Assembly: GCA_020832555.1 (NCBI GenBank)
Contig: JAFIEM010000003.1
Span: forward strand, 1-64,000
Direction of reading: 5' to 3'
Length of the DNA: 64,000 nucleotides
From: Natronohydrobacter sp.
GTDB lineage: Bacteria > Pseudomonadota > Alphaproteobacteria > Rhodobacterales > Rhodobacteraceae
The notes beneath the pieces are model-generated. The model did not search any database. It was not told the DNA's origin and saw only the letters and a program-made list of their open reading frames with translations. Position 1 is the stretch's first letter, and every line of letters starts with the position of its first letter. Of the stretch, positions 1-64,000 are shown piece by piece. A program made the translations under genes and the position numbers.

Positions 1-26
1 CCCCCCCCCCCCCCCCCCCCCCCCCC
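1..26. other. 26-nt poly-C run at window edge
   Basis: The first 26 bases are all C, directly followed by ordinary sequence with a ribosome binding site (AGGAG, about 37-41) for leuD. A homopolymer this long and exactly at the sequence edge is most simply a sequencing or assembly artefact of a contig end, so the upstream gene (leuC would be usual) cannot be seen. Confidence 0.7.
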
Positions 27-47
27 GCTCTCGGGCAGGAGAAACCT

Positions 48-653
48 ATGGACAAGTTTACCACGCTTTCCGGTGTCGCAGCGCCCATGCCGCTTGTGAA
101 TATCGACACCGACATGATCATACCGAAACAGTTCCTCAAGACGATCCAGCGCTCTGGTCTCGGGAAGAACCTGTTCGACGAGATGCGCTATGACGACAAT
201 GGCAATGAAATCTCGGATTTTGTGCTCAATCAGCCCGCTTATCGCCAGGCACAGATCCTGATTGCAGGCGACAATTTTGGCTGTGGTTCATCGCGCGAGC
301 ACGCGCCCTGGGCGCTCGCTGATTTCGGAATCCGCGCGATCATTTCAACCAGTTTCGCCGATATCTTCTACAACAACTGCTTCAAGAACGGTATGTTGCC
401 CATCGTTTTGCCGCAGGAACAGGTCGATATCCTGATGGATGATGCGCGCAAGGGCGAGAATGCTCGCATCGCGATCGATCTCGAATCACAGATCGTGACC
501 AGCGCCGACGGACAGGAATTTCCCTTCCAGATCGACCCGTTCAAGAAGCACTGCCTGCTCAATGGCCTTGATGATATCGGCCTGACGCTAGAAAAAGTAT
601 CTTCAATTGATGCTTTTGAGGCGACCGCGTCGCAGGCGCGCCCCTGGGTCTGA
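48..653 (+). CDS. leuD: 3-isopropylmalate dehydratase small subunit
   Basis: Swivelling-domain subunit of the cytosolic LeuCD isomerase that converts 2-isopropylmalate to 3-isopropylmalate in leucine biosynthesis; the 4Fe-4S cluster is carried by the partner LeuC. At 201 aa it has the normal bacterial LeuD length. The family signature [17 protein letters not shown] lies at residues 74-90, and the N-terminal [14 protein letters not shown] stretch is typical. The ATG at 48 follows a good AGGAG. LeuC is expected just upstream but the sequence breaks into poly-C there. A terminator follows about 20 bases after the stop, so leuD ends its transcript. Confidence 0.97.
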
Positions 654-675
654 GCCTTTATTTGAAGCACCCGTT

Positions 676-706
676 GCGGCATTCCCTGTGGAATGCCGCA
701 TTTTTT
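676..706 (+). terminator. Rho-independent terminator after leuD
   Basis: A perfect 10-bp stem (GCGGCATTCC, 676-685, with its complement 690-699) closes a 4-base loop and is followed by A and six T. The remaining bases up to the next gene at 917 hold nothing else that I can recognise. Confidence 0.9.
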
Positions 707-916
707 CCATCAATTTGATGCAAAGTCGCGACAGTTTCTTCTCGAAATCGCCTCACCACTGCCTGATCCTGTCCTCGACTATTGCGAGGGTGGCAAGAAA
801 TGGGCAACATTGTGTCAAGAATGAGGCAAGCGCTGCCGGGATGGCAGCGTGACACAAGAATAGCGCGGCCGGCCTGGTCCGGAAGAACAGCGCAAAGGCG
901 AGGCAACGGTTTCTCA

Positions 917-1765
917 ATGTCACATGTGGCACAATGCCTATTGCGCGGCATCTGCATTGCGCTTCTGGTGCTTTTCCCCGCCTTGCTTTTGCCCGGAATC
1001 TCGCAAGATGTGGCGCAGGGAATCACCTTGCTGGCATTGATGGCCTCGGTCGTGATCATCACGGAGTACTCGGCCTCCTATCCGGGGTTGGTCGAGTTTC
1101 GCGATGCACGGCCCTATAACCGTTGGCGCTTCGTCATTCTCGCTACCGTGGTGCTGGCCTTGACCCTGTTGCAGCGCGACCTTCTTCTGGACCCGCTAAC
1201 CACAAGCTTCGTGACGACCTCCGCCTTCGCCCTTGGAAATGTTCTGGATTTCCCGTTCAGCCCTGTCCGGTTGCTGGTCTTCTCGCTGCCGCAGGGACTG
1301 CCGGACGCGCATATCGCCAATGTGACCGCAGCAGCCGGGTTGGCCTATATTCTGTCGCTCTTCGGCACGATCTTCGTTCTGGGGTCGATGCTGCTGGGCT
1401 ATTGGCCGCGCAATGAAGTGGCCTTCAATGTCTGGGTCAATCTACCCAATTTCGACCCGACCAAAGGGGTCGATGTGGTGCAGCGCCTCGAACGCGACGC
1501 CCAGGTTAACATCTTGTTAGGAATCATTCTGCCATTCTCGCTGCCGGTGCTGCTGCATATTTCGACGCTGCTGGTTCAGCCGATGACCTTGCAGACGCCC
1601 TTGGCGCTTGTTTGGGGGATCTCGCTCTGGGCCTATATTCCCGTCAATCTGATCATGCGCGGCGTTGCCATGCATCGGATCGCGCAACTGGTGCGGGCAC
1701 AACGGCGGCGCATCGCAGAGGCCGAGGATGCACTGCCCTTGCCGGTGCGGTCTGCCTATTCCTGA
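917..1765 (+). CDS. Conserved polytopic membrane protein of unknown function
   Basis: I do not recognise a named family. The 282-aa product has about six hydrophobic segments: near residues 7-26, 30-50, 68-84, 138-160, 195-218 and 228-246, ending in a basic cytoplasmic tail ([13 protein letters not shown]). The reading frame is open from 782, but the ATG at 917 places the first hydrophobic segment directly at the N-terminus, which is more plausible than a 45-residue basic extension. Its 3' end overlaps the start region of the exported EEP-domain gene, so the two are probably translationally coupled and may work together. No catalytic motif is visible. Confidence 0.75.
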   Translation: MSHVAQCLLRGICIALLVLFPALLLPGISQDVAQGITLLALMASVVIITEYSASYPGLVEFRDARPYNRWRFVILATVVLALTLLQRDLLLDPLTTSFVTTSAFALGNVLDFPFSPVRLLVFSLPQGLPDAHIANVTAAAGLAYILSLFGTIFVLGSMLLGYWPRNEVAFNVWVNLPNFDPTKGVDVVQRLERDAQVNILLGIILPFSLPVLLHISTLLVQPMTLQTPLALVWGISLWAYIPVNLIMRGVAMHRIAQLVRAQRRRIAEAEDALPLPVRSAYS

Positions 1766-2856
1766 TCCTGACCTCCATCCTTGCAGGGACCGGTAGCGCC
1801 CAGGACATGCCCCCTCTGCGACTGGCGTTCTGGCGGGTCGAGCTGACTGGTCGCGGACCTGGGCATGCCTTGCAGGACATAACCGCGCCAAGCTCTGTCG
1901 CGCTGCTCAAGGCTCAGGTGATCGCGCATGTCGCACCAGATGTGCTGGTGCTGTCGGGAATTGACTACGATCACGGACTGGCAACGCTCGGAGCATTCAG
2001 AAACCTGATCGCCGCGCAGGGGCACGATTTTCCATATAGTCATGCCCTGCCCTCGAATGCCGGGCTGCATCTCACGGATCGGCCCGTCTGGGCAAATCAC
2101 ACTGGCAGCGCCGATGATGCGCAGGGCTATGGGCCATATCGCGGTGCACGCGCCCTCGCGCTGCTGTCGCGCCTGCCGATCGAAACTGACGCCGTGCGCG
2201 ATTTCTCGACCTTGCTGTGGCGCGATCTGCCGGACGCAATGGTGCCGGAAATGCCCCCCGAACGCCTTGCCATCCAGCGCCTGTCCAGCACCGGGCATTG
2301 GGATGTTCCGCTCCTCTCGGGCCCGGATCAGCGCCTGCATCTTTTGATCTATCAGGCCAGTCCGCCGGTATTCGGCCCAGATGCCCTGTTCAATCGCACC
2401 CGCAACCACGACGAAACCGCGTTCTGGCTGGCGTACTTGGATCATCGCCTGCCCCTGCCACCGCCTGATGCACCTGTCATCCTGCTTGGGGGCAGCAATC
2501 TTGATCCCTATGATGGCGACGGCCTGCACGCAGCGATGCGCGCCCTGCTGGATCACCCGCGTCTGCAAGACCCGGAACCCGCCAGCATGGGCGCGGTGCG
2601 CGCGGCAGAAACAGGAAAAGACCTATCGCATCGCGGACCACCGAAGCTGGACACAGTGCATTGGCCGCAAGATAACGGGCCGGGAAACTTGCGGGTCAGC
2701 TATATCCTACCGGATGCAAGGCTTCGTCTGCACGCATCAGGGGTGTTCTGGCCGACGCCCGAGGATCCGGACGCCTGGCTGATGGGCAATCCGGATGCGC
2801 CCCCGACACGGCATCGCATGGTCTGGGTGGATCTCGACCTGACTGGGCTTAATTGA
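1612..2856 (+). CDS. Exported endonuclease/exonuclease/phosphatase (EEP) domain protein
   Basis: The mature part resembles the EEP superfamily of metal-dependent phosphoesterases: [12 protein letters not shown] near residue 105, [14 protein letters not shown] near residue 295 (the N-x-D element), and a C-terminal block with LDTVHW and RHRMVWVDL holding the likely D and H. A hydrophobic stretch ending GTGSAQ (residues 43-64) looks like a signal peptide, so the enzyme is likely periplasmic. The start is unresolved: the only standard start codon upstream of the signal sequence is a TTG at 1612, deep inside the preceding membrane-protein gene; a CTG near 1759 or translational coupling are alternatives, and the first ATG (1807) would remove the signal. 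The stop overlaps that of dapA by 8 bases. Substrate unknown. Confidence 0.75.
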
Positions 2857-3727
2857 TCAGCCCGGCATGGCGCATGGCCGCGTCCATCTGCGCCTTGGCA
2901 CCCTCGGTCAGACCCAACAGGGGCAAACGCACCTCTTCACAGCACTTGCCCAGCCGAGAGAGGCCGTATTTCGCCCCTACCAGCCCCGGTTCGGCGAAAA
3001 TCGCAACATGCAGCGGCATCAGCTTGTCATGAATCTCCAGCGCGCGCTTCGCATCTCCGGCAAGGCTTGCTTCCTGAAACTCGGCACAAAGACGCGGCGC
3101 GACATTTGCCGTGACCGAGATGCAGCCCATCCCGCCCTGCGCATTGAAGCCCGGTGCTGTGGCGTCTTCGCCCGAAAGCTGGATGAAGTCCGGACCGCAT
3201 GTCATGCGCTGCAGACTGACGCGCTCCAGCTTGCCCGTGGCATCCTTCACACCAATGATGCGCGGCAACTCAGCCAGCTGACCCATCGTTTCGGGTGTCA
3301 TGTCCACGACCGAGCGGCCGGGGATGTTGTAAATGATGATCGGCAATTCGCAGCAATCATGCAGAGCCGTGAAATGCGCGATCAGTCCGGCCTGCGTGGG
3401 CTTGTTGTAATAGGGCGTCACAACCAGCGCCGCATCCGCGCCGACGCGCTCTGCATGGCGCATGAAGCCAATCGCCTCTAGCGTATTGTTTGACCCGGCA
3501 CCCGCGATGACCGGCACACGACCTGCAGCGGCCTTGACCACCTCTTCGATGACACGCTCATGTTCGGCATGGCTCAAAGTCGGGCTTTCGCCAGTAGTGC
3601 CCACCGGGACCAGACCATGCGATCCTTCGGTGATTTGCCAATCGACCAGTTCATGCAGCGCGTCAAGATCCAATGCACCATCCTTCAGGGGCGTGACCAT
3701 TGCCGGAAGGGATCCTTTGAACGTCAT
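2849..3727 (-). CDS. dapA: 4-hydroxy-tetrahydrodipicolinate synthase
   Basis: Condenses pyruvate with aspartate semialdehyde, the first committed step of lysine and diaminopimelate synthesis, in the cytosol. The 292-aa TIM barrel has GTTGES at residues 43-48, the catalytic Tyr133 in YNIPGRS and the Schiff-base Lys161 in GVKDATGK, all at the numbering known for the E. coli enzyme. The ATG at 3727 follows CAGGAGG. It is divergent from the lytic transglycosylase gene, with 90-120 bases between them for two promoters, a pairing that makes sense since both concern peptidoglycan. Confidence 0.97.
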
Positions 3728-3848
3728 CTGCGCCTCCTGACTTCGCTAAGCATTGGACGTGAGCTGCTTTCGCAATTGTGTCTTGCTGCCCTGACCGTGG
3801 CGGTTAGAACTATCGCAGATGATTTTCAAGGTGAAAAGAATACACGTC

Positions 3849-5825
3849 ATGCGCCACAAACCTAACGCGGCGATGCGCATGGGCGCTGCCATTCTGGGGC
3901 TGGTCTGGCTGCTTGGCCTGCCTGCCGTGGCACAGGACACCGCGCCGCCACCCCGCGCCGCGGGTCTGCTGAGCGCCGCCATCGATGCCGCACAGGCAGG
4001 GCGATTGACTGAGGCCATGGAACAGATCGCGCCGATTGACCCTGTTGCAGCAGACCTTGTGCGCTGGCAGTATTTGCGGTCCGGCCATGGCACTCTGGAG
4101 GAGTTTCTCGATTTCCTGGAAAACAACGCGCATTGGCCGCTGATCAACACAGTGCAGCGTCACGCAGAACGCCTGATCACCAACCAGTCGCCCGAGGCGA
4201 TCCTTCGTTTCTTCGCCAACCGCGCAGCACTTTCGGAAGACGGGCAACTTGCGCAGGTTTTTGCGCTGCGTGACACTGGACAGTCAACCGAGGCCGCAGC
4301 CGCCGCAGAGCGTCTATGGCGAGAGGAAGTGCTGACAGGCGAAACCGAATTGCGCCTGTTGCGCGCGTTTGAGACAGCACTTGCCCCGCATCATGCCACG
4401 CGCGTTGACATGCTCTTGTGGCGTGGAGAGCGCAACGCAGCATTGCGGCACCTTGACCGGATCAATGAGGGCCAGCGCCGCGTCGCACGCGCGCGCATTG
4501 CCCTGCAGGAACGCGCCAATGGCGTGAATGCCCTGATCGACGCCGTACCCGCTGGTCTGCAAAACCATCCCGGTCTGATGCATGACCGTTTCGAGTTTCG
4601 CATGCGCGCGGGCAATACCGAAGGCGCGGCCGAGCTGATCCTTTCCCAATCGCGCCATGCAGAGGGTCTGGGCGATCCCGAAGCCTGGGGCCGCAGACGT
4701 GTCTTTCTGGTGCGCTCTGCCTTGTCCGAAGGCGAATTTCAGCGCGCCTATGATCTGGCCACCCCCAACGGGCTGGAAGACGGGTTGTTCTTCGTCGACT
4801 TGGAATTTCTGGCAGGTTTCATCGCTCTGGAGTTTCTGAACCAGCCGGAGAAGGCGCTCAATCATTTCCGGGCGTTGCGCGTGCGCAGTTCCAGCCCGAT
4901 CAGTCTGGGTCGCGCCGGGTTCTGGGAGGGGCGCGCACATGAACGGCTGGGCGATACGATTTCCGCTCTGGCCGCCTATGAATTCGGCGCCGAGCATCAG
5001 AGCAGCTTTTATGGGCAGCTCGCGGCAGACCGATTGGGCCAGTCGCTCGATCCGTCTCTGATAGAAGGGCCTAGCTATCCGGACTGGCGCGAAACTTCGC
5101 TGGCAAACTCCGATCTGTTGCAGGCAGCCTTGTTGCTGCGCGAGGCTGGACAATGGCACGAAGCACGCCGCTTCGTGATCTTTCTGGCCCGACAACTGGA
5201 AACCGAGGCCGAGTTGGGTGCATTGTCAGACCTGATGCTGGCTCTGAATGAGCCGAATTTCGCGCTGAACGTAGCGAAGATCGCTGTTCAATCCGAAATC
5301 GTGCTGCCACGTGCCTATTTCCCGCTCACAGACTTGACACAGGCCGACCTGCCTGCGCCGATGGATCTGGTCAAGGCCATCGCGCGGCGTGAAAGCGAAT
5401 TCGACCCGGTGGTGGTCAGCCCTGCTGATGCGCGCGGGCTGATGCAGGTATTGCCGGGAACAGGGCAGATGATGGCCCAAAGACTTGGCGTGCCGTTTCA
5501 GCCATCAGATCTGACACGCAATCCCACGCTGAATGCACGGCTCGGCGCGGCCTATCTGGCAGAGTTGCGTCAGGAGTTTGGCCCATCGCTCGCGCTTGTG
5601 GCGGCAGGCTACAATGCAGGGCCGGGGCGTCCACGCCAGTGGATTCCTCGGCTGGGCGACCCGCGCGACCCATCCGTGGATTTCATCAACTGGGTTGAAA
5701 GCGTGCCTTTCGCCGAGACGCGCAATTACATCATGCGGGTGGCGGAATCATTGGTGGTCTATCGGTCACGCCTGGCAGGCGACCCACAATCCATCGGCAT
5801 GGAAGCACTTTTGCGCGGGCGGTGA
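3849..5825 (+). CDS. slt: Soluble lytic murein transglycosylase (Slt70 type)
   Basis: Cleaves the MurNAc-GlcNAc bond of peptidoglycan with formation of 1,6-anhydroMurNAc. After a signal peptide (basic start, hydrophobic core, AVAQD) comes a long alpha-helical superhelix region, then a C-terminal SLT domain: catalytic Glu in ARRESEFDP, then GLMQVLP and AAGYNAGPGR. About 658 aa matches the family. The frame is open from an ATG at 3819; I prefer the ATG at 3849 because it gives a compact signal peptide, but 3819 or the GTG at 3831 cannot be excluded. Its stop abuts that of the LysE-family gene, which converges on it. Confidence 0.93.
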   Translation: MRHKPNAAMRMGAAILGLVWLLGLPAVAQDTAPPPRAAGLLSAAIDAAQAGRLTEAMEQIAPIDPVAADLVRWQYLRSGHGTLEEFLDFLENNAHWPLINTVQRHAERLITNQSPEAILRFFANRAALSEDGQLAQVFALRDTGQSTEAAAAAERLWREEVLTGETELRLLRAFETALAPHHATRVDMLLWRGERNAALRHLDRINEGQRRVARARIALQERANGVNALIDAVPAGLQNHPGLMHDRFEFRMRAGNTEGAAELILSQSRHAEGLGDPEAWGRRRVFLVRSALSEGEFQRAYDLATPNGLEDGLFFVDLEFLAGFIALEFLNQPEKALNHFRALRVRSSSPISLGRAGFWEGRAHERLGDTISALAAYEFGAEHQSSFYGQLAADRLGQSLDPSLIEGPSYPDWRETSLANSDLLQAALLLREAGQWHEARRFVIFLARQLETEAELGALSDLMLALNEPNFALNVAKIAVQSEIVLPRAYFPLTDLTQADLPAPMDLVKAIARRESEFDPVVVSPADARGLMQVLPGTGQMMAQRLGVPFQPSDLTRNPTLNARLGAAYLAELRQEFGPSLALVAAGYNAGPGRPRQWIPRLGDPRDPSVDFINWVESVPFAETRNYIMRVAESLVVYRSRLAGDPQSIGMEALLRGR

Positions 5826-6446
5826 TCACGTCACGGCAATCACGGCGCCGACAGCGATCAGCAAACCGCCCGCAATACGGTTGGTGCGCGCAATCGCACG
5901 CCCCGATTTCAGCAGCGCGCGCGCCCTGTCGATCAGCAACGCCAGCCCCAGATTGCCCAGCATCGGGATCGAGGCAGACACCAGCAGGATGGCCATGATA
6001 TCGGCCCATGTCAGCCGCGTCAGATCGAAAAAGCCCGGCAAGACACCCATGTAGAACAGGATGGCCTTGGGATTGGCCAGAATGACCGTCACGCCTGCAG
6101 CAAAACCCGCAGCCGCACCGGGGCGGGTCAGGCGACTGTCGGCGGACAAGTCCCGCGCGGCATGGCGGATCAACTGCACCCCCATGATCACGAACATGGC
6201 GACGGCGATCCATTTCATCGCCTCCAGCAGATCGCCATAAATCGACAGGATCCATGTCAGCCCGAATATCGCCGCCAAAGGCCAGAACATATCGCCCAGC
6301 GCCACGCCAACTGCCAGCGGCGCGGCCGACGCAAACCCGCCCGACATGGCCCGCGCGGTCAGCGCGACCCAGACCGGACCGGGGGTTAGAAACAGGATCA
6401 GGATAGCCCCGGCATAGAAGGCCAGTTCAAGAAATGTGATTGTCAT
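5826..6446 (-). CDS. LysE/RhtB family amino-acid exporter
   Basis: A 206-aa inner-membrane protein with the six-segment LysE plan: an N-terminal segment running into the family motif LFLTPGPVWVALTARA, followed by GVALGDMFWPLAA and three hydrophobic segments near the C-terminus. Members export amino acids or their derivatives by proton exchange; the substrate cannot be told from sequence. It starts within the last bases of the VOC gene (ATGA overlap), and the set recF-VOC-LysE is consecutively coupled on the minus strand. Confidence 0.9.
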   Translation of the reverse strand: MTITFLELAFYAGAILILFLTPGPVWVALTARAMSGGFASAAPLAVGVALGDMFWPLAAIFGLTWILSIYGDLLEAMKWIAVAMFVIMGVQLIRHAARDLSADSRLTRPGAAAGFAAGVTVILANPKAILFYMGVLPGFFDLTRLTWADIMAILLVSASIPMLGNLGLALLIDRARALLKSGRAIARTNRIAGGLLIAVGAVIAVT

Positions 6447-6880
6447 GTTGCCTCTGGCAAAGTCAGGCTGCCATCTTCGGATAGCGGCCAGAACGGATTA
6501 TGAGCCAGTTCCCAGACATGGCCATCAGGATCGGCGTAATAGCCGGAATAGCCGCCCCAGAACACCGCCTCGGGCGATTTCAGGGCCGTGGCCCCTGCGG
6601 CCAGGGCTTCGGCAAAAGCCGCGTCCACACCATTGCGATCCTGAAAATTCTGACACAGAGTCACGGCCCCGGTGCCAAGCTCTGTCCCTGCGCGCGCCTG
6701 ATCCTCTGCCAAGGCGGCGCGCCCGAAGAGCATTAGCGCCTGGCCATGCATCTGGTAGCAGACCATGCCTTCGACCGCCTCAGCCGGGGACCAACCGAGG
6801 GAATCATAAAAAGCCCGCGACCGGTCAAGGTCAGCAACGCCCAGTGTGATCAATGTGATGCGCTGTTTGGGCAAGCTCAT
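6443..6880 (-). CDS. VOC (glyoxalase/dioxygenase fold) family protein
   Basis: A 145-aa protein with the two beta-alpha-beta-beta-beta repeats of the vicinal oxygen chelate fold: ITLGVADLDRSRAFYDSLGW at the start, a central GAVTLCQNF strand, and GYSGYYADPDGHVWELAHNPFW near the C-terminus with the usual DPDG-H-x-E metal-ligand block. Members include glyoxalases, dioxygenases and antibiotic-binding proteins; no specific substrate can be assigned. The gene overlaps recF upstream and the LysE gene downstream by 4 bases each, so it is probably cotranscribed with them. Confidence 0.88.
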   Translation of the reverse strand: MSLPKQRITLITLGVADLDRSRAFYDSLGWSPAEAVEGMVCYQMHGQALMLFGRAALAEDQARAGTELGTGAVTLCQNFQDRNGVDAAFAEALAAGATALKSPEAVFWGGYSGYYADPDGHVWELAHNPFWPLSEDGSLTLPEAT

Positions 6881-7971
6881 GAAGTCGTCTCCTCCAGTTG
6901 CGAGAGGCCCTCGACCTCGGTCACGTCGAAATGCTGCGCACGGGCCCCCAGTTCGGAAAACAATTCAGCCCCCGTTCCCGTCAAAAAAGCCTGCGCGCCA
7001 AGGCCGCAGATCGCGTCATAAAGCGCCGCGCGCCGCACGGCGTCAAGATGCGCCGCCACTTCATCAAGCAGCAATATCGGCGGCGCACCTATCATGCGGG
7101 TCAAGGCGCGGGCATTGGCCAGCAGAATGGAAATCAGCATCGCCTTCTGCTCGCCAGTCGAGCATTGCGCGGCCTGCATCCCCTTGGCCACCCATATCGC
7201 CCCCAGATCGGCCCGGTGCGGACCAGTCAGGCTGCGTCCGGCGGCCATGTCGCGCCGTCGCCCTTCGGCCAGTGCCGTCGCCAGATCATCAGGATCGGCA
7301 GGCGCATCACAGTCCAGCGTCAATGCGGCTTCGGGAAAAGGGCCGTTCGGGTCGCCATGCTCGGCCAGCGCGGACAGCGCATGACTGCGGTTCGCGGTCA
7401 GTTGCGCCCCGGCCTGCGCCATCTGCGCTTCAAGGGCCGCATACCAGCCGGAATCCGTCACACCCTCGCGCAACAGCCGGTTGCGTTCACGCATGGCTTT
7501 TTCATAGGCAAGCGCGCGTGTCGCATGGTCGGGGCGGAAACTCAGAACGATGCGGTCCAGAAACCGTCTGCGCCCCTCTGGTGCCTCTAACCAGAGCCGG
7601 TCCATCGCGGGCGTCAGCCACAACATCGCGGAAAGCTCCCCCAATGCTGTTTGTGGCGCTAGTTTTTCGTCAATCCGCACCGAGCGGCCTTGTCCGGGCT
7701 CGGCCCATGTTTCGATCAGGCGCTGCCCATCCGACGCGACAATCTCTGCGCGGATTTTCCAACCCAGCGCTTGCGGTCGGCGCGCGATCTCATCCTGCGC
7801 CGCACGTCGTAAACCGCGACCCGGCGAAAGCAGCGATATTGCCTCAAGCACATTGGTCTTGCCCGCACCATTGCGCCCCGACAGTGCAACCGGCCGCCCG
7901 TCGAATTGCACCCGCGAACGCAGATGCGAGCGGAAATGCGAAAGCAGGATTGAGGCGACATGAACCGACAT
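6877..7971 (-). CDS. recF: DNA replication and repair protein RecF
   Basis: SMC-like ATPase that works with RecO and RecR to load RecA on gapped DNA. The Walker A element GRNGAGKTN lies near residue 30, the ABC signature-like STGEQKAML and Walker B LLLDEVAAHLD near the C-terminus. The frame is open to 8013, but that upstream start falls inside the terminator stem behind dnaN; the ATG at 7971 (MSVHVAS) gives the canonical N-terminus and 364 aa. dnaN lies immediately upstream but a terminator separates them, so recF likely has its own promoter or relies on read-through. Confidence 0.95.
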   Translation of the reverse strand: MSVHVASILLSHFRSHLRSRVQFDGRPVALSGRNGAGKTNVLEAISLLSPGRGLRRAAQDEIARRPQALGWKIRAEIVASDGQRLIETWAEPGQGRSVRIDEKLAPQTALGELSAMLWLTPAMDRLWLEAPEGRRRFLDRIVLSFRPDHATRALAYEKAMRERNRLLREGVTDSGWYAALEAQMAQAGAQLTANRSHALSALAEHGDPNGPFPEAALTLDCDAPADPDDLATALAEGRRRDMAAGRSLTGPHRADLGAIWVAKGMQAAQCSTGEQKAMLISILLANARALTRMIGAPPILLLDEVAAHLDAVRRAALYDAICGLGAQAFLTGTGAELFSELGARAQHFDVTEVEGLSQLEETTS

Positions 7972-8010
7972 GGACAAGCGGTAGAAAGTTTCGCACCAAA
8001 CTTCCAGCAA

Positions 8011-8038
8011 CAAAAAGCCCCGCGCTCGGGCGGGGCTT
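8011..8038 (-). terminator. Rho-independent terminator after dnaN
   Basis: A 9-bp stem (AAGCCCCGC at 8015-8023 with its complement 8030-8038) and 6-base loop are followed, on the minus strand, by five T. It sits between dnaN and recF and would end the dnaN transcript. Confidence 0.85.
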
Positions 8039-8061
8039 GGGAAGTTGCGCGATGACCTGTC

Positions 8062-9180
8062 TCAGACCCGCATCGGCATTACGACATAAACTGCGCTGGT
8101 ATCATTGCCTTCGCGCATCAGGGTCGGATCGCCGGAAGAGTTGAACAGGAATACGGCGTTCTCGCGATCCACCTGGCTGGCGATCTCCAGCAGGTATTTC
8201 GCATTGAACCCGATCTCCAGCCGCTCATCGCCGTAAGCGACGATCAGTTCTTCCTCGGCGGCACCGGAATCAGGCGCATTGACCGACAGCACCAGTTTGT
8301 CATCTTCCAGCGCGAGTTTCACCGCGCGCGAACGCTCCGAGGAAACCGTGGCAACACGGTCCACAGCCTTGGCGAACTCGGCCGCATCCACTTCCAGCCG
8401 TTTGACATTCTGCGTGGGAATGACGCGTGTGTAATCAGGGAACGTTCCGTCTATCACTTTCGAGGTCAGGGTGATATCCGGGGTTGCGAACCGCACCTTG
8501 GTTTCCGACACGGAAACCGCGATTTCCATGTCATCCTCTTCCAGCAGCTTGCGCAGCTCGCCTACCGTCTTGCGCGGGACGATCACACCCGCCATGTTCT
8601 CGGCGCCTGCGGGCAAAGACGCGTCAATCCGCGCCAGCCGGTGCCCGTCGGTCGCGACGCAGCGCAGAACCCTGCCGCCCTCGCCTTCGGCCACATGCAT
8701 GTAGACGCCATTCAGATAATAGCGTGTCTCTTCGGTCGAGATCGCGAATTTCGCCTTGTCGAACAGACGGCGCAGCGTTTTCGCTGGTGCCGAGAAATTG
8801 GCGCTGTACTCGCTCGACGCCATGACCGGGAAATCTTCTTTCGGCAAGGTCGCGAGCGAAAACACCGAGCGCCCCGCAGAGACCTGCAAACGCACGGTGC
8901 GCGGGTCATTGACAAGCTCGACCAGCGCGCCATCCGGCAGCTTGCGCACGATCTCATGCAACAGCACCGCCGAGACAGTCGTCGCGCCCGCGCTTTCCAC
9001 CATCGCAGGCGCGCGATCGACCACCTCAATGTCGAGATCCGTCGCGCGCAATCGCACGCTGCCCTCATCCGCCTCGATCAGCACATTCGCCAGGATCGGA
9101 ATCGTGTTGCGGCGCTCGACAACAGATTGAGCCTGCGACACGGCCTTGAGCAATGCAGCCCGTTCAATACTGATCTTCAT
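8062..9180 (-). CDS. dnaN: DNA polymerase III beta subunit (sliding clamp)
   Basis: Ring-shaped homodimeric clamp that holds DNA polymerase III on DNA. The 372-aa product starts MKISIERA, contains the conserved VERRNTIPILANVLIEA block at about residues 20-36 and ends in the clamp-typical VYVVMPMRV. An in-frame ATG 24 bases upstream (9204) exists, but the ATG at 9180 gives the family's usual N-terminus. It lies between dnaA and recF on the same strand, 108 bases after dnaA, the standard order in this group. Confidence 0.97.
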   Translation of the reverse strand: MKISIERAALLKAVSQAQSVVERRNTIPILANVLIEADEGSVRLRATDLDIEVVDRAPAMVESAGATTVSAVLLHEIVRKLPDGALVELVNDPRTVRLQVSAGRSVFSLATLPKEDFPVMASSEYSANFSAPAKTLRRLFDKAKFAISTEETRYYLNGVYMHVAEGEGGRVLRCVATDGHRLARIDASLPAGAENMAGVIVPRKTVGELRKLLEEDDMEIAVSVSETKVRFATPDITLTSKVIDGTFPDYTRVIPTQNVKRLEVDAAEFAKAVDRVATVSSERSRAVKLALEDDKLVLSVNAPDSGAAEEELIVAYGDERLEIGFNAKYLLEIASQVDRENAVFLFNSSGDPTLMREGNDTSAVYVVMPMRV

Positions 9181-9288
9181 GCCTTTGGTCCTATTGTCTG
9201 ACAAGCCGCAGCGGCCCCATCGGGGAGCGTGAGCCTAGTCAATTTTGCACCGGCGACAAGAGGGAATCTCACATTGTCGCGTGCAGGA

Positions 9289-10626
9289 TCAGTTTTCCAG
9301 TAGTCTGCGCAGCAGTTCGATATCTTCGTTCAACTGGCTGTCTGTTACCCGCATCTCCTCGACCTTGCGCACACCATGCAGGATCGTGGTATGGTCGCGC
9401 CCCCCGAAGCGACGCCCGATCTCCGGCAGCGACCGCGAGGTCAGCTCCTTGGACAGATACATCGCGATCTGACGCGGGCGCGCAATGGTCCGGGTACGCT
9501 TCGGCCCCAGCATGTCGGACAGGCGAATGTTGAAATGCTCTGCCACCTTGCGCTGGATTTCCTCGACAGTCACCCGTCGCTCAGACGTGCGCAGAATATC
9601 GGACAGGCAATCCTGCACCATATCCATCGTGATTTCCTGCCCGATCAGGCTGGAAAACGCGAAAAGCCGCTGAAGTGCACCTTCCAGCACGCGCACGTTG
9701 TTGCTGATGCGATGCGCCAGAAACTCGAAGATACCATCGCTTATGGTCACGCTGCCATAGGATTGGGCAAAATGCGCCGCCTTGCGCTGCAGGATACCAA
9801 GACGCAATTCGTAATTCGTCGGGTGCAGATCAACGACCAGCCCGCATTGCATCCGCGACGAAATCCGCGCTTCCAGATCCTTGATCTCACCGGGAGCGCG
9901 ATCAGCAGAAATGACGATCTGCTTGTTCTGATCCACTAGTGCGTTGAACGTGTGGAAGAACTCTTCCTGTGTGCTGTCCTTGCCCGCGATGAACTGCACA
10001 TCATCAACCATCAGAACATCCACCGAACGGAAGATATTCTTGAAATCCATGATCTCGCGGTCCCGCAGCGCCTGCACGAAGCGATACATGAATTTCTCGG
10101 CAGACAGATACAGCACCTGCAGGTCAGGGCGCTTCTCGGTCAACTCCCAGGCAATCGCCTGCATCAAATGGGTCTTGCCCAGACCGACACCCCCATAGAG
10201 AAACAGCGGATTGAATGTCACCGGCCCACCTTCGGCGACGCGTCGCGCGGCAGCATGGGCGAGTTCATTGGGCTTTCCGACAACGAAATTGTCGAAATTC
10301 AGCTTGGGGTCCAAGACGGTCCCTTGCAGCACCTCATCACCGGAAACAGGCGCGCGCGCTGTGTCGGATTTAGGTCGCGCTGCAACTGCGCCGCTGACAA
10401 CAAAATCAAGCCGCGTGACATCACTGCCGGAATTTCGGATCATCGTCAGGATCTGGTCGTGGTAATTGCGCTTTACCCAATCACCTACGAAACGCGACGG
10501 CGCGCGGAAACGCGCGACTCCTTCCTCGATTGCGAGGCATTCCAGGGGTTCTATCCAGCTTTTGTGATTGCTCTCGCCAACTTCCCGCCGCAACTCATTC
10601 GATATCCCTGCCCAGCTCTCTGTCAC
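9289..10626 (-). CDS. dnaA: Chromosomal replication initiator DnaA
   Basis: Origin-binding AAA+ ATPase. Domains: an N-terminal DnaB/DiaA-interacting domain (SW..I..ELRREVG...WIEPL), a short variable linker, AAA+ with Walker A GGVGLGKTHL and Walker B VDDVQF, and a C-terminal DNA-binding domain with LSKELTSRSLPEIGRRFGGRDHTTILH. The start is uncertain: the frame is open to an ATG at 10725, but alignment to relatives from memory favours the GTG at 10626 (V-T-E-S-W), which has GGGG eight bases upstream and gives 445 aa. No other gene lies between dnaA and rpsT. Confidence 0.95.
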   Translation of the reverse strand: MTESWAGISNELRREVGESNHKSWIEPLECLAIEEGVARFRAPSRFVGDWVKRNYHDQILTMIRNSGSDVTRLDFVVSGAVAARPKSDTARAPVSGDEVLQGTVLDPKLNFDNFVVGKPNELAHAAARRVAEGGPVTFNPLFLYGGVGLGKTHLMQAIAWELTEKRPDLQVLYLSAEKFMYRFVQALRDREIMDFKNIFRSVDVLMVDDVQFIAGKDSTQEEFFHTFNALVDQNKQIVISADRAPGEIKDLEARISSRMQCGLVVDLHPTNYELRLGILQRKAAHFAQSYGSVTISDGIFEFLAHRISNNVRVLEGALQRLFAFSSLIGQEITMDMVQDCLSDILRTSERRVTVEEIQRKVAEHFNIRLSDMLGPKRTRTIARPRQIAMYLSKELTSRSLPEIGRRFGGRDHTTILHGVRKVEEMRVTDSQLNEDIELLRRLLEN

Positions 10627-11012
10627 TTCGCACCCCAGCCTGTTTTTCCGTTCCACGCACTGCGCAGCGAAACGCTTTTTGGTAGCGCCGAATCGCACAC
10701 GGCGCTTGCAGACATACTTGTCCAAGACATGACTGATATCCCGGAACTGGGATCAGACTGTTCTTACAAAAATGTCACGCCCCGACGTTCCACACCGCAC
10801 CCAGCACCCAATACTCAAATTGTCGTATCGCAGACGATCATATCCGGTCGCTTGACCAGACAGCCACTGTTCAGCCCCCCAAGGTCTTTCCGAGTCGCTG
10901 GCTGACATTACCAACCGACGCAGAAAGTCCGCAACTGAACAACTGACTTGACTGAGACTCCGAGGGCAAAGAATCGTATCAATGCGATAATTCTGCATCT
11001 TGATCAGGCATG
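10627..11012. other. dnaA-rpsT intergenic region
   Basis: About 390 bases (fewer if dnaA starts at 10725) with no credible gene. It must hold the dnaA promoter. I searched by eye for DnaA boxes of the TTATNCACA type on both strands and found none, so there is no support here for calling a replication origin. The rpsT terminator closes its right end. Confidence 0.5.
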
Positions 11013-11034
11013 AAAAAAGGTGCCCGAAGGCACC
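11013..11034 (-). terminator. Rho-independent terminator after rpsT
   Basis: Read on the minus strand: GGTGCC, tetraloop TTCG, GGCACC, then six T (stem arms 11019-11024 and 11029-11034). The stable UUCG-type loop and immediate T-run make this a strong terminator for the rpsT transcript. Confidence 0.9.
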
Positions 11035-11059
11035 CCGTTTCCGCTTGATGTGCAGAAGT

Positions 11060-11329
11060 TTACTGCGCGCTCAATGCCTTGATACGCGAAGACAGGCGTG
11101 ACATCTTGCGCGCCACAGTGTTCTTGTGCAGCACACCCTTGGTGGCGCCGCGCGCAAGCTCAGGCTGCGCCTGCCGCAGAGCTTCCTTGGCATCATCTGC
11201 ATTGCCTGAAGCGATAGCTTCCTCGACCTTGCGCAGGAAGGTGCGAATGCGCGAGCGGCGTGCCTTGTTGACTTCGGTGCGGCGCTCGATCTGACGGGCG
11301 CGTTTCTTGGACTGGGGCGTATTTGCCAT
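11060..11329 (-). CDS. rpsT: 30S ribosomal protein S20
   Basis: Small, very basic 89-aa protein that binds 16S rRNA early in 30S assembly. It starts [16 protein letters not shown] and ends in ...[17 protein letters not shown], both characteristic of S20, with the expected helical repeat of Lys/Arg and Ala. Monocistronic: 155 bases separate it from the enoyl-CoA hydratase gene and a terminator follows the stop. The position next to dnaA is conserved in Rhodobacterales. Confidence 0.97.
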
Positions 11330-11484
11330 GGGTTTTCGTCTTTCGGTTTCGTTTCTATGCTATCGCGCAACGTCCCCGCGACTGGTCTGTTCGACCAGTT
11401 CCGACTCATGCCTTTAGCGGGCCCACGCGCATGTGGCGCAGCACATACGCCAGATGCGCATGAAAGAAAAGCGCGAATCGCGCC

Positions 11485-12261
11485 TTAACTGTCGCGGAAT
11501 TGCGGCTGGCGCTTTTCAAGGAAGGCCGACATGCCTTCTTTCTGGTCTTCCGTGCCGAAGAGACTATGAAACACGCGGCGTTCGAAAAGCAGACCTTCGC
11601 GAAGGGTCGTCTCGTAGCTGCGATTTACGGCTTCTTTCACCACCTTGACCGTAACCTGCGATTTCTCGGCAATCTTGGCGGCAGCGGCCATTGCCTCATC
11701 CAGCAATTTCTTGGCAGGCACAACACGGCTGACCAGGCCTGAGCGCTCGGCTTCCTCTGCATCCATGAAGCGGCCTGTAAGGTGCATATCCATCGCCTTA
11801 GATTTGCCCACGAAGCGCGTCAAGCGCTGTGTACCGCCGATGCCTGCAACAACGCCCAGATTTATCTCGGGCTGACCAAACTTGGCGGTATCCGCGGCGA
11901 TGATGAAGTCACACATCATGGCCAACTCGCATCCGCCACCCAACGCGTAGCCCGCGACTGCTGCGATGATCGGCTTTCGGATGCGCAGGAAGGCTTCGGT
12001 TTCAGGGCCGAACATGTCCTGCTCGAACATATCGACAAAGCCCTTCTCGGACATTTCCTTGATATCGGCCCCTGCTGCAAAAGCTTTATCAGAGCCGGTA
12101 ATGACGATGCAGCGCACCTTGTCGTTCTTGTCGGCAGCGCCCAGCGCCTCGACCAACTCGCCCAGAAGGGTGCTGTTGAGAGCATTGAGGGCTTCGGGGC
12201 GGTTCAGGCGGATCAGTGCGACATGATTCTCGATATCGACGATCAGCGTTTCATAGGCCAT
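11485..12261 (-). CDS. Enoyl-CoA hydratase
   Basis: Crotonase-fold enzyme, most likely hydrating trans-2-enoyl-CoA (crotonyl-CoA type) to 3-hydroxyacyl-CoA in fatty-acid or butanoate metabolism. The 258-aa length is that of short-chain enoyl-CoA hydratase. GADIKEM (about 62-68) supplies the first oxyanion-hole backbone position, [11 protein letters not shown] the second together with one catalytic Glu, and [20 protein letters not shown] carries the other catalytic Glu (QPE). Both Glu residues needed for hydratase activity are therefore present, which argues against a mere isomerase-type relative. Single gene in the same orientation as its neighbours mutM and rpsT. Confidence 0.93.
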
Positions 12262-12325
12262 GTGGCGGCACCTTGGTTGTGGCTGTCAGGCCCCTTGGCA
12301 TAACAGCTTGGTCCACGGGTTCAAG

Positions 12326-13189
12326 TCATCTCTGGCAAGACGGGCAGTAGAAGGTCGAGCGCCCGGATTGCACAATGCGGCGCACAGTTTCCGGGCAGTC
12401 CGGGGTGACGCAGGGTGCGCCTTCCCGTCCGTAAACCCGAAACGCATGCTGGAAATATCCAAGCTCGCCATTGGCTTGACGGTAATCACGCAGCGAAGAA
12501 CCGCCTGCCTCGATGGCCTCAAGAAGCGTGGCACGAATTTCATCGGTCAGGGCCGCGATTTGCACGCCGTTGATCTGCCCTGCAAGGCGCTCAGGATGAA
12601 TTCCCGCCCGGAACAGTGCTTCGCAGACATAGATATTGCCCAGACCCGCGACGATTCGCTGGTCCAGCAAAGCCGCCTTGATCGGGGTTTTCCTGCCCGC
12701 CAGTCGAGTGGCCAGATAATCGGCATGAAATCCGTTGCCCAGCGGCTCCGGCCCAATGCTGGCCAGCAGCGGATGCCTGTCCAACTGGTCCGTCGCACAC
12801 AAATCCATCGCCCCGAAGCGGCGCGGATCATTGAATGTCACGCGCGCGCCCTGCTCCATATGGAAGATCACATGGTCATGCTTCTCGATCGCCGGATGAT
12901 CGTGATGAAACTGCCCCGGCACATGCGGCGCATCCAGCCCCGAAATCACCATCCGGCCCGACATACCCAGATGAATGATCAGGCTTTCACCCCGGTCCAG
13001 ATCGACAAGCAGATATTTCGACCTCCGCCGCAACTGCGTCACGCGCGCAGCGGTCAATCGCGCCGCCATATCCGGCGGGAAGGGCCATCGCAGATCGCCC
13101 CGACGCAGCTCGGCCCGCGCGATCACCTGCCCTTCCATTGCGGCCACAAGGCCACGGCGCACAGTTTCAACTTCGGGCAGTTCGGGCAT
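12326..13189 (-). CDS. mutM: Formamidopyrimidine-DNA glycosylase
   Basis: Base-excision repair glycosylase/AP lyase for 8-oxoguanine and Fapy lesions. With the start at 13189 the protein begins [13 protein letters not shown], in which Pro2 is the catalytic nucleophile and Glu3 the general acid after Met removal; the upstream in-frame start at 13228 would bury these residues and is wrong. The C-terminus has the zinc finger with [12 protein letters not shown]. 287 aa is a little longer than the E. coli enzyme, as usual in alphaproteobacteria. It is divergent from ubiE with 106 bases between. Confidence 0.96.
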
Positions 13190-13295
13190 GGTTGCGGTCC
13201 TGACTGTCACGGGGTCGCATTGTATCACCCCCCGAACACCCTATAAGGATGTGCAAACCGCCCCGGCAAGGGGCAGACGGTGGAGTGCGGCGCAA

Positions 13296-14048
13296 ATGAC
13301 CGGGACAGAGAAGACCACACATTTCGGCTTTCAGACGGTGGACGAGGGCCAGAAAGCCGGTCTGGTGCAGGGGGTGTTTTCCTCTGTGGCGTCGAAATAC
13401 GATGTCATGAATGACCTGATGTCCGTAGGCATCCATCGGATCTGGAAAGATGCGATGATGGATTGGCTTGCGCCCCGTCCAGGCCAGAAACTGCTCGACG
13501 TCGCAGGCGGAACGGGCGATGTATCCTTCCGCTTTCTGGGTCGCGCGGGTGAAGCCGCGCATGCGACTGTGCTGGACCTGACCGAGCCGATGCTGATCGA
13601 GGGACAGAAACGTGCCGAGGCCGCGAATATGGCGCATCAGCTGGATTGGATCGTGGGCGATGCGATGGCACTGCCGTTCGAGGCCAACACCTTCGATGTC
13701 TATACAATCAGCTTCGGTATCCGTAACGTGACCCGGATCGAGGATGCCCTGTCAGAAGCGTTTCGCGTGCTGCGCCCCGGTGGGCGGTTGATGGTGCTGG
13801 AATTCAGCCAGATCCCGAATGATCTGCTGCAAAAGGCCTATGATCTCTATTCCTTCAACGTGATCCCCATGATGGGCAAGGTGGTGACCGGCGACCGCGA
13901 CAGCTATCAGTATCTGGTCGAATCGATCCGCCGCTTCCCGGATCAGGACCGTTTCGCCGACATGATCCGCTCAGCGGGTTTCAGCCTGGTGAAGTACCGC
14001 AACCTCTCGCTGGGCATTGCAGCGCTTCATTCGGGGTGGAAGATCTGA
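13296..14048 (+). CDS. ubiE: Ubiquinone/menaquinone biosynthesis C-methyltransferase UbiE
   Basis: SAM-dependent methyltransferase of ubiquinone synthesis. The 250-aa product has [27 protein letters not shown] at the N-terminus, the SAM motif [14 protein letters not shown] near residue 60, and [16 protein letters not shown], then SYQYLVESI, all UbiE signatures. The ATG at 13296 has GGAG about ten bases upstream; the long upstream open frame is the shadow of mutM on the other strand. The stop is separated from the ubiB start by a single base, so the two are translationally coupled. Confidence 0.97.
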
Positions 14049-14049
14049 G

Positions 14050-15582
14050 ATGTTCTCCAGTGTCTTCAATCTCTGGCGGCTGATCCGCACTGGTGCCACA
14101 TTCGAACGCACCGGGGCAATGAGCGTAGTGCTGGAGAAAATGAACGTCCCGCCACGCCTGCGGTTTGTAGCGCGCATTCTGGGCTGGCCGTTCAAATGGC
14201 TGGGTTTGCGGGGCGACCCGATGCTGCCGCCTTTGACCCGTGCGCTGACTGCCCTTGGCCCGGCCTATATCAAATTCGGCCAGACGCTTGCGACGCGCCC
14301 CGATGTGGTGGGGCAGGAACTGGCTGATCAGTTGCGCTACCTTCAGGACCAGTTGCCGCCCTTCCCCCGCGCAATTGCGCTCGACGTGATCGCCGAGGAG
14401 CTTGAACACCCGGCAGAAGCGCTGTTTCGCGACATCTCAGAACCCGTCGCGGCTGCCTCGATTGCGCAGGTTCATTCCGCTTATCTGCGTGACACGGGCG
14501 CGCGTGTGGCGATCAAGGTTTTGCGTCCAGGCGTGGAACGCGCCTTTCGCACAGATATTTCCGCCTTCTATTTCGCTGCGCGCGTGATCTCGGTTCTGCT
14601 GCCCAAAACCCGCCGCCTGCGCCCCCTTGATGTGATCGCACATTTCGAATCCGTGGTCGAAGCCGAACTGGACCTGCGCCTCGAGGCCGCCTCGGCCGCC
14701 GAATTTGCCAAAAACACCGCAAATGATACTGGTTTCAGTGTGCCGCGTCCGAACTGGAACCTGTCCTCGCGTCGGGTCATGACGCTGGACTGGGCCGAAG
14801 GTGTGTCGATGGGCGACAATGCTGCGCTTGACCGGATGGGGGTGGACCGCGCAGAGCTTGGTACCCGCGTCCTGACCCTTTTCCTGAGCCATGCCCTGCG
14901 CGATGGCCTTTTTCATGGCGACATGCACCAGGGCAACATGAAGGTCACGCCAAGCGGCGAGATCATCGCCTTCGATTTCGGGATCATGGGGCGCATCGAT
15001 GTGCTGACCCGGCGTGCCTATGCAGAGATCCTTTATGGGTTTATCCAGAAGGATTACCGCAGGGTCGCGGAAGTGCATTTCGAGATGGGCTATGTCCCCG
15101 CTGACCGCGATATAGACGAATTCGCTCGTGCACTCAGTGCTGTCGGAGAGCCGATCTTCGGCATGGATGCACGCCATATCTCGATGGCCCGCCTGCTGGC
15201 ATATCTGTTCGAAGTCACTGAACGCTTTGGCATGGAAACACGCACAGAGCTGATCCTGCTGCAACGCACCATGGTCGTCGTCGAAGGCGTAGCGCGCTCA
15301 CTCAACCCGGAAATCAACATGTGGCAGACCGCCAGACCGGTGGTCGAGAACTACATCCGCGACAGCATCGGTCCGAAAGCGCTTGCGCGCGATCTGGCGC
15401 AGACCCTGCGCATCCTGACCCGATTTGGCCCACACCTGCCCCGCCTTGCCGAAAACGCACTGATCGCGCAGGCGCAGGGCGGTCAGTCCGCACCGCCTCA
15501 GCGCCAGATCGGCCCTGTCACCGGTGCGCTGCTGGGTGCAGGGCTTGTCGCTCTTGGTGTCGTGCTCGGCGCACTGCTCTAG
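14050..15582 (+). CDS. ubiB: Probable ubiquinone biosynthesis kinase UbiB
   Basis: ABC1/ADCK-type atypical kinase-like ATPase needed for coenzyme Q synthesis. The family KxGQ motif is here KFGQTLATRPD (about residue 76), followed by the Ala-rich loop SEPVAAASIAQVHSA, the catalytic-loop region FHGDMHQGNM and the metal-binding FDFGIMGR. The C-terminus has a hydrophobic segment (LLGAGLVALGVVLGALL) expected to anchor it in the inner membrane. 510 aa is typical. Start at 14050 directly after the ubiE stop; converging with thiN. Confidence 0.96.
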   Translation: MFSSVFNLWRLIRTGATFERTGAMSVVLEKMNVPPRLRFVARILGWPFKWLGLRGDPMLPPLTRALTALGPAYIKFGQTLATRPDVVGQELADQLRYLQDQLPPFPRAIALDVIAEELEHPAEALFRDISEPVAAASIAQVHSAYLRDTGARVAIKVLRPGVERAFRTDISAFYFAARVISVLLPKTRRLRPLDVIAHFESVVEAELDLRLEAASAAEFAKNTANDTGFSVPRPNWNLSSRRVMTLDWAEGVSMGDNAALDRMGVDRAELGTRVLTLFLSHALRDGLFHGDMHQGNMKVTPSGEIIAFDFGIMGRIDVLTRRAYAEILYGFIQKDYRRVAEVHFEMGYVPADRDIDEFARALSAVGEPIFGMDARHISMARLLAYLFEVTERFGMETRTELILLQRTMVVVEGVARSLNPEINMWQTARPVVENYIRDSIGPKALARDLAQTLRILTRFGPHLPRLAENALIAQAQGGQSAPPQRQIGPVTGALLGAGLVALGVVLGALL

Positions 15583-15588
15583 CAGGCC

Positions 15589-16260
15589 TCATTGCCAATC
15601 CGGCCCTTCACGAAGGCACATCACGACCTGTTCAAGATGGGTGCGCTCCAGCAGCACCAGCATGCCGGGGTTGTCGAACTCCAGTTCCACAAGCGCCTGA
15701 TCTGCACGGTTTGACGTGCCAATCGTCGCGGCTGGCGAAAAAACCAATCCCTCTATCGGCCAGTGCAACCCGACAGAGCGCCCTGTAACTTCCGTCATGG
15801 GAAAGAGCGACACGCGGGCACCAGACTCCAGTTCAAGGCGAATGCGGGGCGGGGCTAAGAAACAGATATCCTCGGCGCAGAGCAGCACCACCCGCGCGCG
15901 CCCATGCCAGACAAGCGAAGTCATCGCCGCCAGAGTATGATCCAACCGCGCCCCATCAAAACCAAGCCCGATGATAAACGGCGCGGAAATCCGGCTCAGG
16001 CATTTGTCGAAATCCGTGCTGTCCTGATCGGGAACATGCACAACGCGAGTTCCCAGTCGAACACGCAGTTCGGGATTAAGCGAATCCAGATCCCCGATCA
16101 CATGCTCCGGCTCTCTGCCAAACGCACATAGCCCGTTGGCTCCACCATCAGCGGCCACGAGAACAGGTGCCAGCGAAAGCGCCTGATCGAGATCCGGCTT
16201 AGAGAGGCGCCCTCCGCCGACAAGGGTCACGCCATTAAGAGTGTCGACAGTGGATTTCAT
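15589..16260 (-). CDS. thiN: Thiamine diphosphokinase
   Basis: Transfers pyrophosphate from ATP to thiamine, giving TPP directly. The 223-aa protein has the N-terminal VAADGGANGL (about 34-43), the metal-binding VIGDLDSL (about 52-59) and STDFDKCL, the three diagnostic blocks of the family; the C-terminal half is the beta-barrel dimerisation and substrate domain. It is alone here, 7 kb away from the riboswitch-controlled thi operon and without a recognisable TPP aptamer of its own. With this enzyme the cell can use imported or salvaged thiamine. Confidence 0.92.
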   Translation of the reverse strand: MKSTVDTLNGVTLVGGGRLSKPDLDQALSLAPVLVAADGGANGLCAFGREPEHVIGDLDSLNPELRVRLGTRVVHVPDQDSTDFDKCLSRISAPFIIGLGFDGARLDHTLAAMTSLVWHGRARVVLLCAEDICFLAPPRIRLELESGARVSLFPMTEVTGRSVGLHWPIEGLVFSPAATIGTSNRADQALVELEFDNPGMLVLLERTHLEQVVMCLREGPDWQ

Positions 16261-16396
16261 CGTATAAACTCTTGATTCAGGCGAATCGCCATAGTTTTGG
16301 CCACATTCAGATCATCAAAAAACCCAAGTCTGAACATGTAATCGCTCATCTGCTCTGAGATTGTTGACGGGTATAGGTTAGGAAAGCGAGCACACT

Positions 16397-18778
16397 ATGG
16401 TTGGTCCCAATAAGATACTGACAGTATCCTACGGCACGTTTTCGTGCACGCTGGAAGGGTTTGATGAGCCTTTCGGCACGATGAAAGCCATCGCCGAGTA
16501 TTTCCGCGATCTCGCCTCCGAGGATCGCTATTTCGGCGCAGAACCCCCTACACCAGACGCGGAAATGCTGCACCGAATCGCGGAGCGCGAGATTCAGCGC
16601 CGGGTCGAAGCGCGTGTTCAGGAGAATGGCATCCTTCTGCGCCAGGCAGTCGAGTCAACGCCCGCGACCGCAGCGACCCCCACAGAGATCACCGCTCCCG
16701 CCGCGATTTCCAGTGCGTTGCCTACAGAGATCACCTCGGATCCTGTAGAGACTGCGGAACCTGCGGCCAAAGCGGACACACCAGAAGAGCCAGTGGCGCA
16801 AACGCCTGTCACACCGGAACCCGCAATCGAGAACGACACTGCGGCAGAGATCGGGATGGCTCCGCTTGAGCTTGAAACGAAGCAGGCTGAGCCTCCAGCT
16901 GACGATCGCTCTGGAATGGAGCGGACTGCCGAAGATGCTCATGACGTGCCCGCACAGATGAGCGCCGCGGTGCCTTCAGCACCAGCTGCCAACGAACTCG
17001 GCGACAAACTTGCGCGTATTCGTGAAGCGGTTGCCAGATCGGCAATCGCTCCGGTAGCGGCTGCAACAGTCGGCGCACCCGCAAATGCAGAGCCTGAAAC
17101 GGCAGAAACCATTGCCGAGACCACAGAAGAAATGGAATTCGCAACGCAGGCTGATGTCTCGGATCAGGCTGGGATGGAAACCGCTGAATTCGCTCTCGAT
17201 GCCGAAGCGTTCGAGATGGACCCGATTGCCTCTAACGATGTCACAGACGAAGCCTTCATCGAAGCTGACGCCCATCAGGACGTCTCTTCTGACGTTGCGG
17301 AAGCCATTTCCGATACATTTGCCGATGAAGAACCCGAACTCGTCTCGGCGGAGCTTGAGCCTGCGCAGCCTGCCACAGAGCTCGATGAAAGAACTGCCGA
17401 ATACAATGCTCCCGACGAGATGGAACTCTATGACGAAGAGAGTGACGACTCGAGTCTTGCCGCGCATTTCGCCAAGGTCGAAGCAGATGACGACGACGAA
17501 GACGATTATCTGACAGACGAAACAGCGATCACAGCATCGGATGACGTGAAGTTCCTCGACGAATCCCCGTCGCATGAAGCAGAAGAAGAGCTGGGCCTTG
17601 ATGGAGACGAGGCTTTTGATGCTGAGGCATTGTCAGAACTTGACGCATCAAGTGCTCAAGACGCTGCGGGCGATGAAACCCCTGGCGCTGACGACATCAC
17701 CGATCTTCGGTCGCAAATCCGCGGAATCCTTGGAGATACGGGTCTGCGCGCAGATGACGAAGCGGATCTGATCGGCGAGTTGGCAGAAATCGAGAAAACT
17801 GCACTCAGCAAGCGCAATTCGAAAGCAAAGATGGTCTTCGGTGCGCTAGCCAACGACACGGATGACACGGCCAACCGGCTGATGGAAACCGCTCGCACAG
17901 AGCTTGGTCAGCACGATGCGCTGCGCCGCCGCGATACGTTCGAACATATGCGCGTTGCCGTCGATGCCGCCCGCGCGGAGGAAGAAGCAAGCGGCCCGCG
18001 CCGGCGCGACCTGGTTCATGAGCGTGAGGTCGAACGCTATAAGGGCGATATGGATGCGCCAGAGCTTCTGGAACCCGCTGTTGCGCGGGTCAGGGATTCC
18101 GCGCTTCGTGCGGACACGAAACAAGCCGAAAGTGCTGACATTGCAGAGGCCGATCAGGGTTCCATCGCGCCGGAGACGGAAGAGCCGAAAAACACATTGG
18201 CTGAAACCGGGTCAGGTACAACAAAACCAGTCGCGGCAAACCCTGCACCAAACCAAGCTTCAGCGGCGACCAAACCATTGCCGCGCCGTCCCGCCCCGAT
18301 CAACAAGGATCGTTCAGCCCGTCCCGAAGCAATCCGTGCACCGCTGGTGCTGGTATCGGAACAGCGTATCGACGCGCTGGATCGCAGCGGACCAGTGCGG
18401 CCGCGCCGTGTTCAATCGGCGGCAGCCACCGCTATCGACGTTACAAATATGAATACCGATGCAAAGATGGAATCTGATGACCATCAGGCATTTCGGGACT
18501 TCGCAAAGGCGGTTGACGCCTGGCTGCTTGACGAGCAAATCGAAGCCGCCGCTGCATTCGCCACGCACATCAAGGGGCAGCTGACCTTCTCGCGCATTGA
18601 ATTGATGGCCTATGTTGTCGCCTTCAATGACGGAAGGACAGTGTCGCGCGACGACATGCTGCGCGGATTTGGCACTTTGCTACGCGAAGGACGGTTGGAG
18701 CGTGCTGAGGGGGGGGCGTTTCGTCTCTCATCTGCTTCAGAGTTCGATGAACCCGCACGGCGACACGCGTCGCGCTGA
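16397..18778 (+). CDS. Long acidic protein of unknown function with conserved ends
   Basis: I do not know its function. Of 793 aa, about the first 80 ([19 protein letters not shown], then [18 protein letters not shown]) look globular and I recall similar N-termini in other Rhodobacterales. Residues about 90-480 are a low-complexity, Glu/Asp/Ala/Thr-rich, probably disordered stretch with runs such as [11 protein letters not shown] helical, mixed-charge region follows (about 470-570: [31 protein letters not shown]), then a Pro-rich linker and a C-terminal alpha-helical domain ([16 protein letters not shown] to [11 protein letters not shown]) that resembles a winged-helix-like fold only loosely. 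No signal peptide or membrane segment. Monocistronic and closed by two tandem terminators. Confidence 0.85.
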
Positions 18779-18785
18779 GAAAATG

Positions 18786-18816
18786 CAGGCCCCGGTTTGA
18801 GTTGGGGCCTGTTTTT
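18786..18816 (+). terminator. First terminator after the acidic-protein gene
   Basis: An 8-bp stem CAGGCCCC / GGGGCCTG with a 10-base loop is followed by five T. It begins 8 bases after the stop codon. Confidence 0.88.
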
Positions 18817-18821
18817 AATGT

Positions 18822-18855
18822 AGTCCGGCGCTGAGAAATCGCGCCGGGCTTTTTT
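18822..18855 (+). terminator. Second tandem terminator
   Basis: A 10-bp stem (18822-18831 with 18841-18850, one G-T pair) and 9-base loop are followed by a T-run. It stands only 5 bases behind the first terminator, a back-to-back arrangement that ensures full stop. Confidence 0.88.
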
Positions 18856-19084
18856 CGTCAAACGAAAAACGATTTCAAAATACCGCAGTTTGCGAGCCGA
18901 CTGGCAAAGCACCTGCGCTACCGATTCCGCGCAGCGATCCGCGTCCCGCTCCAGCCCGTCAGCACCAGCACCATCCCCCAAACAAGGGCGATTGTATGCT
19001 GAACAAACCCAAGACGAGTGCCTATAACAGAGTTATAGAGACAGAGGAATCCGCCAAGTCTGATCTTTCCGCCATCTGGATGCA

Positions 19085-19414
19085 CCACGAAGTCCGCCAG
19101 TATCAGAGCCTTGCCACCAGTCCGATTTCGGCGGCCATGACTGGGTGAACCACAGCCGCGATGAGTAATTGCGCCCCGGCTTTCCCGAGGGTCACACGAA
19201 CACCGTTGAGTGCTTCTACAGCATCTTCAAGCGCGGCATGAAAGGCGTCTATCAGCACTGCGCCAAGAAGCTTCTGCACCGCTATGAAGCAGAGTTCGAC
19301 TTCCGTTACAACAATCGCATTGCAAACGGTGTTGATGATGCGGAGCGTGGTCAGATTGCCCTGCGAGCTGCGACCGGCAAGCGGTTGACCTACGCAAGAC
19401 CTTACATCCAATAA
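19085..19414 (+). pseudogene. IS1595-family (ISXO2-like) transposase remnant
   Basis: The C-terminal part of an ISXO2-type DDE transposase is recognisable: GGHDWVNHSRDE, then HTNTVECFYSIFKRGMKG, VYQHCAKKLLHRYEAEFDF and RYNNRIANGVDD, ending KRLTY. It is broken: an in-frame TAA at 19166-19168 replaces the Tyr expected after DE, upstream coding (RQYQSLATS) is in another frame, implying a frameshift near 19115-19125, and the N-terminal two thirds are missing. No intact terminal inverted repeats were found; a 7-bp inverted repeat (CTATAAC/GTTATAG, 19022-19038) lies upstream but cannot be tied to the element. The remnant marks past mobile-element activity in the island. Confidence 0.85.
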
Positions 19415-19415
19415 C

Positions 19416-19446
19416 AAAAAGGGCGAGAGCCGATAGACTCTCGCCC
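19416..19446 (-). terminator. Terminator for the 237-aa island gene
   Basis: On the minus strand GGGCGAGAG, an 8-base loop and the complement CTCTCGCCC are followed by five T. The stem arms are 19421-19429 and 19438-19446. It lies 22 bases after the stop of the minus-strand gene. Confidence 0.88.
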
Positions 19447-19467
19447 AAAGTGAGACTGGCGCGCACG

Positions 19468-20181
19468 TCAGTTTAAGTCGTCGTCGTCCACCTTCTTGGC
19501 GGGCAGCAACGGCTTGATCCTTTCCAACTTCTCGATGAAGTTCGCAAGGTCGTCGGCGTTGTCGAAGCTGTATTGGCCTGAAATTGTCTCCATATCGAAC
19601 ACTATCGGCTTGCTCGGTGTATGGGTATGCTGTGGCTGCATGGCTTTACCTCCGCTGATCTGGGCGGGATCGGCTTGTTTGACCGGTCCATCGCCTGCGT
19701 CGTCCAGCGAATCATGCCCCTCCACTTCAACGGAGGCAAGTGACATTGCACTCCGATACACCTTGATGACTTGGTCAACAGAGTTTTGATTGAAGCCGCG
19801 ACGTATAAGATACGAACGAAGATTGGCATCGCTCGGCGGCTTATCGGGCCACTTCTCGTTGATCTCCTGAAAGAGATTTGGCGTATGGGCCGCCTCAGAA
19901 AGCGCTTCCGCTTCTTCTTGATCGTTCTCCGGATGCAGGACCCTCATGGCAAGGTCGCTTACCCGCAACTCCCGGTGACTATTTCGTTCCAATAGGCCGT
20001 AAGCTGTTATAGCGCTTACCTTCTTTTCTGAGGCTCCGTTCACAGACGTATAGCCGAGAAGTTCGGCCACTACCTCACGTGGGGCAAAGTTCTGGCCTTC
20101 ATTGTCGAAGATCTTGCGGACCAGGCCAACGGCGTCCTGAAGTTCAATCTGCGGATAGTTGGGGCTTCGTACTCGTGCCAT
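19468..20181 (-). CDS. Island protein of unknown function, predicted N-terminal winged-helix-like domain
   Basis: I do not recognise the family. The start at 20181 is fixed by AAAGGAG just upstream; the frame is open a further 48 bases. The 237-aa product has an N-terminal helical region of about 90 residues (LQDAVGLVRKIFDNEG, REVVAELLGYTS, SAITAYGLLER) whose pattern recalls a winged-helix unit that decides between helices by a short beta wing (RELRVSDLAMRV); then a helical middle (SDANLRSYLIRRGFN) and a C-terminal tail with a short beta/helix module (GQYSFDNADDLANFIEKLE) and an acidic end. It is soluble and less Ala/Arg-rich than its neighbours, consistent with horizontal origin. Possible role as a regulator or a defence-associated protein is speculation. 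Confidence 0.75.
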   Translation of the reverse strand: MARVRSPNYPQIELQDAVGLVRKIFDNEGQNFAPREVVAELLGYTSVNGASEKKVSAITAYGLLERNSHRELRVSDLAMRVLHPENDQEEAEALSEAAHTPNLFQEINEKWPDKPPSDANLRSYLIRRGFNQNSVDQVIKVYRSAMSLASVEVEGHDSLDDAGDGPVKQADPAQISGGKAMQPQHTHTPSKPIVFDMETISGQYSFDNADDLANFIEKLERIKPLLPAKKVDDDDLN

Positions 20182-20543
20182 GCTGCTCTCCTTTGACCAC
20201 CTTCTACGCCAAACAACGCCGTTCGGCAAGTTAAATGATAAATAACGCTCCTGAGAGTTGTTTTTGTCTTGACCGGAGGGGGAATCCCCCTACAGTGGGG
20301 GCACGGCGAAAACGCCCAACATGTAGTGAGGCATCGATGAAGAGACCGGATCAGCCCCTGCGGGAGACCACCCAGGCATTGACCTGACCGACAGGGGAGA
20401 AACAAGAAAACCGGCCCAAACGGACCGGCTTTCGTGGTGGCTTCATCGGGGCGCGGCCCTGTCAGAGAACCAGCGTTGACACCTGCAATCTGACACTTGT
20501 CGCGCCCCATTTCAAGGGAAACCCTCTCAGAAGGAGAAGGGAC
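20182..20543. other. Non-coding stretch in the island
   Basis: I see no credible gene. It contains a GC hairpin (GGGGGAATCCCCC near 20276-20290), a 16-codon ATG frame (20337-20387) without support, and an imperfect inverted repeat around 20408-20433 (ACCGGCCC/GGACCGGC) followed by T on the plus strand, possibly a decayed terminator. The density of small hairpins suggests either short transcripts or remnants of a mobile element. Confidence 0.4.
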
Positions 20544-20630
20544 ATGCCGAAGGGTGTCTTTGTGAATGCATACGAGCGCGTTCGCTTTGGCCGGGTTGAG
20601 CATGTCTGCGCCCACTGGCGCAGTCGCTGA
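20544..20630 (+). CDS. Possible 28-aa small protein
   Basis: ATG at 20544 is preceded by AAGGAGAAGG at ideal distance and opens 28 codons, starting MPKGVFVNAYERVRFG and ending AHWRSR. The peptide is basic, with a Cys-x-His-Trp near its end, and has no membrane segment. A strong terminator stands about 80 bases downstream (20709-20734), consistent with a short real transcription unit. Function unknown. It could equally be a decayed gene start: beyond the stop the same region stays partly open in other frames. Confidence 0.4.
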   Translation: MPKGVFVNAYERVRFGRVEHVCAHWRSR

Positions 20631-20708
20631 TCTGACAAAGCGAAGACTGGGCGCAGCAGGGCTAGGCGTCAGCGGTTCTGTTGCGGGAATCTTTATGAAA
20701 CCTGACTT

Positions 20709-20734
20709 GGGCAGCCTTTGCGCTGCCCCTTTTT
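20709..20734 (+). terminator. Terminator behind the 28-aa ORF
   Basis: A 7-bp stem GGGCAGC / GCTGCCC (20709-20715, 20722-20728) with a 6-base loop is followed by C and five T. It would end a short plus-strand transcript carrying the 28-aa ORF. Confidence 0.8.
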
Positions 20735-20956
20735 CTGTCGACGATGACTTGTATCATCTGTGCATGGAAAAAGAGTAGGCCCAAGCCGAACGCTTCGAGG
20801 AAAAACCCCCGGCGACAGAAGCAGCCCGTCACGCGGCGCGCACAAGCCGCTCGGACCGCTGGTTTCACATGTCTACACTCACCCAAACAAAGGTCTGGCT
20901 ACCACATTCGGAAAAATGCTCTACCCCCCCAACAAGCGACATGCCGGAAGTGCATG

Positions 20957-20987
20957 CAGGCCCCGGTTCGAGTTGGGGCCTGTTTTT
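20957..20987 (+). terminator. Terminator 1 in repeat copy 2
   Basis: Stem CAGGCCCC / GGGGCCTG (20957-20964, 20975-20982) followed by five T; identical stem to that at 18786. Confidence 0.8.
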
Positions 20988-20992
20988 AATGT

Positions 20993-21027
20993 AGCCCGGC
21001 ACCGAGAAATCGGGCCGGGCTTTTTTT
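20993..21027 (+). terminator. Terminator 2 in repeat copy 2
   Basis: Stem AGCCCGGC / GCCGGGCT (20993-21000, 21014-21021) followed by a run of T. The stem differs from copy 1 by compensating or neutral changes, so the hairpin is kept. Confidence 0.8.
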
Positions 21028-21100
21028 CGACAGGCGAAAAACGATTTCATGATTCGTCAGATTGCGCACGTCCCGCCACCAGCGCCAACACCCAGCCTCG

Positions 21101-22741
21101 CTACCCGTCCTGCGCCGCGATCAGCGCGTTGATCCGAGCCTCTGTCCAGTCCGGCAGGTCCAGCAGCATTGCCCATGCACGCACATAGCTGTCAAAATCA
21201 TAGGTATGCCCAAATCCCGCAGGCGGTTTGACCGCTGTCATGATATCGACCGCCAGTTGCAGGACCGTCACGACCGGCAACCAGTGAAACCCCGGCGAGA
21301 CATCAGGGCCACGCGGCGGGGACATCCAGGGCGGACGACGCCAGGTCGCGCGCGGATCGAAGAATACCACTGCATCACTCGCATGTTGAAGGTAGAGGAT
21401 GCGAAACCCTCCCCATGGGGCCGAGATATCCGATGTCAGACCAGTCTGATTCATGAAGCGTACCGCACTGCCATCGCGATAATCCGGCAACCAGGCAGGG
21501 CTGCCTGGGTTGCGATTGCGCGTCACTTCCTGCCAGGTGGGACTGCCGAAGGGCGGTCCTACCCACAAGGCACCGTTGAACGGATCGCCGACCACCTGAT
21601 GCAGGTCATGGCTCAGGTCGGAATTCAGTGAGCCAAGGCTCAATCCGTTGAGATACAGGGCCGGACGCGCATCTGCTGGCAGGCTGCGCCAATGGTCGTA
21701 GACAACCGAAAAGACCGCCCGTGCCGTCTCTGTGCCATATTCGGGGTCGGTCAGCAGCGCGATCCAGCTGGCAAGATAGGAATACTGCACCGAGACAGTC
21801 GCAACATCACCACCAAGCAGATATTCCAGCGCCTGCTGACCAGGCGGATCAACCCAACCCGTTCCTGTAGGTGTCGCAATGACAAGCGTGCTGCGCGAGA
21901 ACGCGTCGATCCGCAGCAGTTCGGCAAGTGCCAGTTGAGCACGCGCAGCCGGGTCGGGGGCGGAATTGAGGCCGACATATACGCGCAAAGGCTCCATGGC
22001 CTCGGCTCCGGTCAGCGCGGCAATCCGGGTCTGATCCGGTCCTTCGGAAATCATCGCGCGCCCCATGCGACCAAGACTTTCCCATTCGATCAGTGATCCC
22101 TCGGCCCCGGTCTTCAGAGGGTCTTGCGGCTGTGGGCTGGCCTCATCGAACCGGTCATCCAGCCCCGCATAGATACGGTCGGCGGCGCTCAGCGCATTGC
22201 GGATAATCACGCCATTGCCGATATTCCAGAACAGAACCGCCGTAAGCAGAATCGAGATCAGAGCGGCCTGCGGACCTGGCAACACCCGCGCAATCCGTGT
22301 CGCAAGCGTCTCGATGAACAATCCCGCCAGACGAACGAGCCACAGCACGCCAAGAAAAACACCAACTGCGCCAGCAGCGATGGAGAAGGGGCGCGCTGTC
22401 TCGACCGGCGGCATGGCCAGAAGCGCGCGCAAACCGTTCTGCCAGTCAGACGCAAGCCACACGGCAACAGCCGCAGCCAGCAGACATAGCAGACCGGTCA
22501 GAAGCCGCAGACCCATCAGCAGAGCCGGGCGCGCAACCGGCATTTCAAGCCTGTGCCAAAGAAAAGAGATGGCAACCCCCACAGCGTAACCCGCCGAAAG
22601 CGCAACCCCACTGAGCAGCGCTTGTACCAGCGTATCGCGCGGGACCAGGCTCGGAGTCAGTGAGACAATGAAGAACAGTGCTGCAATCGGCACCGCTGGA
22701 AGCACTGGCTTGGGGAATAGAGCGGTGACAAATTTATGCAT
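21101..22741 (-). CDS. Membrane-anchored alpha/beta hydrolase (Abhydrolase_9 type, COG4425-like)
   Basis: A 546-aa protein with about five to six N-terminal membrane segments (residues about 15-30, 40-62, 78-102, 115-135, 175-190), then an extracytoplasmic or cytoplasmic alpha/beta hydrolase domain. The probable nucleophile elbow is NGLSLGSLNS (G-x-S-x-G variant GLSLG), with LRVYVGLNSA before it and an acid/His pair in the C-terminal WVGPPFGSP to ILYLQHASDAVVFFDP region. This arrangement is that of the two-part family Abhydrolase_9_N plus Abhydrolase_9; its substrates are unknown. Single gene just right of the island repeat, with its own orientation. Confidence 0.85.
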   Translation of the reverse strand: MHKFVTALFPKPVLPAVPIAALFFIVSLTPSLVPRDTLVQALLSGVALSAGYAVGVAISFLWHRLEMPVARPALLMGLRLLTGLLCLLAAAVAVWLASDWQNGLRALLAMPPVETARPFSIAAGAVGVFLGVLWLVRLAGLFIETLATRIARVLPGPQAALISILLTAVLFWNIGNGVIIRNALSAADRIYAGLDDRFDEASPQPQDPLKTGAEGSLIEWESLGRMGRAMISEGPDQTRIAALTGAEAMEPLRVYVGLNSAPDPAARAQLALAELLRIDAFSRSTLVIATPTGTGWVDPPGQQALEYLLGGDVATVSVQYSYLASWIALLTDPEYGTETARAVFSVVYDHWRSLPADARPALYLNGLSLGSLNSDLSHDLHQVVGDPFNGALWVGPPFGSPTWQEVTRNRNPGSPAWLPDYRDGSAVRFMNQTGLTSDISAPWGGFRILYLQHASDAVVFFDPRATWRRPPWMSPPRGPDVSPGFHWLPVVTVLQLAVDIMTAVKPPAGFGHTYDFDSYVRAWAMLLDLPDWTEARINALIAAQDG

Positions 22742-22921
22742 GCGCGCGCGAAGCTCATCAGGTGACCAAACGCGTCACGAACGCGGCGACAATCCCCAGA
22801 TGACTTCATTCCGAAGATCATTGCGCGCCGTAACCATTCTGAGCCTAGCCATGAAAAGCACTGGCAGCAAGCGCACGACATCTCCTTCATTCGGCAAACC
22901 CGACATTCCCACGGTGACAGA

Positions 22922-23665
22922 TCACACGGGACCACGTTCTTTCGCCAACCTCTCTACAAGCCCGAACAGGATCAGGCTCATGGCCGCAAGCACCATCAGG
23001 GCTGCAAACATCAGATCGGTCTGCCCGCGCCCGTTGGCCATCAGCATCAGATACCCCAAACCGCGCGACGATCCGACCCATTCGCCAATGATGACCGCGA
23101 AGGGCGCATAGACCACAGCCAGTCGCAGGCCGGAAAAGAGCGCGGGCCGCGCATGCGGGATTTGCAGCAGATACAGGCGGCGGATCGGGGATGCCTGCAT
23201 CTGCTGGGCCAGATCCGTCAGCGGCGCGGGCAGGCGCATCAGCCCGTCGAAATAGCTTGAGGTGATGGGGAAATAGATCACCAGCATGACGATCACGGTT
23301 TTTGACGCCGCCCCATAGCCCAGCCACAGGGTCAGGATCGGGGCCAGCGCAAAGACCGGCACGGCTTGTGCGAATACCAGCATCGGGCGCAGCAAGAGGC
23401 GCGCGCCGGGTGACAGCGCAAGGTTCAGCGCCGTGACGATGCCCAGCGAGATCCCTGCGGCCATGCCGGTCAGCAGATTGAAGAGCGTGAATTGCGCATG
23501 TTCCCACAGAAGGGGCGCATTGGTCCACAAGGACAGCGCCACCCGCGCCGGACCGGGCAGGATGAAATGCGGAATATCCGTAGCCCAGACCAGCACCTGC
23601 CAGAGCGTAATTGCCACGACCCCGGCCAGCAGGGCGCGGACTATGCCAAAATTCAGCGCGCTCAT
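22922..23665 (-). CDS. thiX: Thiamine-precursor ABC importer, permease
   Basis: Inner-membrane component of an importer for pyrimidine precursors (formylaminopyrimidine or HMP-like). The 247-aa protein has six hydrophobic segments and the EAA loop of BPD permeases (QMQASPIRRLYLLQIPHARPALFSGLR). The start at 23665 overlaps the stop of the ATPase gene (ATGA); the longer open frame upstream is not needed. Last gene of the ten-gene thi operon. Substrate inference rests on the adjacent TenA and NMT1/THI5-like binding protein and on the TPP riboswitch, not on the permease itself. Confidence 0.88.
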   Translation of the reverse strand: MSALNFGIVRALLAGVVAITLWQVLVWATDIPHFILPGPARVALSLWTNAPLLWEHAQFTLFNLLTGMAAGISLGIVTALNLALSPGARLLLRPMLVFAQAVPVFALAPILTLWLGYGAASKTVIVMLVIYFPITSSYFDGLMRLPAPLTDLAQQMQASPIRRLYLLQIPHARPALFSGLRLAVVYAPFAVIIGEWVGSSRGLGYLMLMANGRGQTDLMFAALMVLAAMSLILFGLVERLAKERGPV

Positions 23666-24381
23666 GTCATGTCCTGTTGCAGCCGCGCCAAAAGGGCGGC
23701 CTGTGCGCCCAGAACCTGCGGGGCGCGGTAGTCGCGAGGCGTGGGGCTGCCCGGCAGGACTATCGGCTCTGCCCCATCTGGCGAAAGCCGCCACGCGCGG
23801 TCTGACAGGCGGATGGCTTCGAGCGGGTCATGGGTGATCAGGATGACCGTGCGCCCCATGAGCAGTTGCGCTGCCAGATCCTGCATGGCCAGACGGGTCA
23901 GCGTGTCGAGCGCCGAGAAGGGTTCATCAAGCACGACGATGGGGCGATCTTCGATCAGCACGCGCGCAAGGGCGACGCGCTGGCATTGGCCGCCCGAGAG
24001 TTGCGCGGGGCGGCGGTGTTCCAATCCCTCAAGCCCGACCTGCGCCAGAAGGGCGCGGGCGCGGGCGGTGTCGGGGCGTTCGCCGCGCAGTTTTGCGCCG
24101 ATGGTGACATTCTGCACCAGATCGGCCCAGGGCAGAAGCTGGCCCCCCTGCGCCATCAGGGCCACGCGACCGGCCAAGGGCAGGTTGTCACTTGCGCGGA
24201 GTGTGCCGTCGAGGTGGTGCGACCCGTCGAGGCCCGCGACCAGCCGCGCGATGGTGGATTTGCCAATGCCCGAAGCGCCCAGCAGGCAGGAACATTGCCC
24301 GGTGGGCATATCCAGCAACAAGTTGCGGATCAGGGGTTGCTCACCCATCCACAAATCGCCCTGCAGGCTGAGCGCTGTCAT
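23662..24381 (-). CDS. thiZ: Thiamine-precursor ABC importer, ATP-binding protein
   Basis: ATPase subunit that drives the ThiXYZ-type importer. With the start at 24381 (MTALSLQGDLW) it has 239 aa: Walker A LLGASGIGKST (about 41-51), Q-loop MAQGGQLLPW, signature LSGGQCQRVALARVL, Walker B PIVVLDEPFSALD and the switch His in ILITHDP. Overlaps tenA upstream and thiX downstream by 4 bases each, so stoichiometric coupled expression is likely. Confidence 0.93.
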   Translation of the reverse strand: MTALSLQGDLWMGEQPLIRNLLLDMPTGQCSCLLGASGIGKSTIARLVAGLDGSHHLDGTLRASDNLPLAGRVALMAQGGQLLPWADLVQNVTIGAKLRGERPDTARARALLAQVGLEGLEHRRPAQLSGGQCQRVALARVLIEDRPIVVLDEPFSALDTLTRLAMQDLAAQLLMGRTVILITHDPLEAIRLSDRAWRLSPDGAEPIVLPGSPTPRDYRAPQVLGAQAALLARLQQDMT

Positions 24382-25052
24382 GGCCCGTCCAGCCCCATCT
24401 GCCAGAAGCCGACCTCCAGCCGGGTGGCGGTGGCGAAGTGGTCGGTCAGGGACTGCGCACGCGGCAGTCTGGTCCAATCGGGGCCGAGGCGGTGGAGAAG
24501 TGCGTTGTCGATCAGCGCGCCGACATCGCGGCAGAGGGACTGGTAGTCCTCGCCCGCATAGGTGTTGATCCAGTCGGCATAGGGGCCACCGCTGTCCTGC
24601 AACCGCGCGCCGATTTCACCGTAACCCAGCACGCAGGGCGCGAGGGCGGCCATCAGGTCGAGGAAATCGCCGGAATAGCCCGCTTCGAGCACATAGCGGG
24701 TATAGGCGAGGTTTGCGGGGGCTTCTTCGGTCGCTTCCAATGTGGCCGCGTCGATGCCTTCGCCTGCGCAGATCTGCACATGGAGCGGCATTTCGACATT
24801 CGCCAGCGCCTGCACGATCCCCGAGGCCGCCTGAATCTCTGTCAGGGTCGCGCCCTTGGCAGCCGCCAGCGCCCAGGCGCGGGCGAAATGGATCAGGAAG
24901 ATGTAGTCCTGCCGCAGATAGTGCAGGAAATTCTCGCGCGGCAGGGTTCCGGTGCGCAGCCCTTCAACGAAAGCGTGTTGGGTATAGGCGGGCCATGCTG
25001 GCGCGTGGTCGCGCCAGCGGGTGAAGGCATGGCCGTAATCAGGTGCGATCAT
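24378..25052 (-). CDS. tenA: Aminopyrimidine aminohydrolase (TenA)
   Basis: Hydrolyses the amino group of degraded pyrimidine (aminomethyl-HMP) to give HMP for thiamine salvage. The 224-aa all-helical protein has the TenA pattern YTQHAFVEGLRTGTLP, FLHYLRQDYIFL and the catalytic Cys140 in LAPCVLGYGEIGARL, followed by Glu and Tyr residues of the active site. It sits between the ABC ATPase and the binding protein in the operon with 4-base overlaps, the classic arrangement for import and hydrolysis of environmental thiamine breakdown products. Confidence 0.93.
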   Translation of the reverse strand: MIAPDYGHAFTRWRDHAPAWPAYTQHAFVEGLRTGTLPRENFLHYLRQDYIFLIHFARAWALAAAKGATLTEIQAASGIVQALANVEMPLHVQICAGEGIDAATLEATEEAPANLAYTRYVLEAGYSGDFLDLMAALAPCVLGYGEIGARLQDSGGPYADWINTYAGEDYQSLCRDVGALIDNALLHRLGPDWTRLPRAQSLTDHFATATRLEVGFWQMGLDGP

Positions 25053-25993
25053 GGGGTGCCGGCGCTTATGTCGAGGGCAAGCGCATCCACCGGCAACCCG
25101 CCCGGTGTTGCGCCACGATCTGCCAGAAAGCTCTCAAACCGGGCATAGCGCCCGGCATCCAGTGCCGCCGGGCGGGTGGCAAAGCGCGGCCAGGTGTCGG
25201 CCCATGCCATGACATTCAACTCGGTCTGCAATTCCGAGGCAGTTCCGGAAAACACCTCCCATGCGCGGTCAGGCTGGTTCAGGATGAAATTCGTGGCCTG
25301 AGCGGTCGCTTCCAGAAACCGGGCGATGGCGTCTGCGTCCATCGTGTCGGGGTTCGCCACATAGATCAACTCATCATAAGCGGGCACGCCTTCGGCTTCG
25401 GGGTAGAAACAGCGCCCTTCGGTGCCTTCAAGCTGAAGCTGGTTCAACTCGAAATTGCGAAAGGCCCCGATCACCCCGTCCACCTGCGCCGACATCAGCG
25501 CGGGCGAGATCGACCAGCCGATATTGATGATCTCGATATCCTCTGGCGTCATGTCGTGATGGGCGAGCATCGCTTCCAGCATCACCTCCTGCACGCCCGA
25601 GACTGCGAAACCGACCTTGCCGCCGCGCAGATCAGCGAAATCCTGAGCGGGACCATCGGCCAGCACGGCCAGACAGGTCAGCGGCGTGGAAATCAGCGTG
25701 CCAACGCGGCGCAGGGGCAGGTCATCATGGCGACTGAGATGCAGTTGCGGCTGGTAGCTTATCGCCAGATCCACCCGGCCTGCCGCCGCCATGCGGGGCG
25801 GCGCATTGGGGTCCGAGGGGGTGATGATCTCGATCTCCAGCCCTGCGTCAGAGAAATAGCCGAGTTCCTGTGCCAGAATGATCGGCGCATGGTTGGGATT
25901 CACGAACCAGTCGAGCATCAGGCTGAGCCGGTCCTGCGCCTGCGCGGGCACAGCCATCGCGCTGAAGGCAAGGACGGTGACAAGATGTTTCAT
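25049..25993 (-). CDS. thiY: Pyrimidine-precursor ABC importer, substrate-binding protein
   Basis: Periplasmic binding protein of the NMT1/THI5-like family. Signal peptide at residues 1-19 (ends AQA), then LMLDWFVNPNHAPIILAQELGYF, the ThiY/THI5 signature around residues 25-47, and PPRMAAAGRVDLAISYQPQ. It has 314 aa as expected. ThiY proteins bind formylaminopyrimidine; the exact ligand here is inferred from the neighbours tenA and the riboswitch. Start overlaps thiF spacing by 11 bases; stop overlaps tenA. Confidence 0.9.
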   Translation of the reverse strand: MKHLVTVLAFSAMAVPAQAQDRLSLMLDWFVNPNHAPIILAQELGYFSDAGLEIEIITPSDPNAPPRMAAAGRVDLAISYQPQLHLSRHDDLPLRRVGTLISTPLTCLAVLADGPAQDFADLRGGKVGFAVSGVQEVMLEAMLAHHDMTPEDIEIINIGWSISPALMSAQVDGVIGAFRNFELNQLQLEGTEGRCFYPEAEGVPAYDELIYVANPDTMDADAIARFLEATAQATNFILNQPDRAWEVFSGTASELQTELNVMAWADTWPRFATRPAALDAGRYARFESFLADRGATPGGLPVDALALDISAGTP

Positions 25994-26004
25994 GAGCGTT
26001 CCTT

Positions 26005-26958
26005 TCAGTCGGTCAATGCGAGCAGGGCAATGTCGCCCTGCCAGCGGCGTTGGAGTTTCTGGCCTGCGTTATGCGCGCGCAGACCGGTGGCACAGGCGAG
26101 CACCACACGGGCCCCGTCAGGCGGGGTCAGGCTGTCCATGCGGTCGGGCGGGATATGGCGGGCTTGCGGGGAAAAGGGCGGCGCTTCTGCGCGCAGGTCG
26201 ATCAGCATGTCCTGCGCACGGATCTGGCTGCGCGCGATGAAGGGCAAGGGCGCGTCCGGTTCGGGGGCGCGGTCGAAGCGAAAGCCCGACATGCGCCATG
26301 TGGCCGCATCCAGACTGACAAGCTGGCCAAGCGGTGACGGGATCAGATCCAGCAGGACCGAGAGCGCCATTTGTGCCTGCAAGGCCCCCAATGCACCGAC
26401 CACCGGCCCCATCACGCCTGCGGTGGCGCAGGTGGCCCCGCGTTCGGGCAGATCGGGGAAGATGGCGCGCAGACTGGGGGCGCTGCCACAGCAGCCCGCG
26501 ACATAGCCCGCCCGCGCCAGTGCCGAGGCGGTGATGAGCGGCTTGCCCTGCGCATGGCACAGGTCCGAGAGCGTCAGGCTGGCCGCGAACGTATCGGCGC
26601 AATCGAGCGCGATATCGGCGGCGGCGATCAATGCGGGCGCGTTGGCCGGGTCGAGCATATCGCAGATGGGTGTCACGCAGACATCTGGGTTCAGGGCTGC
26701 AAGCGCATTTGCGGCAGCGCGCGCTTTGGGCTGGCTGATCTGGTCCATCCGGTAAAGCGGCTGGCGGTGCAGGTTATGCGCGGCGACCGTATCGCCATCG
26801 ACCAGCGTGATCTGCCCTACCCCGGCGCCTGCCAGATATTGCAGCACCGGCACGCCCAAGCCCCCGGCCCCGACGACCAGCACATGCGCGCGGGCAAGCC
26901 GTGCCTGCCCTTCTGCGCCGATTTCCGGCAGGATGGTCTGGCGGGCATAGCGGGTCAT
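26005..26958 (-). CDS. thiF: ThiF/MoeB-type sulfur-carrier adenylyltransferase with C-terminal rhodanese domain
   Basis: Adenylates the C-terminal Gly of the carrier ThiS. The N-terminal E1-like Rossmann domain has GAGGLGVPVLQYLAGAGVG (about 31-49), DGDTVAAHNLHRQ and the substrate-binding Arg. The last ~75 residues look like a rhodanese domain (MLIDLRAEAPPF, then the putative active-site loop ACATGLRA), which could deliver sulfur to the activated carrier in the same polypeptide. 317 aa. Coupled with thiE (4-base overlap). A MoeB role cannot be excluded but the position favours ThiF. Confidence 0.9.
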   Translation of the reverse strand: MTRYARQTILPEIGAEGQARLARAHVLVVGAGGLGVPVLQYLAGAGVGQITLVDGDTVAAHNLHRQPLYRMDQISQPKARAAANALAALNPDVCVTPICDMLDPANAPALIAAADIALDCADTFAASLTLSDLCHAQGKPLITASALARAGYVAGCCGSAPSLRAIFPDLPERGATCATAGVMGPVVGALGALQAQMALSVLLDLIPSPLGQLVSLDAATWRMSGFRFDRAPEPDAPLPFIARSQIRAQDMLIDLRAEAPPFSPQARHIPPDRMDSLTPPDGARVVLACATGLRAHNAGQKLQRRWQGDIALLALTD

Positions 26959-27557
26959 GCGCAGACCCGCAGCCAGTCGCGCATCCGCGCTTCGGGATCG
27001 GGGTTCAGGGTGATGTCGGTGACGGCAGAGACAATATCCGCGCCTGCGTCAAACGCACCCGGCGCGCGTTCGACCGTCATGCCGCCAATGGCGCAAAGCG
27101 GGGTGTCGCCCACCAGCCCTTTCCATTCCGTGACGCGCTCCAGCCCCTGTTGGTGCCATTTCATTTTCTTCAGGATGGTCGGATAGACCGGCCCCAAGGC
27201 GATGTAATCGGGGGCGAGCGCCAAGGCACGGTCAAGTTCCGCGTGGTCATGGGTCGAGATGCCGAGCCTCAGCCCCGCGCTGCGGATGGCGGGCAGATCG
27301 GCCTCGTCCAGATCCTCTTGCCCCAAATGCAGCCAGTCGGCCCCTTCGTCGATGGCGATTTGCCAATGGTCATTGATCACCAGCGCGGCCCCATGTTGCC
27401 GCGCAAGCGCGACAGCCACGCGGATATCAAGGCGGAGCGCATCCGGGTCGCGGTCCTTGATCCGCAGTTGCACCAGCTTCACGCCCAAGGGCAAGGCGCG
27501 TTCCAGCCAGTCGATCGAGTCGAAGATCGGGTAGAAGCGGGGCAGAGTCATAGCCAT
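26955..27557 (-). CDS. thiE: Thiamine-phosphate synthase
   Basis: Couples HMP-pyrophosphate with thiazole phosphate. The 200-aa TIM barrel has VQLRIKDRD (about 28-36), [24 protein letters not shown], and [13 protein letters not shown], which align with the ThiE phosphate and pyrimidine sites, and a C-terminal GIDVVSAVT-like SAVTDI phosphate loop. Slightly short and with diverged N-terminus, so TenI is a less likely alternative. Its start overlaps the thiG stop by 10 bases. Confidence 0.88.
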
Positions 27558-28309
27558 GCCTTTCCAAGAACAGGGGTCGAGGGTTTGGCCATGTCGCGCG
27601 GGGCCATCGGATCGGCCCGTCGCGCCACGACCCCGGCCTGCACCGCCAGCGCAAAGGCGCGCGCCATCGCCACCGGATCGCCCGCCTGAGCGACGGCGGT
27701 GTTGAGAAGCACCGCATCGAACCCCATTTCCAGCGCATCCGCTGCGTGACTGGGCAGGCCAAGGCCCGCGTCAATCACCATGGGCACATCGGGGAAGGCC
27801 GCGCGCAGGGTGCGCAGCCCGTAGCGGTTGTTCAGCCCCAGCCCCGAGCCGATAGGCGCGCCCCAGGGCATGAGCACCTTTGCGCCCGCATCGAGCAGGC
27901 GCGCGGCCAGAACCTGATCTTCGGTGGTGTAGGGAAAGACCTCGAACCCGTCGGCGGCGAGGGCCTCGGTCGCCTGCAGCAGACCAAACGGGTCTGGTTG
28001 CAGCGTGTCGGCATGGCCGATGACTTCGAGCTTGATCCAGTTCGTTTCAAACAGTTCGCGCGCCATTTGTGCGGTGGTGATCGCTTCGCGGGCGGAATGG
28101 CAGCCGGCGGTATTGGGCAGGACGGGCACGCCGAGGCCCTTGATGATCTGCCAGAAGCTTTGACCCTGCCCCGCTTCGCGCCGGAGCGAGACCGTGGCCA
28201 CCGCGGCCCCCGAGGCGCGAAAGGCGGCTTCGAGGACAGCGGGGGACGGATATTGCGCTGTGCCCAGCATCAGCGGGTTGGCGAGGGCGGTGCCGTAGAA
28301 ATCGCGCAT
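27548..28309 (-). CDS. thiG: Thiazole synthase
   Basis: Builds thiazole phosphate from DXP, dehydroglycine and ThiS-thiocarboxylate. The 253-aa TIM barrel begins [19 protein letters not shown], has the catalytic Lys in WIKLEVIG (about residue 98), then [24 protein letters not shown] and [19 protein letters not shown], all ThiG signatures. It lies between thiS and thiE in the operon, five bases after thiS. Confidence 0.97.
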
Positions 28310-28313
28310 CTGC

Positions 28314-28511
28314 TCAGCCCCCTTGCATGGGGGCCAGCACTTCCAGCCGGTCGCCCTGTTTCAATTCGGTCTGCGCGCGGGCGGATTTGGGGACGAAATC
28401 GCCGTTCAGCGCTGTGGCGACGCGGGCTTGCGCCCAGCCGAGTTCTGTGAGCGCATCGGCAAGTGTCGGGCCGGTGATGTCTTGTGGGTCGCCGTTTACC
28501 TCAATCCTCAT
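28314..28511 (-). CDS. thiS: Sulfur carrier protein ThiS
   Basis: 65-aa ubiquitin-like carrier that ends in the required Gly-Gly (VLAPMQGG). The Gly carboxylate is adenylated by ThiF and thiolated, then used by ThiG. The N-terminal [10 protein letters not shown] and central [13 protein letters not shown] are family-typical. Overlaps thiO by 11 bases. Confidence 0.95.
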
Positions 28512-29466
28512 GGATCAGATCCCCTTTGGTTCCTTGGGTCAGATAGGTGATGGCCTGCGCGGCGAGCGCGGGTGCCATCAGGTAGCCGTGTCGGAAAAGC
28601 CCGTTCAGATGCAGCACCCGCCCGCTGAGCGTGACGCGCGGCACGTTGTCGGCATGGGCCGGGCGCAGATCGGCACCGGTTTCCAGAAGTTCGGCCTCGG
28701 CAAAGCGCGGGTCGAGCGCGTAGGCGGCGCTGAGAAGCTCCAGCACGGCGCGGGCGGTGACGCCACGGCGGGCGGTGCTCTCGATTTGGGTTGCGCCCAG
28801 CATGAACAGGCCATCCGCGCGCGGCACGATATAGAGCGGGTGGCGCGGGTGCAGCAGGCGCACGGGGCGCGAGAGGTGGATTTCGGGGGCGCGCAGAACG
28901 ACCATTTCACCGCGCACGCCGCGCAGGCCGGGAAGGGCGGCGGCCATGCCGCGCGCGTCGATCACCGGGCCCTGGATGTCGTCGGGTGTTGCCTCTGCCT
29001 GTTCGATCTGCACCCCGGCGGCAGCAAGCGCGGCCACCAGATCGGACAGCGCGCGGCGAGGGTCGAGATGGGCCTCGTCCTTGAAATACAGTGCAGACTT
29101 GTGATGCGCGAGGTCGGGTTCCAGCGTGTCGAGGTGGTCGATGCGTTGGTGCCCGGTGGTGCGGCGTGCGAACTGGTCCAGATCGCCCCGGTCGCGCTGC
29201 AAGGCTATGACGAGTGAGCCGCAATGGACCACCTCGGTCACTTCGGCCCAGAAGGCGGCGGCGTGCTGACCGTGGGCGACGATGACAGGTTCGGCCACGG
29301 CACCCTCGCAGAAGGGCGCGAGCATGCCCCCGGCCCACCATGAGCAGCCATGTGGCCCCGGCGTGCCGTTGCGGTCGATCAGGCGCACGGACAGCCCCGC
29401 TTTGCGGGCAGCATAGGCCGCGCAGAGCCCCGCCACACCGGCCCCGATGACCGTGACATCAGTCAT
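28501..29466 (-). CDS. thiO: Glycine oxidase ThiO
   Basis: FAD enzyme that oxidises glycine to the imine used by ThiG, the aerobic route to thiazole. With the start at 29466 the 321-aa protein opens with the Rossmann motif TVIGAGVAGLCAAYAARKAGL, has the GCSWWAGGMLAPF block (about 45-57) typical of ThiO, and GLFMLGATQIES and LNGLFRHGYLMAP near the C-terminus. The longer open frame upstream belongs to thiD's region on this strand. It overlaps thiD by 8 bases. Confidence 0.95.
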   Translation of the reverse strand: MTDVTVIGAGVAGLCAAYAARKAGLSVRLIDRNGTPGPHGCSWWAGGMLAPFCEGAVAEPVIVAHGQHAAAFWAEVTEVVHCGSLVIALQRDRGDLDQFARRTTGHQRIDHLDTLEPDLAHHKSALYFKDEAHLDPRRALSDLVAALAAAGVQIEQAEATPDDIQGPVIDARGMAAALPGLRGVRGEMVVLRAPEIHLSRPVRLLHPRHPLYIVPRADGLFMLGATQIESTARRGVTARAVLELLSAAYALDPRFAEAELLETGADLRPAHADNVPRVTLSGRVLHLNGLFRHGYLMAPALAAQAITYLTQGTKGDLIHED

Positions 29467-30262
29467 TGCGCCAGACCTTGTGGAAATGATGCACCGGACC
29501 GTGACCCGAGCCGACCGCCAGCCTGTCCGCCGCCATGATCGCGCCTTGCAGATAGGCATGGGCGCGGGTCACGGCCTCTGCCAGCGTCCTGCCCTGCGCC
29601 AGCCCGGCGGCGATGGCGGCGGAAAGGGTGCAGCCGGTGCCATGCGTGTTGCGCGTGTCGATACGCGGCGCGGTCAGGCGCAACACGCCCGAATCCGTGA
29701 TCAGCAGATCCACGCATTCCGCGCCGGACGCATGGCCGCCCTTCATCAGCACCGCCTGCGCCCCCATCACGCGCAGCGCCTGTCCCTGGCGGATCATCGC
29801 GTCCTCATCGCGGGCAACGTCCTTGCCCAGCAAGTCCGCCGCTTCCGGCAGATTCGGGGTCAGGAGCGTGGCCAAGGGCAGCAAGTGACCACGCAGCGCA
29901 TCGAGCGCGTCCTGCGGCAGCAAACGGTCGCCGGATTTCGCGACCATCACCGGGTCCAGCACGACCGGCACCGCGCGCCCGGCCAGACCCTGCGCGACAG
30001 TGGCAATCGCCTCTGGTCCGCCCAGCATGCCCAGCTTGACCGCGCGCACCTCCAGATCGCCGAACACCGCCGCGATCTGGGCGGCGATCATGGCGGGGCT
30101 TGCCGGTTCCACCATGGTCACAGCGCGGGTGTTCTGCGCGGTCAGCGCGGTAATGACACTCGCGCCATAAGTGCCCAGCGCCGAAAAGGTCTTGAGATCG
30201 GCCTGAATTCCCGCGCCGCCGCCCGAATCCGAGCCTGCGATGGTCAATGCTATCGGGATCAT
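29459..30262 (-). CDS. thiD: Hydroxymethylpyrimidine/phosphomethylpyrimidine kinase
   Basis: Phosphorylates HMP and HMP-phosphate. The 267-aa ribokinase-fold protein begins with ALTIAGSDSGGGAGIQADLKTF and has MVAKSGDRLL, TPNLPEA and the C-terminal NTHGTGCTLSAAIAAGLAQG anion-hole motif with catalytic Asp/Gly-Cys region. First gene of the thi operon, with AAGGGGG seven bases before its ATG and the TPP riboswitch in its leader. HMP must come from TenA/import or from ThiC encoded elsewhere. Confidence 0.96.
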   Translation of the reverse strand: MIPIALTIAGSDSGGGAGIQADLKTFSALGTYGASVITALTAQNTRAVTMVEPASPAMIAAQIAAVFGDLEVRAVKLGMLGGPEAIATVAQGLAGRAVPVVLDPVMVAKSGDRLLPQDALDALRGHLLPLATLLTPNLPEAADLLGKDVARDEDAMIRQGQALRVMGAQAVLMKGGHASGAECVDLLITDSGVLRLTAPRIDTRNTHGTGCTLSAAIAAGLAQGRTLAEAVTRAHAYLQGAIMAADRLAVGSGHGPVHHFHKVWRND

Positions 30263-30298
30263 TCTCGCCCCCTTGTTGCAGCTACCAACGCAGGGGAA

Positions 30299-30321
30299 CG
30301 AAAAGCGCGCAACAAGCGCAC
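30299..30321 (-). terminator. Putative expression platform of the TPP riboswitch
   Basis: Read on the minus strand, GTGCGC, loop TTGTT, GCGCGC (6-bp stem with one G-T pair) is followed by TTTT. It lies directly behind the aptamer and before the thiD ribosome binding site, so it could be a weak regulated terminator; control at translation initiation is also possible. Confidence 0.45.
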
Positions 30322-30324
30322 AAA

Positions 30325-30412
30325 TTCACCGTTCCCTACGCCGGTATGATCCGGATCAGGTTCGATGGGTTGGCTTTCGCCTCTCAGCCCCAAGACAGGG
30401 CACCCCAACGGT
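30325..30412 (-). promoter_or_regulatory. TPP riboswitch (THI element)
   Basis: On the minus strand the canonical blocks appear in order: GGGGTGCC, GGGGCTGAGAGG, CAACCC, GAACCTGATCCGG, ATACCGGCG, AGGGAACGGT. CTGAGA and ACCTGAT are the pyrimidine- and pyrophosphate-sensing loops. About 60 bases then lead to the thiD start. It should switch the whole ten-gene operon off when TPP is high. Confidence 0.97.
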
Positions 30413-30497
30413 TCTGGGGCGGAAGTTAGTCCAAGCGTTTCGTGCTGACAAGGTGTGTGCCGTCAGAAAATCCGACACGCGGCGAACCCTGTGCGGC

Positions 30498-31154
30498 TCA
30501 GGCCAGCCGCAGGCGCGCTTCAAACCGTGCGATTTCGCTTTGGCTGGGTGCGACGCCGGTAAAGGTTTTCACATAGCCCGGCACGCGCGACAGGCGGGTG
30601 GCCATATCTTCGCGCACCTGCATCGAGATATAGCCGATCTGGGTCAGATAGACCGTGCGCGCCCGGACATCGGCATCGTCGCTTTCAAAGCCGAAATGCA
30701 GGAACATCGCGCGAATCGCTTCCAGCCGCGCGCCATCGGCGGCGGTCACGCGCGCCTTGACCGCATCTGCCCCCTGCCCCCAGGCGCGCACCGCGAAATC
30801 CAGTTCCGGGTCGAACAAGTCTGGATCATAGAATATGGCGATCAGGTTCAATATCGCCTCGGCAATGGTTTCGGCATAGGCGTCACGCGCCAGCACGAAG
30901 GCCCCCGTATTGCGCGCCTCCCAATCGTCCAGAAGCGCATCCAGAAGCGCCTGCCTATCCTTGAAGAACCAATAGAAACTAGTGCGCGACAGGTTCAGTT
31001 GGCTTGCAAGGGGCTGGATTTTCACAGCCTCCAGCCCGTTGTCCAGCAAGGCCCGTCTGGCCGCATCCAGCCAAAGCTCGCGCGACCCGCGCCAGCCTGT
31101 CGTTTTCTCGGTGTCATCCTGTGTGGCGGGTGCTGTCTGCATATGCGGCATCAT
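30498..31154 (-). CDS. TetR/AcrR family regulator
   Basis: DNA-binding repressor, about 218 aa. The N-terminal HTH is typical: WLDAARRALLDNGLEAVKIQPLASQLNLSRTSFYWFFKDR (about residues 24-63; one helix pair then YWFFKD), and the rest is the all-helical ligand and dimer domain. Several starts are possible; I use the ATG at 31154 (MMPHMQT), with 31142 as an alternative; the open frame extends further to 31247. It is divergent from the TMADH-like gene with about 100 AT-rich bases between, so it most likely controls the demethylase genes in response to the betaine or an intermediate. Confidence 0.9.
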   Translation of the reverse strand: MMPHMQTAPATQDDTEKTTGWRGSRELWLDAARRALLDNGLEAVKIQPLASQLNLSRTSFYWFFKDRQALLDALLDDWEARNTGAFVLARDAYAETIAEAILNLIAIFYDPDLFDPELDFAVRAWGQGADAVKARVTAADGARLEAIRAMFLHFGFESDDADVRARTVYLTQIGYISMQVREDMATRLSRVPGYVKTFTGVAPSQSEIARFEARLRLA

Positions 31155-31257
31155 AGGTCGCGCGCCGCGCTGCACAAGAAAAATATACAGTGATGATCTT
31201 TTTATTGACATAAGTGAACATTTCCACAAACGCTTGGCCAAAGCCAAGGAGTCCCCA

Positions 31258-33294
31258 ATGTCCAGCGACCCTCTCCTCCAGCCCTATCGTCTGAAGCATC
31301 TGACGCTGAAAAACCGGCTGATGATTACCAGCCACGAACCCGCCTATCCCGAGGACGGGATGCCGAAGGATCGCTACCGCGCCTATCATGTCGAACGGGC
31401 GCGCGCCGGGGTGGCGCTGACCATGACTGCGGGTTCCGCGAGCGTCGCGCGCGACAGCCCGCCCGTGTTCAACAATATTCTGGCCTGGAAAGATGAGGTC
31501 GTGGGCTGGATGCGCCAGTTGACCGATGAATGCCATGATCATGGCTGCGCGGTGATGATCCAGCTCACGCATCTGGGCCGCCGCACGCGCTGGGACAAGG
31601 CGGATTGGTTGCCCGTCGTCTCGCCCGGTTTCGAGCGGGAACCGTCCCATCGGGCGTTTCCGAAAAAGGCCGAGGATTGGGATATTGCGCGCATCATCGA
31701 GGATTACGCCTCTGCTGCGGAACGGATGCAGGCGGCGGGGCTGGACGGGATCGAATTGCAGGCCTACGGGCATCTGATGGACCAGTTCTGGTCGCCCCTG
31801 ACCAATGATCTGGATGGTCCCTATGGCGGATCGCTGGACAACCGTTTGCGCTTTACCTTCGATGTGCTGCGCGCCATCCGAAAGCGCTGCGGCGATGATT
31901 TCATCGTGGGGGTGCGCTATACGGGTGATGAGGCCACGCCGGGCGGGTTGACCCGCGAGGACGGGCTGGAGATTTCGCGCCGTCTGAAAGACAGCGGCAT
32001 GGTCGATTTCCTGAATGTCATTCGCGGCCATATCGACACGGATGCGGCGCTGACCGATGTGATTCCGGTGCAGGGCATGGCCTCGGCCCCGCATCTGGAT
32101 TTCGCGGGCGAGGTGCGCGCGGCCACCGATTTCCCGACCTTCCATGCGGCGAAGATTCAGGATGTGGCGACCGCGCGTCATGCGATTGCCAGCGGCAAGC
32201 TGGATATGGTGGGCATGACCCGCGCGCATATGGCCGATCCGCATATCGTGGCCAAGATCATGCGCGGCGAGGAAGAGCGCATCCGCCCCTGTGTGGGGGC
32301 GAATTACTGTCTGGACCGGATTTATCAGGGCGGGATGGCGCTGTGCCTGCACAACCCCTCGACCGGGCGCGAGCTGGAGGTGCCGCATGAGATTGCGCGG
32401 GCCGCAACGCCCCGCCGCGTGGTGATCGTGGGTGCTGGTCCTGCCGGGCTGGAAGCTGCGAGGGTGGCCGCAGAGCGCGGGCATCAGGTCGTGGTGCATG
32501 AGGCTGCGAATGATCCCGGCGGGCAAATCCGCCTGACCGCGCAGACGCCGCGCCGCGCGGAGATGATGCAGATCATTCAATGGCGGTTTGCCGAATGTGA
32601 ACGGTTGGGCGTCAGTTTCCGATTCAATTCCTTTGCCGATGTCGAGACAGTGCAGGCCGACAATCCCGATGTGGTGATCATCGCGACCGGGGGGCTGCCG
32701 CATACCGCGGTGCTGGAGCAGGGCAATGATCTGGTGGTGTCGAGCTGGGATATTCTGTCGGGCGATGTGAAACCCGGAGAGAATGTCCTGATATATGACG
32801 ATGCGGGCGATTATCCGGCGCTACAGGCGGCTGAGAAGATCGCGGCGACGGGGGCAAAGGTCGAGATCATGACCCGCGACCGCAGCTTCGCGCCCGAGGT
32901 GATGGCGATGTCGCTCACGCCGTCGATGCGGGAATTGCAGAAGCGGGATGTGATATTCACGGTCACATGGAAGCTGGATGCGGTCACGCGCGAAGGCAAC
33001 CGGCTGATTGCCCGGATTGGCAGCGATTATGGCGGGGTGACGCGGATACGCGAGGTGGATCAGGTCGTGGTCAATCACGGGACGCGGCCGCTGGATGATC
33101 TCTATTTCGACCTGCGCCCCGAATCAGTGAATCTGGGCGAAGTGGAGTATAAGGCGCTGGTAACGGGCAGACCGCAGACTGTGCGGGCTAATCCGGGTGG
33201 CAGCTACCAGCTTTTCCGCATCGGCGATGCCGTGGCGGCCCGCAACACCCATGCGGCCATCTATGATGCGCTTCGGTTGATGCGCACCATCTGA
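31258..33294 (+). CDS. TMADH-like FMN/4Fe-4S/FAD oxidoreductase, probable N-methylproline (or dimethylglycine) demethylase
   Basis: A 678-aa old-yellow-enzyme plus FAD/NAD module of the trimethylamine dehydrogenase / 2,4-dienoyl-CoA reductase family. FMN barrel at residues 1-370 with IQLTHLGRR and GYGGSLDNR-like PYGGSLDNRLRF; 4Fe-4S ligands in CVGANYCLDRIYQGGMALC (C-x6-C-x11-C with an earlier partner, about 344-363); FAD motif VVIVGAGPAGLEAARVAAERG near 391. Relatives next to Rieske oxygenases include StcD of stachydrine and DgcA of dimethylglycine catabolism, which remove N-methyl groups. ATG at 31258 follows AAGGAG. First gene of a three-gene plus-strand set. Confidence 0.85.
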   Translation: MSSDPLLQPYRLKHLTLKNRLMITSHEPAYPEDGMPKDRYRAYHVERARAGVALTMTAGSASVARDSPPVFNNILAWKDEVVGWMRQLTDECHDHGCAVMIQLTHLGRRTRWDKADWLPVVSPGFEREPSHRAFPKKAEDWDIARIIEDYASAAERMQAAGLDGIELQAYGHLMDQFWSPLTNDLDGPYGGSLDNRLRFTFDVLRAIRKRCGDDFIVGVRYTGDEATPGGLTREDGLEISRRLKDSGMVDFLNVIRGHIDTDAALTDVIPVQGMASAPHLDFAGEVRAATDFPTFHAAKIQDVATARHAIASGKLDMVGMTRAHMADPHIVAKIMRGEEERIRPCVGANYCLDRIYQGGMALCLHNPSTGRELEVPHEIARAATPRRVVIVGAGPAGLEAARVAAERGHQVVVHEAANDPGGQIRLTAQTPRRAEMMQIIQWRFAECERLGVSFRFNSFADVETVQADNPDVVIIATGGLPHTAVLEQGNDLVVSSWDILSGDVKPGENVLIYDDAGDYPALQAAEKIAATGAKVEIMTRDRSFAPEVMAMSLTPSMRELQKRDVIFTVTWKLDAVTREGNRLIARIGSDYGGVTRIREVDQVVVNHGTRPLDDLYFDLRPESVNLGEVEYKALVTGRPQTVRANPGGSYQLFRIGDAVAARNTHAAIYDALRLMRTI

Positions 33295-33460
33295 TCATGC
33301 CGGTTGCGGTCAAACGCGAAACGGCCGGATGGCGCGAGTGGGACATATTGCGCCGCTTCCGTGCGTGCTACATCGGCTCTCTGCCGTCAAGAAAACGACA
33401 GCCACTCACTACCCGGATCCCTGCTGGAAACCCTGATCCCTTGTCACGAAGGCCAACCCG

Positions 33461-34696
33461 ATGATCAGCAATTCTGACCTTCTGTATCTTCTCATGTCGC
33501 GCAAACCGTGGCATTCGCTGCCGCAGCCCTTCTACACCGATCCGGACATCTATCAGGCCGATCTGCGGGAAATCTGGCAGCGCGACTGGATTTTCGCAGC
33601 CCCATCGGCGGAATTGCCGAAGCCCGGCGCCTATATCACGCTGGAAATCGGCACCGCGTCGGTGATCATCGTGCGCGGGGCGGATCGCGTGATCCGGGCG
33701 TTTCACAATTCCTGCCGTCACCGGGGCAGCCGGATTTGTTCGGCGGAAAAGGGTGTGTCGCCGAAACTGGTCTGCCCCTATCACCAATGGACCTATGATC
33801 TGGACGGTAAGCTTCTCTGGGCGCGGGAAATGGGCGCGGATTTCGACCCGTCCCAGCACGGTCTGGGGCTGGTCCATTGCCGCGAAGTCTCTGGCATGGT
33901 GTTCATCTGCCTGGGTCAGGACGCGCCCGATACCAGCGCGCTGGAAGCACAGGCCGCGCGCTACATGGGTCCGCATGATCTGGCCAACCTGAAAGTCGCG
34001 CATCAATCCAGCATCATCGAGCAGGCCAACTGGAAACTGGTGCTGGAGAACAACCGCGAGTGCTATCATTGCGCGGGCTCGCACCCGTCGCTCTGCGTGA
34101 CCTTCCCGGATGATCCGAACCTTGTCGGCGCGGATGACAGCACCACCAGCAATGTGGGCCGTGCACATGTGGACCGGTGCGAGGCTGCCGGACTGCCCGC
34201 AAAATATGTGATTGACCCCTCCGAGCGCTGGCGCTTCGTGCGGATTCCGTTTCTGGGCAAGGCCGTCAGCTACACGCTGGACGGCAAGGCGGCGGTCACG
34301 AAACGCATTGGCTCTGTGCCGTTTGATGATGCGGGTTCGTGTCTGTTCTTCCACTACCCCAACACCTGGAACCACTTCTTGTCCGATCAGGTGCTGACCT
34401 TCCGCGTGCTGCCGGTCGGCCCGATGCAGACGCAGGTCACGACGACATGGCTTGTCCACAAGGATGCCGAGGAAGGGCGCGATTATGATCTGAAGCGCCT
34501 GACCGAAGTCTGGATCAGCACCAATGACGAGGACCGCCGCATCGTCGAGGAAAACCAGCGCGGGATCAATTCGCCCGGCTATTTGCCCGGCCCCTACAGT
34601 CAGGTGCAGGAAGGCGGCGTCAATCAGTTCGTGGACTGGTATTGCCGCACGCTGCATACGGCCCTGATGGGGCCGCGCCGGATTGCTGCGGAGTAA
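33461..34696 (+). CDS. Rieske non-heme iron oxygenase alpha subunit, betaine/stachydrine demethylase type
   Basis: Oxidative N-demethylase of the GbcA/Stc2 group. Rieske ligands Cys85-x-His87 (SCRHRG) and Cys105-x2-His108 (CPYHQW); mononuclear iron site in ENNRECYHCAGSHP with His203 and His208, a block shared by glycine betaine and proline betaine demethylases. 411 aa is the usual length; an internal ATG after 11 codons is an alternative start. The reductase follows after 6 bases. Together with the upstream flavoprotein this predicts betaine to N-methyl to free amine; which betaine (glycine or proline) cannot be decided here. Confidence 0.9.
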   Translation: MISNSDLLYLLMSRKPWHSLPQPFYTDPDIYQADLREIWQRDWIFAAPSAELPKPGAYITLEIGTASVIIVRGADRVIRAFHNSCRHRGSRICSAEKGVSPKLVCPYHQWTYDLDGKLLWAREMGADFDPSQHGLGLVHCREVSGMVFICLGQDAPDTSALEAQAARYMGPHDLANLKVAHQSSIIEQANWKLVLENNRECYHCAGSHPSLCVTFPDDPNLVGADDSTTSNVGRAHVDRCEAAGLPAKYVIDPSERWRFVRIPFLGKAVSYTLDGKAAVTKRIGSVPFDDAGSCLFFHYPNTWNHFLSDQVLTFRVLPVGPMQTQVTTTWLVHKDAEEGRDYDLKRLTEVWISTNDEDRRIVEENQRGINSPGYLPGPYSQVQEGGVNQFVDWYCRTLHTALMGPRRIAAE

Positions 34697-34702
34697 CGCC
34701 CC

Positions 34703-35776
34703 ATGATCCCGATGCCGACCAAGGACAGCCCGATCTGGCGCGATGATCAGGATCTGGAATGCGTGGCGATCCTGCCCGAAGCGCCGGGGGTCAAGACCTT
34801 CGTCTTTCGCCCGCCCTCGGCTGCGGTCTTCGTCTATCGGGCTGGTCAGTTTCTGACGCTGGATCTGCCGGTTCCCGGCGGCAATGTGCAGCGGACCTAT
34901 ACGATTTCCTCTTCGCCCGTGACCTCGGCCTATGTCAGCATCACCGCCAAGGTGCAACCGGGGTCGGTCGGCACGGCCTGGATGCATGAGCATCTGCAAG
35001 TGGGCATGCGTCTGCGTGCCTATGGCCCTTCGGGACTGTTCCATCTGCCGCCGCAGCCTGACGGGAAATATCTGTTCATCTCGGCGGGATCGGGCGTGAC
35101 CCCGATGATGTCGATGGCGACCACGCTGTTCGAGCGCGGCGAAGACCCGGATATCTGTTTCATCCAATGCGCCCGCAAACCCAGTGACCTGATCTTCCGG
35201 CGGCGGCTGGAATACATGGCCTCGCGCGTGTCCGGGCTGGCGCTGCATTTCGTCGTCAGTCGGCCCGAACCCTATGAGGTCTGGACCGGCTATAGGGGTC
35301 AGTTCAACCAGTTGATGCTGGGCCTGATGTGCAGCGATTATCTGGAGCGCGATGTCTATTGCTGCGGGCCTGAAAGCTTCATGACATCGGTGCGTGAGAT
35401 CCTGATCTCGCTTGGCTATGACATGGGCCGCTATCATCAGGAATCCTTTCACGCGCCTGCCGAAACCGTGGCCGAGATCAAGGAATTTGACGATCCGGTG
35501 CCCGATGACACGGCACAGGCCGAGATTGTTTTCGCGCGCTCGGGCGTTTCCGTCACCTGCACCGAGGGCGACACGATCATGCAGATCGCGCGGGCACAGG
35601 GTTTGCCGGTCGCGTCTGGTTGCAATTTCGGCCTGTGTGGCACCTGCAAGACCCGCAAGATCGCAGGCGATGTGCATATGGTGCATAATGGCGGGATCAG
35701 CGACGAGGATATCGAGCAGGGTTATATTCTGGCCTGTTGCTCGAAGCCGCTTGGACGGGTCGAAATCGACGCCTGA
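34703..35776 (+). CDS. Ferredoxin-type reductase partner of the Rieske oxygenase (GbcB-like)
   Basis: Delivers NADH electrons to the oxygenase. Domains: FAD-binding beta-barrel with RTYTISSSP (about 65-73), NAD-binding fold starting YLFISAGSGVTPMMSM (about 118-133), and a C-terminal plant-type 2Fe-2S domain with GCNFGLCGTCKTRK and a final Cys in LACCSKP. 357 aa. HMVHNGGI in the ferredoxin part is typical of GbcB-type reductases. Stop lies 9 bases from the converging pxpA stop. Confidence 0.92.
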   Translation: MIPMPTKDSPIWRDDQDLECVAILPEAPGVKTFVFRPPSAAVFVYRAGQFLTLDLPVPGGNVQRTYTISSSPVTSAYVSITAKVQPGSVGTAWMHEHLQVGMRLRAYGPSGLFHLPPQPDGKYLFISAGSGVTPMMSMATTLFERGEDPDICFIQCARKPSDLIFRRRLEYMASRVSGLALHFVVSRPEPYEVWTGYRGQFNQLMLGLMCSDYLERDVYCCGPESFMTSVREILISLGYDMGRYHQESFHAPAETVAEIKEFDDPVPDDTAQAEIVFARSGVSVTCTEGDTIMQIARAQGLPVASGCNFGLCGTCKTRKIAGDVHMVHNGGISDEDIEQGYILACCSKPLGRVEIDA

Positions 35777-35785
35777 GCGGGCGGG

Positions 35786-36562
35786 TCAGGTCGCGCGTGT
35801 GCCGTCAAAGGGGCGCAGCGCGATGCCTTCGGCGCTCAGCCTTGCACGGAGCGCATGGGCCAGCGACACAGCGCCGCTGGTATCGCCATGCAGGCAGATC
35901 GTGTCGATCCGGGCGGGCAGATGCGTGCCCTGCGCAGTGATGATCGCGCCTGCCTGCAGCATGGCCAGAATGCGTGCGCTGACCTGTTCCGCGTCATGAA
36001 TGACCGCGCCGGGCAGGCGACGGTCCATCAAAAGCCCGTCTTCGGTATAGGCGCGGTCGGCAAAGATTTCCTGCGCCATGCGGGCGTTCAGCGCAGCTGC
36101 CGCGCGCGCCTGTGCGGTGCCGGAAATGACCATCAGGATGATATCGGGATCGACAGCAAGCGCCCCTTCATAGCAGGCGCGGGCCAGTATCTCGTCTTCT
36201 GCCGCCATATTGGCGAGCGCGCCATGCAGTTTCAGATGCCGCACCCTGCCGCCCGCGAGCCTTGCCATCGCCTGCGCCGCGCCCAGTTGATAGGCCACGA
36301 GATTGCGCGCTTCATCGGGAGAGATCTGCATCCGCCGCCGCCCGAAACCCTGCAGATCGGGCAGGCCCGGATGCGCCCCGATTCCCACCCCCTGCGCCAC
36401 GGCCTGCGCCATGGCGCGCACCATCACATCCGGGTCGCCCGCATGAAAGCCGCAGGCGATGTTGGCCGAGGTGATGACCTGCAACAGATCCGCATCCGCG
36501 CCCATCGGCCAGGGGCCAAAGCTTTCGCCCATATCGGCATTCAGGTCGATCTGTGTGATCAT
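35786..36562 (-). CDS. pxpA: 5-oxoprolinase subunit A (LamB/YcsF family)
   Basis: Ring-opening subunit of the ATP-dependent prokaryotic 5-oxoprolinase PxpABC, which converts pyroglutamate to glutamate. The 258-aa protein starts with the family hallmark DLNADMGESFGPWPMG, then ITSANIACGFHAGDP and IGAHPGLPDLQGFGRR. Last gene of the pxpB-pxpC-pxpA operon, overlapping pxpC by 4 bases. Confidence 0.95.
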   Translation of the reverse strand: MITQIDLNADMGESFGPWPMGADADLLQVITSANIACGFHAGDPDVMVRAMAQAVAQGVGIGAHPGLPDLQGFGRRRMQISPDEARNLVAYQLGAAQAMARLAGGRVRHLKLHGALANMAAEDEILARACYEGALAVDPDIILMVISGTAQARAAAALNARMAQEIFADRAYTEDGLLMDRRLPGAVIHDAEQVSARILAMLQAGAIITAQGTHLPARIDTICLHGDTSGAVSLAHALRARLSAEGIALRPFDGTRAT

Positions 36563-37578
36563 CCTTCGGTCCTTTCCAGATCATCGCCGCGGGTCACGCC
36601 GCTGATGAGTTGATAGGCCAGAAGATCGGCCATGTCATGCGGGTCGCGGATCAGGGGGCGCAGATCCGCGTGCAGGCCTGCGCGGCGCTTGGCCTCGGTG
36701 CGTTCCAGAGCGACGGCTTCTTCCAATGAGACGAAGCGGAAGTGCAGGTCGGCCCCGGCCGGGGCCTGCACCAGTCGCGGCAGGTCCGAAGGCAGCACGG
36801 TGGCGATGCGCGGGTAGCCTCCGGTGGTCTGACATTCGGCCAGAAGCACGAAGGGCATGCCATCGCCCGTAATCTGAATATCGCCCGGCGCTATGGCTTC
36901 CGAAAGGAGCGTCAGCCCGGTTTTCAGCCCAAACCCTGGCCCTTGCGGCACCAACCGCTGGCCCATGCGGTTGCCGCGCGCATCCTTGCGAAAGACAGTC
37001 TCAGCGAATCGCGCGCGTTCGGCCTGCGGGAAGAGGCGCGTCTGCGGGGTTTCCACGATCCGCAACACCCCGCCGTCGAACCGCGCAAGCGGAGCAAGGG
37101 CCAGCCCGGTCCGGTGTCCGGCATCTGGGCCAAGGGGCAGTTCATCCCCGTTTTCGAGCATCCGGGCAATTCCTGCGGCCAGATGCGCCGAGCGTGCGCC
37201 CAGCAGTTCGGGCGTCTCAAGCCCGCCGCCGAAGCTGATATAGCTGTACCCGCCCCGGCTGCCCGAAAGCTCAAGCCTCGTGCCCGCTTGCAGCAGGTGG
37301 CTGGCCTGCCAGGCAAGCGCTGCCCCGTCGCAAAGCACCCGCATCGGGGCACCGGTCAGCGTGATCCGCACAGGGGCATCCGCGCTGAGGGTCAGAAAGC
37401 TTCCGGCAATCTCGATCCCGGCAAGCGTGGCATCCTGCGCCAAGAGCGCCGCGCCTTCGACCAGCGCCAGCCGGTCCATCGCCCCGCCGCGTGAAAGTCC
37501 CTGCGCCAGATAGCCGGGGCGGCCCATATCCTGAAGCGTGATGCCCGGCCCGGCGCGATGGAGCATGATCCCGGCCAT
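36559..37578 (-). CDS. pxpC: 5-oxoprolinase subunit C (KipA-like)
   Basis: Biotin-dependent-carboxylase-like subunit that with PxpB phosphorylates 5-oxoproline. 339 aa, with the opening GPGITLQDMGRPGYLAQGLSRGGAMD (residues about 10-35, Gly/Asp-rich block of the allophanate hydrolase subunit 2 family), SGSRGGYSYISFGGG and VLLAECQTTGGYPRIATV near the C-terminus. It shares one base with pxpB and overlaps pxpA by 4 bases. Confidence 0.94.
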   Translation of the reverse strand: MAGIMLHRAGPGITLQDMGRPGYLAQGLSRGGAMDRLALVEGAALLAQDATLAGIEIAGSFLTLSADAPVRITLTGAPMRVLCDGAALAWQASHLLQAGTRLELSGSRGGYSYISFGGGLETPELLGARSAHLAAGIARMLENGDELPLGPDAGHRTGLALAPLARFDGGVLRIVETPQTRLFPQAERARFAETVFRKDARGNRMGQRLVPQGPGFGLKTGLTLLSEAIAPGDIQITGDGMPFVLLAECQTTGGYPRIATVLPSDLPRLVQAPAGADLHFRFVSLEEAVALERTEAKRRAGLHADLRPLIRDPHDMADLLAYQLISGVTRGDDLERTEG

Positions 37579-38339
37579 CAGTTCACCCTTTCCGAGACGG
37601 CACCGCCCTCTGGCGCATGGCGGATGATCGTCTCGAATTCCGCGCGCGAGACGGGCTGGAACAGCACCTCATCACCGGGGCGCAGCAGGAAGGGATCCGT
37701 GCGGTCCGGCTGGAACAGGCGCAGGGCAGTCTGGCCCACATGTCGCCACCCTGTCGGTGTGCTGACCGAAAAAAGCACCATCTGCCGGATGGCAACAGCC
37801 AGCGCCCCCTCGGGCACACGCGGGGTCAGATCGGTCTGCCGGGGGATGTTCCACTCCTTTGGCAGCTCACCCAGATAGGGCTGGCCGGGGGCGAAGCCGA
37901 TTGTCTGCACGCGCAGCGGGGCCGCGCAGAGCATGGCAACCGCATCGAGGGCCGAGACACCTGCCAGAGCCGCCGCTTCTTCCAGTTGGGGTGCCAGTTC
38001 CGTGCCGAACACTGCCGGAACCCGCCAGAGCCTGCGGCCCTCGGGCAAACCGGCGGCATACCAGTCGCGACTGTCCAGCAGCTCTGTCAGGGCCGGACGC
38101 AGGCTGTCCAGATCACAGATAGTCAGATCCAGCCGCAAATAGACCGAGGTCAGCGAGGTCGAAACCTCGATGAGACCCGGCATATCTGTGGCCGAGATCG
38201 CCGCCCTGAAAGCCAGCGCCGCGCGATTGGCCGCTTCTGTCAGAACCGTGCCGAAACTGATCAATGCCCCATCAACGCCCAGCGCATTGATCACAGGCAT
38301 GTCAACCGGCGCGGCATTGCCTTGCAAGGTTTCTGTCAT
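37578..38339 (-). CDS. pxpB: 5-oxoprolinase subunit B (KipI-like)
   Basis: Partner of PxpC in the kinase-like step of 5-oxoproline opening. The 253-aa protein has the cyclophilin-like KipI plan: ALLISFG-like GALISFG near residue 28, LRLDLTICDLDSL, PAVFGTELAPQLEE and the block IGFAPGQPYLGELP (about 172-185), then RVPEGALAVAIRQMVLFS and STPTGWRHVGQT. First gene of the operon; an inverted repeat lies in its promoter region opposite the wHTH gene. Pyroglutamate arises spontaneously from glutamine, so the set is a repair/salvage route as well as a catabolic one. Confidence 0.94.
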   Translation of the reverse strand: MTETLQGNAAPVDMPVINALGVDGALISFGTVLTEAANRAALAFRAAISATDMPGLIEVSTSLTSVYLRLDLTICDLDSLRPALTELLDSRDWYAAGLPEGRRLWRVPAVFGTELAPQLEEAAALAGVSALDAVAMLCAAPLRVQTIGFAPGQPYLGELPKEWNIPRQTDLTPRVPEGALAVAIRQMVLFSVSTPTGWRHVGQTALRLFQPDRTDPFLLRPGDEVLFQPVSRAEFETIIRHAPEGGAVSERVN

Positions 38340-38371
38340 CGCTCGCCCTTTCCTGCCTGCATCATTTACAT

Positions 38372-38405
38372 ATTATTGACAATTTATCAACAAAGTTTCA
38401 ATAAT
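38372..38405. promoter_or_regulatory. Inverted repeat in the pxpB / wHTH divergent promoter
   Basis: Perfect 8-bp arms ATTATTGA (38372-38379) and TCAATAAT (38398-38405) flank an 18-base AT-rich spacer. This is a reasonable operator for the wHTH protein encoded divergently at 38446, or overlapping -35 elements. No expression data. Confidence 0.5.
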
Positions 38406-38445
38406 TGACTTGGGATGACATGTTCAATGCACAGGGAAAGGCGAT

Positions 38446-38991
38446 ATGGTGCCGAAAAACGATGCCGCCGAGACACCCGCGCAGACCGGTATCGGCCCGG
38501 TGGTGAGTTCTGCACATCTGGCCGGGGCCTCTTGCCCGGCGCTGTCAGAGATGGAATTTGCGCTGACAATGGCAAATAATGCCTTTCAACGCTGGATCAT
38601 GCGCTGCATGACGGCCGCGGGCATGCCGGGGCTGTCCCCGCTTGAAGTGTTGATCGTGCATCTGGTGCACCATCGCGACCGCCCCAAAACGCTGGCCGAT
38701 ATCTGCCTTGTGCTGAATATCGAGGACACGCATCTGGCGAATTACGCGATCAAGAAACTCGCGGCGCAGAAACTGGTCACGGTTGGTCGCAAGGGCAAGG
38801 AAAAGACGGTAGCAATCACCGGGAAGGGTGCACAGTTCTGCATCCGCTACGGCGAGATTCGCGACGTCCTGCTGGTGCGCGCGGCGCATCAGATGGGGCA
38901 TGATCCTGCGGACCTGAGCCGGTTGGCCGCCTTGCTGCGCAACCTGTCGGGCGTGTATGATCAGGCCACGCGCGCCGCTGCGGTCCTGTAG
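38446..38991 (+). CDS. MarR-like winged-helix regulator (COG5631 type)
   Basis: 181-aa predicted transcription factor. After a ~40-residue flexible start comes a helical stretch (MEFALTMANNAFQRW) and a winged-helix domain: LSPLEVLIVHLVHH, LADICLVLNIEDTHLANYAIKKLAAQKLV (recognition helix region, about 85-113), and the wing VGRKGKEKTVAIT. It is divergent from pxpB across an AT-rich inverted repeat and so probably regulates the 5-oxoprolinase operon. Effector unknown. Confidence 0.8.
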   Translation: MVPKNDAAETPAQTGIGPVVSSAHLAGASCPALSEMEFALTMANNAFQRWIMRCMTAAGMPGLSPLEVLIVHLVHHRDRPKTLADICLVLNIEDTHLANYAIKKLAAQKLVTVGRKGKEKTVAITGKGAQFCIRYGEIRDVLLVRAAHQMGHDPADLSRLAALLRNLSGVYDQATRAAAVL

Positions 38992-39000
38992 CGCCCCCAC

Positions 39001-40032
39001 TCACGCCTCTGCCAGAGGCGGCAGGTTGTAGCGCGTCACGATCATGATTTCGCTTGAACGCGTGCCGCTGTCCTGTGTCAGGCGGTGCGGCGGGTCGAGT
39101 GCCATCCTGAACAATTTGCGCATGTCCTGTGACAGATCATGATGCAGCACATAACTGATCGCGCCTTTCGACAGAAGGAGGCGGTTTTCGCGATCAAGGT
39201 CATGGGCGATATAGACCACAGGATACTTGCGGTATTCCGACAGTTTGCGCAGGATCGCCGCGTTCCCGCCGCCCATTGAATAGACCGCCGTGACGGGCCG
39301 TTCTTCTGCCAGCAGATTGTCGAGCGACCGGGCCGTTGCAGCGGTCATGCCCGCGCCCCCTGCCACATCCAGAAGCCGGCACTCCGGTTTCAGGCTGATC
39401 AGCAGGTCGCGAAAGGCAGTGAGCCGGTCTGTCTCGCCGCGGAAACTGTCCTGACTGCGCGAGGTCAGAACAGTGGCTGGTCCGTCAGGCAGGCTTTGGG
39501 CGATGAGATAGGCGGCGATCCGCCCGGCCTGAGCATTGTCCAGACCGAAATAGCCGTTGCGCGGACTGCCCGGCAGGTCCGTGACCAAGGTGAAGACCGG
39601 GATCCCGGCTTCGGCCAGTCTGGCGACCATCGCACGGATTGCGGGCGTGTCCCGCAGTTTCAGACAGACCCCCTGACTGCCGCGCCGCGCGATGCGCGCC
39701 AGAGCGGCGAGGGTTTCCTCTTCACTCATGATTTCCTGAAACTGGAAGCGCAGGCGGATCGCGGTGTCGGGAAAGAAACGCAGCGCGGTTTCTGCGGCCT
39801 GCCGGATTTCCCGCGAGAAGCGTTTGGGGGCTTCTACGAGCATATCCAGAAACACCCGCCTGCCACGGGCCGCCATCTGCGCTTCCTGCGCGGTCAATTC
39901 GCGCAGGGCCATTTCGACGCGTTTGCGTGTCTGCGGGCTGACATTGGGCCGATTGTTGATCACCCGGTCAACCGTCGCGGTTCCAAGACCCGCCTGACGC
40001 GCAATCTCCTTGATGGGGAAACGATGTGCCAT
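39001..40032 (-). CDS. LacI family regulator
   Basis: 343-aa repressor. HTH at the N-terminus (FPIKEIARQAGLGTATVDRVINNRPNVS, about 4-31) and a periplasmic-binding-protein-like core (VFLDMLVEAPKRFSREI, YFGLDNAQAGRIAAYLIAQ). The start at 40032 has a compact HTH; the open frame continues to 40068. It is divergent from the PhyH-type dioxygenase gene and most likely controls it. A diverged LacI-type palindrome lies between them. The AT motif differs from the second LacI protein of the window, so the two presumably serve separate regulons. Confidence 0.9.
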   Translation of the reverse strand: MAHRFPIKEIARQAGLGTATVDRVINNRPNVSPQTRKRVEMALRELTAQEAQMAARGRRVFLDMLVEAPKRFSREIRQAAETALRFFPDTAIRLRFQFQEIMSEEETLAALARIARRGSQGVCLKLRDTPAIRAMVARLAEAGIPVFTLVTDLPGSPRNGYFGLDNAQAGRIAAYLIAQSLPDGPATVLTSRSQDSFRGETDRLTAFRDLLISLKPECRLLDVAGGAGMTAATARSLDNLLAEERPVTAVYSMGGGNAAILRKLSEYRKYPVVYIAHDLDRENRLLLSKGAISYVLHHDLSQDMRKLFRMALDPPHRLTQDSGTRSSEIMIVTRYNLPPLAEA

Positions 40033-40062
40033 TGATGGATTTCTGATGTGTTTTTGACGGCG

Positions 40063-40078
40063 TGGCAACTGGTTTCAG
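40063..40078. promoter_or_regulatory. Candidate LacI-type operator (imperfect)
   Basis: TGGCAACTGGTTTCAG matches the perfect LacI palindrome found at 47166 and 51456 at 12 of 16 positions and keeps the central AAC-x-GGTT. It is placed between the LacI gene at 39001 and the PhyH gene. It may be that regulator's own operator or chance. Confidence 0.35.
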
Positions 40079-40119
40079 AGATAGAACAGGATCAGAGAAC
40101 TTGAACAAAGGTGCGCGAA

Positions 40120-41298
40120 ATGACTCTGGACCTGACCCATCCGCTGACCGGTTTTTATGAGGAAGCCGACTGTGATCTGACTGAATTCGCGGCCCTGACC
40201 GCCCGGACGGTCGATCCCGCCACGATCCCGCATGCTGCGGATGCGCCGCGCAACATACCCGTTTATGACATGGGCCTTCTCGCGCCAAAGCTTGCCGTCC
40301 CTGCGACGCGGCGCGCGCTGATGGCGGAATGGGCGCGCATCCTGCAGCAGGGTGCGGGTGTGTTCGTGCTGAAACAGGCCTGTGCGGATCTGGGCGCGAT
40401 CGATCAGGCAACGGCGGTCTATGACCAGATCATCGCCGAGGAACGCGCGGCGGGGGCCAGCGGGGCAGACCATTTCGCTGCAGCAGGCCATAATGACCGG
40501 ATCTGGAATTCGCTGCAGAAACTGGCGCTGAGAGCCCCGGCGACTTTCCTGCGCTATTTCGCCAGCCCGGCGATAGATGCCGCCTGCGAGGCCTGGCTTG
40601 GTCCGAATTACCAGATGACCGCGCAGATCAATCTTGTTCACCCGGGCGGGCAGGCGCAACAGGCCCATCGCGACTATCATCTGGGGTTTCAAAGCGCCGG
40701 TGTCAGCGCCACCTATCCTGCGCATGTGCATGATCTGTCGCCGCTGATGACGCTGCAGGGGGGGATCGCGCATTGTGACATGCCCATCGAGTCGGGGCCG
40801 ACGAAATTGCTGCCCTTCTCGCAGCTTTATCGTCCCGGCTATGCCGCCTGGCGGCGGCCCGATTTCCGGGCACATTTCGAGACGCATTTCGTGCAGCTTC
40901 CGCTGGAGAAAGGTGATGCGATCTTCTTCAACCCGGCCCTGTTCCATGCCGCAGGCGAGAATACCAGCAGCGGGATTCACCGTATGGTCAATCTGCTGCA
41001 AATCTCCTCGGCTTTCGGGCGGGCGATGGAAAGTGTGGATCGTCTGGCCATCTGCAAGGCGCTGTTTCCCGAGCTCTGCAAGGCCAGTTCCGGCCTGAGC
41101 GCGCTGGCACGCGAAGCCATACTGGGCGCCGCCGCCGAAGGCTATTCCTTCCCCACCAATCTGGACCGCGACCCGCCGGTGGATGGGCTGGCCCCGAAAA
41201 CGCAAAAGGCAATCCTGCGCGAGGCAGTGCTGGAGGGTTGGTCCGCGCAGGATCTGGACGCGGCTCTTGAGGCCCTGGCGGCGCGACAGAGACCCTGA
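40120..41298 (+). CDS. PhyH (phytanoyl-CoA dioxygenase) superfamily protein
   Basis: 392-aa putative Fe(II)/2-oxoglutarate-dependent oxygenase. The metal triad is visible: His-x-Asp in QQAHRDYHLGF (about 183-190) and the distal His in HAAGENTSSGIHRMVN (about 284-299; HAAG or the second His, with Arg binding 2-oxoglutarate). The start at 40120 has AAAGG eight bases upstream; a GTG at 40111 is an alternative. Substrate unknown; it stands between betaine and inositol catabolic genes under its own divergent LacI regulator, so a hydroxylation of a small polyol-linked or N-methylated compound is a guess only. Confidence 0.82.
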   Translation: MTLDLTHPLTGFYEEADCDLTEFAALTARTVDPATIPHAADAPRNIPVYDMGLLAPKLAVPATRRALMAEWARILQQGAGVFVLKQACADLGAIDQATAVYDQIIAEERAAGASGADHFAAAGHNDRIWNSLQKLALRAPATFLRYFASPAIDAACEAWLGPNYQMTAQINLVHPGGQAQQAHRDYHLGFQSAGVSATYPAHVHDLSPLMTLQGGIAHCDMPIESGPTKLLPFSQLYRPGYAAWRRPDFRAHFETHFVQLPLEKGDAIFFNPALFHAAGENTSSGIHRMVNLLQISSAFGRAMESVDRLAICKALFPELCKASSGLSALAREAILGAAAEGYSFPTNLDRDPPVDGLAPKTQKAILREAVLEGWSAQDLDAALEALAARQRP

Positions 41299-41371
41299 AC
41301 GCCGCGCGCTCTTGCAGGTCCGCGCGTGATCAGCCTAGACTGCGCGCGACCTTGACGACACGAGTATCCAG

Positions 41372-41563
41372 ATGCGCCTGATTGATCCCGACCATCCGTT
41401 CTATCGTCCGAAATGGCGCCGCTATGTTCTTGTCGCGGCGCCATTTGTCTGGTCGGGCGTGGAATGGAGCCTTGGCAATGCGATCTGGGGCTCTCTGTCC
41501 GCCGCGATTGGCGGCTATCTGGCGTGGCATCTGGTGCTGAACTGGCGCGACCCTGCGGATTAA
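41372..41563 (+). CDS. Small membrane protein of unknown function
   Basis: 63 aa, starting MRLIDPDHPFYRPKWRR. A hydrophobic segment (VLVAAPFVWSGVEW) and a second (AIWGSLSAAIGGYLAWHLVL) suggest two membrane passes with a basic N-terminal cytoplasmic end. Such short LIDPDHPFFRP-type proteins occur commonly as solitary genes in this group, as far as I recall. Stop overlaps the iolG stop by 4 bases (convergent). Function unknown. Confidence 0.7.
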   Translation: MRLIDPDHPFYRPKWRRYVLVAAPFVWSGVEWSLGNAIWGSLSAAIGGYLAWHLVLNWRDPAD

Positions 41564-42555
41564 TCGAGCGGCAGATCAACCGGCTGGCCGCTCTCGCGCG
41601 ACAGTGTTGCCGCATCGGCCAGCATCTGCGCGCGCAAACCGTCCTCGATCCCCGGACCGGTCTGCGCATCCCCGGTCACGGCGGCCACGAAGGCGCGCAT
41701 TTCGGCCAGATAGGCGGCTTCATAGCGTTCGAGGAAGAAATGCTGTGCCGGATCGCGGCGGAAACCTGCATCAGTGGCAATCTCGACTGTGCTTTCCAGC
41801 TGGTTCTCGGCGCGCAACATGCCGCGCTGGCCATGCACTTCGATCCGCTGGTCATAGCCATAGCTTGCCCGGCGCGAATTCGAGATCTGGCAGATCCGCC
41901 CGCTGGTGGTGGTCAGGATCACGGCGGCGGTGTCCACATCGCCCGCCGCGCCGATTTCGGGATCGACAAGCGCGCTGCCCATAGCGTGCAAGCGGATGAA
42001 TTCTTCACCCATCAGAAACCGCGCCATGTCGAAATCATGGATCATCATGTCCCGAAACAGCCCACCCGAGCGCGCGATATAGGACACAGGCGGCGGGGAA
42101 GGGTCGCGCGAGGTGATGGTGACAAGCTCTACCGCGCCGATATCGCCCGCTCGCAGCCGTGCGCGCAGGGCCGCGAAATTGGGGTCGAACCGGCGGTTGA
42201 AGCCGGTCATGAAGGGCACATCTGCCGCCTGAACCGCGGCCATGCAGATGCGGATATTTTCGACGGACATATCGACGGGCTTTTCGCAGAAAATCGCCTT
42301 GCCAGCCTTGGCGGCGCCCATGATCTGGCTGAAGTGGCTATCGGTGGGTGTGCCTATGATCACGGCATCCACATCACTGGCCGTGAGGATCGCTTCCACA
42401 TCGCGCACTTCTGCGCCTGTGGTGGCGGCCAGCGTCTGTGCGGCGGTCGGGATCGCGTCGGCCACGGCGACCACTTCTGCGCCGTCCAGCGCCTTGATGC
42501 TGCGCGCATGGACCTGACCGATCCGCCCGCAGCCCAGTATTCCGATTCTCAGCAT
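41560..42555 (-). CDS. iolG: Inositol 2-dehydrogenase
   Basis: NAD-dependent oxidation of myo-inositol to 2-keto-myo-inositol. The 331-aa Gfo/Idh/MocA protein has the N-terminal GILGCGRIGQVHARS, the CEKP motif with catalytic Lys (about 95-98), GFNRRFDPNF and MIHDFDMARFLMGEEF, which carries the Asp/His of the active site and is characteristic of IolG. Start at 42555, one base after the aldolase stop. Last gene of the iolD-C-B-J-G operon. Confidence 0.95.
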   Translation of the reverse strand: MLRIGILGCGRIGQVHARSIKALDGAEVVAVADAIPTAAQTLAATTGAEVRDVEAILTASDVDAVIIGTPTDSHFSQIMGAAKAGKAIFCEKPVDMSVENIRICMAAVQAADVPFMTGFNRRFDPNFAALRARLRAGDIGAVELVTITSRDPSPPPVSYIARSGGLFRDMMIHDFDMARFLMGEEFIRLHAMGSALVDPEIGAAGDVDTAAVILTTTSGRICQISNSRRASYGYDQRIEVHGQRGMLRAENQLESTVEIATDAGFRRDPAQHFFLERYEAAYLAEMRAFVAAVTGDAQTGPGIEDGLRAQMLADAATLSRESGQPVDLPLD

Positions 42556-42556
42556 C

Positions 42557-43396
42557 TTATGCCTTTCCCGATGCGCCAAGGCCCCGGATGACCGCGCGGG
42601 CGGCATCGAAGACCGGATCATGTGTTTCTTTCAGTATCGACACGCGGTCAAACCGCGCGGGGTCTGCATTGACCGCATCGCGCAGCGCTTTGCCAAAGGC
42701 CATGCGCAACTCGGTGCCGATGTTGAATTTTGCGATCCGTGAGCCGGTCGCAAGTGCCAGGCGCTGCGCGTAAGGCACGCCAGAGCCGCCGTGAATAACC
42801 AGCGGCACTTCGGTCAGCGCTTCGATGGCACGGATGCGGGCTTCGTCCAGCCCGCCCTCGTGATCGGTTTGCAGATGCACGTTGCCGACGGAAATGGCCA
42901 TCGCATCCACAGATGTTTCGCGCGCGAAACGGTCGGCCTCTGCCGGGTCCGTGCCCGCAGAGTTTTCGCCCCCGGAATAGCCGACAAACCCAATCTCACC
43001 CTCGCAGGAAATGCCCGCTGCATGGGCCAGTTCCGCAACCTGCGCAGTCTCTGCAATGTTCTGCGCAAGCGGCTTGCGTGAGCCGTCATACATCAGCGAG
43101 GTGAAGCCCGCATCGCGCGCCTCTCGGCATTCATCGAGCGTATAGCCGTGATCCAGATGCACCACGACCGGCACATCCACATCTGCCGCCAGATGACGCA
43201 TCATCGCGCCCAGCACCGGAAGCGGCGTATGCGCGCGGCAGCTTGGCCCAGCTTGCAGGATAACCGGCGCGCGTTCCGCCTGTGCAGCCAAGGCATAGGC
43301 GCGCATGTCCTCCCATCCAAGGCAGACAAGGCCAGGGACGGCATAGCCGCCTGTGAGCGCAGGTTGCAAAACGTCAGAGAGCGTTGCGAGGGTCAT
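42557..43396 (-). CDS. iolJ: Class II aldolase, likely 6-phospho-5-dehydro-2-deoxy-gluconate aldolase
   Basis: Zn-dependent fructose-bisphosphate-type aldolase (279 aa). Zinc and phosphate motifs: VVVHLDHGYTLDECREARDAG (His residues at about 80-83), DGSRKPLAQNI, then VIHGGSGVPY (about 205-214). Placed directly between iolB and iolG, it should split the IolC product into malonic semialdehyde and DHAP. A glycolytic role is not excluded. Overlaps iolB by 4 bases. Confidence 0.9.
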   Translation of the reverse strand: MTLATLSDVLQPALTGGYAVPGLVCLGWEDMRAYALAAQAERAPVILQAGPSCRAHTPLPVLGAMMRHLAADVDVPVVVHLDHGYTLDECREARDAGFTSLMYDGSRKPLAQNIAETAQVAELAHAAGISCEGEIGFVGYSGGENSAGTDPAEADRFARETSVDAMAISVGNVHLQTDHEGGLDEARIRAIEALTEVPLVIHGGSGVPYAQRLALATGSRIAKFNIGTELRMAFGKALRDAVNADPARFDRVSILKETHDPVFDAARAVIRGLGASGKA

Positions 43397-44232
43397 TTGA
43401 ATTTCGCCACCATATCCATGATTCCGGGGATCGTGTGCAGTTGGGCTGCATGGGTGGGCTGGAAATACTGTTTCAGGCTGCGCTGTGACTGCCCGCCAAG
43501 GATGGTGAAATAATACATCTCATATCCCGGCAGCACGCAGCAGGGGTGATAGCCCTTGTCGATCAGCACGGTCGAGCCATTGACGATGTGATAGGCGTCA
43601 CCCGGTTCGTTATCGACCCGTTGCAGCATTTGCAGGCCGGACCCGTAATCGGGCTTGAAGCGGAAATTGTAGCATTCGTCATGCCGGGTTTCGTCCGGCA
43701 GACGGTCGGTGTCATGCTTGTGACTGGGAAAGCCCGACCAGCCCCCTGCCCCCACGGTGAAGAGTTCCGACACCAGCAATCGCCCCACGCGGTCATGATG
43801 TGCCGCCCCGAGGATATGCTTGATCTTGCGATGGGTCTTGGTGTCGTCGCTGCCATATTGCACCACATCCAGATCGCCCGCGCGCACGGCGAAGGGTTTG
43901 AGGGTTTCGGCAAACTGTGCGCCTGCAATGAAACATTCAGTATCGGTCTGGGCGGTGATGCGCGCGCCGGTATCAGTGGGGATATAAACGCCCTCTGGCT
44001 CTCCATCCCAGACATCGGCGCCGCGATTGCCGATATCGGCGTAGGTTTCGCCAGCGGTTTCAACTGTGACTGTCCCGGTGGCGGGCACGATACAGGTTTC
44101 ATAGCCTGGCACGCGGTAATCGAAATGCGCGCCCGCTTTCAGCTTCACGATGTTGAAATAGACCAGCGGCACATGGGCATCATGGGTGTCCACGATGGGC
44201 CGGTTCTGGTTGTCATGCGGGGCAATATGCAT
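43393..44232 (-). CDS. iolB: 5-deoxy-glucuronate isomerase (first of two)
   Basis: Isomerises 5-deoxy-glucuronate to 5-dehydro-2-deoxy-gluconate. The 279-aa bicupin has FNIVKLKAGAHFDYRVPGYETCIVPATG, then WSGFPSHKHDTD (metal-binding His pair, about 165-176) and YHPCCVLPGYEMYYFTILGG near the C-terminus. Within the iol operon between iolC (11-base gap) and iolJ. A paralogue with the same plan is encoded at 54484-55278. Confidence 0.95.
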   Translation of the reverse strand: MHIAPHDNQNRPIVDTHDAHVPLVYFNIVKLKAGAHFDYRVPGYETCIVPATGTVTVETAGETYADIGNRGADVWDGEPEGVYIPTDTGARITAQTDTECFIAGAQFAETLKPFAVRAGDLDVVQYGSDDTKTHRKIKHILGAAHHDRVGRLLVSELFTVGAGGWSGFPSHKHDTDRLPDETRHDECYNFRFKPDYGSGLQMLQRVDNEPGDAYHIVNGSTVLIDKGYHPCCVLPGYEMYYFTILGGQSQRSLKQYFQPTHAAQLHTIPGIMDMVAKFK

Positions 44233-44243
44233 GGGCGGTCCTT

Positions 44244-45212
44244 TCAGGCGGCGCTGGGGTCGGCGTGGCGTTGCAGGAAATCGTCAAGTTCCGCGCGCGT
44301 GGGCATGGCGGGCGCGCAGCCGACCCGCGCGACCACCATCGCGGCATTGGCAGAGCCTTGCAGTACGGCATCGCGCACCGGCAGGCCATCGGCCAGCCCT
44401 GCGACCAGCCCGCCCATGAAGCTGTCGCCCGCGCCGGTGGGTTTGAGCGCTTTGGTCGGGAAAATGCCCGTCGTGATCTCCCCTTCCGGCGTGATCGTGA
44501 TCGCGCCTTTTTCGCCCATCTTGTAGACGGCCAGTTTCGCGCCTTGGGCAACCAGTTCGCGGGCCTTGTCGAGACCCTTGGCGTAATCGCCTGCCATGAA
44601 ACCGAATTCAACATCATTGCCGACGATCACATCACAGAGCGCGCCGGCGCGGGAATAGACCTCGGCGGCGACTTGGGGCGAGGGCCAGCTATAGGGGCGA
44701 TAGTCGATATCGAAGATCAGGGGCAGACCCGCCGCTTTCGCCAGTTCAAACCCCCGAAACGCGGCTGTGCGCGAGGGTTCTGCCGCAAAAACCGTGCCTG
44801 TGGTGATCAGCGCGTCATAGGCGGCGTAATCCACGGCCTCGACATCCGCCGCCGTCATCTCGAAATCCGCCGCACCGTTGCGATAGATGACCGACTGGTG
44901 ATCCTCGATCCGGGACTCGACCACGGCCAGAGAATTGCGCGCCTCGCCACCCACGGAACGCACATGGGCGCGGCCAATGCCGTATTTGTCCAGCTGATTG
45001 AGCGCAAACCGCCCGATCGCATCATCCGAGACGCAAGTCACCAGATCAGCGCTGCCGCCCAGTTTGCAGATCGCAACCCCGATATTGGCCGATGACCCGC
45101 CCAGACAGGCGAAGAATTGCGTGGCTTCTTCGGTCTTGGTGCCGGGCGGGTCGGGGTAGAAATCCATGCCCGCGCGCCCGATGATGACAAAGCGATTACC
45201 GTTGAGCCGCAT
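44244..45212 (-). CDS. iolC: 5-dehydro-2-deoxygluconokinase
   Basis: PfkB-family kinase of the inositol pathway. 322 aa: N-terminal FVIIGRAGMDFYPD, the ACLGGSSANIGVAICKLGG block (about 38-56) and the C-terminal anion-hole TGAGDSFMGGLVAGL with catalytic Asp. The start at 45212 gives the usual N-terminus; the longer open frame reads back into iolD. One base separates it from iolD. Confidence 0.95.
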   Translation of the reverse strand: MRLNGNRFVIIGRAGMDFYPDPPGTKTEEATQFFACLGGSSANIGVAICKLGGSADLVTCVSDDAIGRFALNQLDKYGIGRAHVRSVGGEARNSLAVVESRIEDHQSVIYRNGAADFEMTAADVEAVDYAAYDALITTGTVFAAEPSRTAAFRGFELAKAAGLPLIFDIDYRPYSWPSPQVAAEVYSRAGALCDVIVGNDVEFGFMAGDYAKGLDKARELVAQGAKLAVYKMGEKGAITITPEGEITTGIFPTKALKPTGAGDSFMGGLVAGLADGLPVRDAVLQGSANAAMVVARVGCAPAMPTRAELDDFLQRHADPSAA

Positions 45213-45213
45213 C

Positions 45214-47085
45214 TTACACCCCCTGCCGCTGACGGGCGCGGGTGGCCTCGATCTCGGCGTGTTTTGCGCGGACATTGGCATTGTCAGAGGTCTGGGGCGT
45301 GCCGACTTCCCACCAGGCATGACCTTGCGTGGTCCAGCCCTCGTAAGGGTCCACCTGCATGACGATAACCGTGGTCTTGTCAGACGCCTTGGCGCGGGTA
45401 AACGCCTCGCCCAGTTCCGCCGGGTTCGCGACAGTGACGGCATCGGCCCCCATCGCGCGGGCATGGGCTTCGAAATCGACGGCGAAGGGCTCGGGCACAG
45501 TCGGGCAATCGGCGATCAGGTTGTTGAAACTGTCTTGGCCCGTGTTGTTTTGCAATTTGTTGATGACCGCAAAGCCGCCATTGTCGAGAACGAGGATGAT
45601 CAGTTTCTTCTGCGTCAGCACGCTGGAATAGATGTCCGAATTCATCAGCAGATAGCTGCCATCGCCCACGAAAACGATGGTGTCGGCCTCTGGCTCGACC
45701 TCGGCCTGTGCGATGCGCGCGCCCCAGCCACCGGCGATTTCATAGCCCATGCAGGAGAAACCGAATTCCACATCGACCGTGCCGATATCCAGCGTGCGCC
45801 AGTTGGCGGTCACTTCGGCGGGCAAGCCGCCTGCGGCAGTCACCACGCGGTCGCGCGGATCGCAGAGCGCGTTCACCACGCCGATGGCCTGCGCATAGCT
45901 GTTGGGCCGGTTGCCATGCGCCACATTCTGCGCGACATAGCTATCCCATGCGCGGCGCTCGTCCTGCGCGCGGGTGGTCCAATCAGCGGGGGCGCGATAT
46001 TCGTCCAAGGCAGCGCCCAACAGTGGCAAGGCCAGTTTCGCATCGCCCACGACTGGCAGAGACAGATGTTTCATCGCGTCATGCCGCCCGACATTCAGCC
46101 CGATCAGCCGCGCGTCCTTGGCAAATGCCGTCCATGACCCGGTGGTGAAATCCTGCAGCCGCGTGCCGACAGCAAGGATTACATCGGCGGCTTCCGCAAT
46201 CGCATTGGCGCTGTCGGACCCGGTCACGCCAATCGGGCCAATGTTCAGCGGGTGGGTGGCCAGCATGTTGGCGCGGCCTGCGATGGTTTCGACAACAGGA
46301 ATGCCATGCGCTTCGGCAAAGGCGGTCAGTTCCGCAACCGCGCCGGAATACTGCACGCCGCCGCCTGCAATGATCATCGGGCGCTTGGCCTGTGCCAGCG
46401 CGCGGGCGGCATCGGTGATTTCGGCACTGTCGGGCGTCTGGCGGCGGATGCGGTGGACGCGGCGGGCGAAAAACTCTTCGGGATAGTCATAGACCCAGCC
46501 CTGCACATCCTGCGGCAGACCGATAAAGGCCGGGCCGCAATCGGCAGGATCGAGCATCGTGGCGAGCGCTGCGGGCAGCGACTGGATGACCTGCGCGGGA
46601 TGGGTGATGCGGTCCCAGAAACGACTCACGGGTTTGAAGGCGTCATTGACGCCAAGGGTCGGATTGCCGAAATGTTCAAGCTGTTGCAGCACCGGATCGG
46701 GCAGGCGTGTCAGGAACGTATCGCCGCACAGCATCAGCATCGGCAGGCGGTTGGCATGGGCGAGCGCCGCTGCGGTCAGCAGATTGGCCGTGCCCGGTCC
46801 GGCGCTGGCGGTGCAGAACATGAAGCGCCGCCGCAAATGATATTTCGCATAAGCCGCCGCCGCAAAGCCCATGCTCTGTTCGTTCTGGCCGCGATAGAGC
46901 GGCATCTCGGCATGGTGGGGATAGAGCGCCTCGCCCAGACAGGGGACATTGCCATGACCGAAAATGCCGAATCCGCCGCCACAGATGCGGGTTTCCGTGC
47001 CGTCAATCTCGATGAACTGGCCCATCAGGTAGCGCGTGATCGCCTGTGCCACTGTCAGCCGGATGGTGCCGCCGGTCTGTGTCAT
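45214..47085 (-). CDS. iolD: 3D-(3,5/4)-trihydroxycyclohexane-1,2-dione hydrolase
   Basis: TPP-dependent ring opening of the diketo inositol intermediate. The 623-aa protein has the acetolactate-synthase-like three-domain plan: YRGQNEQSMGFAAAAYAK (conserved Glu for TPP, about 75-92), a central Rossmann-type domain (IIAGGGVQYSGA), and the C-terminal TPP-binding VGDGSYLLMNSDIYSS with later DNGGFAVINKLQ. The ATG at 47085 follows GGAGGG. First gene of the minus-strand operon, facing an operator palindrome 81 bases upstream. Confidence 0.97.
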   Translation of the reverse strand: MTQTGGTIRLTVAQAITRYLMGQFIEIDGTETRICGGGFGIFGHGNVPCLGEALYPHHAEMPLYRGQNEQSMGFAAAAYAKYHLRRRFMFCTASAGPGTANLLTAAALAHANRLPMLMLCGDTFLTRLPDPVLQQLEHFGNPTLGVNDAFKPVSRFWDRITHPAQVIQSLPAALATMLDPADCGPAFIGLPQDVQGWVYDYPEEFFARRVHRIRRQTPDSAEITDAARALAQAKRPMIIAGGGVQYSGAVAELTAFAEAHGIPVVETIAGRANMLATHPLNIGPIGVTGSDSANAIAEAADVILAVGTRLQDFTTGSWTAFAKDARLIGLNVGRHDAMKHLSLPVVGDAKLALPLLGAALDEYRAPADWTTRAQDERRAWDSYVAQNVAHGNRPNSYAQAIGVVNALCDPRDRVVTAAGGLPAEVTANWRTLDIGTVDVEFGFSCMGYEIAGGWGARIAQAEVEPEADTIVFVGDGSYLLMNSDIYSSVLTQKKLIILVLDNGGFAVINKLQNNTGQDSFNNLIADCPTVPEPFAVDFEAHARAMGADAVTVANPAELGEAFTRAKASDKTTVIVMQVDPYEGWTTQGHAWWEVGTPQTSDNANVRAKHAEIEATRARQRQGV

Positions 47086-47165
47086 CTGTCCCTCCCTCAG
47101 TTTCGCCGGACACCGGCAATAGGTGAATTGCCAGTTGCGTCTGCGTCCGTGTGAGGATATCAATT

Positions 47166-47181
47166 TTGCAACCGGTTGCAA
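47166..47181. promoter_or_regulatory. Perfect 16-bp LacI-type operator, iolD / Gfo-Idh promoter
   Basis: TTGCAACCGGTTGCAA is a complete palindrome lying between divergent iolD (start 47085) and the Gfo/Idh gene (47212). The same 16 bases recur at 51456-51471. It fits the consensus of LacI-family operators (central CG). Confidence 0.85.
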
Positions 47182-47211
47182 CCCATCTCGACCGGCAGGG
47201 AGGAAGAAATC

Positions 47212-48327
47212 ATGCGCCAGATCGGAATCGGCCTAGTGGGCGGGGGCTATATGGGCAAGGCGCATGCCGTGGCCTATGCCGCTGTCGGCGCGGTTTTTGA
47301 CACGGCGTTGCGCCCGCGTCTGGAAATGATTGCCGGATCGCGCCCCGAATCATCCGAACGCTACCGCGCAGCCTATGGTGTCGCCCGCGCCGCGCCCGAC
47401 TGGCAGACGCTGGTCGCCGATCCGGCAGTTGAGGCGGTGGTGATCGCCTCTCCGCAGGGGACGCATCGCGCTATTGCCGAGGCGGCTTTTGGCCTTGGCA
47501 AACCTGTATTCTGCGAAAAACCGCTTGGGGCCACGCTGGAAGATGCGCGCGCCATGGTGGCAGCGGCAGAGGCGGCGGGCGTGGTCAATATGATCGGCTT
47601 CAATTATGTGCGCACGCCCGCGACGCAATTCGTGCACCAGATGCTTGCCGATGGCGTGATCGGGGATGTGACCTGGTTTCGCGGTGAGCATAGCGAGGAT
47701 TTTCTGGCCGACCCGAACGCGCCTGCGACATGGCGCTGTCAGGGCCGGGCCAATGGTTGCATGGGGGATCTCTCGCCGCATATGATAAATTGCGCGCTGA
47801 CGCTGATGGGCGAGATTTCAGAGGTTTCGGCGCGGATCGAGACGGTGCATGCCACGCGGCCCGGCGCGGATGGCCCTGCCCCAGTGGACAATGACGACCA
47901 TGGGCAGATGATGCTGCGCTTCGCGTCAGGCGTAATGGGGCATCTGTATTTCAGCCGCACCGCCACCGGGCGCAAGATGGGCTATGCCTATGAGATTCAT
48001 GGCACGAAGGGCGCGATCCGCTTTGATCAAGAAGATCAGAATGCGGTCTGGTTGTATCGCGCAGATGGCCCCGAGGCGCAGCGGGGCTTCACGAAAATCC
48101 TGACCGGTCCCGCCCATCCCGATTACCTGCCCTTCTGTCAGGGGCCGGGGCATGGCACCGGCTATCAGGATCAGATCATCATCGAGGCGCGCGATTTCCT
48201 GCGCGCCATCGAGACCGGCCAGCCCGTCCGGCCTACGTTCCGCGACGGGCTGGCCGTGGCGCAGGTGATTGACACGGCTTTCGCCTCGGCCATTCAGGGC
48301 CGCTGGCTTTCTGTTCCCTCTTTCTGA
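47212..48327 (+). CDS. Gfo/Idh/MocA family oxidoreductase (inositol-linked)
   Basis: 371-aa NAD(P)-dependent dehydrogenase with IGLVGGGYMGKAHAVAY at the N-terminus, VFCEKPLGATLEDA (catalytic Lys, about 101) and MGDLSPHMINCALTLMGE with the active-site His. The internal ATG at 47212, after GGAGG, is the better start; the open frame begins earlier. It is coupled to the IolE-like gene. A role on a stereoisomer such as scyllo-inositol or on inositol derivatives is inferred from context. Confidence 0.88.
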   Translation: MRQIGIGLVGGGYMGKAHAVAYAAVGAVFDTALRPRLEMIAGSRPESSERYRAAYGVARAAPDWQTLVADPAVEAVVIASPQGTHRAIAEAAFGLGKPVFCEKPLGATLEDARAMVAAAEAAGVVNMIGFNYVRTPATQFVHQMLADGVIGDVTWFRGEHSEDFLADPNAPATWRCQGRANGCMGDLSPHMINCALTLMGEISEVSARIETVHATRPGADGPAPVDNDDHGQMMLRFASGVMGHLYFSRTATGRKMGYAYEIHGTKGAIRFDQEDQNAVWLYRADGPEAQRGFTKILTGPAHPDYLPFCQGPGHGTGYQDQIIIEARDFLRAIETGQPVRPTFRDGLAVAQVIDTAFASAIQGRWLSVPSF

Positions 48328-48339
48328 AAGGCACATCGC

Positions 48340-49230
48340 ATGACGATTCGCATCGGCAATGCCCCCTGTAGCTGGGGTGTCGAATTTCCGGATGACCCGC
48401 GCAATCCGCCCTGGCGTCAGGTGCTGAGTGAATGCGCCAAGGCAGGCTATACCGGCATCGAACTTGGTCCTGTCGGGTTCATGCCCGAAGACCCTGCCAT
48501 TCTGGCCGATGCGCTGGCCGAGACCGGGCTGGAACTGATCGGAGGCGTCGTGTTCCGCGCCTTTCATGACCCGGACCAGTGGGAAAATGTGCTGGATGGG
48601 GCCGTGCGGACCTGCAAGGCGCTGGTCGCGCATGGGGCGCAGCATCTGGTGCTGATCGACTCGATCTCGCCCCGCCGCGCGCCGACGGCTGGCCGGGCGG
48701 ATGCGGCTGAACAGATGGATGCGCAGGAATGGTCGGCATTCCGCGACCGGATCGCGCATGTCGCGCGGATGGGGGCCGAGGAGTTTGGGCTGACGGTTGG
48801 TATTCACGCCCATGCGGCGGGGTTCATCGATTTCGAGCCGGAACTGGAGCGGTTGTTGGATGAAGTGCCGGAGGAGATATTGAAAATCTGCTTCGATACG
48901 GGCCATCATTCCTATGCAGGCTTTGATCCGGTGGCTTTCATGCGCCGCCATATGGGCCGTATTTCCTATATGCATTTCAAGGATATCGACCCGGTGGTGA
49001 AGGCCGATGTGATCGCCAGGGGAACCGGGTTCTATGACGCTTGCGGGCAGGGCATTTTCTGCAATCTGGGCAAGGGAGATGTGGATTTCACGGCTGTCCG
49101 GCAGTTGCTGCTCGATCACGGCTTTGAGGGCTGGTGCACAGTCGAGCAGGATTGCGACCCGACACTGGATGTCTCGCCGGTAACGGATGCGCGGGCCAAT
49201 CGTGAATATCTGCAAAGCATCGGGTTCTGA
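48340..49230 (+). CDS. iolE: Sugar-phosphate isomerase/epimerase family, likely inosose dehydratase
   Basis: 296-aa TIM-barrel of the AP-endonuclease 2 superfamily. Features: GNAPCSWGVEF at the start, AGYTGIELGPVGFMP, VGIHAHAAGFIDFE, ILKICFDTGHHSYAG (metal-ligand Asp/His), ISYMHFKDIDP and WCTVEQDCDP. The metal-binding residues match IolE/xylose-isomerase-like enzymes. As no other iolE is seen, it is the best candidate for 2-keto-myo-inositol dehydratase that links IolG to IolD; a scyllo-inosose or epimerase function is an alternative. Confidence 0.8.
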   Translation: MTIRIGNAPCSWGVEFPDDPRNPPWRQVLSECAKAGYTGIELGPVGFMPEDPAILADALAETGLELIGGVVFRAFHDPDQWENVLDGAVRTCKALVAHGAQHLVLIDSISPRRAPTAGRADAAEQMDAQEWSAFRDRIAHVARMGAEEFGLTVGIHAHAAGFIDFEPELERLLDEVPEEILKICFDTGHHSYAGFDPVAFMRRHMGRISYMHFKDIDPVVKADVIARGTGFYDACGQGIFCNLGKGDVDFTAVRQLLLDHGFEGWCTVEQDCDPTLDVSPVTDARANREYLQSIGF

Positions 49231-49241
49231 GGGGGCGGGAC

Positions 49242-50372
49242 ATGAAGCTGAACTGGGGAATGATCGGCGGGGGCGAAGGCAGCCAGATCGGGCCTGCGCA
49301 CCGGCTGGGGGCGCAGGCGGACGGGCTGTTCACGCTGGCCGCAGGCGCTCTGGATGCCGATGCCGAGAAGGGCCGCGCCTATGCCATACGGCTGGGCGTG
49401 GCGGCGGACCGGGCCTATGGCGACTGGCGCGAGATGCTGGAGGGTGAGCGCGAGCGGGCGGACCGGGTGGATCTGGTGACTGTGGCGACGCCGAACGCCA
49501 CGCATTTCGAGATTACAAAGGCGTTTCTTGAAGCCGGGTTTCATGTGCTCTGCGAGAAGCCCATGACGATGAGCGTCGAGGAAGGCGAGGAGATTGTGAA
49601 GATCGCCGCCGCCTCTGGTCGGATTTGCGCGGTGAATTACTGCTATTCCGCCTATCCGATGGTGCGCGAGATGCGCGAAATGGTGCGCAGCGGAGCGTTG
49701 GGCAAGATCCGGCTGGTGGTCACGAATTTCAGCCATGGCCATCACGGCGATGCCGCTGACGCGGATAATCCGCGCGTGCGCTGGCGCTATGATCCGGCCA
49801 TGGCCGGGGTTTCGGGCCAATTCGCCGATTGCGGGATTCATGCGCTGCATATGGCGAGTTTCATAACTGGCGATCAGGTCGCAACGCTATCGGCGGATTT
49901 CGCCTCGACTATTGCGCCGCGCGTGCTGGAAGATGATGCGATGGTGAATTTCCGCATGTCGGGCGGCACTGTCGGGCGGCTTTGGACCAGTTCGGTCGCG
50001 ATTGGTCGCCAGCACGGGTTCGATATTCAGGTGTTTGGCGAAACCGGCGGGCTGCGTTGGGCCTCGGAACAGCCCAATCAGGTCTATTACACCCCTGTTG
50101 GCGGGCGCACGCAGATCATGGAAAAGGGCGAGGCGGGCTTGAGCAGCGAGGCCGCGCGCCTGAGTCGCGTGGCGATTGCGCACCCGGAAGGCTTTCCGCT
50201 GGCGGTGGCGAATATCTATGTCGATCTGGCTGCCGCGATCACAGGAGAGGCGCGGGACGGGTTGCCCTTGGCCGAAGACGGGTTGCGGTCGATGGCAGCG
50301 GTTTATGCGGCAGTGGAATCGGCGCGGGCCAAGGGCGCATGGGTTGATGCGCGCCCGCCGATGTTCCGATAA
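49242..50372 (+). CDS. Gfo/Idh/MocA family oxidoreductase, second inositol-linked paralogue
   Basis: 376 aa with WGMIGGGEGSQIGPAHRLG at the N-terminus, HVLCEKPMTMSVEEGEEIV (about 102-120) and FADCGIHALHMASFITGD containing the active-site His. It follows the IolE-like gene by 11 bases and ends 4 bases from the converging LacI gene. Likely a dehydrogenase for another inositol isomer or its methyl ether; not assignable further. Confidence 0.88.
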   Translation: MKLNWGMIGGGEGSQIGPAHRLGAQADGLFTLAAGALDADAEKGRAYAIRLGVAADRAYGDWREMLEGERERADRVDLVTVATPNATHFEITKAFLEAGFHVLCEKPMTMSVEEGEEIVKIAAASGRICAVNYCYSAYPMVREMREMVRSGALGKIRLVVTNFSHGHHGDAADADNPRVRWRYDPAMAGVSGQFADCGIHALHMASFITGDQVATLSADFASTIAPRVLEDDAMVNFRMSGGTVGRLWTSSVAIGRQHGFDIQVFGETGGLRWASEQPNQVYYTPVGGRTQIMEKGEAGLSSEAARLSRVAIAHPEGFPLAVANIYVDLAAAITGEARDGLPLAEDGLRSMAAVYAAVESARAKGAWVDARPPMFR

Positions 50373-50376
50373 AGCC

Positions 50377-51378
50377 CTAATCCGGCAAGGGCCGCAACGT
50401 GCCGCGTTCAATCACGCGGCACGGAAAGAGGCGGGTTTCGGGGTGGCGGTCGGGCTGTTCGATGGTTGCGACCACCAGATCAATCGAGGCGGCGATAATC
50501 TCGGGGATCGGCTGGCGGATCGTGGTCAGGTTGATGTTTTCCCAGCGCGCCATGGCCATGTCGTTCAAGCCGATGATCCCGATATCCTGTGGTACCTGCA
50601 AACCTTTATCGGCAATCGCGGAAAGCGCGCCGATGGAAAGCACATCGTCGCCGCCGAAATACGCCTCGGCCGGGTCGGACTGCAACAAACGCGCCATTTC
50701 TGCGCGTCCTGCATCGAAAGAATAGGCGCTGGCATAGCTTACGCTGACCGCGATTTCCGGATGCGTGGCCAAGGCGTCCAGAAAGCCCCGCGCGCGGTCC
50801 TGGGTCGAGGTCGCCCCTTCCGGTCCGCCCATGAAGGCAACGCGCCTGTGGCCGCGCGCGATCAGCGCCTGCGCGGCCATACGCCCGCAGGCGATATTGT
50901 CGATCCCAACGACATGCACATGCGGGCTGGTCGTGTAGCGCCCGAAAGAATGGACCACCGGCACGCCCGCATCGCGGAACGCCTCGGCGAAGCTGGGCTG
51001 CAGGGTCGAGGAGGCGACGATCACCCCATCGACGGAATATTGCCGCAACATGCGCACCGAATTTGCGGGATCGGTTTCATGGCTCAGATTGACCAGAAGC
51101 GGGCGCAAGCCGCGCTCTTGCAGACCGCGCGTGAACAGGTCGAACACTTCCAGAAACAGCGGGTTGTGGAAGTTGTTCGACACCAGCCCGATCAGCTTGG
51201 TGCGCCCTGTGGTCAGCGAGGAGGCAAGGGCATTCGGGCTGTAGCCAAGTTCCTGCGCCGCCGCTTCGACCTTGGCGCGGGTCTTGGCTGAGACAGATGC
51301 GCCTTCGGTGAAGGTGCGCGAGACCGCAGAGCGCGACACGCCCGCACGTTCCGCCACATCTTTGAGCGTGACCGCCAT
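50377..51378 (-). CDS. LacI family regulator of the inositol regulon
   Basis: 333-aa repressor. HTH TLKDVAERAGVSRSAVSRTFTEGASVS (about 4-29) followed by the hinge and a periplasmic-binding-like core (LIGLVSNNFHNPLFLEVF, VDGVIVASSTL). The start at 51378 is chosen because the HTH must be near the N-terminus; an upstream TTG/ATG frame would run into the operator palindrome. It stands between the Gfo/Idh genes and the ABC importer, and identical operators flank both divergent promoters, so it is an IolR-like candidate; the inducer is probably an inositol intermediate. Confidence 0.92.
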   Translation of the reverse strand: MAVTLKDVAERAGVSRSAVSRTFTEGASVSAKTRAKVEAAAQELGYSPNALASSLTTGRTKLIGLVSNNFHNPLFLEVFDLFTRGLQERGLRPLLVNLSHETDPANSVRMLRQYSVDGVIVASSTLQPSFAEAFRDAGVPVVHSFGRYTTSPHVHVVGIDNIACGRMAAQALIARGHRRVAFMGGPEGATSTQDRARGFLDALATHPEIAVSVSYASAYSFDAGRAEMARLLQSDPAEAYFGGDDVLSIGALSAIADKGLQVPQDIGIIGLNDMAMARWENINLTTIRQPIPEIIAASIDLVVATIEQPDRHPETRLFPCRVIERGTLRPLPD

Positions 51379-51455
51379 GACACTCCGTCCAACCGCTTGC
51401 GCCGGTGTTATCGCAAAGCCCTGATCAAAGAAATAGTGCCCTGAGAGAAAGATAT

Positions 51456-51471
51456 TTGCAACCGGTTGCAA
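51456..51471. promoter_or_regulatory. Perfect 16-bp LacI-type operator, lacI / ABC-importer promoter
   Basis: Same palindrome TTGCAACCGGTTGCAA as at 47166-47181, 77 bases upstream of the lacI start and 83 bases upstream of the binding-protein start. It predicts autoregulation plus control of the importer. Confidence 0.85.
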
Positions 51472-51553
51472 AAACTTTGATTCGGGGCTACAGTCTTGTC
51501 AGGGCGTTTTGGGAGCACCCCGGACTCGCCCGCAACATGTTTGGGAGGACATC

Positions 51554-52501
51554 ATGAAGGCAACTTTGAAGACGCTTGCAATCAGCGCCGTCGCGGCCTC
51601 TGCGATGATGAGCGGCACCGCCGCTCTGGCGGAGGGCGAGCGCTATATTCTGGTCAGCCATGCACCGGACAGTGACAGCTGGTGGAACACGATCAAGAAT
51701 GGACTTGCGCTGGCCGGCGAACAGATGGATGTGACGGTCGAATATCGCAACCCGCCCACCGGCGATCTGGCGGATATGGCGCGGATCATCGAGCAGGCCG
51801 CCGCCAGCAATCCGAACGGAATCATCACCACACTGGCCGACCCGGATGTGCTGTCCGGCCCGATTTCCGCAGCGGTAGATGCGGGCATCGACGTGATCAT
51901 CATCAATTCCGGCACGCCGGATCAGGCACGCGCGCTGGGTGCGCTGATGTATGTGGGCCAGCCGGAATATGATGCAGGCTTTGCTGCCGGTCAGCGCGCG
52001 GCGGGCGATGGCGTGACCAGCTTCCTGTGCGTGAACCACTACATTTCATCCCCCTCCTCGACCGAGCGGTGCCAGGGCTTCGCTGATGGGCTTGGGATTG
52101 ATCTGGGCAATCAGATGATCGACAGCGGGCAAGACCCGAGCGAGATCCAGAACCGGGTCATGGCCTATCTGAATGCCAACCCGGACACGGATGCGGTGCT
52201 GACGCTTGGGCCGACTTCGGCTGATCCGACGATTCTGGCGCTGCAGCAGATGGGTCTGGCCGGGGATATCTATTTCGGCACCTTCGATCTGGGCGGCGAT
52301 ATCGTGCAGGCGATCCGTGACGGCGTGATTCAGTGGGGCATTGACCAGCAGCCCTTCCTGCAAGCCTATCTGCCGGTGATCGTGCTGACCAACTACCATC
52401 GTTTCGGCGTTCTGCCGGGCAACAACATCAATTCCGGCCCCGGCTTCGTGACAGCGGATGCGCTGGATCTGGTGGCGGAACTGGCGGGCGAATATCGCTG
52501 A
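51554..52501 (+). CDS. Sugar ABC importer, substrate-binding protein (inositol-linked)
   Basis: Periplasmic type-I binding protein, 315 aa, with signal peptide (residues 1-27, ends AALAEG). The core has RYILVSHAPDSDSWWNTIKNGL, then GIITTLADPDVLSGPISAAVDAGIDVIIINSG and DPSEIQNRVMAYLNANPDTDAVLTLGPT, as in the ribose/inositol (Peripla_BP_4) family. ATG at 51554 follows GGGAGG. An inositol ligand is inferred from the regulon. Confidence 0.88.
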   Translation: MKATLKTLAISAVAASAMMSGTAALAEGERYILVSHAPDSDSWWNTIKNGLALAGEQMDVTVEYRNPPTGDLADMARIIEQAAASNPNGIITTLADPDVLSGPISAAVDAGIDVIIINSGTPDQARALGALMYVGQPEYDAGFAAGQRAAGDGVTSFLCVNHYISSPSSTERCQGFADGLGIDLGNQMIDSGQDPSEIQNRVMAYLNANPDTDAVLTLGPTSADPTILALQQMGLAGDIYFGTFDLGGDIVQAIRDGVIQWGIDQQPFLQAYLPVIVLTNYHRFGVLPGNNINSGPGFVTADALDLVAELAGEYR

Positions 52502-52514
52502 CGCCTGATTTCCA

Positions 52515-52549
52515 GAGGCGGAGCCCTGCGGTTCCGCCTCGATCTCTTT
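52515..52549 (+). terminator. Intercistronic hairpin between binding protein and permease
   Basis: GAGGCGGAGCC and GGTTCCGCCTC (52515-52525, 52530-52540; one G-T pair, loop CTGC) form an 11-bp stem followed by a T-poor tract then TTTT. It probably limits read-through so that the binding protein is made in excess. Confidence 0.6.
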
Positions 52550-52575
52550 TCGGAACATTGTTAGGAGAAGCAGCG

Positions 52576-53691
52576 ATGTCCAGCACGGGCGCGACCGTCG
52601 ACGAACGCATCAAGGAAACATCGAAACTGCGCAAGGCGCTGATCCGCCCGGAATTGGGCGCGATTGTAGGCACCATCGCCGTTTTCCTGTTCTTTATCAT
52701 CTTCGCTGGCGACAGTGGTATGTTCAACGCCCAGGGCGTAATGAACTGGTCTACAGTCTCGGCGCAGTTCGTGATCATCGCGGTCGGAGCCTGCATGCTG
52801 ATGATCGCAGGCGAGTTTGATCTTTCGGTCGGCTCGATGATCGGGTTTGCGGGCATGTCGATTGCGATCTTCTCGGTCACGCTGGGCTGGCCGGTCTGGT
52901 TTGCAATCCTGCTGACATTCGCCATCTGCATCGCCATCGGCGCGCTGAACGGGGTGATCGTGGTGCGCACAGGCCTGCCCAGTTTCATCGTGACGCTGGC
53001 CTTTCTGTTCATCCTGCGCGGCTTCACCATCTTTTTCCCGCAACTGATCGAGCGGCGTACGATCATCGGCGGCATTGCCGAACGCGCCGCAGGCGACTGG
53101 CTGGCACCGGTATTTGGCGGCAAGGTCGGCGGCTTCTTCTTTGACTGGCTGGCCAGTCAGGGCCTGATCGCGGTCTTTGAGCGCGGCACGCGGGCGGGTG
53201 AGCCGATTGTGAACGGCATTCCGATGCTGATTGTCTGGGCGCTTGGGCTGATGATCGTGGCGCATATCGTGCTGACGCGCACGCGCTTCGGCAACTGGGT
53301 CTTTGCCGCAGGGGGCGACGCACAGGCCGCGCGTTATGTCGGTGTTCCCGTCGCACGGGTGAAAATCCTGATGTTCATGTTCACGGCCTTTTGCGCCACG
53401 GTCTTTGCCACTTGTCAGGTGATGGAATTCGGCTCGGCGGGCGCGGATCGCGGTTTGCTGAAAGAATTTGAAGCCATCATCGCCGTGGTGATCGGCGGTG
53501 CGCTGCTGACCGGGGGCTATGGCTCGGTCATCGGGGCGGCGCTGGGGGCGCTGATCTTCGGGGTGGTGCAGCAGGGGCTGTTCTTCGCCGGGGTCGAATC
53601 GAGCCTGTTCCGGGTGTTTCTGGGGGTGATCCTGCTCTTTGCGGTGATCCTGAACACCTATATCCGCCGCATCATCACCGGGGAGCGCTGA
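52576..53691 (+). CDS. Sugar ABC importer, permease
   Basis: 371-aa inner-membrane permease of the monosaccharide (AraH/RbsC) type with about ten hydrophobic segments. The family motif [20 protein letters not shown] (about 75-94) and [25 protein letters not shown] near the C-terminus are clear. It starts 1 base pair away from TAGGAG and is followed 1 base later by the ATPase gene. Confidence 0.92.
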
Positions 53692-53692
53692 G

Positions 53693-54484
53693 ATGAGCAG
53701 TTTCGACCACAACCCGATTGTCGAGATGCGCAATATCGAAAAGCATTTCGGTCCGGTCATCGCGCTGAACGGGGTCAGTTTCGACATCCGTCCGGGGGAA
53801 TGCCACTGTCTGCTGGGTGACAATGGCGCGGGGAAATCCACTTTCATCAAGACCATGTCGGGCGTGCACAAGCCCACTCGCGGCGATATCTTTTTCGAGG
53901 GCCAGCGCATGGATTTCGCCAGCCCCCGCGATGCGATGGAAGCGGGGATTGCGACAGTCTATCAGGATCTGGCGATGATCCCGCTGATGAGCGTGACCCG
54001 CAATTTCTGGATGGGGCGAGAGCCGATCAAGCGCGTAGGGCCGTTCAGCTTCATGGATTTTTCCAAGGCCAATGACGTGACCATGGAAGAAATGCGCAAG
54101 ATGGGGATCAATCTGCGATCACCGGATCAGGCGGTTGGCACGCTTTCGGGCGGCGAGCGGCAGACCGTGGCGATTGCGCGGGCGGTCTATTTCGGGGCCA
54201 AGGTGCTGATTCTGGACGAACCGACCTCGGCATTGGGGGTGCGGCAGACCGCGAATGTACTGGCGACCATCGACAAGGTGCGCAAGGCCGGGATTGGTGT
54301 GGTCTTCATCACCCATAATGTGCGTCATGCGATGGCGGTGGGAGACCGGTTTACGGTGCTGAACCGTGGCAAGACCCTGGGCACGGCCCAGCGCGGGCAG
54401 ATCACGCCCGAAGAATTGCAGGACCTGATGGCAGGCGGGCAGGAACTGGTCGCGCTGGAAGGTTCTCTGGGCGGGACCGTGTGA
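53693..54484 (+). CDS. Sugar ABC importer, ATP-binding protein
   Basis: 263-aa single-domain ATPase (short FrcA-like, unlike the duplicated RbsA type): Walker [12 protein letters not shown] (about 39-49), signature [15 protein letters not shown] and Walker [12 protein letters not shown] with Gly after Ala, then [11 protein letters not shown]. The stop TGA overlaps the next start ATG by one base (TGATG), coupling it to the second iolB. Confidence 0.93.
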
Positions 54485-55278
54485 TGGGAAAGCTGCTGCG
54501 CAGACCGACCGGCCAGAGCGGGCTTGTCCATGCCATTACCCCGGAAGCTGCGGGCTGGGGCTATGTCGGCTTCGATCTGTGGCGGCTCGCGCCCGAAGAT
54601 CTGGCCGGCGGCAGGCTGGAGGGGCGCGAGGCGATCCTTGTGCTGGTCGAGGGCCGCGCCGAGATCATTGCAGATGGGCGCTCCCTGGGCGAACTGGGCG
54701 GGCGGATGACTGTTTTCGAGCGCACAGCCCCCCATTGCGTCTATATCCCGCCCGGCACCGCCTGGCAGGCGCGTGCCAGCACCCCCTGCGTGCTGGCGGT
54801 CTGCACGGCCCCCAGCCCCGGCGGGCGGCCTGTGCAGGTGCTTGGGCCAGAGGGGATTGTGCTGGAGCAACGCGGCCAAGGCACGAATGCCCGATTCATC
54901 AACAATATCGCAATGGAAGGGCGCGATGTGGCCGATAGCCTGCTGGTGACGGAAGTGTTCACGCCTGCGGGGCATTGGTCCTCTTACCCACCGCACCGGC
55001 ATGATGAAGATACCTTTCCCGATCTGACCTATCTGGAAGAAACCTATTATCACCGCCTTGATCCGCCCGATTGTTTCGGACTCCAGCGGGTGTTCACGGA
55101 TGATCTGAGCCTGGATGAAACCATGGCCCCGGCGGATCACGATGTCGTGCTGGTGCCTCGGGGTCATCACCCCTGCGCGGCTCCGCATGGGGTCGAGATG
55201 TATTATCTGAATGTCATGGCCGGGCCGCGCAGGGCGTGGCGCTTTCAGACCCACCCGGCATTTGCCCATATGATGTGA
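54484..55278 (+). CDS. Second 5-deoxy-glucuronate isomerase-like protein
   Basis: 264-aa bicupin of the KduI/IolB family, starting [13 protein letters not shown]. Key blocks: APHCVYIPPGTAWQARAS, GHWSSYPPHRHDEDTFPDLTYLEETYY (metal-binding His-His and Glu, about 160-187) and HPCAAPHGVEMYYLNVMAG. It is the last gene of the importer operon. It shares the catalytic residues with the IolB at 43393-44232 but its N-terminal domain is very different, so a distinct substrate (another inositol-derived deoxy-uronate) is plausible. Confidence 0.88.
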   Translation: MGKLLRRPTGQSGLVHAITPEAAGWGYVGFDLWRLAPEDLAGGRLEGREAILVLVEGRAEIIADGRSLGELGGRMTVFERTAPHCVYIPPGTAWQARASTPCVLAVCTAPSPGGRPVQVLGPEGIVLEQRGQGTNARFINNIAMEGRDVADSLLVTEVFTPAGHWSSYPPHRHDEDTFPDLTYLEETYYHRLDPPDCFGLQRVFTDDLSLDETMAPADHDVVLVPRGHHPCAAPHGVEMYYLNVMAGPRRAWRFQTHPAFAHMM

Positions 55279-55314
55279 TCAGCGCCACGCTCAGCGCTCG
55301 GCGCAGATTGTCAG

Positions 55315-55866
55315 CTAGTGGTCGGCGACAGGTGGTTCGGGCTGGGGGAGTGCTGGGGCATCCTCGGCATCGAAGAGCGCGCCGATGCGCTGGGTGACAC
55401 TCAGGATCAGCGTCTGTTCCCAATCGGCAAGGGCTTCGAAACGTTCGGTGAAACGGGTCTGAAGCGGGTCGGGGATGTCATCCAGCAAGGCGCGGCCTTC
55501 GTCGGTCAGAATGACCCAGATGGCACGGCGATCTGCCTGCCGACGTTCCCGCCGCACCAGCCCGCGCGCTTCCAGCTTGTCGATCTGCAGGCTGATGGTC
55601 GCCTGCCCCACCCCCAGTGCGCGCGCGATGTCGCGCGGCATTTCATGGCCATGACGTGCGACCTCGAACAGGACCAGAAGCTGCGCCTGTGTGAGGTTCG
55701 AGGCGCGCGCCATGGAACGGGCATTGGTATCAAGGGCATGCACGACCCGGCGCAATGCAATCAATGTCTCGGCGGAACGGTCAATCACAGCTGCCTCGCA
55801 ATCAGAAAAGCACTGAACTTTGCCCGTTTGTGCCCCGCAGCACAAGGCCAGCACGTCATCAGGCAT
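55315..55866 (-). CDS. ectR: MarR family regulator of ectoine genes
   Basis: 183-aa MarR-type winged-helix protein: LTQAQLLVLFEVARHGHEM, then PRDIARALGVGQATISLQIDKLEARGLV (recognition helix, about 88-115) and wing RRERRQADRRAIWVILTDEG. Start at 55866. Divergent from ectA with ~200 bases of AT-rich DNA, the arrangement known for EctR repressors of halophiles and methylotrophs. The identification rests on family and position. Confidence 0.88.
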   Translation of the reverse strand: MPDDVLALCCGAQTGKVQCFSDCEAAVIDRSAETLIALRRVVHALDTNARSMARASNLTQAQLLVLFEVARHGHEMPRDIARALGVGQATISLQIDKLEARGLVRRERRQADRRAIWVILTDEGRALLDDIPDPLQTRFTERFEALADWEQTLILSVTQRIGALFDAEDAPALPQPEPPVADH

Positions 55867-56067
55867 CGAGTTACTTCGCAATCAAATTAGTTGCTATATT
55901 AATGTAATTTTTGTGCAAATCTGAGAAATCAGGAGGAGAATACGCTATATATTCCTGAAATATTGTGATTTTTTAGTCAAGCTAGGCATGTATTTGCTTT
56001 GTGTTGAAAATTAAATATGGATCGCTATATAGATGCCTTGACCAAAGAAGCAGCATAAACGGGACAC
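55867..56067. promoter_or_regulatory. AT-rich ectR / ectA divergent control region
   Basis: About 200 bases, far lower in GC than the surroundings, with runs such as TTGCTATATTAATGTAATTTTTG and TTAAATATGGATCGCTATATAG. I see no convincing -35/-10 pair and no clear palindrome. It is the expected place for osmotically controlled ectABC promoters and EctR sites. Confidence 0.5.
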
Positions 56068-56610
56068 ATGTCGAAACATTTCTTCACGCCGAAATCGCGC
56101 GAAAGCAGTCAGATCACCTTCCGCCGCCCAGTCAAGGCAGACGGGTCCGAGGTCTGGAAGCTGGTTGCCGCCTGCCCGCCACTGGACCAGAACTCGATGT
56201 ATATGAATGTCGTGCAGTGCGATCACTTCGCGGAAACATGCATCATCGCGGAACGTGACGGGCAGATCGTCGGGTGGATTTCCGGCCATGTCCCCCCCGA
56301 GAGCCCCCAGACACTGTTTGTCTGGCAGGTGGCCGTCCATGCCGATGCGCGCGGACTGGGCCTTGGGAAGCGTATGCTGAAGCAACTGCTGGGCCGTCCC
56401 GCCTGCCGCAACATGCGCAGCCTGGAGACCACGATAACGCGCAGCAACGAGGCGTCCTGGGGGCTGTTCCGCAGCTTCGCGCGCGATCTGGGTGGAACCT
56501 TGAGCGACGCCCCGCATTATGAACGTGACGCCCATCTGGATGGGCAGCACGCGACCGAGCATCTGGTCACAATCAGCCTGCCGCGCCACGCCTTGCGCGT
56601 TGCGGCCTGA
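56068..56610 (+). CDS. ectA: L-2,4-diaminobutyrate acetyltransferase
   Basis: Acetylates diaminobutyrate in ectoine synthesis. The 180-aa GNAT-fold protein has ITFRRPVKADGSEVWKLV and QNSMYMNVVQCDHF (N-terminal ectoine-enzyme block) and the acetyl-CoA site VHADARGLGLGKRMLKQLL (about 90-108). First gene of ectABC-ask; 28 bases precede ectB. Confidence 0.96.
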   Translation: MSKHFFTPKSRESSQITFRRPVKADGSEVWKLVAACPPLDQNSMYMNVVQCDHFAETCIIAERDGQIVGWISGHVPPESPQTLFVWQVAVHADARGLGLGKRMLKQLLGRPACRNMRSLETTITRSNEASWGLFRSFARDLGGTLSDAPHYERDAHLDGQHATEHLVTISLPRHALRVAA

Positions 56611-56638
56611 CAGATCCAAGATACGAAAGGTTTTCCCT

Positions 56639-57904
56639 ATGACAGATATTTACACACGCCGCGAATCGCAGGCGCGCAGCTACTGCCGCGCCTTTCCTGT
56701 CACTTTCACCAAAGCGGTGAATGCGACGATGACCGACGATCAGGGTCGCGACTATACCGATTTTCTTGCGGGCTGTTCCTCGCTGAACTACGGCCATAAC
56801 GACCCGGACATGAAAGCGGCCCTGATCGCACATCTGGACGCTGATGGCGTGACACATGGTCTGGACATGCATACGAGCGCCAAGGAAGCGTTTCTGGACA
56901 CGTTCGAACGGCTGATCCTTGCGCCGCGCGGGATGGATCACAAGGTGATGTTCACCGGCCCCACCGGCACCAATGCGGTCGAAGCGGCGATGAAACTCGC
57001 GCGCAAGACGACGGGACGCGACACGATTGTTGCCTTTACCAACGGATTTCATGGCATGACCATGGGGGCGCTGGCCGCGACCGGCAATGCGGGCAAGCGC
57101 GCTGGCGCGGGCACCAGCCTGACCGGCGTGGTGCGCATGCCCTATGAGGGCGCGCTTCCCGGTGTCGATTCGCTGGCCATGATCCGCGCCATGCTGGAAA
57201 ACCCGTCGAGCGGGATTGATGCCCCCGCGGCATTCCTGATCGAACCGGTGCAGGGCGAAGGCGGGTTGAATGCGGCCTCGAAAGAGTTCCTGCAAGGGAT
57301 TGAAGCTCTGGCGCGCGAGCATGGTGCGCTGGTGATCATGGATGACATTCAGGCCGGGATTGGCCGCACGGGTCCGTTCTTCAGCTTCGAAGAGATGGGC
57401 GTGACGCCTGATCTGATTCCGCTGGCGAAATCCCTGTCGGGCATGGGGCTGCCCATGGCGGCACTTCTGATCCGCCCGGATCTGGATATCTGGAAACCGG
57501 CGGAACATAACGGCACATTCCGCGGCAACAACCATGCTTTCGTGACCGCGCGTGTCGCGCTGGAAAAATTCTGGGCTGATGACAGCTTTCAGAAGCAGGT
57601 CGAGGAAAAGGCCGCTTTCCTGACGCAGCGCCTGAAGCGCATTGCGAAGCTTGTGCCCGGTGCCTCGCTGAAAGGGCGCGGCATGATGCAGGGGGTTGAT
57701 CTGGGCTCGGGCGATCTGGCCGCGAGCGTCTGTGCAACCTGCTTCGAGAACGGTCTGATCATCGAGACCTCTGGCGCGCATGATGAGGCCGTCAAGGTTC
57801 TGGCACCGCTGACCATTCCTCAGGCGCAATTTGCCGCCGGACTGGATATTCTGGAAAATGCCGTATCGGCACAGACCAGCACGCAAAAAATCGCAGCGGA
57901 GTAA
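56639..57904 (+). CDS. ectB: Diaminobutyrate-2-oxoglutarate aminotransferase
   Basis: PLP class-III aminotransferase that makes diaminobutyrate from aspartate semialdehyde and glutamate. 421 aa; [28 protein letters not shown], then [20 protein letters not shown] (Asp that holds the PLP ring N) and [14 protein letters not shown] with the Schiff-base Lys. The start at 56639 ([20 protein letters not shown]) is the usual N-terminus; the longer frame upstream reads through ectA. Confidence 0.97.
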
Positions 57905-57908
57905 CGCA

Positions 57909-58295
57909 ATGATCATTCGCGACTTTCACGACGCCAAAACCACCAATCGCCGCGTTGCAGACCAGCAATGGGAATCGGTGCGGATGCTGCTGGCCGATGA
58001 CGGGATGGGGTTTTCTTTCCACATCACCACCATCGCGGCTGGCAGCGAGCATACGTTCCATTACAAGAACCATTTCGAGAGCGTCTATTGCATCTCGGGC
58101 GAGGGCTCGATCGAGGATCTGGCCACCGGCGAGGTGCATGAGATCCGCCCCGGCGTCATGTATGCGCTGAACCTGCACGACAAGCACACGCTGCGCTGCA
58201 AGACCGAATGTGTCTTTGCCTGCTGCTTCAATCCGCCTGTGACCGGCAAGGAAGTGCATCAGGCGGATGGCTCTTACGCGCTCGAAAATTCCTGA
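57909..58295 (+). CDS. ectC: L-ectoine synthase
   Basis: Cupin enzyme that cyclises acetyl-diaminobutyrate to ectoine. 128 aa starting [16 protein letters not shown], with [34 protein letters not shown] (metal ligands) and [16 protein letters not shown] at 57909 four bases after the ectB stop. No ectoine hydroxylase gene (ectD) follows in the window. Confidence 0.97.
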
Positions 58296-58337
58296 ACAAA
58301 GGCTGGCAGGGGTGAAAAGCCACCTGCCACATCCTCC

Positions 58338-59762
58338 ATGACCCATACAGTCGAGAAAATCGGCGGCACTTCCATGAGCCGCGCGCCGGAACTTGTGGAG
58401 ACCCTCTTTCTGGGCGGTCGCAAGGCGGCAGATCTTTATCACCGCGTTTTCGTTGTGTCTGCCTTTGGCGGCATCACCAACATGCTGCTGGAGCACAAGA
58501 AAACCGGCTCGCCCGGTGTCTATGCCCGGTTTGCCGCCGATGACAGCGGTTCAGGCTGGCAAGACAGCCTGCGCGAGACCGCGACGCGGATGTGCGACAT
58601 TCATGCCGAAATCCTGACCCATGCGGCAGATCGCGAGCGCGCGGATGCTTTCGTGCGTGACCGGATGGAAGGCGCGCGCGCCTGTCTGATGGATTTGCAG
58701 CGTCTGGGCAGCTACGGGCATTTCCGCATCGCACAGCAGATGCATACGGTGCGCGAATTGCTGTCGGGGCTGGGCGAGGCGCATTCCGCCTTCGTGTTGA
58801 CGCTCTTGTTGCAGCGCAACAAGGTGAATGCCCGCTTTGTCGATCTGTCCGGGTGGCGTGACAGCGAAAATCCGTCCCTGAGTGACCGGCTGGCGCAAGC
58901 GATGCAGGATGTGGACCTGAGCGCGGAAATGCCGATTGTCACCGGCTATGCGCATTGCTCGGAAGGGTTGATGCGGGAATACGACCGGGGCTATTCCGAA
59001 GTGGTCTTTGCGCATCTTGCCGCCCAGACCGGCGCGCGCGAGGCATTGATTCACAAGGAATTTCATCTGTCGAGCGCCGATCCGAAGATTGTCGGTGTCG
59101 AGAATACCGTCAAGATCGGGCGTACGAGCTATGATGTCGCCGATCAGCTTTCCAACCTGGGGATGGAAGCGATCCACCCAAATGCCGCGCGCGTGCTGCG
59201 CCGGGCCGATGTGCCCTTGCGCGTGACCAATGCGTTCGAACCCCATGACCCCGGCACGCTGATCGGGCCAGAGGGCGGCGAAGGCGGTCGTGTCGAGATG
59301 GTGACAGGTCTGGAAGTGCAGGCGTTCGAGCTGCATGAGCCGGATATGGTGGGTCTGAAAGGCTATGATGCCTGCGCGCTGGAAGCCCTGACCCGGCACA
59401 AGCTCTGGATCGTGTCCAAGCATTCCAATGCCAATACCATCACGCATTACCTGAACGGTTCGCTCAAGGCGATCAAGCGGGCCGAGGCGGATGTGCTCAA
59501 GACCTATCCCAATGCCACCGTGACCGCGCGCAGTGTCGCGCTGGTTTCGGCCATCGGGTCGGATCTGGGCGATATTCAGGTGCTTTTGCGCGGATTGCAG
59601 GCGTTGCAGGATGCCGGGATCAAGGTGCTGGGCGCGCAGCAGGGGCTGCGGCGGATCGAGGTGCAGTTTCTGGTGGCGCGCAAGGATCTGACAGCATCGA
59701 TCAAGGCGCTGCATGCGGCCTTCATCACCCCGGCAGAGGAAATGACGCGCGCTGCTGCCTGA
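58338..59762 (+). CDS. ask: Aspartate kinase dedicated to ectoine synthesis
   Basis: Ask_ect-type enzyme that feeds aspartyl-phosphate to the operon. 474 aa, N-terminal VEKIGGTSMSRAPEL (amino-acid kinase start KIGGTSM), FVVSAFGGITNMLLEHK, and C-terminal ACT region including MVTGLEVQAFELHEPDMVG and LVSAIGSDLGDIQVLLRG. It is longer than housekeeping LysC and insensitive isoforms are typical for this family; feedback release here is inferred. 43 bases behind ectC. Confidence 0.93.
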   Translation: MTHTVEKIGGTSMSRAPELVETLFLGGRKAADLYHRVFVVSAFGGITNMLLEHKKTGSPGVYARFAADDSGSGWQDSLRETATRMCDIHAEILTHAADRERADAFVRDRMEGARACLMDLQRLGSYGHFRIAQQMHTVRELLSGLGEAHSAFVLTLLLQRNKVNARFVDLSGWRDSENPSLSDRLAQAMQDVDLSAEMPIVTGYAHCSEGLMREYDRGYSEVVFAHLAAQTGAREALIHKEFHLSSADPKIVGVENTVKIGRTSYDVADQLSNLGMEAIHPNAARVLRRADVPLRVTNAFEPHDPGTLIGPEGGEGGRVEMVTGLEVQAFELHEPDMVGLKGYDACALEALTRHKLWIVSKHSNANTITHYLNGSLKAIKRAEADVLKTYPNATVTARSVALVSAIGSDLGDIQVLLRGLQALQDAGIKVLGAQQGLRRIEVQFLVARKDLTASIKALHAAFITPAEEMTRAAA

Positions 59763-59793
59763 GGGCGGCCCTGCCCGGCAGGATGGAATGTGC

Positions 59794-59825
59794 AAAGGCG
59801 GCAGGCTTCCGGGCCTGCCGCCTTT
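59794..59825. terminator. Strong bidirectional terminator between ask and frcA
   Basis: A perfect 13-bp stem AAAGGCGGCAGGC / GCCTGCCGCCTTT around a 6-base loop; A/T at both ends lets it stop the plus-strand ect transcript and the minus-strand frc transcript. Confidence 0.85.
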
Positions 59826-59877
59826 GTCTGTTTGCCTACGCCGCGCGATGACGCGCGGCATAGGACGGTGCCCCCGG

Positions 59878-60648
59878 TCAGGCAGCAACCGGCATTTTCG
59901 CGCCCGTCATATAGGCCACGGCATCGGACATCGAATGCTCTTTCGGGTCGATGACACAGAGCCGCTTGCCCAGCCGGTGCACATGGATGCGATCCGCCAC
60001 TTCAAAGACATGCGGCATGTTGTGGCTGATCAGGATGATGGGAATGCCGCGCGATTTCACATCGAGGATCAGTTCCAGCACCTTGCGGCTTTCCTTGACG
60101 CCCAGCGCAGCCGTCGGTTCGTCAAGGATAACCACTTTGGACCCGAAAGCCGCAGCCCGCGCCACAGCCACGCCCTGCCGCTGCCCGCCTGACAGGGTTT
60201 CAACGGGCTGGTCAATGTTCTGGATGGTCATCAAACCCAGTTCATTCAGCTTTTCGCGCGCAAAGGCCCGCATCGCGCCCATGTCGAGCATGCGAAGCCA
60301 CTGGCCCACCGGTCCCGCTTTGCGGATTTCGCGCCCGATGAACATGTTTTCCACGATAGAGAGCGCGGGCGAGAGGGCAAGGGTCTGATAGACGGTCTCG
60401 ATCCCTGCATCGCGCGCCTGCAAGGGCGAGGAGAAGGCAATTGGCTTGCCTTCCAGTGTGATCTCGCCCTCGTCGATGGTGACAGCGCCGCAGATGGCCT
60501 TGATCAGGCTCGACTTTCCCGCACCATTGTCACCGATCACGGCCAGAATCTCGCCCGGCATGAGGTCGAAATCGCAGTGATCCAGCGCCGTGACGCGCCC
60601 GTAACGCTTGACCAGTCCGCGTGCTTTCAGAATGGGTTCCTGTGTCAT
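59878..60648 (-). CDS. frcA: Fructose-type ABC importer, ATP-binding protein
   Basis: 256-aa single-domain ATPase: Walker [13 protein letters not shown] (about 35-46), LSGGQRQGVAVARA, Walker B VVILDEPTAALG and IPIILISHN. Start at 60648 is coupled to the permease stop by ATGA. Last of frcBCA on the minus strand; no fructokinase gene (frcK) follows, since the bidirectional terminator comes next. Confidence 0.88.
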   Translation of the reverse strand: MTQEPILKARGLVKRYGRVTALDHCDFDLMPGEILAVIGDNGAGKSSLIKAICGAVTIDEGEITLEGKPIAFSSPLQARDAGIETVYQTLALSPALSIVENMFIGREIRKAGPVGQWLRMLDMGAMRAFAREKLNELGLMTIQNIDQPVETLSGGQRQGVAVARAAAFGSKVVILDEPTAALGVKESRKVLELILDVKSRGIPIILISHNMPHVFEVADRIHVHRLGKRLCVIDPKEHSMSDAVAYMTGAKMPVAA

Positions 60649-61718
60649 GCCGAGACCTTTCTGATCCATTGGTCAATTGCGACCGCGATAATGATAAGCC
60701 AGCCGATGGCGAAGACCTGCCAGAGCACATCGACGCCCGCGAGCCTGAGTCCCGACTGGAACACGCCCACGATCAGCGCGCCGAACAGCGCCCCCATGAT
60801 TGACCCGCGCCCACCAAACAGGCTGATCCCGCCGATCACGACTGCGGTGATGGATTGCAGGTTGCCCTCGTAGAAGGATTGCGGCGAAATCGACCCCACG
60901 CGACCGATACTGGCCCAAGCCGCCAGCGCGCAGATGAAGCCTGCCAGCGCATAGACCGAAATCAGCATCCGGTCGGTGCGGATACCAGCAAGTTCGGCAG
61001 CCTCTTTGTCATCGCCTATGGCATAGACATGTCGTCCCCAGGCGGTCTTGTTCAGCATGTACCAGAGCACCACGAAAACCAGCACCATCAGGATCGAGCC
61101 ATAGGTGATATTCGCCCCGCCGATGCGGAAGGAATTGCCGAAAAATTTCAGCAGCGGTGCCATCTGGTCGATATCCTGCGACCGGATCGACTGCGCGCCC
61201 GAAAGCCACAGGTTCAACGCAAAAAAGATATTCCAGGTGCCCAGCGTCACGATGAAAGGCGGCAAGCGCAGACGCGTGACCAGAATCCCGTTGAGCATAC
61301 CCGCGAGCGTGCCGATCACGAAGGAGGCCGTCAGCGCCAGCGAGGGCGGCACGCCCATTGTGATGGCGAGCTTGCCGGAAATGACCGACATCAGCACCAT
61401 AATCGCTGCAACCGACAGGTCGATGCCTGCGGTCAGAATGATCAGCGATTGCGCTGCAGCAAGGATACCGATGATCGAGACCTGTTGCAGGATCAGCGAC
61501 AGGTTGAACGGCGTGAAGAACCGATCTCCGGCGAGAATGCCGAACACGATCAGGCTGAGCACCAGAACGATCACTGGCACCATGGTTGGATGAGAATGCA
61601 GGAAATGTTGCACATGACCGAGCGGGGTGCGTTTCGGTCCTTCGAACTGCGCGACGCGCATATCTGCACCGGTCAGGGTCTGTTCATATTCTGCGGCACG
61701 GCGGGGTGTGTCGGACAT
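60645..61718 (-). CDS. frcC: Fructose-type ABC importer, permease
   Basis: 357-aa monosaccharide permease with about nine hydrophobic segments; LIILTAGIDLSVAAIMVLMSV (about 91-111) and LQSITAVVIGGISLFGGRGSIMGALFGALIVGVFQ (split around 290-324) are the RbsC/FrcC motifs. It precedes frcA by ATGA overlap and follows frcB across a hairpin. Confidence 0.88.
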   Translation of the reverse strand: MSDTPRRAAEYEQTLTGADMRVAQFEGPKRTPLGHVQHFLHSHPTMVPVIVLVLSLIVFGILAGDRFFTPFNLSLILQQVSIIGILAAAQSLIILTAGIDLSVAAIMVLMSVISGKLAITMGVPPSLALTASFVIGTLAGMLNGILVTRLRLPPFIVTLGTWNIFFALNLWLSGAQSIRSQDIDQMAPLLKFFGNSFRIGGANITYGSILMVLVFVVLWYMLNKTAWGRHVYAIGDDKEAAELAGIRTDRMLISVYALAGFICALAAWASIGRVGSISPQSFYEGNLQSITAVVIGGISLFGGRGSIMGALFGALIVGVFQSGLRLAGVDVLWQVFAIGWLIIIAVAIDQWIRKVSA

Positions 61719-61754
61719 CAGCGGCCTCCGGCTGAGCGGGAAATGGGCTATCCT

Positions 61755-61777
61755 GCCGCCAGCATGACACTGGCGGC
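61755..61777 (-). other. Intercistronic hairpin between frcB and frcC
   Basis: Perfect 8-bp stem GCCGCCAG / CTGGCGGC (61755-61762, 61770-61777) with a 7-base loop and no T-run. Its likely job is to protect the frcB message or to attenuate downstream expression, as often seen after binding-protein genes. Confidence 0.55.
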
Positions 61778-61813
61778 AAGATCTTTCGCGATTTCAGAGG
61801 ATTTTCGGTCAGG

Positions 61814-62842
61814 TCAGCCCCAGCAGCGGGCCAGACCTTCTTCGGAAGTGATCGACGGGATACCGTCAACCGGGCTGTCAGTGATCAACTCGACGCCGGT
61901 ATTGAAGAAGTCGAGACCTTCGGAATTTTCAGGCTTCGCGCCGGTCTCTGCAAAGGTCTTGATCGCCTCGATCCCGAGCGACGCCATCAGCAGCGGGAAT
62001 TGCATCGAAGTTGCGCCGATAATGCCTTCGGCGACATTCTGCACGCCGGGGCAGCCGCCATCGACCGAAACGATGATCACGTCATCCTGACGACCAACCG
62101 AGCGCAGGGCCTCATAGGCGCCAGCGGCGGCGGGTTCGTTGATCGTATAGACCAGATTGATGCCCGGATCCCGCTGAAGCAGGTTCTCCATCGCGGTGCG
62201 CCCGCCTTCTTCATTGCCGTTGGTCACATCATGACCGACGATGCGCGGATCATCTTCGTCGCCGATCACAGTGGGGTCTTTCACATCAATGCCGAAGCCG
62301 GTCATGAAGCCCTGATTGCGCAGGAAATCGACCGAGACCTGGCTGGGATTGAGGTCGAGCGTTGCGATTTTTGCATCTGCCGCCGCTTCGCCCATCTGGG
62401 CCAGCGCCCATTCACCGATCAGCACACCTGCGAGAAAATTGTCGGTTGCGAAGGTGGAATCGGCGGCCTCGATCGGCTCAAATGGTGTGTCCAGTGCAAT
62501 GACCAGCACGCCATTCTCGCGTGCCTGGCTGACTGCGGGAACAAGGGCGCGGCTGTCCGATGGCGTGATCAGAATGCCGCTGACCCCAGCTGCGATGCAG
62601 CTTTCCACAGCGGCGATCTGCGTTTCAACATCGCCGTCAATGCGACCCGCATGAGTTTGCAGGGTGATCCCGTGCTCTTCGGCTGCGGCCTGGGCACCTT
62701 CACGCATCTTCACGAAAAACGGGTTCGTGTCGGTTTTCGTGATGAGGCATGCGCCGATATCGGCAACAGCGGGGCTGGCCAGAAGCGCCGCACTGGCGAC
62801 CGCACCCATCAGAGACAGTTTCAGTCCGGGTTTCAGTTTCAT
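61814..62842 (-). CDS. frcB: Fructose-type ABC importer, substrate-binding protein
   Basis: 342-aa periplasmic binding protein with signal peptide (start [15 protein letters not shown], cleaved after SPAVA). Core: [23 protein letters not shown] (about 32-54), [30 protein letters not shown] and [23 protein letters not shown], consistent with FrcB of rhizobia (fructose, also mannose/ribose). The start at 62842 is preceded by GGGAGGAATGAG. Divergent from the ROK regulator. Confidence 0.9.
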
Positions 62843-62913
62843 CTCATTCCTCCCTGAGTCTGCGCGGCACATATCTGGCCGCGATAAAGCATAGAAACTC
62901 CAGAATCGAACCA

Positions 62914-62951
62914 CTGTCAATAATTAAATCACTTTTATTTAGTATTGACAG
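62914..62951. promoter_or_regulatory. Inverted repeat in frcB / ROK-regulator promoter
   Basis: Perfect 9-bp arms CTGTCAATA (62914-62922) and TATTGACAG (62943-62951) around a 20-base AT-rich spacer, so a ROK-type dimer or two dimers could bind. TTGACA sits in both orientations and might also serve as -35 elements. Confidence 0.6.
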
Positions 62952-62995
62952 AAAGCCGATTTCCCGTTCCTTCTGTCAGCGAAAAGAGGCACATC

Positions 62996-64000
62996 ATGAC
63001 TGAGCAACAGACCCAACTTCCGCCGCCGCAGACTATGCGCGGGACAAATCAATCGGGCCTGCGCGCCTGGAACGAACGGCTTATCTTCACGCTGCTGCAC
63101 AATCATGGCGCGATGCCGAAGGCAGAGATCGCGCGGGTCACGGGGCTGTCGGCGCAAACCGTGTCAGTGATCATTCGGGCACTCGAACAAGAGGGGTTTC
63201 TGGAAAAGGGCGAACCGGTCCGGGGGCGGATTGGTCAGCCTTCGATACCGATATCGCTTGCCGCAAACGGGGCATATTTTCTTGGCCTGAAGATCGGCAG
63301 GCGCTCCAGCGAGATGATCCTGACCGATTTTCACGGCACGATCCGCGACCGGGCCATGCTGCGCCATGACTGGCCGGAACCTGAAGCCGCGCGCGCCTTT
63401 GCCCTGCGCGCGGCGCATGATCTGGTCATGCGCTTGCCGAAATCGCACCGAGAGCGGATTGCCGGGCTAGGGATTGCACAACCTTTCCAGTTATGGGGTT
63501 GGTCGCAAGCACTGGGCGCGCCACGCGACGTCATGGATCGCTGGCGTCAGGCCGATCTATGCAACGACATCGGGCAGCATCTGCCCTATCCCGTATTCAT
63601 GCGAAATGATGCAAGTGCTGCTTGTGGCGCTGAACTGGTATTTGGACGGACAAGCCTGCCGAGGGATTTTGTCTATTTCTATATCGGTTTTTTCATCGGC
63701 GGTGGTGTGGCGCTGAACGGCGCGCTTCATACTGGCGAAGGCGGAAACTCTGGTGCTTTGGGATCGATGCCGGTGCGCGCGCCTGATGGCCAAACAGTGC
63801 AACTGATCGAGCTTTCCTCGATTTACGGATTAGAAAAGCTTCTTGTAAAAGAGGGGCTTGACCCGGACTCGCTATGGCAAGACCCCAATCTCTGGCCGGT
63901 TCCGGATAGCATCATTTCCGCCTGGGTCGACATGGCCGCAGATGCCATTGCACAAGCAATCGTTGCCTGTCTTGCCGTCATTGATTTCAAGGCGGTCGTG
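62996..64000 (+). CDS. frcR: ROK family transcriptional regulator (FrcR-like), cut by window end
   Basis: The frame stays open from ATG 62996 to the last base (335 codons, no stop), so the gene continues beyond the window. N-terminal winged HTH: RLIFTLLHNHGAMPKAEIAR, VTGLSAQTVSVIIRALEQEGFL (about 38-70), then a ROK sugar-kinase-like domain with YFLGLKIGR, NDASAACGAELVFG, IGFFIGGGVALNG and TGEGGNSGALG. Like FrcR of rhizobia, it is divergent from frcBCA and likely represses it in response to fructose or a phosphate ester. Confidence 0.9.
   Translation, partial: MTEQQTQLPPPQTMRGTNQSGLRAWNERLIFTLLHNHGAMPKAEIARVTGLSAQTVSVIIRALEQEGFLEKGEPVRGRIGQPSIPISLAANGAYFLGLKIGRRSSEMILTDFHGTIRDRAMLRHDWPEPEAARAFALRAAHDLVMRLPKSHRERIAGLGIAQPFQLWGWSQALGAPRDVMDRWRQADLCNDIGQHLPYPVFMRNDASAACGAELVFGRTSLPRDFVYFYIGFFIGGGVALNGALHTGEGGNSGALGSMPVRAPDGQTVQLIELSSIYGLEKLLVKEGLDPDSLWQDPNLWPVPDSIISAWVDMAADAIAQAIVACLAVIDFKAVV

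Follow-up and report, generated by a model that had tools for sequence, protein, structure and literature searches.

The locus considered here raises the question of whether two identical palindromes place a split set of inositol catabolic genes and an ABC importer under one LacI-family regulator. Scanning of the window, i.e. the whole stretch of 64,000 nucleotides analysed, located a perfect 16-bp palindrome, TTGCAACCGGTTGCAA, in exactly two copies and at no other position even when up to three mismatches were allowed, in agreement with the original observation of exact copies at these two positions only. Both lie in divergent intergenic gaps, and are referred to below as operators A and B:

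47166..47181, no strand assigned: candidate operator B, TTGCAACCGGTTGCAA, in the gap 47086-47211 between iolD (ATG at 47085, minus strand) and gfo1 (ATG at 47212, plus strand)
51456..51471, no strand assigned: candidate operator A, TTGCAACCGGTTGCAA, in the gap 51379-51553 between lacI (ATG at 51378, minus strand) and the ABC substrate-binding protein gene (ATG at 51554, plus strand)
50377..51378, minus strand: LacI-family regulator (proposed IolR), 333 aa, matching Pfam LacI HTH (PF00356) and Peripla_BP_3 (PF13377), both over cut-off

The two sites precede inositol catabolic and uptake genes, among which iolD, iolC, iolG and the second iolB copy reach NCBIfam cut-offs; for the regulator, no NCBIfam equivalog cut-off was reached. 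The genes are as follows:

45214..47085, minus strand: iolD, trihydroxycyclohexanedione acylhydrolase (TIGR04377, 797 bits, over the cut-off of 715)
44244..45200, minus strand: iolC, 5-dehydro-2-deoxygluconokinase (TIGR04382, 307 bits, over the cut-off of 300)
43393..44232, minus strand: iolB copy 1, divergent IolB-like (TIGR04378, 160 bits, below the cut-off of 205)
42557..43396, minus strand: class II aldolase (F_bP_aldolase), its IolJ role inferred from its place
41560..42621, minus strand: iolG, inositol 2-dehydrogenase (TIGR04380, 433 bits, over the cut-off of 355)
47212..48327, plus strand: gfo1, Gfo/Idh dehydrogenase 1 of scyllo-inositol dehydrogenase type (closest solved relative 5ya8)
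48340..49230, plus strand: iolE-like inosose dehydratase (TIGR04379, 176 bits, below the cut-off of 290; closest in the PDB 3cny, IolE)
49242..50372, plus strand: gfo2, Gfo/Idh dehydrogenase 2 (Gfo/Idh family match)
51554..52501, plus strand: ABC substrate-binding protein, rhizopine-binding-protein-like (NF052284, 276 bits, below the cut-off of 420)
52558..53691, plus strand: ABC permease (BPD_transp_2)
53693..54484, plus strand: ABC ATPase (ABC_tran)
54481..55278, plus strand: iolB copy 2, 5-deoxyglucuronate isomerase (TIGR04378, 292 bits, over the cut-off of 205)

The reading frame of iolC is open from 45464 and its domain begins only at residue 92, so the true start is probably near 45200. 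The two IolB copies are 30% identical.

A genome-wide search for the exact palindrome, proposed along with the original prediction, returned two copies in the organism's own assembly (G000; 3,904,375 bases in 238 contigs, 86% complete) and none with one or two mismatches; at three mismatches 23 further sites appear, none of them inside the window, compared with five for a reversed control pattern. Among 295 genomes of the family, 86 contain the palindrome, whereas the reversed, non-complemented control occurs in none. Thirty palindrome loci, one site from each of 30 of these 86 genomes, were inspected: 28 have inositol or transport genes of the type found in the window within 1.5 kb, and in the remaining two such genes appear once the stretch is extended. 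Nor, in the genomes sampled, does the palindrome stand beside many unrelated LacI genes. In a sample of the phylum, taking one locus per genome, all 14 palindrome-bearing family genomes have a copy at an inositol locus, whereas outside the family an exact copy is present in 3 of 371 genomes, with no window-type genes nearby. Exact sites remote from the main locus follow the same trend, 7 of the 8 examined preceding inositol, ABC-transport or PhyH genes; one remote exact copy precedes a 3-oxoacid CoA-transferase pair. No window-type genes were found among 24 stretches of viral contigs matching the palindrome, which were left out of account, and a literature search for its 12-base core gave a single match, a trypanosome paper. 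Judged by this distribution, the palindrome is a phylogenetic footprint.

The presence of the palindrome follows that of the adjacent regulator. An orthologue of the LacI protein is found in 84 of the 86 palindrome genomes (Fisher test with relatedness ignored, 8.5e-57), the two others (G201, 97% complete, and G264, 77%) having no LacI match at E 1e-110. Conversely, 13 genomes possess the LacI protein and no exact copy; 12 of these contain a one-mismatch copy in an inositol or importer gap and one has three-mismatch copies only. Eighty LacI relatives, 73-95% identical, were retained for comparison, and the operator, an even palindrome with a central CG, is conserved among the orthologues. Yoonia vestfoldensis SKA53 (L014) and Roseibaca domitiana V10 (L015) are among the relatives that share the layout of the window. 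The site-B variant CCGATT is seen at 4 of the 12 loci with alanine at a recognition-helix position usually occupied by threonine, and also at two loci with threonine; five proteins falling outside the search pattern were set aside. This covariation of recognition helix and operator is suggestive only, since the four alanine cases look like about two lineages. Taken together with the gaps described below, the comparison lends strong support to the predicted arrangement of one LacI protein and two operators serving the split catabolic operons and the importer, and we consider it very probable that the LacI-family protein encoded next to them uses the palindromes as its operators, acting as a local IolR-like repressor of inositol genes in four transcription units.

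The gap between iolD and gfo1 is visible in 72 of the 80 loci (the other eight do not show it), and in all 72 operator B lies within 400 bp of iolD or iolC, 67 copies being exact and five having one mismatch. Outside the palindrome, -10-like elements are conserved in register with the TTGCAA halves of the operator, which suggests promoters whose -35 element would be the TTGCAA half itself. Two promoters are predicted in this gap:

47154..47181, minus strand: predicted iolD promoter, -35 TTGCAA (47181-47176, inside the operator), 16-bp spacer, -10 TATCCT (47159-47154)
47135..47163, plus strand: predicted gfo1 promoter, -35 TTGCGT (47135-47140), 17-bp spacer, -10 TATCAA (47158-47163)

At the -10 offset of the iolD promoter, TAnnnT is present in 97% of the 72 relatives in the flank profile. 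For gfo1, TTGCg and a GATA block are kept across the 72 relatives and the profile has no TAnnnT enrichment in this direction, which makes this prediction the weaker one. With starts placed 7 bp after the -10 element by assumption, transcription of iolD and gfo1 would begin on opposite strands at points separated by about 23 bp. The -10 elements of the two predicted promoters overlap, and the gfo1 start would fall inside operator B. These elements derive entirely from the conservation profile of the relatives, a generic promoter scanner having detected no promoter in either gap. As the profile sites were chosen with up to two mismatches to the palindrome, the choice itself accounts for some of the invariance within its 16 columns; the unbiased part consists of the coverage counts, i.e. 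72/72 for this gap and those on the regulator side given below.

In the second gap, lacI is preceded by operator A at a distance of no more than 200 bp in 68 of the 80 relatives, and one promoter is predicted:

51466..51494, plus strand: predicted importer promoter, -35 TTGCAA (51466-51471, inside the operator), 17-bp spacer, -10 TACAGT (51489-51494)

TAnnnT occurs at this -10 offset in 51% of 67 relatives and exceeds 10% at no other offset, and the centre of operator A would be near -37 of the predicted importer start. No promoter in the lacI direction could be defined from the conservation profile. Autoregulation is common, and not universal, among LacI-family regulators, and it had been predicted here from the position of the site. 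It is true that the site adjoins lacI; however, an operator on the lacI side (at most one mismatch) is present at 66 of 66 loci with a divergent binding-protein gene versus 0 of 12 without, one of the 12 having a two-mismatch site. At six loci with an inverted or substituted transporter (L034, L046, L047, L065, L078 and L081) a site is found before the transporter, including two (L046 and L047) where the transporter has moved and the operator stands in front of it. A point against the operator reading is that in six of the 80 (L048, L057, L063, L070, L073 and L079; for L073 less than 500 bp is available there) the available sequence shows no site in front of lacI, nor in front of a transporter preceding it. 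Because the operator beside lacI goes with a divergently oriented importer gene, operator A appears to be retained for the importer promoter, and autoregulation of lacI looks incidental, a by-product of the divergent layout; this part of the original prediction is weakened.

Other explanations of the two sites have to be weighed. Chance or repeat-derived identity finds some support in shuffled versions of the window, which with three mismatches allowed give a mean of 0.32 matches and at least two matches in 4 of 100 shuffles, but the pair is exact, with nothing at one or two mismatches in 3.9 Mb, the reversed control is absent from 295 genomes and the site occupies every one of the 72 gaps, making this explanation practically negligible. 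That the palindromes are bound by a different regulator is highly improbable. The candidates are a protein resembling Caulobacter IolR, which is RpiR-type, or another LacI-type protein, of which there is no shortage since the assembly encodes 16 LacI DNA-binding domains in all and one of them, LacI2, belongs to the same inositol neighbourhood:

39001..40032, minus strand: LacI2, second LacI-type regulator, divergent from PhyH (PF00356 and Peripla_BP_4)
40033..40059, no strand assigned: direct repeat TGATGnnTTnnTGATG with an 11-bp period, before LacI2/PhyH, distinct from the palindrome
40120..41298, plus strand: PhyH-family Fe/2-oxoglutarate-type dioxygenase (PF05721), apparently outside the regulon in the window

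The LacI2-PhyH gap, however, contains no match to the palindrome with up to three mismatches and has a conserved direct repeat of its own, found in 15 of 15 such gaps versus 0 of 15000 shuffles with a pattern slightly looser than TGATGnnTTnnTGATG. The Caulobacter motif GGAA-N6-TTCC has two matches in the window, at 515 and 9954, which is chance level and far from the inositol genes, and it is the orthologue of the 50377..51378 protein that goes with the palindrome in 84 of 86 genomes. A degenerate copy of the palindrome near 40062, TGGCAACTGGTTTCAG, with four mismatches by hand count, was considered and rejected as an operator, since it is not evident in 14 orthologous gaps while the direct repeat persists in all 15.

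It could also be argued that the palindrome is an activator site through which the LacI protein would activate the importer and catabolic promoters, as operator A, centred near -37 of the predicted importer start, shares sequence with the predicted -35 region, a position used by some activators; at this site activation in place of repression keeps a small probability. Overall we regard this as very unlikely: operator B covers the predicted gfo1 start, where binding would block, and the TTGCAA halves are reasonable -35 elements for which help is not obviously needed.

Under repression by the LacI protein, the preferred reading, a dimer would occupy each site when no inositol-derived inducer is present, covering the importer -35 element at site A and, at site B, the iolD -35 element together with the gfo1 start. 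As the iolD and gfo1 promoters are predicted to overlap at their -10 elements, one dimer might silence both directions. Binding of inositol or an early intermediate to LacI would release the dimers and allow expression of four units, iolD-iolC-iolB1-aldolase-iolG, gfo1-iolE-gfo2, lacI and importer-iolB2. DNA looping between the sites was considered and set aside: at 333 residues the protein does not reach the length of E. coli LacI, which is tetrameric, so that a dimer is likelier. The claim that all inositol genes belong to this regulon is supported for the split operons and the importer and is otherwise overstated, given that the best match to methylmalonate-semialdehyde dehydrogenase (iolA-type) sits on another contig and that the assembly has no third palindrome at up to two mismatches; moreover, the PhyH/LacI2 pair has another motif.

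LacI-type control of inositol genes is a known, ordinary kind of bacterial switch. A table in Ravcheev et al. (2014, PMC4052901) lists inositol with seven groups and IolR as the example of a regulator; the present case resembles these IolR regulons in combining a LacI-family regulator with inositol genes, and the LacI-family operators described there in being an even palindrome with a CG centre, at sites 30-140 bp before starts. The likeness is to the general description given there, and the present case differs in that its lacI-side operator tracks the transporter and not lacI. In the alphaproteobacterium Caulobacter, according to the account of Boutte et al. (2008, PMC2597717), the split promoters for inositol enzymes and an ABC transporter are released from repression when IolR (CC1297) is lost; as here, one palindrome is common to the promoters. 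That regulator is described there as a new class non-homologous to earlier IolRs, with the motif GGAA-N6-TTCC, absent near the inositol genes of the window, and an iolR gene that is not inositol-regulated. The closest solved relative of gfo1 is the scyllo-inositol dehydrogenase LgdA of Paracoccus laeviglucosivorans, reported with L-glucose dehydrogenase activity (PMC5969746); of its eight residues for substrate or catalysis, the predicted gfo1 enzyme keeps seven (K106, Y135, E165, R178, D191, H195 and H318, counted by hand in the alignment) and has His in place of Y163. The iolD/gfo1 pair, with its overlapping -10 elements, would fit bidirectional bacterial promoters, for which start spacings of 7-25 bp, usually 18 bp, are given (PMC10268837), but differs from those described in that both directions enter protein-coding operons and share an operator, the starts here being predicted.

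The PhyH/LacI2 pair stands beside iolG, and the pairing recurs in relatives. The PhyH protein is 60% and 52% identical to those encoded behind exact remote palindromes, and H183xD185, H276 and R288 are invariant across 23 sequences. In some relatives, as in Roseicyclus mahoneyensis DSM 16097 (L021), phyH is a neighbour of iolB2 in the importer operon that the operator precedes; in others it is part of a paralogous module together with IolB2 and proteins resembling IolC, IolD and IolE, and one genome has iolD2-iolE2-phyH-iolB2, following a transporter, behind a one-mismatch operator. In two genomes phyH is a solitary gene far from the main locus and follows an exact operator, one of these genomes having two tandem copies. 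These arrangements demonstrate, at the level of sequence, the regulatory link between phyH and the regulon in relatives. That the dioxygenase is functionally part of the regulon, carrying out an oxidation so far undescribed in the bacterial metabolism of inositol, is a tentative proposal to which we give slightly less than even weight; methylated, deoxy- or amino-inositols might in this way gain entry to the standard pathway, the importer being rhizopine-binding-protein-like, although the chemistry is a guess. A literature search combining PhyH and inositol catabolism gave no bacterial match.

The exact 16-mer can thus be read as a regulon signature in Rhodobacteraceae, where the family sites examined, distant ones included, mostly mark genes for inositol uptake and breakdown. 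The layout is simple and testable, with a single dimer that might shut off a pair of divergent, overlapping promoters. The comparison also provides an evolutionary test, according to which the autoregulation of a regulator does not follow from the mere presence of an operator next to its gene. Such a signature leads to direct gene discovery, pointing to extra transporters and to the least expected by-product, a conserved, uncharacterised PhyH-type dioxygenase for which no described role was found and which lies within the regulon in many relatives.

Scanning of the window reveals two exact copies of the palindrome TTGCAACCGGTTGCAA, one in each of the two intergenic regions named in the original prediction, and no other match with up to three mismatches, in agreement with its statement that no further copy was seen. 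The two proposed operators and the surrounding genes are arranged as follows.

Minus strand: iolD, iolC, an IolB-like protein (43393–44232), a class II aldolase and iolG
47166–47181: operator B, 80 bases from the iolD start and 30 from the gfo1 start
Plus strand: gfo1 (Gfo/Idh dehydrogenase), an IolE-like protein and gfo2 (a second Gfo/Idh)
50377–51378, minus strand, after gfo2: lacI, the LacI-family regulator
51456–51471: operator A, 77 bases from the lacI start and 82 from the substrate-binding protein start
Plus strand, after lacI: importer (ABC binding protein, permease, ATPase) and a second IolB, iolB2 (54481–55278)

These are also the only two copies in the assembly (3.9 Mb, 86% complete; more sites may be missing), which has none with one or two mismatches; allowing three adds 23 sites, all outside the window, the reversed control pattern giving 5. 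The curated NCBIfam cut-offs are reached by iolD, iolC, iolG and iolB2, the IolE-like protein, the binding protein and the first IolB, that of the catabolic operon, scoring below them. The nearest solved structure to gfo1 is the Paracoccus scyllo-inositol/L-glucose dehydrogenase, of which it retains 7 of 8 substrate or catalytic residues (a hand count on the alignment, using the residue list in PMC5969746), and the family nearest to the binding protein is rhizopine-binding. Based on these gene assignments and relationships, the substrates are likely myo- and scyllo-inositol, and perhaps other inositols. The two IolB-type proteins are only 30% identical to each other. Downstream of the importer operon lies ectB (56519–57904; diaminobutyrate transaminase, ectoine biosynthesis), which scores over its cut-off.

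A scan with the LacI protein gave 182 relatives, of which the best 80 (73–95% identical) were used, more distant ones being outside the set. A site B is found at most 400 bp from iolD or iolC in all 72 of these loci that show the gap (67 are exact and 5 differ at one position), the gap being out of view in the other 8, mostly at contig ends; in L034 and L057 the iolD/iolC genes do not adjoin lacI. The upstream region of lacI contains a site within 200 bp in 68 of the 80: 57 are exact, 10 differ at one position and 1 at two. In 6 of the other 12 it lies farther upstream (5 exact copies and one with a single mismatch), ahead of a transporter operon oriented like lacI; in the remaining 6 no site upstream of lacI or the transporter was seen in the stretches covered. 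Since records labelled Aurantimonas, Pararhizobium, Geminicoccaceae and Granulosicoccus are among the 80, the pair of palindrome and LacI, as judged from these sequences, is not limited to one family. The closest named relative, Natronohydrobacter thiooxidans AH01 (L003), is without a gfo1 match and keeps the operator in a shortened gap. Operators of four loci (L068, L072, L081, L158) carry CCGATT in place of CCGGTT, the first three at both sites, and the LacI recognition helix of all four has alanine for threonine.

Among 295 Rhodobacteraceae genomes of 294 genera, including that of the window, the exact palindrome occurs in 86 and LacI (called at E 1e-110) in 97: 84 contain the two together, 2 the palindrome alone, 13 LacI alone and 196 neither (Fisher 8.5e-57, not a strict probability as the genomes are related). 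Twelve of the 13 LacI-only genomes contain a one-mismatch copy in an inositol or importer gap; the other, G068, has three-mismatch copies only. In a phylum sample comprising partly the same genomes, 17 of 398 carry the exact palindrome. These include 14 of its 27 family genomes; with one locus looked at in each, all 14 have a copy at an inositol locus. The other 3 are among the 371 genomes outside the family, none of them with window-type genes within 1.5 kb of an exact copy; one of those copies falls inside an ORF of 568 codons. Multiple exact copies of the 16-mer also occur on some viral contigs (L168, L169, L176, L186), with 6 inside the 11.8 kb of L168, and window-type inositol genes were not found on these contigs.

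Eight exact sites remote from lacI were examined among the matches listed, leaving out others also away from lacI, such as G223:C2 and G115:C8. Three precede ABC-transporter operons (L134, with an iolG-like gene first and an iolB-like gene too, L138 and L144), one precedes iolG (L142), one a TIM-barrel/binding-protein/ABC/iolG-like series (L146), and two a PhyH-family gene (L131, and L141, where two copies stand in tandem at a distance of 26 bp). The eighth, at L132:6330–6345, precedes a 3-oxoacid CoA-transferase gene pair in one genome.

Of the named loci, 78 have 700 bp or more of sequence upstream of lacI. A site by lacI that differs from the palindrome at no more than one position is present in 66/66 of them with a divergent binding-protein gene, versus 0/12 without such a gene (L054, among the 12, has a two-mismatch site). 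The Aurantimonas loci (L046, L047) have a reversed transporter with the operator ahead of it, not of lacI. As the operator tracks this gene and moves with the transporter, comparison of the loci suggests that selection on operator A most likely acts for the importer promoter. A further set of 24 loci, picked partly for absence of exact copies, shows a site in 2 of 2 loci with the divergent gene; the other 22 comprise 3 with one mismatch, 7 with two or three and 12 with more, which looks like operator decay. Autoregulation of lacI, also part of the original prediction, is thus possible in the layout of the window and would be incidental, since the lacI-side site follows the transporter gene.

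Flank profiles built from 68 copies of site A and 72 of site B show 16 operator columns that are near invariant, partly by construction because sites were chosen at two mismatches or fewer; most flanking columns are below 0.45 bit, and the other conserved columns are promoter-like elements.

Predicted promoters
Importer direction: TTGCAA (operator half), 17 bp, TAnnnT; conserved profile columns
iolD direction: TTGCAA (other operator half), 16 bp, TATCcT; conserved profile columns
gfo1 direction: TTGCg, 17 bp, weaker -10; predicted start within the operator

The importer -10 position matches TAnnnT in 51% of 67 loci, no other offset exceeding 10%, and the iolD -10 position does so in 97% of 72; no such enrichment was found in the gfo1 direction at the 72 sites B. 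No lacI-direction promoter is definable from the profile, and a generic promoter scanner detected none of the importer, iolD and gfo1 elements. The predicted iolD and gfo1 -10 elements share two bases, and their starts, assumed 7 bp after each -10, would be about 23 bp apart, which fits the 7–25 bp defining bidirectional promoters in the excerpted text of PMC10268837. A single dimer at site B would then occlude the iolD and gfo1 promoters together, and a dimer at site A would occlude that of the importer.

A further gene concerned encodes PhyH, a conserved PhyH-family dioxygenase, and in the window it is divergent from a second LacI-type regulator gene.

39001–40032, minus strand: LacI2
40033–40059: direct repeat in the gap
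40120–41298, plus strand: PhyH

The repeat, of the TGATGnnTTnnTGATG form with an 11-bp period, is present in 15/15 LacI2–PhyH gaps and 0/15000 shuffles, with one further exact copy in the assembly. This divergence and the conserved repeat suggest that the window PhyH is probably controlled by LacI2. The repeat differs from the palindromes usual for LacI-family operators. The window PhyH is 60% and 52% identical to the remote-operator PhyH genes of L131 and L141. Within the stretches covered, PhyH is seen in 31 of the best 80 of 182 named loci: in the importer operon between the ATPase and iolB2 (16), after the ATPase with no iolB2 visible (1), after iolB2 (4), beside iolG as in the window (6), on the opposite strand after the ATPase (3) or between iolG and lacI (1). 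HxD, a distal His and an Arg, as expected of Fe(II)/2-oxoglutarate enzymes, are invariant in 23 PhyH sequences; relatives of solved structure are distant only.

PhyH occurs in 65 of the 295 family genomes, 52 of which also have LacI (Fisher 4e-19, relatedness ignored), and inositol genes and operator accompany it in the window, L131, L141, L009, L010, L012, L221 and others. Against this link, PhyH gives no match at E 1e-60 in 45 of the 97 LacI genomes. It also occurs in 13 genomes without LacI, and in several of these the stretch examined contains no inositol gene. In some genomes PhyH, IolB2 and IolC-, IolD- and IolE-like proteins (30–34%, 42–48% and 25–28% identity, respectively) form a paralogous module, possibly a second inositol-type pathway; in G043 a transporter and a one-mismatch operator are followed by iolD2-iolE2-phyH-iolB2. 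Module loci are L195, L197, L200, L202, L206, L221 and L223–L226, not all five genes being present at each.

IolR regulators of the LacI family have been listed as a class (inositol, 7 groups; Ravcheev 2014, PMC4052901), and the CG-centred even palindromes, mostly 30–140 bp before starts, described in the main text are the same in the window. That main text names neither the lacI orthologue group nor its operator; RegPrecise may already include the group. The Caulobacter IolR motif, as excerpted from PMC2597717, is unrelated to the window palindrome and absent near the window inositol genes. A literature search for PhyH with inositol found no bacterial link. The PhyH association is the part without a match in the literature search made, and the proposed switch itself is of the LacI-family IolR-type kind already known.
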